Shown here in pieces: positions 1-36,444 of a stretch of 36,444 nt of DNA. The notes under the pieces are model-generated. The model was not told the origin of the DNA. It did not search any database and saw only the letters and a program-made list of their open reading frames with translations. Position 1 is the stretch's first letter, and each line of letters opens with the position of its first letter. This DNA is from Pigoraptor vietnamica. Taxonomy: Eukaryota; Opisthokonta; Filasterea. The stretch covers positions 1 to 36,444 of the forward strand of contig CALSCQ010002780.1 in the NCBI GenBank assembly GCA_943704525.1, read 5' to 3'. A program made the translations under genes and the position numbers.

Positions 1-46
1 CCCGACCCCGCCACCCCCCAAACACACACACACACTCTCTCTCTAG

Positions 47-3000
47 GCGTCGTGGTGCATCTGCTATTCCTGGAAGTTTGCGGTCCTTTTTGCGTCTGAC
101 CTTTGCAAGCGCGGCATTCGCGGAGAGCTCAAGGGTCTCGTCGTCGACGCGAGTGCGTGGGAGCGCGTGTGGGCCCAACTCGCTCGCGTCACTGTCGAGT
201 TCGCTGAGGACGATGGTCCGGAGTGGCGGGAAGGGGCCTCGCAGCTGCTCCTCGCCTTTTCTCTCTGCCAATTCCGAGAACTGTGTCCGCAGCCCGTGTA
301 CGACATGCTGCGCGCGAACAAGGCCCTCGAAGCGTCGCTCTATGCGGCCGCAGGGTGTACCAGGGGGACGCTGGCGCCGGTCGCAGCGGTCCAAATTGAC
401 CGCGCGATATGTGCGTGTGCTTCTTACGTTCATCTCTATCGCGAGGACATGGCGAGGTATCCCGCGATGCACTTGCGCTGTGCCTGGGCCATTCTCTCGA
501 GTACTGCTCTGCCCTCTTTGCCGCTCGAGGGCAGGGACTACATTCGCGAAATTGCGAAAGTGGAGAGAATTCGACGCGCGCTCTACGGCGCTCTAGGCGA
601 CTCTATCGGGCGGCTCTCCGGTCGCAGCGACATCAACTCGGTGAGGGTCTGCGTGGAGCTGCACGTAATCCTGCAGCAGGCGGAGAGAGACGCACTTCGC
701 TCCCACGCGCACGACGGCGATCCCTCCGTCGTACGCGCGCGGTGCGATGATGCGACGAGTGAAGTCGCGGGCAGCAGCGCACATACCGCGCGAGGGGGGC
801 TGACGGAGCACACCGAGTCGCTTCTGTGGGCCGCGCTGAGGTCAGCCCTCTCACGTGACGTGGACGCCGTCACCGTGACAAAAAGTCACGCATGGGCGCG
901 ATTGTGGTATCTTGCGTTGCAGGCCGTTCTCGAGCAGCACAAACGCGGGCGCGTCGACGCACTGGAGCTCACTCGCGTGACTGACGGCCGCTTGGACCCG
1001 CTTGTCGCCACCTTGGCCATGACGGTTACCGACGCCGAGGACGGAGTGGCGTGCGCGCAGCTGGTGCAGAGCATTCTCGACGATCCCCGCCGCACCCGCG
1101 CGTTCGATTCGGCCTTCTTCGCTTGCATAGGTCCAAAGACGGCGATATCGCTCATGACGACGCTTCTGCGCGTATCTGTTGGGGAAAATTGTGCCGGCGT
1201 CGATGGCCAGGATGTTCCTGCTCTTCTGCGCGTACTCGCGCGGATGTGCGAGCTTTGTCAGCCCCTGAATGCTAATACTGCGGAAAAGTTCTTTGAGGAG
1301 TACCAAGCATTTCTGACGACGCTAATGCGATACCTTGCGCGTGCGTTTGGCAGTGGACGTGCCGATGTTGCGCGCTGGGTTGTCCGTGTGACGGCGTCCT
1401 TTGGGCTTGTGTTCAGCAGGATATCCCTCAGTGACGGCCACTCCATTAACCTGTCCGTGTGCGAACGGGGGCTCGTCGATGCCCTGCGGACTTGGGGCTC
1501 CGCCAGCGACTGGGTGCGCGACGTACGGTTTGTGCTCGAGTGGGTGCGCGGCCTCCAGCGCGCACGTGGTCGTGATGACGCTGTGCTGGGAACACCCACG
1601 CTCGCCGTGACGAAGGGGGGCGAACAGCGGTTTGTTTATGCTCTTACGCGTTTGAGAGCAGGCGTCGCGTGCGACTGTGCGTTGGGGGTATCGCCAGCGC
1701 AAGATGGCCGTTGGTACAACACGGCCGTGAACGCTGTCCAGACGTTTCTGCAATCCGGTTCGATTGCTGCGTTGGAAAAGGCGGTCCAGGGCAGGGCCAA
1801 CTCGACCCGCGACGTGCTCGTCGTGTTTTGCATCGTCTGCGCGTTCGACATGTGGCAGCGGCCGGCCCTCATAGACTTGCTTGACAACTTCTTCTCTGCC
1901 GAGAACATTGCGGGCGGGTGCGTGCCTGTGGTTGATGTGCACATGCATCCGTGAAGGCTACCGTGAACTTGTGTTTGACGCACAACTGCAGTCCTTTTCC
2001 CGAATGTCTGTGCCAGCGTGCCGTGTGCAGTGAGCCTGACGTCACGCCACGTTTGTTCGCAATATTTTAGCATTCTTTCTATTACGGAACTTAAACCGCC
2101 TCGTGATGTAATATGGCTACTTCACGTGTCGCATGCGCAGAATTAAGCTGCTGCTAAGCTGCACCCCACCGCCGGACGAGCACGTGTGCGACGACGCCGC
2201 CGAGTTCCTTGTCAATGCTATCCGGCTGAAATGCCTGACGGTGGCGGCCATCGTCGCCGCAGTTGCGCCGCTGCGGGATTATCCCCACACCTTCGTTGTG
2301 ATCGGGACTGTAATGCACCTGCTCAAGGCATCGGAGGTTGGTATCTTGCAGATGACTGTAGTTACCGAGAACAGATGCATGGGCTCCCGCTCTAACGTCG
2401 TTACAATTATTAGGGCGAATTCGTTGCCGTGCGCGAGTGGAATGCGACGGGGATGGCCATCACCGAGTTGATGTCGACCGAACAGAGGAAGAACCCTGAG
2501 ACGCACCTGCGCCGGCTGGTAAGCGGTGCAACACTGCAATTCCGCGTTGTGCCTGTTCCTTTCCACGTGCGGTCGAAACCATCGCTCGGCATGCACGTGA
2601 GAGACAGTGACCGCCTTGTGCTAATTAGTTGGTTGGTTACGGCGCCGTCTCTGTGCAGGGCATCTCGTTTCTCTCTCCCGCGGAGCTTGCAGCGCGCCCG
2701 AAGGTCGTTTGCCCCACGTGCCAGTTCAAGAATCACCCGTTCCTCGCCCTCCTCGATCAAAGCCCTGGAGCGCCAGCCCATCTGTGCGAGAAAGGTGAAT
2801 GATTCTGTTGCAGTCGCTGCTAGTGTGACGGAAGCCTTATTGCGCACCCGCAACGCCGTTTCGTCAATTCATGTTACGCAATCGTTTCCTTGTGCGGAGT
2901 CACCCCATGGCCCGTAGTTTGTTGCGGCACGGTGTGAAGCAGGGATGGTTCACATTGGAGCATGGCATCTAATGTGGGTTTGCTGTTAATGCAGGAACGG

Positions 3001-3485
3001 GCACCCGTGTGCGCGATGCCAAAACAAGTCAGCAAGCACCCGTCAGTCAAGAGAAGCGCCGCGCGCCCTCCGCGTCCCCTACGCCTGCGCCGGCGACCTC
3101 GTTGAACGGCCCCAAACACGCACAATCAACGGCGGCGGCAGGGGCGGACCCTCGCGATACCCCTGCGACAGCGGTTTCGCGGACGACAGGCCAAGCGGAT
3201 GTGATGAGGGCTACTGTGGCCATGCTGACGGAAGCCGCCGAGAAGATTGCATCTGCCTCCCCCATTCGCTCGCCAGTTCCGCCGTCTGCGGAGCCCATGC
3301 TGTCCGGCAACCAGGGCACGTCAGACAGCGACGTAGCCGCCGTTTCTCGCACGTGCGAGGCGTGTGGGAAGGGTGACGTCAAGCTGCTCAAGTGCGGTGC
3401 GTGTCTCGCGGTGCGCTACTGTTCCCGCGAGTGCCAGAAGGTTGCGTGGCCGCAGCACCGCACGGAGTGCACAGGGCGGCGATGA
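47..3485 (+). CDS. MYND zinc-finger protein, 5' end missing
   Basis: Five exons join in frame: 47-1917, 2141-2336, 2414-2518, 2659-2794 and 2995-3485 (stop TGA). All introns are GT-AG. Bases 1-46 look like the end of an upstream intron (CA/CT tract, then CTCTCTCTAG), so the true start is outside the window. The visible part is 932 residues. Most of it is alpha-helical, Ala/Leu/Arg-rich, with no family I recognise; an ARM/HEAT-like solenoid is possible. Exon 4 carries a CPTC pair followed by a His and Cys about 20 residues later, a possible small zinc site. A Ser/Pro/Ala-rich linker leads to a C-terminal MYND finger: CEAC, then C-x2-C, YC-x3-C, x7-H-x3-C, complete and typical. MYND fingers usually bind proline-rich partner peptides, so an adaptor or co-regulator role is a family inference; the N-terminal function is unknown. 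Confidence 0.85.
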
Positions 3486-5089
3486 GCGCATGCAGAAGTT
3501 TCAAAGTAAAACCCTTGGCGCTGTATTTGGGAAAACAAGCGCCTCTGCGAACCGGCGCACACACCCGCCAATGCTTTGGCGCAGTCGGAGGTCGCAAGAG
3601 CGAATCTGTTAATCGTCCTTACTTGGTCCCGGCCCCAAGTATTTCCGAAAAAAAATGACCGGACTGATGACAGGTCACCTGGACAGGGTGAACAGGATAA
3701 CACATACACGCGCGCGTGATGTGAACCCAGGGTTAGCACGGTTCAGAATGTGTCGCAGTCCATCGTCTCCTCTGGCGTTGTAGTCCCTTTCGTGTGCGTG
3801 CACTTGAGTGAAGCCATTCGCAACCGACGCAGCACTGCGACTGAACTGCCACTGAAAACGGACTCTGTGAATGGCCCACGAGAGCACGGAAAAGTTGGGC
3901 GTTGAGCAGCGCGTGCGCGCCGAGCAGGGTGGGCTTGCATCGGTGGACGCGCCCTTGCACACCGAGTCAAGCCCTCGCGAACACGCGACGCCCGCCACCG
4001 CACTCCCCGTGGACCAATCTCACGCCAACATCGCCCCTGGTGCCAAGCCCACACGCAGACGGTGGCCTCGTCGAACGGCAGCGACGCACGCGCCCACAGC
4101 CACGAACTCGTCGAAGGCGGCCTCGCATCCGCACGCGGCCAGTACCCCTTGACGCCGAACCCGCCCTTCAGTCCCTCAGTGATGGCGGCTCTAGAGCGAC
4201 GAACACAAGCGATGGCCCGACGGTCGCGAGGTAGATCCCCACTGGCACGCTACCCCCGTATTGTGGCAACGGCTGGACTGCGGCGAGTGGAAGCGCTGAC
4301 GAGGCAAACACGGCCAGTCGCGCGGGTGGCGACGCAGCACGACGGGGAGCAAGCCCCACCCCCCAGTGGCAACAGCACGACTGCGAGACCCAACTACAGC
4401 CGGCGCACGAGCCCACGTAACAGATCGACGCGTGCGAGCACCCAAGTCGCACCCACACGACCGACCCACTGAGCCCCATGCACTGCCTCGCGGGTATAGC
4501 GCTTGATGCAGGGTCCTTGTCTTGAATTGAATGCGTTGAATGTGTGTCTCTTCTATAGTCACGTGAACTGCAGCCGAGACCGACACTAGGCGAGCAAACG
4601 GGAGAATGCTTTCAGTCCGAGTGCATTCCAGCAGCACGCGGTAGCAGTGGGGAGCCGTAGTCTCGCGGTCTTTTACATTCGTGCTAGAGTTAGTGCCGAA
4701 TGGCACGAGGTCAGCTCGCTTTCTTCCCACGTCCGCACTGTAGTTGAGTAGGAATAGCGTGCGCGCGGTGCCGTAAGCAGTGAACGAGTCTCAGGGCGAA
4801 GTGGAATTTTACTGGCATGGGTCTGACGGCGCCGACAACAGTGACCTGCGCTTGCTGGAGGGCGCCTCCCCCGGTGACACCGACCTGCGCTTTGCCCTGT
4901 GCTTGTTGGCGGGCGCGGCTTCTGCCGTCATGACAGCCATTGGATGAACGACACCGCCGCGCTCGCATACTCGATCCACTCTGGTAGCTCACCGCCACGA
5001 ATTGTGCCAAGGGAGCGTACCTCGTCGCCCGACACCCACCTGGGCGCACGCTGTTAGTGACAAACCACGTAGCATTACTTGCAAACGCA
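3486..5089. other. Intergenic, no convincing gene
   Basis: This is the 3' flank of the MYND gene and beyond. An AGTAAA hexamer about 20 bp after the stop (near 3505) could be a poly(A) signal. A short stem-loop lies at 3621-3640 (ACTTGG/CCAAGT, 8-nt loop). Open frames exist at 3871-4152 (+), 4062-4472 (+) and 4191-4730 (-), but they overlap each other, are rich in Arg/Pro/Thr/Ala, show no domain and no splice-phase support. I treat them as chance frames of GC-rich DNA. Confidence 0.5.
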
Positions 5090-5168
5090 CTGACACACAC
5101 GCACACACACATACGCACGCCCAAACACACATAATGACACACACACAGACACACACAGACACTCACAG

Positions 5169-5210
<42 letters not shown>

Positions 5211-5331
5211 CACACACACACGCACACACACACACACATGCACTCTCACACGGGCACCCACCTGAACACCCACCCACCTACCCACCCACCCACACACACA
5301 CAACACGCACGCACGCACGCACGCACGCACG
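5090..5331. repeat. (CA)n microsatellite with (CGCA)n end
   Basis: The stretch is almost pure CA dinucleotides with CGCA, CCCA and CAGA interruptions. It ends in about six CGCA tetranucleotides (5305-5331). It can form Z-DNA-prone alternating purine-pyrimidine tracts. It encodes no plausible protein. Confidence 0.95.
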
Positions 5332-5728
5332 ATGAACCGCCCGTCACTCTCTCGCTGGCACACGACCAGCGCAAAGCAGTGCGTCTTGCAATTGAGTGCC
5401 ATTCTGTCTGACGTCCCCCCTGTTTTGGACGCCAATGTTCAGCTCCCTTGATTACTGCCCGTCACATACTCGCTCGGGATTGCAGTACTGCGAGACATGT
5501 TGCACTCCATGCGAGTTCGATGTAGCAAGACACAGCAAGCGGCGGATGCGGCCCCTGTGCGTGTCCCGTCATGCGGACACGTACAGTCCAGTCCAGGAAA
5601 CAAGGGCGTGTTGGACACTCAGCGGCTCGGTGGCACGCGTTCTTTGATGACGTCACATATTTGTCCGGTCTGAGGCGAAGGAAACAACACGCTTGTTAAT
5701 ATTACGACCCCCCGCGCGCGCGGTTAAG
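5332..5728. other. Intergenic, nothing recognised
   Basis: Unique sequence between two microsatellites. An 83-codon open frame at 5396-5647 (+) has no recognisable domain, start context or splice signal that would support it. Confidence 0.5.
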
Positions 5729-5862
5729 GTGTGAGTGTGTGAGTGAGTGTGAGTGTGAGTGTGTGTGTGTGTGGGGGGGGGTGCACGTGTGGGTGCACGT
5801 GTGGGTGCACGTGTGTGTGTATAGTGTGTGTGTGCGTGCGTTCGTGCGTGCGTGCGCGTGAC
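5729..5862. repeat. (TG)n microsatellite with three CACGTG-bearing 12-mers
   Basis: A (GTGA/GT)n tract. Near 5778-5815 it contains three head-to-tail copies of GGGTGCACGTGT, each with a CACGTG hexamer, then (TGCG)n. It lies about 250 bp upstream of the TATA box of the fascin-like gene. Confidence 0.9.
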
Positions 5863-5982
5863 TGCGGGACACTAACACACCCAGTCACCACTCACGGGAA
5901 TTATGCAGGCACACGCGGCCGTGTGAATGGCTGGACACACACAACGAGTTAACAGGATATGCGCGTGGGTATTTGCGTCATG

Positions 5983-6066
5983 TTTCGTTCGCAGTGCACT
6001 GTGAGTTTGTTTTCGTTCGCAGTGCACCGTGAGTTTGTTTTCGTTCGCTGTGGCACTGAGAGAATG
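5983..6066 (+). repeat. 28-bp tandem repeat, 2-3 copies, upstream of TATA box
   Basis: Units at 5983-6010 and 6011-6038 differ at one base; each begins TTTCGTTCGCAGTGCAC and ends GTGAGTTTGT. A third, diverged copy starts at 6039. The array ends about 50 bp ahead of the TATA box at 6116, a position suited to upstream activator sites. No factor is assigned. Confidence 0.8.
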
Positions 6067-6115
6067 GTTCGTTCGTGGGATCGAAAGAGCGTTCCCTGGC
6101 GCCGGGATGCATCAG

Positions 6116-6126
6116 TATATATAAAG
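6116..6126 (+). promoter_or_regulatory. TATA box of fascin-like gene
   Basis: TATATATAAAG is a textbook TATA element in otherwise GC-rich DNA. Transcription would start near 6145-6155. The predicted leader (about 6147-6193) has no ATG and ends in AAG before GTACGC, which fits a 5'-UTR exon spliced to 6332. Confidence 0.75.
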
Positions 6127-6193
6127 CACCGACGCCGCTGTTCCGCGAACCATAGCAGTCGATTCTGAAGACGGGAAGGTCGAAAAAGTTAAG

Positions 6194-6331
6194 GTACGCC
6201 ATGCGCCCTCAGTTGAGCGTCACTCAACTTGCGTAGACTGGGTTGTGTTGAGTTGAGTTGAGTTGTGTTGAGTTGAGAAGTAATATGCAATGTCTCCATT
6301 TTTGCATCGCCTTCGACAGTAATCAACTCAG
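6194..6331 (+). other. Probable 5'-UTR intron
   Basis: The donor is AAG|GTACGC and the acceptor is AATCAACTCAG at 6331, one base before the first good ATG (6333). Inside is a (GTTGA)n tract at about 6244-6278. It is inferred from splice consensus and the lack of an ATG in the leader; a transcript is needed for proof. Confidence 0.6.
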
Positions 6332-6332
6332 G

Positions 6333-6839
6333 ATGGAGGCCATTCCGACGGACATGGGGTGGGTGTCCCTCGTGACAAGCCACAACCGCTATGTGCAGTG
6401 CACCTCCGAGGGCGAATTGCGCACGAGCAACGACACGCGCGGGGTCGAGGAGACATTGCAAATGGTCGGGCAGTACGACAAGGTCGCCTTCCGAGTGCAG
6501 GGTCGCGACACGTACCTGGAGGTGCTGCCCGATGGCACCTGCCGCTGCGTACAGAAAGCACCCAACAATGACTGTTGGTTCTTTCTCTTCCTCGTGGACG
6601 GCAAGTACGTGCTTCAGCACTGCGCCACGGGGTGGTACCTGCGTGCCTTCCCGCCGGACGCGAACTATCGGGCGAACGGGCACAACATGCAGGTGTATTC
6701 GGCGTCGAAGGTTGGCGACGAAGAGCGCTTTGGGATCAATCCGGAGCCGCCTGCCGAAGCTAAGTCGTGGCTGGACAAGGCCGCTGAGTGGGGCGTCAGG
6801 CTGATCAAGGTTGGCCACGATCGCCAATGGCGTCGTTAA
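6333..6839 (+). CDS. Small beta-trefoil (fascin/actin-crosslinking-like) protein
   Basis: The product is 168 residues. ATG 6333 was chosen because the open frame upstream lies in the presumed 5'-UTR intron and starts without a normal ATG. Residues about 10-130 show the fascin-type trefoil pattern: a V-S-L-V-T start, NRYVQC, repeated G-x-L-R strands, an E-x-L-Q-M-V strand followed by KVAFRVQ, then DTYLEVLPDG, a WFFLFLVDGKYVLQ repeat and a GWYLRAF repeat. A short amphipathic tail (SWLDKAAEWGVRLIKVG) ends the protein. Fascin domains bundle actin, but a single trefoil of this size may equally bind sugars or lipids. There is no signal peptide, so it is probably cytosolic. The fold call rests on pattern, not on an alignment. 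Confidence 0.65.
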   Translation: MEAIPTDMGWVSLVTSHNRYVQCTSEGELRTSNDTRGVEETLQMVGQYDKVAFRVQGRDTYLEVLPDGTCRCVQKAPNNDCWFFLFLVDGKYVLQHCATGWYLRAFPPDANYRANGHNMQVYSASKVGDEERFGINPEPPAEAKSWLDKAAEWGVRLIKVGHDRQWRR

Positions 6840-6863
6840 GGTGCTGCCAGTCTGAGCAGCACC
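6840..6863 (+). other. Perfect stem-loop directly after the stop codon
   Basis: GGTGCTGC pairs with GCAGCACC (8 bp) around the loop CAGTCTGA. It begins at the base after the TAA of the fascin-like gene, so it would sit at the very start of the 3' UTR. It does not match the histone 3' stem-loop (6-bp stem, 4-nt loop). Confidence 0.7.
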
Positions 6864-7209
6864 GCGCGGCGAAGACTGCTGAGCTGAAATTGTAAACGAG
6901 TGTATCTCTCCAGTTTGGCATTGGCCGTATGGCAGACTGTTCCGACTGCCTGGCCTCACGTTTATGGATCGCCGTCTGAAGGGTCGGGTGTTGGCGATGG
7001 CTCATGCCGCGACGGCGGTCGGGTTGCCCGTTGTAGTTGGCGGGATTTCCGTGTTTCTATTTGGTTCAGAACCACCAGCTGCTGGCCCTGGATGTCAGTT
7101 CGCCACCGCCCCGTGGCCACACACCGAGTCGGCCTTAGCGGTGGCGTGACTTCTTCGACCGTTCGTTCCCTCCGTCGTCGTCGTCGTCGTGCGACTTGTG
7201 CGTGAATGC
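6864..7209. other. Intergenic, nothing recognised
   Basis: This is the 3' flank of the fascin-like gene. No open frame with a recognisable domain and no clear poly(A) signal were seen. Confidence 0.5.
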
Positions 7210-7284
7210 GTGCGTGTGTGTGTGTATGTGTGTGTGTATGTGTGTGTGTGTGCGTGTGCGTGTGTGTGTATGTGTATGTGTGCC

Positions 7285-7316
<32 letters not shown>

Positions 7317-7535
7317 CTGTGTGTGCGTGTGCGTATGTGTGTCTGTGTAAGTGTACGTGTGTGTATATATATATGTGTGTGTGCATGTATGTGCGTGTGT
7401 GTGTGCGTGTGTGTGTGTGTGAAAATGTGCGTGTGTGCGTGTGTGTGTGTTGTATGTGTATGTGTGTGTGTGTGTGCGTGCGTGTGTGCGAGTGAGTATT
7501 ACGATGTATTGTTCACGTGTGTGTGTGTGTGTGAG
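7210..7535. repeat. (GT)n microsatellite
   Basis: About 325 bp of GT dinucleotides broken by GCGT, ATGT and TATATATA interruptions. The apparent Cys/Val open frames across it are artefacts of the repeat. Confidence 0.95.
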
Positions 7536-7639
7536 TATGTATCAGTGTCCATCCCTTCAGTCTTCGTATCGGGCGCGACGTGCGCACGTGACGTTCACTT
7601 GCACCAAATGCGCACCGTCGAGTGTTCGTGTTGCGAAAG

Positions 7640-7668
7640 CAAGGGCTCTAACCTTCTAAGAGCCCTTG
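7640..7668 (-). other. Ten-bp stem-loop 3' of the EGF/LamG gene
   Basis: CAAGGGCTCT and AGAGCCCTTG pair perfectly around a 9-nt loop (AACCTTCTA). It lies about 155 bp beyond the stop codon of the minus-strand EGF/LamG gene, within its likely 3' UTR or 3'-end region. Confidence 0.65.
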
Positions 7669-7823
7669 GCGCAAAGTTTTCTCAAAGCGCGGGCTTACTT
7701 TGCTGTGATCCTAAACGCTCGAACGCTGCCGCACGCACGCGCACGACGCTCTCACTCACGACCTCTCCGTGTTTTGCTCATTTTTTATACTTCAACGGAA
7801 CCGCAGGCACGCGCCAACGACAT

Positions 7824-10800
7824 CTACAACGCCGCACATGTGTAGGCGCTCGCTTTGCTGTACGCGACGACGGCAAAGTCGCTCGCGCGGAGTCCACCGA
7901 CGGCGACAATCTGGACGCACCCGCGGATCGTAATCGCAGCCGAGCGGAGGTTCTGCAGCATCGTTCCCGTCGTGCTCACACCGCTCGACACGGCAACGCC
8001 GTTGTTGACGGAGACGGCCAGCGAGCCACTCCCGATAACCACTGTCACCGTGTGCTCGGCGCCGTCGTCCGTCAGAGCGCCGCCGACGCTTGCGACCACC
8101 CGCGCGGCCCGAGGGTCGAACAACGCGGAAGCAACGACGCGCCCGTTGATGTGCTGGACCTGGACCCATCTGGAATTGTCGGTGCTGTTGTACGCGAACA
8201 GGACGCCGTTCGAGTCGGTCGTGGCGAAGCGCAGTGTGAGCGTCATCTCCGCCTTGAGTGTCTGTGCGTTCGCCGTCGCCGCCACGCGCCCCCCGTCGCA
8301 CACAGAGACCACCTCGGGCAGCAGCTCGGGGGCGGTCGCGTCCGGCGCGCACTGCGAAGCGCACGTGCAGCACGTCGTCGACGCCCCCACCCACTGGGTC
8401 ACGTTGAGCGACGTGAGGGCGACGGTGTCGAGGTTGTTGATCGTCACGCACCCGTCGAGGCTTACCAGCAGCCTGTTGATGCCCTCGATCGACGCTGCGG
8501 TGGCGGTCGCCGTGGACGCAATGGAGCGGCCGACCATCACCGTCGCCCGCCCGTTTGTGGACGTGATGTTGACGGTCCGCTCGACGTCGTCGTCGAAGCG
8601 CCCCTGCAACCGCGCGGAGAGGGGACCGCTGCCGTAGTCAACCAAGAGGACGAGGTTTCCGTTCTCGAGCGTCAGCACGACCTTGTCGGCCGCCTTCCCC
8701 GTGAGGCTGAGGACGGTCCCGTTGAGTGCGCGGCTGCGCAGCTTGAGCGAAATGGCGAAGGACTTCCGGTTGTCCAGGAACGCGGGCGTCTGCGCTGCGA
8801 CGGACCCGCCGGCGCACATGCCCACCGTCGGCGACATGGTGGAGGGCGTGCCGGCGTACGCGTGGTCGTTGGCCGGGCACGCGCCGGTGACGTTGCGGGG
8901 GGCCGCGACGGTGTTGTTGCAGCCGCAGCACTTGTCCGATGCGCCGACCCAGTTCGTGAGGGCGATGTTTGCCGGCGTCACGCCATTGATGCCGTAGAGC
9001 GACAGGCACCCGCTGAAGCGCACGTCGACCCTCGTGATGCCATCCATCGTCGTCTCGGACATGCGTGGCGACTGGGCGGTCTTGCGCCCAACCGCCAACG
9101 AAACGCCGCCGTTTGAGGCCGTGAGCGTGACGTTGCGGAAGACGTTGTCGTGGAACGGGCCTGTGATCACCGCGCGGACCTCCCCTGCGCCAAAATTGGC
9201 CGTCGCGACGAGGTTGCCGGTGCCGGTGAGCCCGAGGGACAGTCCGTCGGTGCCATTTCCCGACAGCGCGAGGAGGACGCCGCCCACACGCGAAGCAGCG
9301 AAGCCGACGCTCACGGAGAACGACGCCTTGCCGTCGAGCACGGTGCGGGAGAGGGATCCCGAGACGACCGCCGCGCCGCCGCACATCCCGACCGTCGCCG
9401 GGAGCACCTGCGGCATGGTCACGAAGCGACCGCCCACCGATGGGCACATGGCGCCCGAAGTGGGCGTTGGCGACTGCGCAGCTGTGCTGGCCGTCGCGAG
9501 GCCTCCGGGCGTGCTGGACGCGGCCTGAGTCGCCTGTCCGCTCGCGCTCGCTGTGATGACCGTGGTAGTTGCTGCCGCTGCAGTCCCGGACGCCTGAGCG
9601 GAAGTCGCTGGAGACACCTTGGCAGTGGTGGACGCAGACGTCGCCGTCGTGGCTTTGCTCGTCGCAGACGCCTTGGCAGAAGTCGATGCGGACGCCTTCG
9701 CAGACGTTACAGACGTCGCCGTCGTCGCCTTGCTCGTCGTTTGCGCGGCCGCCGTCGTGGCCGAGCTCGCGGTAGCTTTCTTCGACGCTGTTGCGGACGC
9801 CGTCGCAGTCGACGCGACCGAGGGTGTCTTGCTCGATGCAGCCGCGGTCGTCTTCGTGGACGCAGTCGCCGTCTTGCTGGCCGAAGCGCTCGCCGTCGGC
9901 TTCGAACTCGCGCTCACTGTCGTCTTGGTAGCGGTTGTCGCAGACGCTGACCAAGTGGCTGTGCTCGAAGCACCGGCCGCCTTCGAAGTCGCCGATCCCA
10001 TTGCAGTCGCAACGGTTGAAGCTGCCACGGTCTTGCTTGCGACTGTCGCGGACGGTGAAGATGACGGCGACGCAGCTTTGGACGCCGCTGTCGTGCTGCC
10101 CGCTGTCACAGAGGGCGCCGCTGTCGTCTTGCTGGCCGCAGAGGCCGTCGCAGAGCTGGTGGCGACCTTGCGAGTCGACGCGAAGACACGCGCCCGCCAT
10201 CCGACGTGGGCACGGAATGCGCGCACAAAGGGCGCCGTGCCGCACATCGGACCGCAGCTCTTGTGGGCCTCCTTAAGGGCGGCCTGGCATGCGGCAAGGA
10301 CGGCCACGGGCTGGTTTCCGTACGTCGCGTTGCCGAGCGTCGCGTTGGTGTACGTCGCCACGGGCGCACACGCGACCGATGCGTTCGTTTGAGCGATGGC
10401 GCAGGTGCTACGCGCGCGGGCGGCGACGGCGGAAGACGATGCCATGCAGGCCTCGCTCGCGGCCGATGTGATGGCGCGCGCGAGCGACGCGACAGCGGAC
10501 GACTGCCTGCACGTGAATGCGAGAGGGGCAGCGGCGGTCTTGGTCCTGTTCGAGAGGGTGGAGAGGCGGCACGAGGCCCACCTCTGCACCGCGAGCGTGC
10601 AAGCGGCCGTCGGCGGGAGGCTGAACTGCTTGGCGGCAGCGAGAATCTCCGTCGTCGTGGCCGTTGGAGAGAACAGGCACACTGTCCTGAGGGCGTCGTC
10701 CGCCGCCGTGCAGTTGGCGGTGACCATGGAGAGCCCGGAGGCGCTGCTGCACTCGGTCGCGGGGGTACCGCAGTCGTCCCCGACAAAACCGACGGGGCAG

Positions 10801-13715
10801 AAGCACTTGCCGCGGCCGTCGATCACCTTGCACACGCCGCGGGACGCGCAGTTGTTGGGACACGCGGCGACGGCGCACGAGGTCCCGTTCGTCCCCACGG
10901 GGCAGCCGAGGCACGTCGCCGTCGCGTTGTCGCATCGCCCGACCCCGGAACACGCAGGCGCCGACACGAGCGTCGGGAAGCTGAAGGTGACGCTGCCGAA
11001 CGTCCCGAACACGGGCGCCGGCTGCGAAAAGCACGCATCCCTGCGCACCGAGCAGTCGTCTCCGTAGTACCCCTCCGGACAAAGGCACTTCCAGCCCGTC
11101 GCCACAGGGACGCACGACCCCGTCCCGCAGTGCACGTGCTGGGGGCATAGCCCGGGGCTCATCGCGAGTCGCGCCGCCGTGATGTTGCGCACGGCCTGCA
11201 GCGCATTGCACCGCCGGCGGCGCGTGAGGGAACCCGCGGGCGCGTTCGGGAAGAGATGCGACAGGCGATCGATCGAATCGAGCATGGCGGACACGCACTC
11301 GCGCGCGCGATCGGCGGGGGCGCGGAACTGCGCCGCCCACGTGGACGGCAGCGCGTGCACGTCGACGCCGCACATGGTGAGAATGTCGGACGTCTTCTTC
11401 TCGTAATCGTACGCAGCACTCGCCTGGCTGTCGGCGGGACCGGCGAGGGCAAGCTCGGTGGCGGATGTGGCCTTCCCTATGGCGGCGAGGCTGGCGGACA
11501 GGAGCTGGGAGAAGCACACGCTGCGCGCGAGGAGCGCACGGATCACGGGCACGGCGGGGATCGCGGGCCACTGCTCCGCCGCATGCCTGCAGCGCCCGAA
11601 GAGGTAGAGGCCGGCAGCGCAGGGGACCGTCGGCGGTTGGAGTTGCGGCACCGCGCGGAAGTCGCTCCCCCAGCCGCACAGCAGCGCCGTCTCCATCGCC
11701 AGCACGGTAACGTTGAGGCCAGCGCACACGTCGCTCGCGTTCGACTTGAGCGCAGTCCGGACAATCGCACTGGGAATCGAGTCGATGATATCGGATGACC
11801 GCGCGCTGCACGTCACGCCGACGTACCCCGCGGCGCACTTGCAGACGGCAGGCGATGTGCCGTTCGAAGGGACGCACTGCCCGTGGGACGAGCACGCCGG
11901 CTCGCACACCCTCTTCTCGCAGCGCGCGCCGGTCCACCCGCTGTTGCACAGACAGCCCGTCGCTGTGCAGAGGCCGTGGTCGCTGCAGAGCATCGAACTT
12001 CCTGCAACCGAACACGCGGCCGACGCGGGCGTCGCACACAGCGTGCCGTTGTAGCCAGGCGCGCAGACACACATGTAACCGCCGGTGGCGTTCCGCGCGC
12101 AGCTGCCGTGGACGCAGCGCGGGCACGCGGATGCGACGGAGACGACGAGCGCGCGCGCGATCTTTGCCCTGGCGCAGCGGTAGGGGCGGCCGATGCGAGG
12201 ATCAACGAACGCGTTGCGAATCGCGCAGTATGCCGACGTGGCGACGTCCGTGCTGCACGCCGTGAGCACCCCGGCCGTGCCGTTGGTCGTCGCCATGGAC
12301 TGCATCAGCGCGGCCGACGGGCTCCCGCACACGTCGTCGCAACTGCGCGGCGGCAGGGCGGACAGTGCGTTGCACACACGCGACGGCCATCCCGCAGCAG
12401 CACCCGGCGTGCACTTTTGGCTTAGCATGGCAGTGAACAGCGCGTCCCCGTCCAGCGGGGACGGCGCGTGCTGCGTGAGGTCGCGCGTGTTGATCGAATC
12501 GCCATCACGGTCCGCGATGGCCGACTGAATCCGCGCTGCACACCGCCTCAGCAGCGGCGACACCTGCCCGCACGTTTCCTTGGCGAGCGCAAAGCCAAAC
12601 GGCGCGAGCGTCGCAGCGACCGAAGGCGACGGCCGGCACCGCATGAGGAGCAGCACGGCCTGCGCACACGCGACGGAGGGACAGTTGTCAATGGGGTAGA
12701 GGCCGTTCCAGCCGCACAGCCGCGCCGCCTCCACGGCCACTGCGCTGACGTTGAGGCCCACGCACACGTCGCTTGCGTTCGACTTGAGCGCAGTCCGGAC
12801 AATCGGGCTCTGGTTCGAATCCGCGAGATCGGCCGAGCGCACGCCGCACGACGCGCCGGTGTATCCCGCGGCACACTTGCAGACGGCCGGGGATGTGCCG
12901 TTCGAAGGGACGCACTGCCCGTGGGACGAGCACGCCGGCTCGCACACCCTGTTCTCGCAGCGTGCGCCGCTCCATCCGCCGTTGCACACGCAGCCGACGC
13001 CCGCAGCGCACACGCCGTGGCCACTGCAGAGCGGCTGCGAGCTGTTGCCGCTGCCGGGGAGCGTCGCCGCGGCGCATGTGCTGGCAAGAGGCGTCTGGCA
13101 CCGACTGCCACCGTAGCCCGCGTTGCACACGCACGCGGACGTTCCATTCGCGAGGCGAATGCATCGTCCCTTGTCGCAGGGCGGGTTGCACGCCGCCGCC
13201 GCCTGTGAGCGCCGCACGAGCGTGTCGCGGACCGCCTTCGCCTTCAAGCAGAGGTACGCCACCGTCGCGTTGGCCGTGCCGTTGCTCTCGTGCTGCAGGC
13301 GCGTCGCCACCACGTTGTGCACGATACCGCACATGGCGAGCTTGATCTCCGTCGCGACGCACTCGGCCGTCAGTGCGGGCTCGGGCAGTGCGACCGACGT
13401 GTTGCCGGGCGCCGCGATCCCGGTCGAGATCCCAGGGCACGCGCTCGCTGCCATGAGGAACGCGCGCTCGCAATCGGCCTGGGTTGTCGTGTTCGAGATG
13501 AAGTCGGAGAGCCGCGCCAGTCGCGCCACGGCCTGCAGATCACGCGAAACGCGCGCGTGTCCGGCAAGCGCGGGCTCGACTTCGAAGTGAATGGGAATTG
13601 CGACGACCGGCACGCAAGCAGAGAGGACGGTGACGAGCGCAGTCGCCACCACGATTAGAGTCGCAACGGTGCTCCTGAGTTCAACGCGGCGGGGCCGTTC
13701 ACCGTCGGCCGCCAT
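7824..13715 (-). CDS. Large EGF-like / laminin-G-like extracellular protein
   Basis: A single uninterrupted exon encodes 1963 residues. A hydrophobic segment at about residues 18-42 (VATLIVVATALVTVLSACVP) is a signal peptide or type II anchor; no C-terminal membrane helix is seen. About nine EGF-like domains (typical ending C-x-C-x2-G-x2-G-x2-C) lie between residues 177 and 1015. They are separated by Cys-containing helical modules that I cannot assign. Residues about 1178-1420 are a low-complexity Ala/Ser/Thr stalk with a Lys every 8-12 residues, probably O-glycosylated. Three laminin-G-like domains follow (about 1425-1595, 1610-1782, 1790-1963); the first two end in WVGAS followed by a CC-x-C cluster. 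N-x-S/T sites are frequent. Such proteins act in cell adhesion, matrix or prey/ligand binding. The lack of introns contrasts with most neighbours. Confidence 0.9.
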   Translation of the reverse strand: MAADGERPRRVELRSTVATLIVVATALVTVLSACVPVVAIPIHFEVEPALAGHARVSRDLQAVARLARLSDFISNTTTQADCERAFLMAASACPGISTGIAAPGNTSVALPEPALTAECVATEIKLAMCGIVHNVVATRLQHESNGTANATVAYLCLKAKAVRDTLVRRSQAAAACNPPCDKGRCIRLANGTSACVCNAGYGGSRCQTPLASTCAAATLPGSGNSSQPLCSGHGVCAAGVGCVCNGGWSGARCENRVCEPACSSHGQCVPSNGTSPAVCKCAAGYTGASCGVRSADLADSNQSPIVRTALKSNASDVCVGLNVSAVAVEAARLCGWNGLYPIDNCPSVACAQAVLLLMRCRPSPSVAATLAPFGFALAKETCGQVSPLLRRCAARIQSAIADRDGDSINTRDLTQHAPSPLDGDALFTAMLSQKCTPGAAAGWPSRVCNALSALPPRSCDDVCGSPSAALMQSMATTNGTAGVLTACSTDVATSAYCAIRNAFVDPRIGRPYRCARAKIARALVVSVASACPRCVHGSCARNATGGYMCVCAPGYNGTLCATPASAACSVAGSSMLCSDHGLCTATGCLCNSGWTGARCEKRVCEPACSSHGQCVPSNGTSPAVCKCAAGYVGVTCSARSSDIIDSIPSAIVRTALKSNASDVCAGLNVTVLAMETALLCGWGSDFRAVPQLQPPTVPCAAGLYLFGRCRHAAEQWPAIPAVPVIRALLARSVCFSQLLSASLAAIGKATSATELALAGPADSQASAAYDYEKKTSDILTMCGVDVHALPSTWAAQFRAPADRARECVSAMLDSIDRLSHLFPNAPAGSLTRRRRCNALQAVRNITAARLAMSPGLCPQHVHCGTGSCVPVATGWKCLCPEGYYGDDCSVRRDACFSQPAPVFGTFGSVTFSFPTLVSAPACSGVGRCDNATATCLGCPVGTNGTSCAVAACPNNCASRGVCKVIDGRGKCFCPVGFVGDDCGTPATECSSASGLSMVTANCTAADDALRTVCLFSPTATTTEILAAAKQFSLPPTAACTLAVQRWASCRLSTLSNRTKTAAAPLAFTCRQSSAVASLARAITSAASEACMASSSAVAARARSTCAIAQTNASVACAPVATYTNATLGNATYGNQPVAVLAACQAALKEAHKSCGPMCGTAPFVRAFRAHVGWRARVFASTRKVATSSATASAASKTTAAPSVTAGSTTAASKAASPSSSPSATVASKTVAASTVATAMGSATSKAAGASSTATWSASATTATKTTVSASSKPTASASASKTATASTKTTAAASSKTPSVASTATASATASKKATASSATTAAAQTTSKATTATSVTSAKASASTSAKASATSKATTATSASTTAKVSPATSAQASGTAAAATTTVITASASGQATQAASSTPGGLATASTAAQSPTPTSGAMCPSVGGRFVTMPQVLPATVGMCGGAAVVSGSLSRTVLDGKASFSVSVGFAASRVGGVLLALSGNGTDGLSLGLTGTGNLVATANFGAGEVRAVITGPFHDNVFRNVTLTASNGGVSLAVGRKTAQSPRMSETTMDGITRVDVRFSGCLSLYGINGVTPANIALTNWVGASDKCCGCNNTVAAPRNVTGACPANDHAYAGTPSTMSPTVGMCAGGSVAAQTPAFLDNRKSFAISLKLRSRALNGTVLSLTGKAADKVVLTLENGNLVLLVDYGSGPLSARLQGRFDDDVERTVNITSTNGRATVMVGRSIASTATATAASIEGINRLLVSLDGCVTINNLDTVALTSLNVTQWVGASTTCCTCASQCAPDATAPELLPEVVSVCDGGRVAATANAQTLKAEMTLTLRFATTDSNGVLFAYNSTDNSRWVQVQHINGRVVASALFDPRAARVVASVGGALTDDGAEHTVTVVIGSGSLAVSVNNGVAVSSGVSTTGTMLQNLRSAAITIRGCVQIVAVGGLRASDFAVVAYSKASAYTCAAL
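11710..11960 (-). repeat. Internal duplication, copy A (EGF pair and flank)
   Basis: This block matches 12748-12998 at an offset of 1038 bp, with long identical runs. It encodes the EGF domain with CEPACSSHGQC and the following IVRTALKSNASDVC segment. Identity at silent sites suggests a recent duplication or gene conversion. Confidence 0.85.
12748..12998 (-). repeat. Internal duplication, copy B
   Basis: Partner of 11710-11960. The flanking helical parts of the two units are much more diverged than this block, which fits gene conversion restricted to the EGF core. Confidence 0.85.
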
Positions 13716-14303
13716 GCTCGCGGTTGCACGCGCTGTGCTGACTCGACCGTTCTATAGTTAACGGATTGTTTCTCGCAGTCGGAGCAGCGGCTCAAACCGT
13801 AAGTAAGTAAGTTTGTTCGTTGATGCGCCGCCTTGGCGTGTTTTATCATGCCTGCATCCGGCCTCCCGACGTACTGTGGTCCGGCGTCAGTTGCTGTGGG
13901 CCCCTCAGCACCGACGCCGGCGAGTGTGGAGTCGCCGGGCAGCCAGCTGACTGCCGGAAGTGGGCAGTGACGTGCGGACGTGCGCTTGGGGCTGTCCCGA
14001 CATTCCAGTGCCTGCGGGACCTTCCAAACTGGGTCGTCGAAGGTCGATTGGGGAAAGTTGTCGCCGGTAACAGTGTGCGCAACGGGACTCTCCCTGCCTG
14101 CCAAATAAAGTGGCATTGCCTGGTTTGGGTATATCCGGAAAGATCCTGAATCAGGTGTATTCTGAAATTGCCTGATTTGGTATATTCGGAATTCCTTATT
14201 TGGAAATTTCCGATACGGGGAATGACTGATGGAAGTGGCATTTGTCCGGGTGTTACCGGCGACTGAGCCACACACGCACTCTGCCATGTGCCGGCGGCGC
14301 CAG
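13716..14303. promoter_or_regulatory. Divergent intergenic region, EGF/LamG and propeller genes
   Basis: The two genes start at 13715 (-) and 14437 (+), so this region should hold both promoters. On the minus strand a weak CTATAGAA lies about 40 bp before the EGF/LamG ATG. At 14114-14215 four imperfect 25-26-bp units follow one another, with the pattern TGCCTGATTTGGTATATTCG; they make an AT-rich island close to the TATA box at 14304. Confidence 0.55.
14114..14215 (+). repeat. Four degenerate ~25-bp tandem units
   Basis: Units start near 14117, 14145, 14168 and 14192. Shared parts are CCTGRTTTGG, TATAT and YCGGAA. Divergence between units is clear, so the array is old or under loose constraint. 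It sits about 100 bp upstream of the propeller gene's TATA box. Confidence 0.6.
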
Positions 14304-14310
14304 TATATAT
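14304..14310 (+). promoter_or_regulatory. TATA box of beta-propeller gene
   Basis: TATATAT within CAGTATATATTCGCGCC. The same CAGTATATAT decamer precedes the fascin-like gene at 6113-6122. A start site near 14335 would give a leader of about 100 bases before ATG 14437. Confidence 0.7.
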
Positions 14311-14436
14311 TCGCGCCACGACTGCAAGCATCCCTCATCACTCCAACGCAGCTCGCACGCGCTTCAGTTCACGATAGCCTTCTCCGACTCTATCCAGTCG
14401 TTGTCGCGCTCGGCCGGCCGGGTCTTCAACTGCAGT

Positions 14437-16164
14437 ATGGCTGCGCAACAAATGACGGATGCGGGCCGACGAAAGCCCGGCACAAGCAGCCCGCTCGCGC
14501 TCTTGTGCGCGACACTGCTCCTCGCATGCTCTCTCACGCGCACTGCGGATGCGCTGCCCTCGGAGCCCGCAACGAACTCGCCGACGACGGTTGCCTGGGC
14601 CAAGGCGTGGTTCCCCCCCACTCACCAGTGCCCACAGCTGTTCCCCGGCACCGCCGTCACTTCCATCGCTGCACAGGCGTACGACTCGTCGGGCAACCTA
14701 ATCACGCTGGGCTTCATCGACTCTCCCATTGAGACGGGCGTGCCCATTGCTGGCGATTCGGACGCAGTAATCCGCAAGCAGGACGTCGACGGCAACGTGC
14801 TCTGGACGCGCTACCTTGCGACGGCGCGGTTCGAGTACTTTGTCGGCCTGACGGTCGACGCGGCGGGGAACGCGTACGTCCTCGGTGCCACGCGAGGCTC
14901 GCTCCCGAACAAGGACCCGATCTCACCGCCGTCGCAGGGCACGCTGGACGTGTTCGTCGTCAAGTACAGCCCCCTCGGCGACTACCTCGACGCGATCGTG
15001 CTGGGCACCACCGGACAGGACACGCCGCTCGGCATCTGCTCGAGCCCCACGCAGTCGGCCATCTTCGTTGCGTATGCTCCCGACAACAACGTCCGCATTC
15101 AGCGCATCGCCACGTCCCCTTCGCTCAGCGCGACCGCGCCAGGCACGTGGACGACCAACGGCCAGACGCCCGGCGCCTTCTATTATGAGCTGTCAACCGC
15201 GAACCAGCTCAATCTCCGCATCCAGGGAAGCCCCGGGCGGCACCTCGCATGCACGCCGACGACCGTCGTCTTCGCCGCGCGCGCCACCCTCACGTCGTTC
15301 GGCCCGCTCACGGACTCGTCCAATGACTTTGACATCTTTGTCGCGTCGCTCTCTGCGTCGACGGGCACCCCCCTGTGGATCCGCCGCGCGGGCGCGACGC
15401 TGTCCGACGAGCAGTACGGCGCCATTGCCGCAGACACCGTCGGCAACGTCTTTGTCACGGGCGCGACGGCCGGGAGCCTGAACGGACAGCCCGTCCCCGC
15501 GGGCGTGGACGCCTTCCTTGTCAAGATGGACACGCAGGGCAACACGCTGTGGACGCGCGTGTTTGGCGGGGTGCAGGACCAGTACGGCTTTTCGGTCGCG
15601 TGCGACGCGGAGGGCGGCGTGGTCGTGATCGGCGGCACAGAGTACAAGACGTTCGACGGCGAGCCCAACGACACGGACCCCTCGGGCTCGTTCAACGCCA
15701 TCTTCCTCTCGCGCTTCGACACGTTCGGCGACCGCCTCTGGTCCCGGTTCTTCACAAGCAACAAGGCCTTGACCGAGCCCTATCCCAACGGCTTCGTCTT
15801 CGCCAGCGACGTCGCCATCGACCCGCAGAACCCGCGGCGCATTGCGGCTTCGTTCTTTTCGAAGCGGGCCTTCCTCACGGCGGTTCCGCCGACCCTCGGT
15901 GGCAACACGCACTGCATGTACTTTGGTGTCGTTTTCCGGGTGAGTGGGGCATGCGTACAAAGCCGCACGTGGCGTACCTTGAAGCACACACACACAGCCA
16001 CACGTGACCGTTCCTTGTAGGTACGTTGTTTCCACCAGCGTTTCTCCCAACTGACCTCACGGCATCTCCCTTCGCAGCTGACAGAGAACACGGCGACGTG
16101 CACCGACTCTGAGATTGATGCGCTGCTGGACGAGATCGACGACCTGCTGCAGGGCGCCGTATAG
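14437..16164 (+). CDS. Secreted SBBP-repeat beta-propeller protein
   Basis: Exons 14437-15939 and 16078-16164 join in phase 0 (CGG|GTGAGT ... TTCGCAG|CTG) to give 529 residues. Reading on past the donor would add an unlikely tail ending at 16020. A signal peptide is visible (LALLCATLLLACSLTRTADA, residues about 20-39). The body has repeated SBBP-type blades: a D-x-x-G-N-x-[YVL]-[VI]-[TL]-G-x-[TA]-x-G strand (DAAGNAYVLGATRGSL, DTVGNVFVTGATAGSL), then D-[VAI]-F-[VL]-[VS]-[KR] and G-x-x-L-W-[TS]-R. SBBP propellers are mostly known from bacterial secreted proteins; the role is usually binding, not catalysis. Exon 2 adds a short acidic tail (SEIDALLDEIDDLLQGAV). An ATTAAA at about 16192 may be the poly(A) signal. 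Confidence 0.85.
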
Positions 16165-16351
16165 TGTGGCCTGTCGACCGCTCGCGACACAATTAAAGCG
16201 TAACACACTGACAATCGAGCAAGGACATGTAACGGCGTGCACACAGCAGGGCGCCGTATGTGGACGTCGACTGCTCGCGACATAATGAAAGCGTAACGCA
16301 CTCACAAATCGCGCGAGGACATGTAACGACGTGCACACAGCAGGGCGGCCG
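16150..16351. repeat. Tandem duplication (97 + 94 bp) across a stop codon
   Basis: Copy 1 (16150-16246) and copy 2 (16247-16340) both begin CAGGGCGCCGTAT and end GTGCACACAG; a third copy starts at 16341 and breaks off after about 11 bp. Copy 1 includes the last codons, the stop and the ATTAAA of the propeller gene. Copy 2 lies between this gene and the end of the convergent membrane-protein gene at 16358. Confidence 0.9.
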
Positions 16352-16357
16352 TTGGGC

Positions 16358-17199
16358 TCATGCATAGTTTAGGTACGTCACGATCGCAAACAATACGACG
16401 ACGACGACCACCACGACAAGCATTGTGGTGACAGTCACGCGCGAGAACGTCGGCTTGTTCTGGGGGGGGGAGAGGGGGGGGGCGAAAGGAAGAGGGCAGA
16501 CGGGTGAGGACACGGCAATGATGCATGCACGCACAAGGCCGTGATGGGCAATTATCGGTGTAGGCATGCACATACAGTCAGGCGTGTCGATATGCAGCAG
16601 TGAGAGCGACTATAGATGCAAGCATGCACATACGCTCGGGAGCGTCTCTGCACTTCGACACACACCCGTTCGAGCTCGGCCAGGTGATAGTAGTACAGAA
16701 AGAGTGCCGCGCCAACGAGCACGAGGGACACGCAGGCCATCGTCAGAGCAAACTTCGTGTCCCCGTTGTAACCGAGTAACGCGGCGCCGAGCAGAAGCCC
16801 CGTCGCGTTGTTCAGCCACGAGACAATCGACCCCTGGAACGAGAGGCAGTCGCGCAGTATGCTCTCCTTGTTGTCGATCACTTCGGACGTCACCACAACC
16901 TTGAAGAGGGCGCTGGCGGTGGGGTTCGACGGACGCGCATGCGCCTCGCCAGCGGTCGGAGCCTCGAACGCAGGGTTCGCATTCGTGCCATGCACGACGC
17001 TATTCGACAGCTTCGCGTGCGATGACAGCGATGCACGTGCCGTTGCGTGCGTCTGCGGGTGCGAGGTCGCACTCAAGTCCTCTGCTTCAGCATGGAACGC
17101 AGGGTTCACGCCCGTGCTGTGCACGGCGCTATCCGGCAAGGCCCCGTGCGATGTCCGTGACGTGCGCGCCGATGCATTCGCCCGCGGAGATGCGCTCAT
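16358..17199 (-). CDS. Three-helix membrane protein, DUF202/VTC1-like
   Basis: Exon 1 17199-16666 and exon 2 16459-16358 join in phase 0 (CGG|GTGTGT; acceptor after a C-rich tract ending CCCAG), giving 211 residues. Residues 1-95 are soluble and contain two copies of a ~44-residue repeat with the core [SV]VH-[SG]-T-x-x-NPAF. Then come SIVSWLNNATGLLLGAALLG (helix 1), TMACVSLVLVGAALFLYYY (helix 2), a short basic loop, and a helix 3 with eight consecutive Val ending YLNYA. Three close helices with W-L at the start of helix 1 fit the DUF202 domain of VTC1-type vacuolar polyphosphate-complex subunits, but the ER-T motif of that family is absent. It may be a different small membrane protein. Confidence 0.6.
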
Positions 17200-17779
17200 A
17201 CTCAGGCCCTCATGTGGCCCCGGCGGGCCTGCCGCAGAGGGTCACGAAGGGCGGAGTGAACTCGCGCTCACCCTCGTTCCTAAGACTGACGTCCGCTATC
17301 CTCGGAGACAGCGCCAACGGCGCCGGCCCCCGTGGGCCGCTCTCCAAGCCTCGCAATGCTGCTCAGGGCTGCAACAGAGAGAAGACATGGACCTTTCGAG
17401 GAGCGCGCGCTGAAAGATGCCTTGCCAAGCGGCTTTTGGTGGGGTGGTGTCAGCACGTGACCACAAACGTCCTTATCACGTGACCACATTCGATTTGTTC
17501 TCCTTGAATCGGAATTTGAATTGAATTGAGGCGTTTGCCCGCGTGAGAAGAAATACCGTCAAGGGTCAAATCAATGGGCCCGAGACACCCGCCGAGAATA
17601 CGAAAGGGCCACACCCCCCCCTCGGCTCCCATGCTGAATCGCTCCAGATTAACTCTGCGAGCGCAGGAAACGCTTTACGCCGTGGTGTCCACGCACGTAA
17701 TACTCCGCGACCAGTCAGACTCTCGACTCGACTGATATTCAGGCGATCCGGCTCCGACGAGCGACCGGCGAATACGAAA
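17200..17779. promoter_or_regulatory. Divergent intergenic region, membrane protein and GH19 genes
   Basis: The flanking genes read away from each other, so both promoters should lie here. Two direct copies of CACGTGACCACA occur at 17454-17465 and 17477-17488, 23 bp apart (about two helical turns). CACGTGAC is an E-box/CLEAR-type bHLH-ZIP site. An AT-rich patch with TTTGAATTGAATTG follows at about 17515-17528. No clear TATA box was seen for the GH19 gene. Confidence 0.6.
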
Positions 17780-20112
17780 ATGAGGCACAGGACGCTCGTC
17801 TTTGTCGCGTACTTCATCGCTACCGTGACGTGTGCGGCGGCTGCCGGCACCGGCGACGAGAATGTCGCCGAGTGGCGCGCTGCGTTCCAGCACTGGCGGA
17901 CGTCGTTTAACGCGTGGAAGAGCGGCCACGGGTGCGGCGCCGGCATCATCCTCGGCGAAGGCGACCCAAATGTCGTGTGCCCCTACCCCTACTTTCCCAC
18001 TCCGAGCGGCCGCTCTGGCTCGGCGTCCGCGTCTGCTCTCGATGGCATCCTCCCTGTGAACGAAGAGGGCGAGGCCCTCTGGAGGTCCATCTTTCCCTAC
18101 GTCGACCCCGCGAGTCCCGAATACGCCGCCGCACACTGCGACCAGGAAACTGGCGTATCGCGCTTCGATTGGGCCCCGGGATGCTACGTTTTCTCGTCGG
18201 GGGACTACAGCGGCCTCGCCAACTTTCGCAAGGCGGCCGCGCAGTTTCCGGAGTTTTGCAACGGTCCTGACGCCGAGCGCAACCTGATCGAACTCGCCGC
18301 GTTTTTCGGCAACGTCCAGCAGGAGACGTCGTTTTTGCAGTACACCGCGGAGGTTGGCTCCACGGCCTCGTCGCAGTACGGCAAAGGCGCACTGCAGGTC
18401 AGTCTTTTTGTTCTCTATTTCACAACCCGTCATGCCAGCCGTCACAGTCTGTGGAGCACGGGCCTGACCTCTCACCGACCTGACTGACGTGTGCCTCCGC
18501 TCGACGACAATGCCCTGGTGCGCTCCCAACAGATCACGTCGGCGGTCAACTACGTGCTCGCAACGCTCGGCATCGCGGGTCCCCAGGACTACAACGCCGC
18601 ACTGTCCCTCGCTGGCCAGGTCACGGGCGTCTGCAAGTCAAATTCCATCAACGCCGCCGAGAGCGGCGACCCGTGCTGGGCCGCGTGCGCAGCCGCCACC
18701 CCCGCACAGCCTCCGCAGGGATCGGGCTTCAATGTGTGCAAGGACCCCACGCTGGCGTCGCGCGACCCCATTGCGCTGTGGACGACCGCCATATGGTACT
18801 GGATGAACGTGCCGATCAACGGCAACGTCGGAACGGGCCTTGGTCTGCAAGGGAACGCGCCCTGCCGCACCGCACACAACCTCGTCCAGGACCCGACCTA
18901 CGCGTGCGGCAACACGGGAGGGACCGGCGGCACCGGCGGCTGGTGCCCTGTGGCGGCCATGGCGCAGGTGAGTAACGGCAGTGCGTTGGGCAGGGGCGGT
19001 CGCGCAAGCTCACCCTCTTTTGTTAATTTGGACGTACCGCAGATCGGATGCCCCTCGTGTTGCACTGTGATCCTCGGCGCAACGGATAAGCCCGACCCCA
19101 TGACGGTCAACCGCGTCGGTGGCTACGTGAAGACTGTGGCCCTTCTCAAGGACGCCTCCGCGGCCGATCCCAACGCCCTCTTCTGCTTCCTCCTCAACCG
19201 CTGCGTGCAGGGCGCAGGCTCGCAGGGCTCGTCAGTGTGCAACGGCAACACGGAGGGATACAGCTACGACTGTTACCTCAAAGGGACGTGCGGGGGCGTC
19301 GTTGTCAAGACGATTTGCGGAGGGGTCGAGTGGAGCGGCGACCCGGCTGCTGCGCACACGTGCAAGGCCATTCCGAACAATCCCCAGGTATGGTCGTATC
19401 GCCTGCGGTGCGTTCAATTTCATGCCTCTTGTACTCTCTGTGCATGTGTGAATGGCGTATGTGGATGGCGTCGTGTGTGCGTGTGCATGTCGTGTGCGTG
19501 TGCATGTCGTGTGGTCAGGCGTGGTGTATGTTGTGTGCCAGTGAAATGGTGTGCATGTGTGCGTGTGTGCGTGTGCATGTCGTGTGCGTGTGTGCATGTG
19601 TGCGTGTGTGCGTGTGTGCGTGTGTGCGTGTGCATGTCGTGTGGTCAGGCGTGGTGTGTGTTGTGTGCCAGTGAACTGCGTGTGCATGTGTGCGTGTGCA
19701 TGTGTGCGTGTGTGCGTGTGCATGTGTGCGTGTGCATGTCGTGTGGTCAGGCGTGGTGTGTCTTGTGTGCCAGTGAACTGCGTGTGCGTGTGTGCGTGTG
19801 CATGTGTGCGTGTGTGCGTGTGCATGTGTGCGTGTGCATGTGTGCATGTCGTGTGCGTGTGCATGTCGTGTGGTCAGGCGTGGTCTGTGTTGTGTGCCAG
19901 TGAACTGCGTGTGTGCGTGTATGTGTACAGTGCGTTTCTGTTCGACGGGCGCATGCGTCGCTAAACTTACCGGCGCCGATTTTGACGACCGTGCGCAGGG
20001 TGCGAAGGATTCGGACTGCGCGGCCTGCGACAATGGCCAGTCGTGGTGGCCGTGCGACCTCGTCAAAATTGGCGACGACAACGTGGCGCTCTGCCAGTGG
20101 GTTGAGGCGTAG
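17780..20112 (+). CDS. Secreted GH19 chitinase-like enzyme
   Basis: Exons 17780-18397, 18533-18967, 19043-19387 and 19999-20112 (all phase 0, GT-AG) give 503 residues. A signal peptide is clear (TLVFVAYFIATVTCAAAAG). The GH19 signature is in exon 1: YSGLANFRKAAAQFPEF, then LIELAAFFGNVQQETSF with the likely catalytic Glu182, and YTAEVG with Glu191 as a candidate second acid. SQYGKGALQ continues across intron 1 into ITSAVNY, matching the YGRGPIQL-NYNY loop. DPIALWTTAIWYWM in exon 2 matches the conserved DP-x6-A-x-W-x-W-M helix. GH19 enzymes cut chitin beta-1,4 links. Exons 3-4 add a Cys-rich extension of about 150 residues (CPSCC, CAACDNGQSWWPC, CQW) of unknown role. The two Glu are only nine residues apart, closer than in plant enzymes, so loops are short or the second Glu is elsewhere. 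Confidence 0.85.
19430..19935 (+). repeat. Minisatellite in GH19 intron 3
   Basis: A ~48-bp core (GTCGTGTGGTCAGGCGTGGT, then TTGTGTGCCAGTGAACTGC) occurs four times, with GTGGTCAGG at about 19511, 19641, 19743 and 19870. The copies are separated by variable (GTGCAT/GTGCG)n tracts. It expands this intron (19388-19998, 611 bp) far beyond the 75-225 bp typical here. The open frame across it is a repeat artefact. Confidence 0.9.
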
Positions 20113-20841
20113 AGGCCAAACTGCGCCGATTGCGAGTCGAAGTGGCTCCGCGTGCGTGTGGACGGCCGCGAGTGTGCGTGAACTGAAACATTTGGCGAAA
20201 ATCGGCTCTGTTGGGGTGTATCAGTAATGAACGCGCTTCTCTGCCAAGCCAGAGTGCCGGCGTCGCACAACTCCGATGGCCTTTTTCCAGTCGTCTTTCT
20301 CTTCGATGTCAACACTTCTGCGCACGCACACTCTGCGCACACACACTCTACACGCCTTCACCGTAGTAACATGACGTAACGTTCGGATGAATTGAGATTT
20401 GTGCAATGGCTGTGTGATTTTTGAGGTCCAAATCAAATTAGAGTACGTGGTGGACCGGGTGTGCTGCTTTCAGGGTGGGTCATCCCCGTGGTCATTCTGG
20501 ACTGTAATGTGAAACTCGTTGGAAATTTTTTGCCTCCGTTATGCAGTTTCTCTCAATTTAAAAGTACTATCATTTCCATAAATGGTAATATTTTGACAGC
20601 GCGCATTTTTGAATTTTTGAATTTTTTGGGTGGTGAACACCCACTGACACACCACCGCCACACACACACACACACACACACATACACACACACACAGTTC
20701 CCATCCCACCGCTGTTCATTTCATCCTCGTAAACCAACAGTGGACATTGTAGTACTTCGGTTCGAGGTAAGCCTAGGTAGCCCCGAATACGTCAATCGGC
20801 GCACCGCACTTGGCGTTCCACGCGTCCCCGCATCGCCCGCG
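20113..20841. other. Intergenic: GH19 3' flank and ASPM promoter region
   Basis: The region becomes AT-rich from about 20380. A (CA)n microsatellite lies at about 20659-20697. Two TTTGAA hexamers in tandem (20608-20613 and 20616-20621) follow GCGCGCA. TTTGAA matches the metazoan cell-cycle CHR element, but AT-rich chance is possible. A GTAAGC at 20767 might mark a leader exon end; I see no matching acceptor before ATG 20842. Confidence 0.5.
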
Positions 20842-23800
20842 ATGGACGACAAGGAAAACTCGGCGCACGCCGACTTCCCCGTCCACCATGCGCGCGCACC
20901 TGCGGCCGTTTTCGCCGCTCACGACACAAACCGCCGCACGGACTCGGATGGGCCGCGCAAGGGTATGGCATTCAACGTCGATGTCGCTGTGGTGCCCACT
21001 GCGCCCGCGCCGGCCGAAGATGCCGTGCTCGTCCTCGCGCTGTTTGCGAAGCCGCCGCACATTTCGTTCGGCAACGTGACAGTGGGCGCGACTGGACTTG
21101 CGACGCTGCGCATCGAGAACCCGAACATACTCATGCACGAACTGACACTCGACAAGTGGCCCGCAGACAAGGGCTTCTCGATCGCGAACGCAGACGGCGA
21201 GCACGACGCCTTCTCCGTCCTTCCCAAGAGCTCCATCACGCTTACGATCGCGTGGCAGCCGACGGCGGAGGGCAAGTGCCGCGAGCAGATTACTCTCAAG
21301 TGGGATGGGCGCCACCGCGTCCAGGCGCTGCTAGTCGGCGACGCCGTCATCCCCAAGAAGGGCAGCAAGGCCCCGACCGCCCGCCGATCCATCGTGCCCG
21401 GTGTCGCGCAGTCGCGCCTGCGTCTCTCACTGAAGCCGACGGAGGCCGCTCCCGCTCCGAAGGCACGCGCGCCCGCACCCGCTGCCGCTCGCAAAGTGGT
21501 TAACCCTTACGCCGCGCGAAATGCGATGTACGACGAGCGGTGGATTGAGAAGCAGGAGAAGGGCTTCACGCGCTGGCTCAACTTTGTGCTGCTGCCGCCC
21601 GACACGAGCGACAAGGCGGCGCAGGGCCCTGCGGAGGTGCGTGTGGTTGTGCATGGCTGCGTTCGCATGCTTCCCTTCCACTCTATCGCATACTATCCCT
21701 CCCCCCCCTCTCTCCGTGCAGTGCCTGACATCATTCTCTTATGACACATGCAGGGCGACCTTCTTTACAAGAACGACACCATTGCGCGCGCACACGCCGC
21801 TGCCGTGCCGCGCGTGCTCTCCGCGCGGCGCCGCCTCAACCGCCAGCGCATGAGTGCGTGCGCGCTGTACCAGTCTCCGTCGTTTGAGGACATTGTGCGT
21901 ACGATCGACGGCGCGCTGGTGAGCGGCAGCATTTCCGTGAACCCCTCGGTCTCCCTCTCGGAGGACGTGCAGGTGCGCGACGACATTGTCGCGCTGCTGC
22001 TCGGCTACACGGTGTCGTGGCTTCGCCTGGCGCTCGAGACGGTCTTTGGTGAGCTGATCTCTCTCGGACCCCACGAGGAGGAGGAGATGACCCTCGCGAA
22101 CTTTGTCGTCGCGCGCGTTCTCAGCAACGAGGACGTGCTCGCGGCGTACCCGACCACCGGCGTGCGCGAGGCCTACTGCGCCGCGATGAACGCGTTTGTG
22201 ATCAACCGCATTCTCCGGGTCGTCATCTTTCTCGACAAGGCCAAGCTCGCGCGGATCGTCGACGGCGACCCGTGCCTATTCCGCCGCGACTCGCCCTGCA
22301 AGAGCTCCCGCGACGTGCTGCTGACGCTGAGCCGCCGCTACCTCACGCGCGAGGGGGACATTACTCGCCATTTGGCGCACCTCGGTTACACGGTGAGCCA
22401 CGTGCAGGGCGCCTTTGAGGAGTACGACTACACGACAGAGTCCCTCGCGAAGGACCTCACCGACGGCGCGCGCCTCGTGCGCCTCGTCGAGACGCTCACG
22501 GGCGACGCGTCCCTCTCGCGCAAGCTCAAGCTGCCCGCGACCACGCGCCAGCACTCGCTGAGCAACGTGGGCATCGTGCTCTCGGCGCTCGAGTGGCACG
22601 GCATCGTCCTCTCGGACGTGCGCGGGGGCGGCGTGACGGCGGAGGACATTGTGGACGGCCACCGCGAGAAGACGCTGGCGCTGCTGTGGAAGATTGTGAT
22701 GCGCTTCCAGGTGGAGGTCTTCGTCGACGTCGCCCGCCTGCGCGCGGAGGTTGACAGCATTCGCCGCGAGACGGCGGCGCTGACGCGTGGCGTGGACGCG
22801 CCCGCTCGCCGCGAGTCGCTCGAGGGCCTGTATTTCCAGAGCGAGAAGCTGTCGCTGCTGCTGCGCTGGTGCGCGGCCCTCTGCGAGCCCCACGGCGTCA
22901 AGGTCACCAACTTCAGCGCGTCGTTTGCCGACGGGCGCGCGCTGTGCCTCATCGTCAGCCGGTACCACCCGACGCTCCTCCCCGCCGCCCAGATCGCCAT
23001 GGAGACGACGCAGTCGCGTGCCTTTGCGGTGGACGGCTCCTCCGAGAGCGACCCCGAGGCGACTGCCCCCGTCGGTGAGGAGGGCTGGTCGGCCGCCTTC
23101 AGCCCCCCCAACGCCGACCGCCTGACCAAGAAGCAGCGCTCCCTCGCAGAGAACGAGCGCGCGAACTTCCGCCTTCTGCACGCGGCCGTGCGCCAGATTG
23201 GCGGCGTGCCTCCCATGGTCCGCGCCGCCGATGGCTCCCACGCCAACTCGGCCGCCGCGGCGATGCCGGACGAGCGCGTCTTGATCACATACGTGTCGTA
23301 TCTGTGCGCACGCCTGCTCGACATTGGGCAGGAGACGCGCGCCGCCATCCGCATCCAGCGCTGGTGGCGTACCATCAGCGCCGTCCGCGACGCCGTGGAT
23401 GCTCGCCGCTGCGCCGTCGCCGCTGCAGTCGCCGAGCACACGGCGCGCGCGAACCGCGCGGCCACGGTCGTGCAGTCGGTGTTCCGCGCGCGCCTGCAGC
23501 GGGCGCGGTTTGTGGCGTCCCGCAACGCTGCGACGGCCATTCAGAGGTTCTACCGCGGCGCGAGCGCACGCAAGGCATTCCTTGCCAAGCGCTCGGCGGC
23601 GGTGATCCTCCAGGCTGCCTTCCGCGCCTCTGTGGCTCGGTCGCAGTTCCTGCTCTTCCGCAAGTCGGCCGTTACCATCCAGCGCCGCTTCCGCGCGACG
23701 CTCGCGATGCGCCAGGCTGTTGCCGAGTACAAGAAGGCGTCGGCGGCTGTCGTCACGCTGCAGTCGGCGGCGCGCATGCACATTGCCCGCAAGGCGTTCC

Positions 23801-26800
23801 TCGCGCAGAAGGGAGCCGCGGTCACCATCCAGGCTGCCTTCCGCGCCCACGCCGCAAGCAAGAAGTTTGCGCTCGCCCGCGGTGCCGCAATCGCCATCCA
23901 GCGCCGCTTCCGCGCAACGCTTGCGATGCGAAAGGCCGTCGCCGATTACAAGAACACCAAGTCTGCCGCCGTCGTGCTCCAGTCGCTCGCGCGCATGCAC
24001 ATCGCGCGCAAGGCCTTCCTCGCGCAGAAGGGCGCTGCGGTCACCATCCAGGCTGCCTTCCGCGCTCACGCTGCGCACGTGAAGTATGCCGCTCTGCGCG
24101 CCGCCGCCGTCTCGATCCAGCGCCGCTACATCGCCACTCTTGCCATGCGCAAGGCCGTCGCCGAGTATGCGAGGACGAAGGCCGCCGTCGTTGCGTTGCA
24201 GTCGCTCGCGCGCATGCACATCGCACGCAAGGCGTTCTTCGCCCAGAAGAAGGCTGCTGTCGCTATTCAGGCCGCTTTCCGCGCTCACTCTGCGAGCAAG
24301 AAGTACACGGCCCTCCGGGCGGCTGCGATCGCCGTTCAGCGCCGCTTCCGCGCGACGCTTGCGATGCGCAAGGCAGTTGCCGAGTACGAGCGCCTTTCTG
24401 CCGCCGTGCTCCTTGCGCAGTCGCTTGTGCGCATGCGCATCGCTCGCAAGGCCTACGCGGAGAAGAAGGGCGCCGCGGTCACCATTCAGGCCGCCTTCCG
24501 CGCCCACGCTGCGAGGGCCAACTACACGCTTCTCCGCGGTGCCGCAATCGCCGTTCAGCGCCGCTTCCGCGCGACGCTTGCTATGCGCAAGGCCGTCGCC
24601 CAGTACAAGAGCGCCAAGTCTGCCGCCGTCGTGCTGCAGTCGCTCGTCCGCATGCGCATCGCGCGCAAGGCGTTCCTCGCGCAGAAGAGCGCCGCCGTTA
24701 CCATTCAGGCTGCCTTCCGTTCGTACGCTGCCAGCAAGAAGTACGCCGCCCTTCGTTCGGCGGCCGTCTCCATCCAACGCCGCTTCCGGGCGACGCTTGC
24801 GATGCGCAAGGCCGTTGTGGACTACAAGACGGCGGTCGGAGCGATCGTGACGCTCCAGTCGCTCGTCCGCATGCGCGCTGCCCGCAAGGCGTTCCTCGTG
24901 AAGAAGAGCGCCGCAACGAAGATCCAGGCCGCCTTCCGCTCCCATGCCGCGTCCTCCAAGTACGCGATGCTCCGCGGTGCGGCCATCGCCATGCAGCGAC
25001 GCTTCCGCGCGACGCTGGCGATGCGCCAGGCCCAGTCGAACTACGCGGCGGCTGTGTCTGCGGTGGTCGTGCTTCAGTCGGCGGCGCGCATGCGCATTGC
25101 GCGCAAGGCCTACCTCGCGCAGAAGAGCGCCGCGGTCACCATCCAGGCTGCCTTCCGCGCCCACTCTGCCAGCAAGAAGTACGCCGCCCTTCTCGCCGCC
25201 GTCGTCTCGATCCAGCGCCGCTTCCGTGCGACGCGTGCCATGCGAAAGGCCGTCTCGACATACAACGCGAAGGTGTCGGCCGTCGTTGCCATTCAATCAC
25301 TCGTCCGCATGCATATTGCACGCAAGGCCTACCTCGCGAAGAAGAGCGCCGCGGTCACCATCCAGGCAGTCTTCCGCGCGCACGCCGCGAGCATGAAGTA
25401 CGCGACTCTGCGCACGACGGCCATTTCGGTCCAGCGCCGCTTCCGCGCAACGCGTGCCATGCGCCAGGCAGTCGCCGAGTACGCGAGGACGAAGTCTGCG
25501 GCTGTCCTTGTCCAGTCGCTCGCGCGCATGCACATCGCACGCAAGGCGTTTGTTGCGCAGAAGAGCGCCGCGGTGGTCATCCAGGCTGCCTTCCGCGCCC
25601 ACTCTGCCAGCAAGAAGTACGCGACGCTCAAGTCGGCCGCGGTTGTCATCCAGCGCCGTTTCCGCGCGACGCTCGAGATGGGCAAGGCCGTCGCAGAGTA
25701 CAAGAAGAAGTTGGCAGCTGTCGTTGCCATTCAGTCGCTGGCGCGCATGCATATCGCCCGCAAGGCGTTCCTAGCGAAGAAGAGCGCCGCTGTTACCATC
25801 CAGGCAGCCTTCCGCGCGCACGCCGCGAGCAAGAAGTACGCGACTCTGCGCGCGACTGCCGTCTCGCTCCAGCGCCGCTTCCGCGCTACGCTTACCATGC
25901 GCAAGGCTGTCGCCAAGTACGAAAAGACGACCCATGCCATTGTGGCGCTGCAGTCGCACGCACGTGGACTCCTCGCACGGAAGGCGCTTGCGTCCCAGCG
26001 CACGGCCGCAACCAAGATCCAGGCCGCCTTCCGCGGGCACGTCGCGCGGACGCGGTTCGTGCAGCTCCGTGCGGCGGCCGTCGCGATGCAGCGGCGCTTC
26101 CGCGCTGCGCTCGAGACGCGCACTGCCTTTGCCGAGCGTCGCGCGCAGATTGCCCTCGCCGCCCAGCAGCGCAAGCGTGACGAGGCGGCGGACGTGATCT
26201 GCCGGGCCATGCGTCGGTTCATCCTCGTCCGCCGCGTGTCCGCCGTTCGCATCCAGGCTTGCGTGCGCGGGTTCCTCGCAAGGCGAAAGGTCGCGCGCGT
26301 CAAGAGCGGCATTGTGCGGCTGCAAGCGCTGTGGCGCGGGTACTGGCAGCGCAAGCAGGAGAAGTGCGCGAAGCTGAAGCAGATGCGCGCGAAGATCGAG
26401 GCGGTCAACGCCACGGCCGACGAGAAGCAGACGCTCGGCAACCGCACGCGTTCGGCGCTCGACGTGCTCCTCACCAGCAAGCAGCTCGCGTTTGTGCTCA
26501 AGGCGTGCGCCAATCTCGGTACGTGTCTCCTTTCCCTTACGCCTCCGTTGACTTTGTGTGCACGGTGTGCTATTCCCTTGCTTGCGTTGTGTGCCTTCGT
26601 GCGCCTCTGTGTGTATGGCATGCTCAGTGAAATGGGTACGTGTGCTTATCATGTTACACACTCTCTCGCAGACGTCGTCACGGGCCTGTCGTACGCGTGC
26701 TGCGAGCGCATGGTGGCCACGCAGCGCGCCGTGCCCATCCTCGTGCGGCTCATCCGCTCGTGCAACCGCAGCGAGCCGCACATGCAGGTGCTCCGCCACG

Positions 26801-27428
26801 CGCTGAGCATCCTCATGCACATTGCAGAGTGCCCCACGACCGCCGGCGCCGTCTTTTGCGAGGGCGAGGTCGTCGCGCTCGCCGTCGACATGATGCAGAT
26901 TTACCGCGAGCGCGAGGACGTCTTCCTCCCCGCCGCGCGCCTCGCTTCGGTCCTGTGCCGCGACGTGGAGAAGGCTGAGGTGCGTTTGGCGCGCTTTCTC
27001 GCGACTTGCAGTATTGTTGTCGTTGTCCCTCAATGATCCCCCTCTTAGCGTCCGTTTACTGTGACTCACTACACACTCGCCCCCCACAACACAAGGCACA
27101 CGACGCCCTCTTACCTTCCCTGAAAATCCGCGCACCTGTACATACACGCACCTAAAATCCTAACCCCCCACCATGTCGTCTGCGCGCGCAGCTCGTTCGC
27201 AAGATGCCCAACATGCTCCAGCGCATTGCTGGCATTGCGGCGCTCGTCGAGAAGAAGGGCACCTCGTCCAAGACGGCCGAAGCCCGCGCACCCCTCCGCC
27301 CCGTCTCGCGCAATATGGCGGCGTCCGGTCGTCACGCTGTCGCGGCCCACAAGCCGGCCAAATCGCCTATGGCGGCTGCCGTTGACGGCCTGCTGCAACA
27401 GCTCGCGACGGCGCCCAACGCGCGCTGA
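20842..27428 (+). CDS. ASPM: Abnormal spindle protein ASPM
   Basis: Exons 20842-21636, 21754-26518, 26672-26979 and 27192-27428 give 2034 residues with consistent phases. Order: ASH/MSP-like immunoglobulin domain (about 70-175, ISFGNVTVGATGLATLRIEN), conserved EKQEKGFTRWLNFVLLPPD before intron 1, helical ASPM region (VSWLRLALETVFGELI), first calponin-homology domain (about 474-590, DLTDGARLVRLVETL), second CH-like region (about 627-790, FADGRALCLIVSRYHP), about 41 IQ motifs (about 794-1804), and a short helical C-terminus (FVLKACANLD-VVTGLS). ASPM works at spindle poles, binding microtubule minus ends with katanin; IQ motifs bind calmodulin or light chains. The protein is shorter than human ASPM, mainly through fewer IQ motifs. 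ATG 20842 begins MDDKENSAH, the first Met before the ASH domain. Confidence 0.95.
23596..26004 (+). repeat. Eleven exact-length 219-bp tandem units (IQ triplets)
   Basis: Eleven consecutive units of 73 codons each, with no indel, encode three IQ motifs per unit: [AV]-x-IQAAFRAHAASKKYA, then IQRRFRATLAMRKAV, then LQSLARMHIARKAFLAQK. A partial 12th unit follows at 26005 and a diverged half unit precedes at about 23458. Units differ by substitution only, including many silent changes. Confidence 0.95.
26519..26671 (+). other. ASPM intron 2, length a multiple of three and stop-free
   Basis: Donor CTCG|GTACGT (phase 1) and acceptor CTCTCTCGCAG. The 153-bp intron reads through in frame and would insert 51 mainly hydrophobic residues if retained. 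Splicing restores NLDVVTGLS, which resembles the ASPM C-terminal helices, so it is called an intron. Confidence 0.75.
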
Positions 27429-27816
27429 GCAGCGCTGTTCCCTCGTCTGATCCACTGCCCGATGTCATGGGGCTGCCACTCGTGCGCGCTGCGTGCCACT
27501 CAACCACACACACCGCGTTTTGCGTTACGCGCGTTTTCATTGCGTCATTACATAGTCTGTCTCTTTCCACTCCTTTAACCACAGTGGCCGAGAGAGTTGG
27601 GAGTCACGTGAACATGAAAGGGGCGCCGTACCGCGTACGTGCATGCATAGACACACACACACACACACGCACACAGACATCGTTCGCATTCATCCAGTCG
27701 ACAAGGCATGTATTGGGCATCATGGATCGCGCGCCGCTGCCCCACTTCAGGGGCAGCAAAGCGGGCGTCCGTTGCTTCGCATTCCCCTAGTTCACGCACG
27801 CGACACACGACACATT
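27429..27816. other. Convergent 3' region between ASPM and HAUS2-like gene
   Basis: It holds the two facing 3' UTRs. A short (CA)n tract lies at about 27652-27676. A perfect 8-bp stem-loop lies at 27736-27757 (GCTGCCCC/GGGGCAGC, 6-nt loop), 60 bp beyond the HAUS2-like stop codon. No separate gene is supported. Confidence 0.6.
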
Positions 27817-28612
27817 CTACTGCGTGTTGGCAAGCTCCTGCAGCTTGCTCTGCATGCCGGCGAGTGCGAGGTGCGTCGATTGATACTTGGCCTGCACAGC
27901 CGCGAGCTCGTCGAGAACGGCGTCCTGCACAAACGCGTGTGAGGCGGTGTGAGAGTCAAGTAGATGTGTGTGTGTGTGTGTGTAGGTGTGTGCCCCAGAA
28001 TGTGGAGCGACACTGCGAAGGCAGCGATGTGACGCCCTCCAAGCACACGAGGCAAACAATAGTGGAGTTGACCGTCACATAACCCACGAGCTGGGCGTCG
28101 CGGCGGGGGAGGTCGCGGATCCACGTGATGTTGTCGAGCAGCCGCGGAAGGCCACCGATGAGTGACGCAATCTTGGGGAAGAGCGCCGTCACGTGCCTGC
28201 GGGGGCACAGTGCGCAATGTGAATGGGCAATTCTCTTTTGCAGGTGCAATTGAGGGTGTGCGTGTGAGTAAGTGTGTGTGCTTGTCAGTGAGGAGGAGAG
28301 CGAGCGCGTGGGCGACCCCACGAGGGCCACTAAGACAACTATTGAGAGAACGTGCGCGCGTGACTCACTCGTGGTACGCGGCGTCCACTTCGATGCTGTC
28401 GCCCACAAACGGGTTCTGCAGTCGCGCAATGATCGCATCCTTCGCCGCAAGGACCATCGTCACGTGAGCAGAGAGCTCCCGGAGCAGCGCCGCCTTGGCC
28501 TCTGCGCGTTTGCACGCGGTTACACGGAGGACAAGCACGCAGAAGCACACACGGACAACGACAAGCAGACGGAAGGGGCAGACAGGTGCACACACACACA
28601 CACACACACACA

Positions 28613-28644
<32 letters not shown>

Positions 28645-29359
28645 CACCATAAAACAGCTAAGCAGGCTGACAGGCCACGGCATGATGACCCATGACATCA
28701 TCGGCTGTTCGCGAGAGGACACGTGAAGCAGCTGTGCCGCTGAGTGTGAGTACGCGCAATGCCCACCAATTGCCGCGACACTCGTGACATCGGCCGATTG
28801 ACTGTGCTGAATTCGCACAAAGATCGCGTTGCTCGTCTGCGGAGGTTGTTGGTGCGTGTGAGCGACGCGCACATACTCGAAAGACTGTCTAAGGGTACGA
28901 GTGTGCGCGTGTGTGTGGTATCAAGCGTCGCACAGACACGTGCCTCGTCAAGCTCGTTGCGCAGTGTGGCGAGTTCGTCGAGCACGCGGATGAGTTGCAC
29001 GGAGTGGCTGTCCTGGGGGGCCTGAAAGGGGTCAGGTGCACGGAATGTGCGAGTGTGTGAGTGGGCGCTCGAGTGCGTTTCAGACGCATGTTCGCTCACG
29101 CGGACTCTTAGGGGATGTAACAGCAGCAAGGTCACGTGGACGGCCACGACAGCAGAAAACGGCTCCATCTCAGTCTTTGTTTGGAGTGCAAGACATGCGC
29201 GTGATGCGCTGATGGCTCCCACTGCTGCTCACGTGCCTCTGAGGGGGGCACTGCATAGCCCATCGAGTGCGCCAGTGCAAGGGCCTTGTCGATGCCCCCA
29301 AGCGAGGCGTAGGGAAACGGCTCGCTGCCGGCCCACGGGTTGGAGGCCTCTGTCGCCAT
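27817..29359 (-). CDS. HAUS2: Augmin complex subunit 2 (HAUS2-like)
   Basis: Five exons on the minus strand: 29359-29237, 29021-28940, 28501-28369, 28196-28088 and 27924-27817, giving 184 residues (human HAUS2 is about 235). The N-terminus has the short NPW motif (MATEASNPWAG) and an ALAHSMGY helix. A coiled coil follows (LIRVLDELATLRNELDEA), then the family core: LQNPFVGDSIEVDAAYHE, parallel to the LKP...LPIEAVYH of HAUS2, then LFPKIASLIGGLPRLLDNITWIRDLP, parallel to the L-x-T-IRNIP helix. It ends in a coiled coil (LAAVQAKYQSTHLALAGMQS). Augmin recruits gamma-tubulin to spindle microtubules for branching nucleation. The exon 1-2 junction needs a GC donor (GAG|GCACGT) to keep phase. The homology is read from short motifs, so a profile search should confirm it. 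Confidence 0.72.
28587..28641. repeat. (CA)n microsatellite in HAUS2-like intron 2
   Basis: About 55 bp of CA repeats with one AACA break, inside the intron between exons 2 and 3. A shorter (TG)n tract at about 27965-27989 lies in the last intron. Confidence 0.9.
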
Positions 29360-29720
29360 GTTGTCTCGCGGGTTGTGTGCGTGAACTGCGAGTGTATGGG
29401 TGCGCTGTTTGAATCGAGTGTGTTTAGTTTTGAATTTCCCGCGGCCTATCACTTTACGATTGATCGTAAAAGGTGTTGGGATGAATTTTACGCCGGAAAA
29501 TATTTGAAAAAACCGCGAATGGTGCGGCAGCCACACACACACACACACAACACAAGTGGCGCCCGCCGCAGCGAATTTCAACACACACACGCGCGCACAC
29601 ACGCACACGAACACCCACTCGCAAATAGCGCGCGCATTTCACGGCTGGTCCCGTGCGTGCGGGAGGGCCTGGGCGCCGTGGTGAGGAGCGAGCGGGGGAT
29701 CGCCCACACGCACGGCGAGA
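29360..29720. promoter_or_regulatory. Bidirectional promoter, HAUS2-like and ANKRD26-like genes
   Basis: Only 361 bp separate the two divergent start codons. TTTCCCGC at 29435-29442 is a perfect E2F core (TTTSSCGC). TTTGAA (CHR-type) occurs at about 29409-29414, at 29429-29434 directly before the E2F core, and again near 29502. An 18-bp inverted repeat, TTTACGATTGATCGTAAA, is at 29453-29470. A (CA)n tract starts at about 29532. No TATA box is seen. Confidence 0.6.
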
Positions 29721-32700
29721 ATGAAGCTCTTCAAATCGCTGGGAGGCAGCGGGAAGGCGACGTCCTCCGGCGGCGGCGGGGGTGCGGCGCAACCGGACTC
29801 GTCGCTGTACGATGACATTCGCGAGAAGGATTTGCCGAAAGTGCACAAGGCCGCGTGGACGGGGAATGCGGCGGAGTTGGCGACGCTACTGAAGAAGGGC
29901 GACGCGAACCAAACGGACGCGCACGGCAGGCGAGTGCGCAGGCCGGGGGACTCTGCGTGGCGCATGTGCATGGGACAATCAATTATCCGCGCATGTCTGC
30001 CTATTGCAATGCGGCCCATTCAACATGTACATACCTACTCCGACACACACGCGCGGGCGTGCGTGCGTGCGTGCACCTTTCTTGCACTGCACGTGTTGAG
30101 CGCGCGTCTAAGCCTTGCTTTCGTGTGCGCAGGTCGGCCCTCATGCTCGCAGCCATCAAAGGACACACCGACTGCGTCAAGGAGCTGCTCAAGAAGGGCG
30201 CTGTGCACGCACTCGACCCCAACAAGCACACGCCGCTCATGAAGGTGAAGTGCATGCATCTCGCCATGTGCGCGCGATTCGTCCTTTGTGGCTATGTGCG
30301 CGAGCAGCGTTGCAGGTGGAATTTCACGCACGTGGTGTAGCATGAGGCGCATGACAGGCGCGTGCGTACACTTGCCCGCTTGCGCCGTGTGGCTCACTGC
30401 GTGCGTGCTGTGTGTCCAGGCGGTGCTGGCGGGGCACACGGCCGTGGTGCAGGCGCTCCTAGCAAACGAAGTCGCCGGCAACGAGCGCGACGGAGATGGC
30501 GCAACGGCGCTCGTGCACGCCATCGCCGCGGGAAAGTTCGACATTGCGCGCATGCTCATCGAGCACAAGTCGGGGCTCGCTGGCACCGACAAGGTACGTG
30601 GGCAGCGCCACGTGTACGGCACACACACAAGGCTGGATTGCAAGCACGCGTCGTGAGAGAGAGTGCCATCGCGCGCAACTGTGGCTTACAGTGGTCCATT
30701 CGTGGCCTTGGTGATGACCCCATATGCCTGTCTCGGCGCAGCGAGGCAACACGCCGCTGCACATTGCGGTCCGCGACAACATGCCCGACCTTGCGCGGAG
30801 CCTGATTAGTGCGGGAAGCGACGTCAACGCGAAGAACAAGGAGCAGCAGTGGGTGTTGCGTGTGTGAGCCCGCGCGCGTGTGCGTGTGCGTGTGTTGTGT
30901 GTACGGGAGCGTGGATGCGTGCAGGTGCATGCCCCCTCCCTTTGAGTCTCACCCTGAATGCCCCGCAGCACTCCGCTGATCGTGGCGGCAGATGCGTCGA
31001 GTATGGACATGGCCGAGCTGCTTCTCAAATCCGGGGCGAGGGCGGGCGACAAGGACGGCAGCGGGTTCACGGCCATTGACCACGCCTTCATGAAGAACCC
31101 CGAATTTGGGAACCGCCTCTCCGAGCGCATCGAGGCACGTGACCGCTGTGTTGTGTTGTTGTGCGATCAAGGCCCACGCGGCGCTCACATGCACGAAGTC
31201 GCGAATGTGTGCGTGACAGTTATTCCTTGTACAGCAGGCGCAGTTGGACACAGACGCGCGAACATTCCTGTGCCGAAGCGCTGGCATTCGTCCACGCAAC
31301 CATCATGGCTGACCCACAAAATTCGTTCGCAGGGTGCGCCAAAGGACGGTTCCGACGACGAATACGCGCGGCGACCCGCCGCTCCAAAGCAGCCGTCAAT
31401 GGCCCCTGCGCTCAGCCGTCCCGCGGGCAAGCCGGACTTCCTCGCGAATCTGCTCGATCGCGAGTACTCTGACGACGACGACTCGCAGGACGCATCGAGC
31501 GCGCGGTCGCCTCCCGTCAAGGGCACCGGGGGTGCGAAGGGTCCGGCGGGTGCGGCCAAGGGCGGCGCTGCACAGGCGAAGGGAGCGGCCGCGAAGGCAC
31601 CTGCGGCGGCGCCTGCGAAGAAGAGGCTGCCGTGGGAAAGGGACGAGGACGAAGAGGAAGAGTCGGACGAAGACGATGACTCGCGCGACGACCCGCGCGG
31701 AAAGGGCCCTGCGCCGGCCAAGGGCTCGGCCGCGCCCGCAAAGGCTGCGCCGGCGGCAGTGGCGTCGAAGGGGTCCGCACCTGCAGCGACGAAGCGCATG
31801 CCGTGGGAGAAGGACGCGGCCGATTCCGAGGATGACGACGCATCGGACGACTCGCGTGGGGATTCGCCCACACCGCGCGCTCAGGCGGGAAAGGGGGCGC
31901 CCGCGACGACAAAGGAGGCGCAGAAGGGAGCGACCGCCGCACCGACTGCCGCCGCGAAGAAGAAACTCCCTTGGGACAAGGACGAGTCGTCGGACGAAGA
32001 GGCGCCCGCGCAGCCCGCATCCAAGGGCGCGAAGGCCGCAGTGCCAGCTGTGGGGAAGGACGGTGCGAAGGGCCCCGCTCCAATCGAGGCACCCAAGGCG
32101 GCGGCTGCGGCGGCTCCCAAAAAGCAGCCGTCGCTGGACAAGGGCCGGGACGACAGCATCGACGACGTTCTGTCGGACGACAACGCTAGCGAGCACTCGG
32201 AAGAACATTCGCTGGACGCGCTCGTGCGCAGGCGCGCAGTGCCGTCGAAGGGTTCGGCGCCCACTCAGAAGGACGCCGGCGTTAAGCCTAGCGCTGCGCC
32301 CGCACCCGCCGCGAAGCAGCCGCCCTCGCGCACCGCCAGTCGTGGCGATGAGAGCGACAGCGATGTCGTGGACTCCCCTCGCACTTCACCCCCGACTGCA
32401 CGCGCGGGTGCAAAGAGTGTCCCTGCCGCTGCGCCTCCGACGACGCAAGCGGCCGTGAAGCCCGCGTCGACAGCCGCACAAAAGGCGACACCTCGCCAGG
32501 ACAGTGCCGCGGAGGCGCCTTCCGGTGGCACTGGCGCTGCGGCGGTGAAGGGCCCGTCTGCGCAGGGCAGTGGGTTGCAGCCGCCCGCTGTCATGCCGAG
32601 GCAGTTTTTTGAGCCGACTGTGGAGCGTGGCGACATTTCGGACTCGTTTGACAGGTGTGTTGCGTTGGGTGTTTACATTGCATGGCGCTTGTAGGACTGT

Positions 32701-35700
32701 TTGTGGCCGCCGCTCGTTGTGCAATCTCGCCGCTGCTTATAATTCTTACCGTCCTCGCGATCTCTATGCGCGCGCGTGCGCTGACAATGACTCTCGCTTG
32801 CCGCAGCGACAACGACGACGGCGCGCCTGTCGAGCTTTCGCCGGCCATGTCGAAGGGCGTGGAGGCGATCGAGAAGGCAAAGCAGTCGCTTGCGCAGGCC
32901 AAGAAGAGCCCTGCGCCAGCGGCCGCGCAGCCCGTGGAACCGCAGGGTACGAAGGAGGGGGCGGCCGCGGCGAAGAAGGCGGCGGAGACGGCAAAGGAGG
33001 CGCCGAGGAGTGACTCCCCGTCGCTTTGGGATTCGACGGAGGAGGATAGCGCGCCTGCGGCTGCAGCTCCAAAGGGAGGGACCGCGCTTGCCGTGGAACG
33101 GGCGGAGAAGGAGAGGGTCGAAAAGGAGAAAGCGGAGAGGGAGAGGCTCGAAAAGGAAAAGGTCGAGAAGGAGCGACTGGAAAAGGAGAAGGCGGAGAAG
33201 GAGCGACTGGAAAAGGAGAAAGCCGAGAAGGAGAGGGCGGAAAAGGAGAGGCTTGAAAAGGAGAAGACGGAGCGAGAGAGGCTGGAAAAGGAGAAGGCGG
33301 AGAAGGCGACGCCCAAAAAGGGCCCCGCACGCGAGGAGACGCCGTCACCGTGGGAATCGAGCGACGACGACTCTGCGCCGGCACCCGTTTTCGGAAGCGG
33401 AGCGAAGGGGCTTGCCGGGCAGAAGGACGCCGGCGGCGCGTCTGGATCGCGGTACTCGGACATTCTCGCCGCGAACAAGGAGCTTCTTGGACGCTCGGGC
33501 GCCAACCTCAGCGCCGACGACCTCCCCGCGAAGGCGGCGGGGCCGTCCAAGTCTCTTGGTGCGCCTGCAACCGGCGCCCGCGGTGAGCCGAGCACCGGCG
33601 AGATATCTCCCGGCCTGCCGACGGGCTCTGATATTGACGAAGACGTCGACTTCTCCGCGGGGAGTGACGACGAGGGGTACCGCCCGTCCGCCGGGGGCCC
33701 GGCACCGGCGCTCCCCCGCCGCGTCGAGAGCCTGCATGCGGGTGGCACTGGACACGCACCGGCACCCCGCGCCCCCGAACCCCTCGCCGAACGGCGCGGG
33801 CTTCGCGACGTATCGCCCCTCCCCAGTGGTCACGTGGCACCGCTCGCGCCTCTTTCGGGACGCGCGGGTTCCGATGTGGATCTCACGGGCCGCGGTGCCG
33901 GGCGATCGCCGCGACTGGCGCCTCTCACCGCCGGCAGCCCTCGCTCGGCCAGCCCGGCGGGACGAAGCATTCCCCCGCTGCAGTCGCCACCGGCGGCAAC
34001 GGACCTGGCGCCGCTCCCGTCGCATGCTGGCGTGGGCGCGGGTGCTGGTCGTCCGGGACAGCCCACGTCGCTGCTCGGTCTGCGCACGTCGAGCGACGCG
34101 GAGGCGCACGATCGCGACGTCGCACGCACTCGCGGCGCCGGTGAACGCCAGGCGTCGGTTGGGTCGTCCGGTGGGCGGCAGTCCTCGGTTGCATCGTCGG
34201 CCGATCGGTCGCACTCTGCGGATGCGCCCGTGTCACGGCAGGGGACGCTGGACCGCGCGGGCTCTGAACGGGAGGGCGAGAAGAAGGGGGAGCGCACGCC
34301 GCCCATGGACAGCGCGGCAACGACCGCACCCGCGACGCGCCAATCGACCATGTCGCGGCAGGTGACGGACGCCGTTGCGCCGCCGCACGCCGCCGCAGAG
34401 GCCAAGGGCGCCACGAAGGACAAAGAGAGCGAATTGGACAGAGAGACGGAGAGCGAGCGACCCGCCGACCTCCCCCGCCGCCGCGCCCCGCTTCTGGGCG
34501 ACACGCGGCAGTCGACCGTCGCGTCGCAGTCGTCCATTTCGTCCGCGGTGAGTTACTTTGAGTCGCTGCGCATGGAGGACGACCCGGCCGCCGCCGCCGC
34601 GCGCGCACAGGCCGCCTCGCAGCGTCCGCGCACCCCCGAATTGCCTGCGGAGACGAAGGAAATCCCGGCGACGGCGACGGCGACGAGCGCGCATGCGAAC
34701 CACGCGATGCACGTGGATGGGGCACCGTCGACGGTCCGCAGCAGCGACGCTTCGCCAGGGACGGCCGAGGCGCATGTGTCCGGTGGGAAGCCGCCGCTGG
34801 GCCCTCATGGGATGTTGGGAGTCGACTACGCGCCGGTGGCGAGCGTGCGCGTGCCTTCACCGTACGACTCGCGGTATTTTGCCGCGCAGACGACGCCGCG
34901 CTCGGCGTATGCCCGTTACCACGCGCCCGTGGAAAGCCCCTACGTCCCACACTCGAGGCCGCACTCGGCGCTGTCGGCCGGGCTGCCAGTGGACTACGCG
35001 TCGCGGCTGAACACGGCGAGCAGTGCACCGGGTGTTGACGTTGCGGAGGGGGGCGCTGGCGGGGCGCAGGATGCTGCCGTGGGTGCGCTGCGCGAGTGGC
35101 TCGAGAGGGAGCGCTCGCTCCGGATGAGTGCCGAACGGCAAGTGCAATCGCTCAAGTCGCAGCTGTACGCGCTTGAGACCGGAGACACGAGGCGACTGGG
35201 CGACGAAATTCGCTCGCTGCAAACGGCGCTCGGGAGGGAGTCTGAGGTGTGTATGCGTGCATTTGTGTGTGGGAACGTGCACGAATCGCTGCCCATGCGT
35301 GTACTTCCCGCTTGCATGCGTCTGTGTGAACCCTTGTCGGTTTATTTGTCGGGTGCCTGGCTCACGTGTTTGCGCCGCAGCTCCGCCACCAAGCCGAACA
35401 AAGCCTGTCAAAGCTCGATGCGGAGCTCGAGCAGTACGCCCAGCACCTTACGGAGGCCACTGCGGTATGTGCGACCATCACTGTACGTGTGCCGTATTTC
35501 TGCCCTTTGTAGTAGTGGCATGCATCGTGACGGTTGTGTGCATGCGAGCGCGCGGGCACGTGACCCCTGTGGCCGATCGCTCACCGTCCGACGCTTGCAG
35601 GCGCGTAATATGGCCGAGTCGCAGCTGGGCGAGCTTGACCGCCAGTCACGCCGTCTCATGCAGCAGGTCCAGAAGGTCCGTGTGCCGAGCCCTCGCTACT

Positions 35701-36444
35701 TTTTGGGCCGTTCATGTTTTCTTCTTCGACAGAGTTGGCACGGATGCCTTTCTCGCTCTGCACGTCGCTAACGACGAAACAGTCTCTCTTCTCGTCGTCC
35801 CTTCTATTGCGCGCCCCTGTGAACAAGCAACATCTGACCCCAAGTGCTGTCTGCGCTTTCAATCGCTCGTGTGCAGGAGGCCGAGCTTCGCGCCGCCGCC
35901 GAGCGCCTTGCCCGCGAATCGCGCGCCAATTTGGAGCGATCGGAGGCGCGCGCCAACCAGGCAGTGAAGGAGAAGAACGCGTCGGAGTTTGCGCGGAAGC
36001 AGCTGGAGCTCGCTATTGGGAATCTCCAGAGTGAGTGCGCCTCTCTACACCGGGACAGTGCTTTGGGCAGCATGCATGCTTGGCACACAACGTGGTGCAT
36101 GTGCCTCTCTTTCAACGCGCACGCACGCACACTAACCCCCGACGCCCGCACAGGCACTCTGGCAAATGCCGAGCGCGACTTGGACGACATGAAGCGCCAG
36201 CTAGACAGCGAGCGCGCCGCACGTGAGGCGCAGAGCCGCATTCTTGAGGAGCAGACGCGGCTCCGCGAGACACTCGAGGAAGAGACCCGCCTGAGCCTCC
36301 AGCGCAAGGACGAGGTCTTCAGCCATCTTGAGGCTGCCGACGGCGCCCAGCGCGCCCTCCGCCAGCGGAACGACCAGCTGTCGCGCGAGATTGCGACGCT
36401 CAAGTCGGAGTTGGCGCGCGAGAAGGCGGCGGTGGCGCAGGTGC
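29721..36444 (+). CDS. Ankyrin / acidic linker / coiled-coil protein, ANKRD26-type, 3' end missing
   Basis: Eleven exons: 29721-29929, 30133-30244, 30420-30593, 30742-30848, 30969-31134, 31333-32654, 32807-35246, 35381-35464, 35601-35675, 35877-36030 and 36154 to the window end; at least 1711 residues. DIREKDLPKVHKAAWTGN opens seven ankyrin repeats (to about 256) and closely resembles the ANKRD26/POTE start (IRD-x-DLGKIHKAA). Residues 257-1450 are disordered: W-centred acidic motifs (LPWERDEDEEEE, MPWEKDAADSEDD, LPWDKDESSDEE, SLWDSTEEDS, SPWESSDDDS), an ER/K helix (about 793-865) and six RQx[ST] motifs (1143-1275). From about 1455 a long coiled coil (ALREWLERERSLRMSAERQV) runs off the window. 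ANKRD26 sits at centriole distal appendages; UACA and RAI14 share the ankyrin-plus-coil plan and are alternatives. Exon 1 ends at a GC donor (CAG|GCGAGT). Confidence 0.85.
29930..30132 (+). other. Probable GC-AG intron
   Basis: Only the donor GGCAG|GCGAGT (phase 2) joined to GTGCGCAG|G restores the ankyrin motif DAHGR-SALMLAAIKGH. The nearby GTGCGC donor gives the wrong phase, and a phase-matched GTGGCG would insert nine extra residues into the repeat. Confidence 0.7.
31135..31332 (+). other. Intron with two possible models
   Basis: Model A: GC-AG, GAG|GCACGT to TTCGTTCGCAG, phase 0, 198 bp, stop-free. Model B: GT-AG from 31139 to 31234 (CAC|GTGACC to CCTTGTACAG), phase 1, which adds about 34 residues of plain sequence before GAPKDGSDDEY. 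A is preferred for its acceptor and CTGAC branch-like site; B has the usual dinucleotides. Confidence 0.5.
33095..33310 (+). repeat. Degenerate repeat coding an ER/K helix
   Basis: About ten 18-21-bp units of the type GAGAAGGCGGAGAAGGAG encode alternating E-K-E-[RK] with Leu, Ala or Val every third to seventh residue. Glu and Lys/Arg are spaced i, i+4, as in single stable alpha-helices. Confidence 0.85.

Follow-up and report, generated by a model that had tools for sequence, protein, structure and literature searches.

Adjacent ASPM, HAUS2 and ankyrin/coiled-coil genes in Pigoraptor vietnamica, and hints of an E2F/CHR-type promoter element common to unlinked division genes

Gene content and arrangement of the locus

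As Table 1 shows, the window (the whole contig of 36,444 nucleotides) carried an ASPM gene, a HAUS2/AUG2 gene and a gene for an ankyrin/disordered/coiled-coil protein. The spliced models placed them side by side on the strands +, - and +, the order given in a preliminary description, and the third gene is incomplete because the contig, which the window covers in full, ends within it. The 361-bp promoter reported there between HAUS2 and the ankyrin gene was recovered from ATG to ATG, and the convergent 3' region of ASPM and HAUS2 was present as well, with a measured length of 387 bp and not 388 bp. No extra gene was seen in the gaps between the three genes, in keeping with the claim that nothing lies between them; such tightness is ordinary here, with about 10 genes in 36.4 kb by our own count. 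Part of the ankyrin gene region has a diverged partial duplicate on contig C450. This contig was rejected as the missing 3' continuation of the gene, as the partial duplicate stops at the same base.

Table 1. Coordinates of the genes, regions and promoter elements, and placement of the exact copies of the 15-mer
Feature	Position	Strand	Details
ASPM gene	exons 20842-21636, 21754-26518, 26672-26979, 27192-27429	+	4 exons, 20842-27429; 2034 aa; open spliced frame, GT-AG introns (spliced reading of the window)
HAUS2/AUG2 gene	exons 29359-29237, 29021-28940, 28501-28369, 28196-28079, 27924-27817	-	5 exons, 29359-27817; 187 aa; spliced model and Pfam; GC donor modelled at intron 1
Ankyrin/disordered/coiled-coil gene	exons 29721-29929, 30133-30244, 30420-30593, 30742-30848, 30969-31134, 31333-32654, 32807-35246, 35381-35464, 35601-35675, 35877-36030, 36154->36444	+	11 exons before the contig ends; 1711 aa; spliced model; GC donors modelled at introns 1 and 5
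Convergent ASPM-HAUS2 3' region	27430..27816	.	387 bp
Divergent HAUS2/ankyrin promoter	29360..29720	.	361 bp, ATG to ATG
GCGGGAAATTCAAAA composite	29428..29442	-	E2F-type TTTCCCGC (29435-29442) fused to CHR-type TTTGAA/TTCAAA (29429-29434)
Two overlapping TTTTGAATTT	20607..20624	+	some 220 bp upstream of the ASPM ATG, adjoining GCGCGC
Stretch with diverged partial duplicate	31552..36444	+	copy at C450:42075-47051, same end base
Exact 15-mer, HAUS2 promoter			one seed of the pattern
Exact 15-mer, CENP-F-like gene	starts 262 bp before ATG		a 37-aa exon piece matched CENP-F_N below its cut-off (1.2e-6, 28.9 bits vs 37.7)
Exact 15-mer, NCAPG2	about 75 bp before an ATG assigned by eye		Condensin2nSMC 8.6e-42
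Exact 15-mer, SPICE-like gene			weak: E 0.067, 12.9 bits, cut-off 27
Exact 15-mer, fifth promoter copy			beside an actin-fragmin-kinase-like gene and genes without assignment

Identity of ASPM, HAUS2 and other augmin subunits

The ASPM product was scanned with Pfam over its first 970 and last 287 residues of 2034, the middle of the IQ array lying outside the scan. An N-terminal ASH domain (PF15780; 1.9e-18, 66.9 bits, cut-off 27), CH domains in two stretches (1.7e-15, 57.6 bits) and IQ repeats in both the first 970 residues (5e-18, 63.6 bits) and the last 287 (7.3e-10, 38.2 bits) were found, and past the IQ repeats no Pfam family reached its cut-off. The HAUS2 product matched the Pfam HAUS2 profile over residues 66-169 (7e-19, 68.8 bits, cut-off 27), which was the only over-cut-off match of this profile in an exon-by-exon search of the genome. 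It also aligned over residues 6-142 with plant AUG2 (9nba_B; E 3.1e-11) and matched Xenopus HAUS2 (8at3_E; E 2.8e-6). ASPM is a spindle-pole/minus-end protein and HAUS2 is an augmin subunit of microtubule branching; judged by these profiles, both are real spindle genes. HAUS6 was located on contig C934 (HAUS6_N 54.3 bits, cut-off 26.4) and HAUS3 on contig C637 (27.7 bits on a 33-aa piece, just under the Pfam cut-off of 29.4), each on another contig and unlinked to HAUS2.

The ankyrin/coiled-coil gene

Ankyrin repeats open the third product; a disordered middle and then a coiled coil follow. Its gene runs off the contig. Pfam was applied to residues 1-326 and to the last 355 of the 1711 residues. 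The N-terminus matched Ank_2 (2.4e-38, 131 bits), a generic family, and comparison of the ankyrin part with the PDB returned generic repeat matches only. The best Pfam family for the coiled coil was CCDC144C (E 1.1e-7), at 31.3 bits and below the cut-off of 35. On single exons, the window exon scored 20.8 bits and a myosin-tail-like exon 20.0 bits. This myosin-tail-like exon was the one control piece of seven for which CCDC144C was listed, the other six being without it. The CCDC144C similarity was rejected as proof of ANKRD26, since it is below the cut-off and the myosin-tail-like exon scores alike.

We rather doubt that this gene is an actual ANKRD26 orthologue acting at distal appendages. 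The ankyrin N-terminus, the acidic disordered middle and the coiled coil with CCDC144C as its best family would fit such an orthologue, as would the listing of CCDC144C by just one of the seven controls and the IFT46 genes in the genome, which suggest cilia. The IRxKDLxKxHKAA pattern at the N-terminus and the PW[DE]-acidic repeats are also, we presume, reminiscent of ANKRD26. However, the coiled-coil score lies under its cut-off, the single-exon score is matched by the myosin-tail-like exon, the gene is truncated, its ankyrin matches are generic, and DUF3496 had no match genome-wide in an exon-by-exon search that is weak and covers the window gene without its C-terminus. The SAS-6_N profile gave no match in the genome, and its controls were likewise silent. 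Profile searches of the three products thus upheld the preliminary calls of ASPM (ASH, tandem CH and IQ profiles) and of a HAUS2-like subunit (Pfam HAUS2 and plant AUG2), while the ANKRD26 label, based on sub-threshold coiled-coil similarity, is not established. We describe the third gene as encoding a predicted ankyrin/coiled-coil protein.

Promoter elements of the three genes

In animals, E2F and CHR-like (TTTGAA) elements are read by E2F/DP and LIN54-MuvB (DREAM) proteins. The HAUS2/ankyrin promoter contained three TTTGAA-type sites (29408, 29429 and 29503) and one E2F site. The second of these forms the composite GCGGGAAATTCAAAA with the E2F site, 68 bp from the HAUS2 ATG, and a search of the 32.5-Mb assembly returned seven exact copies, this composite included. 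When the promoter was subjected to 2000 dinucleotide shuffles, three TTTGAA-type sites were reached in 2, an E2F site no more than 12 bp from a CHR in 7, and a lone E2F site in 335. Across the window, the E2F consensus alone showed no excess (11 vs 10.7 expected), nor did RFX X-boxes with up to two mismatches (63 vs 58.8 expected). None of the four tested element types was present in the convergent ASPM-HAUS2 region.

The ASPM promoter had no E2F site, and its two plain TTTGAA were reached by 65 of 2000 shuffles. The exact word TTTTGAATTT occurred three times in the window, always in the ASPM and HAUS2/ankyrin promoters, a count reached by 1 of 100 whole-window shuffles; it was absent from 113.9 kb fetched for other reasons. 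TTTGAA was also observed upstream of an unrelated gene of the window (17515).

Distribution of the composite in the genome

The composite pattern was derived from the HAUS2 and HAUS6 promoters. The 13-mer GCGSGAAATTSAA had 29 sites in the genome and its reversed control 1, a control that overstates the excess because 13 of the 29 sites are coding by eye. Three others were gene-internal or intronic (one intragenic site sits in a CAF1B-like gene), seven were without assignment, and six were in promoters. The whole 29-to-1 excess was rejected as regulatory, only these six being promoter-placed by eye. With up to one mismatch, GCGSGAAATTCAAAA had 40 sites vs 5 for the control. Five of the seven exact copies of the 15-mer were placed in promoters (Table 1), the site-gene assignments being mostly by eye and some confirmed by Pfam. 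Nine of 18 further one-mismatch sites were fetched: one was coding, six were without assignment, one lay just upstream of a GIY-YIG gene (SLX1-like by eye) and one fell within an NCAPD2-like condensin gene whose Cnd1_N match exceeded the cut-off.

The HAUS6 promoter carried the variant GCGCGAAATTGAATTT, starting 113 bp before the ATG, with TTGAAT joined and TTCGAA further on, and the HAUS3 promoter carried GCGCGAAA, 9 bp and then TTTGAA starting 79 bp before the ATG. An E2F site adjoining TTYRAA was present at HAUS2, HAUS3, NCAPG2 and the CENP-F-like gene, whereas ASPM was without the E2F half. In the 113.9 kb, part of which comes from HAUS and MCM loci, three E2F sites lay no more than 12 bp from a CHR, at the HAUS3 gene and at two MCM loci. 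MCM profile matches lay on eight contigs, and the upstream regions of six were scanned. Clustered E2F sites were found upstream of four of these six genes (raw count); the remaining loci had two separate E2F sites (C1088) and a single upstream site (C344).

We consider it unlikely that the TTTGAA and E2F sites are general AT-rich core-promoter sequence with no cell-cycle code. By the standard of this genome the promoters are rich in AT (0.39-0.53), the TTTGAA before the unrelated gene would agree with such an origin, and the plain counts are no more than mildly unusual (65/2000 at ASPM, 335/2000 for the lone E2F site). However, shuffling of these promoters seldom produced the long word or the composite (0 to 7 of 2000), and the nameable genes at promoter composites are mostly mitotic and replication genes.

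Adjacency and possible co-regulation

The three genes had been proposed to be co-regulated on the grounds of their clustering. Adjacency alone is weak evidence of this, because genes are dense and the contigs with HAUS6 and HAUS3 are different ones; the hint of joint control comes from the promoter element common to unlinked division genes. Co-regulation thus gains nothing from the clustering, and for HAUS2, and more weakly ASPM, it draws support from promoter elements at unlinked cell-cycle genes. A selected cluster, in which adjacency itself coordinates the three genes through a shared chromatin domain and the divergent promoter, appears very unlikely. HAUS2 and the ankyrin gene do have one 361-bp promoter in common, and the parts of PMC2851598 and PMC3129673 consulted describe the expression of neighbouring eukaryotic genes as more alike on average; however, the other augmin genes are unlinked, and we estimate that 0.2 to 4.6 such triplets per genome are expected by chance (about 8,900 genes, of which 3-8% were assumed to be microtubule/centrosome genes). 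The trio was not reported as a cluster among the literature matches listed, which is no proof of absence from print.

The three are probably ordinary genes that became neighbours by chance in a compact genome. A dispersed E2F/DREAM-type cell-cycle code probably acts on HAUS2 and, less surely, on ASPM. We favour control by such a code because similar elements occur at unlinked augmin, condensin and CENP-F-like genes and E2F clusters at most of the scanned MCM genes. Joint expression would then need no clustering: HAUS2, and less surely ASPM, would be controlled through E2F and/or CHR-like promoter elements, like those upstream of the unlinked genes. E2F/LIN54-type proteins would exist in the genome and bind the sites, genes with sites would be expressed periodically, and the ankyrin gene would respond to the promoter shared with HAUS2. 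More tentatively, it is possible that the fused element GCGSGAAATTCAAAA acts as a DREAM-type code for unlinked augmin, condensin, CENP-F-like and other centriole/spindle genes, with the ankyrin gene encoding a new cell-cycle centrosomal protein under it. If true, this would mean that an E2F/LIN54-type cell-cycle code governs spindle genes in a further protist lineage, and unknown division genes could be found by promoter alone, with the ankyrin gene and the C1211 gene as examples. Without a genome-wide control, it would be a mistake to interpret neighbouring genes of one pathway as an operon-like cluster.

Comparison with known systems

Like known ASPM, the product has an ASH domain, two CH stretches and an IQ array; it differs in its length of 2034 aa, its highly repetitive IQ array and having no over-cut-off family beyond the IQs. 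The HAUS2 product resembles HAUS2/plant AUGMIN subunit 2 in profile and AUG2 alignment but is shorter (187 aa) than the plant chain 9nba_B (296 aa). The third product shares ankyrin repeats, an acidic disordered stretch and a coiled coil with the ANKRD26 family, whereas it has no family-specific domain over the cut-off and its C-terminus is missing.

A dispersed E2F/DREAM-type cell-cycle code as such is already known in animals and Tetrahymena. The E2F/DP-LIN54 hybrid motif (CDE/CHR; DREAM/DRM targets) is described for human, fly, worm and Tetrahymena in the portions consulted of PMC3093354, PMC8216455, PMC4974476 and PMC5716687, and the human DREAM-CHR target list, as excerpted from PMC4705690, contains ASPM, CENPF, NCAPG2, NCAPD2 and HAUS8. 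Compared with CDE/CHR as described in these excerpts, the two sites are fused here without its four-nucleotide spacer, and the element here is a candidate defined by its sites; it resembles the hybrid motif in joining an E2F site, TTTSSCGC, to an adjoining TTYRAA and in its putative cell-cycle gene targets.

Gene models and identities

The assembly comprises 32.5 Mb in 1395 contigs, one of which, C1157, corresponds in full to the window. Exon–intron models of the three genes were spliced by hand, and all three frames were open. GC donors were selected in 3 of the 17 modelled introns, namely HAUS2 intron 1 and ankyrin introns 1 and 5, because the reading frame demands them. HAUS2 and the ankyrin gene each had one intron with the donor GAG|GCACGT. 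The divergent HAUS2/ankyrin gap was 361 bp, as first described, and the convergent ASPM/HAUS2 gap was 387 bp instead of 388.

Features of the window and of related loci
Feature	Position	Description
EGF/laminin G frame	7824-13751 (-)	Open frame, 1975 aa, teneurin-type EGF and laminin G domains
ASPM	20842-27429 (+)	4 exons, 2034 aa
HAUS2-like gene	29359-27817 (-)	5 exons, 187 aa
Ankyrin gene	29721-36444 (+)	11 exons, 1711 aa as far as contig end
GC-AG introns	29237, 29929, 31134	
E2F/CHR-type composite	29428-29442 (-)	HAUS2/ankyrin promoter (29360-29720)
Acidic repeats	31333-34400	Disordered part of ankyrin protein
Partial duplicate (L017)	31552-36444; C450:42075-47051	93-95% over two aligned blocks
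Terminal match	C450:46907-47051	99% to final 145 bp of window
Exact 15-mer 1		CENP-F-like promoter, starts 262 bp before ATG; profile positions 1-36, E 1.2e-6, 28.9 bits, under cut-off 37.7
Exact 15-mer 2		NCAPG2 promoter, ~75 bp before by-eye ATG; profile E 8.6e-42
Exact 15-mer 3		HAUS2/ankyrin promoter (pattern's seed)
Exact 15-mer 4		SPICE-like promoter; weak, E 0.067
Exact 15-mer 5	C1211:13048-13062 (L057)	Divergent promoter, actin-fragmin-kinase-like gene/unassigned acidic-protein gene
Exact 15-mer 6		Coding site (by eye)
Exact 15-mer 7		Intron of pepsin-like gene (by eye)
E2F + CHR		HAUS3, 79 bp before ATG (by eye)
E2F + CHR		Two MCM loci
IFT46 genes, very different	L025 (C408); L026 (C1233)	One matched as two pieces of a single open frame, the other as four

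The profile scan of ASPM, covering the first 970 and last 287 residues, found an ASH domain (66.9 bits), CH in two stretches and IQ repeats, which upholds the ASPM label. The HAUS2-like label also held: the HAUS2 profile matched residues 66-169 at 68.8 bits (cut-off 27), the top PDB relatives were plant AUGMIN subunit 2 (E 3.1e-11) and Xenopus HAUS2 (2.8e-6), and the window gene was the sole above-cut-off match genome-wide. Both of these genes, ASPM and HAUS2, are of an ordinary conserved kind.

The ankyrin gene and its duplicate

The ankyrin protein was scanned over residues 1-326 and the last 355. Its ankyrin repeats were strong yet generic in the profile scan and PDB search. The best family for the coiled coil was CCDC144C (31.3 bits, E 1.1e-7), under the cut-off of 35. 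For single exons, CCDC144C scored 20.8 bits in the window versus 20.0 bits for another exon of this genome, which is myosin-tail-like; the profile also gave below-cut-off matches in two bacterial controls, and was unlisted for six further control pieces (for one of them, among the best 25 of 42 families). DUF3496 had no match in the genome, where the ankyrin gene is cut at the contig end. The ANKRD26-type label of the preliminary description is therefore no more than a possibility. Its disordered part carried at least five short PW[DE]/LW[DE]-acidic repeats (LPWERDEDEE, MPWEKDAADSED, LPWDKDESSDE, LWDSTEEDSA and PWESSDDDSA).

C1157 and contig C450 share the same terminal base. The C450 copy contained an in-frame stop and small frameshifts, and the final 20 kb of C450 had no match to the ankyrin exons. 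The copy is apparently a partial duplicate in decay, which interrupted assembly and left the ankyrin gene cut.

Clustering of the three genes

Co-regulation had been proposed because the three genes lie side by side. At about 10 genes per 36.4 kb, the window extrapolates to ~8,900 genes genome-wide; with an assumed 3-8% of microtubule, centrosome or cilium genes (our own assumption), 0.2-4.6 three-gene runs are expected by chance. The augmin genes HAUS6 (C934) and HAUS3 (C637) were unlinked to the window. Clustering therefore carries little weight and is probably due to chance. A better basis for co-regulation would be a dispersed E2F/CHR-type code, which is seen in how the sites are distributed and whose function is inferred.

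Promoter elements in the window

TTTTGAATTT occurred three times in the window, always within the ASPM or HAUS2/ankyrin promoters, a count equalled in 1 of 100 whole-window shuffles. It was absent from 113.9 kb fetched for other reasons, and it recurred at loci fetched via a related pattern, as expected by construction. In the HAUS2/ankyrin promoter, TTTTGAATTT and TTTCCCGC overlapped to form GCGGGAAATTCAAAA on the opposite strand. Shuffles of this promoter gave three TTTGAA-type sites, an E2F site no more than 12 bp from a CHR, and a lone E2F site in 2, 7 and 335 of 2000, respectively. Shuffles of the ASPM promoter, in which the scan found no E2F site, gave two TTTTGAATTT in 0/2000 and two TTTGAA in 65/2000. 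Both TTTTGAATTT and the composite were absent from three other scanned window promoters, one of which contained TTTGAA.

Genome-wide distribution

The 13-mer GCGSGAAATTSAA had 29 genomic sites versus 1 for the backward-read pattern, and GCGSGAAATTCAAAA, with at most one mismatch, had 40 versus 5 for its control. By eye, 13 of the 29 13-mer sites were coding, so the backward-pattern control is too kind. The 13-mers at L039 (C330) and L032 (C110) lay in two similar AT-rich contexts, one adjoining frames that resemble retroelements by eye, and are perhaps repeat-borne copies. Apart from the seed, mitotic genes were found at two of the four exact 15-mer promoter sites, and a third was weak. The acidic-protein gene at L057 is a candidate new cell-cycle gene.

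HAUS6, also a pattern seed, carried GCGCGAAATTGAATTT from 113 bp before the ATG, with TTCGAA farther along. In the 113.9 kb, a CHR had an E2F site at most 12 bp away in three places; HAUS and MCM loci, picked as cell-cycle genes, make up part of this set, and the count is therefore supportive, not unbiased. Upstream E2F clusters were present at four of six scanned MCM genes (counts without shuffle control), including three sites within ~40 bp at the C489 gene; the remaining two had one or two separate sites.

Comparison with known cell-cycle elements

As described in passages of PMC4974476 and PMC5716687, the human CHR (TTTGAA; LIN54 consensus TTYRAA) brings in MuvB/DREAM, and the CDE lies four nucleotides upstream of it. 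The human DREAM-CHR target list includes ASPM, CENPF, NCAPG2, NCAPD2 and HAUS8 (PMC4705690). Worm, fly and human are reported to have a hybrid E2F-LIN54 motif (PMC3093354), and Tetrahymena a hybrid E2F/DP-CHR-like one (PMC8216455); this kind of element is therefore already known. In contrast to the four-nucleotide spacing of the human CDE/CHR, the window composite is fused; the present case adds a protist example of an E2F/CHR-type element and its spacer-free arrangement.
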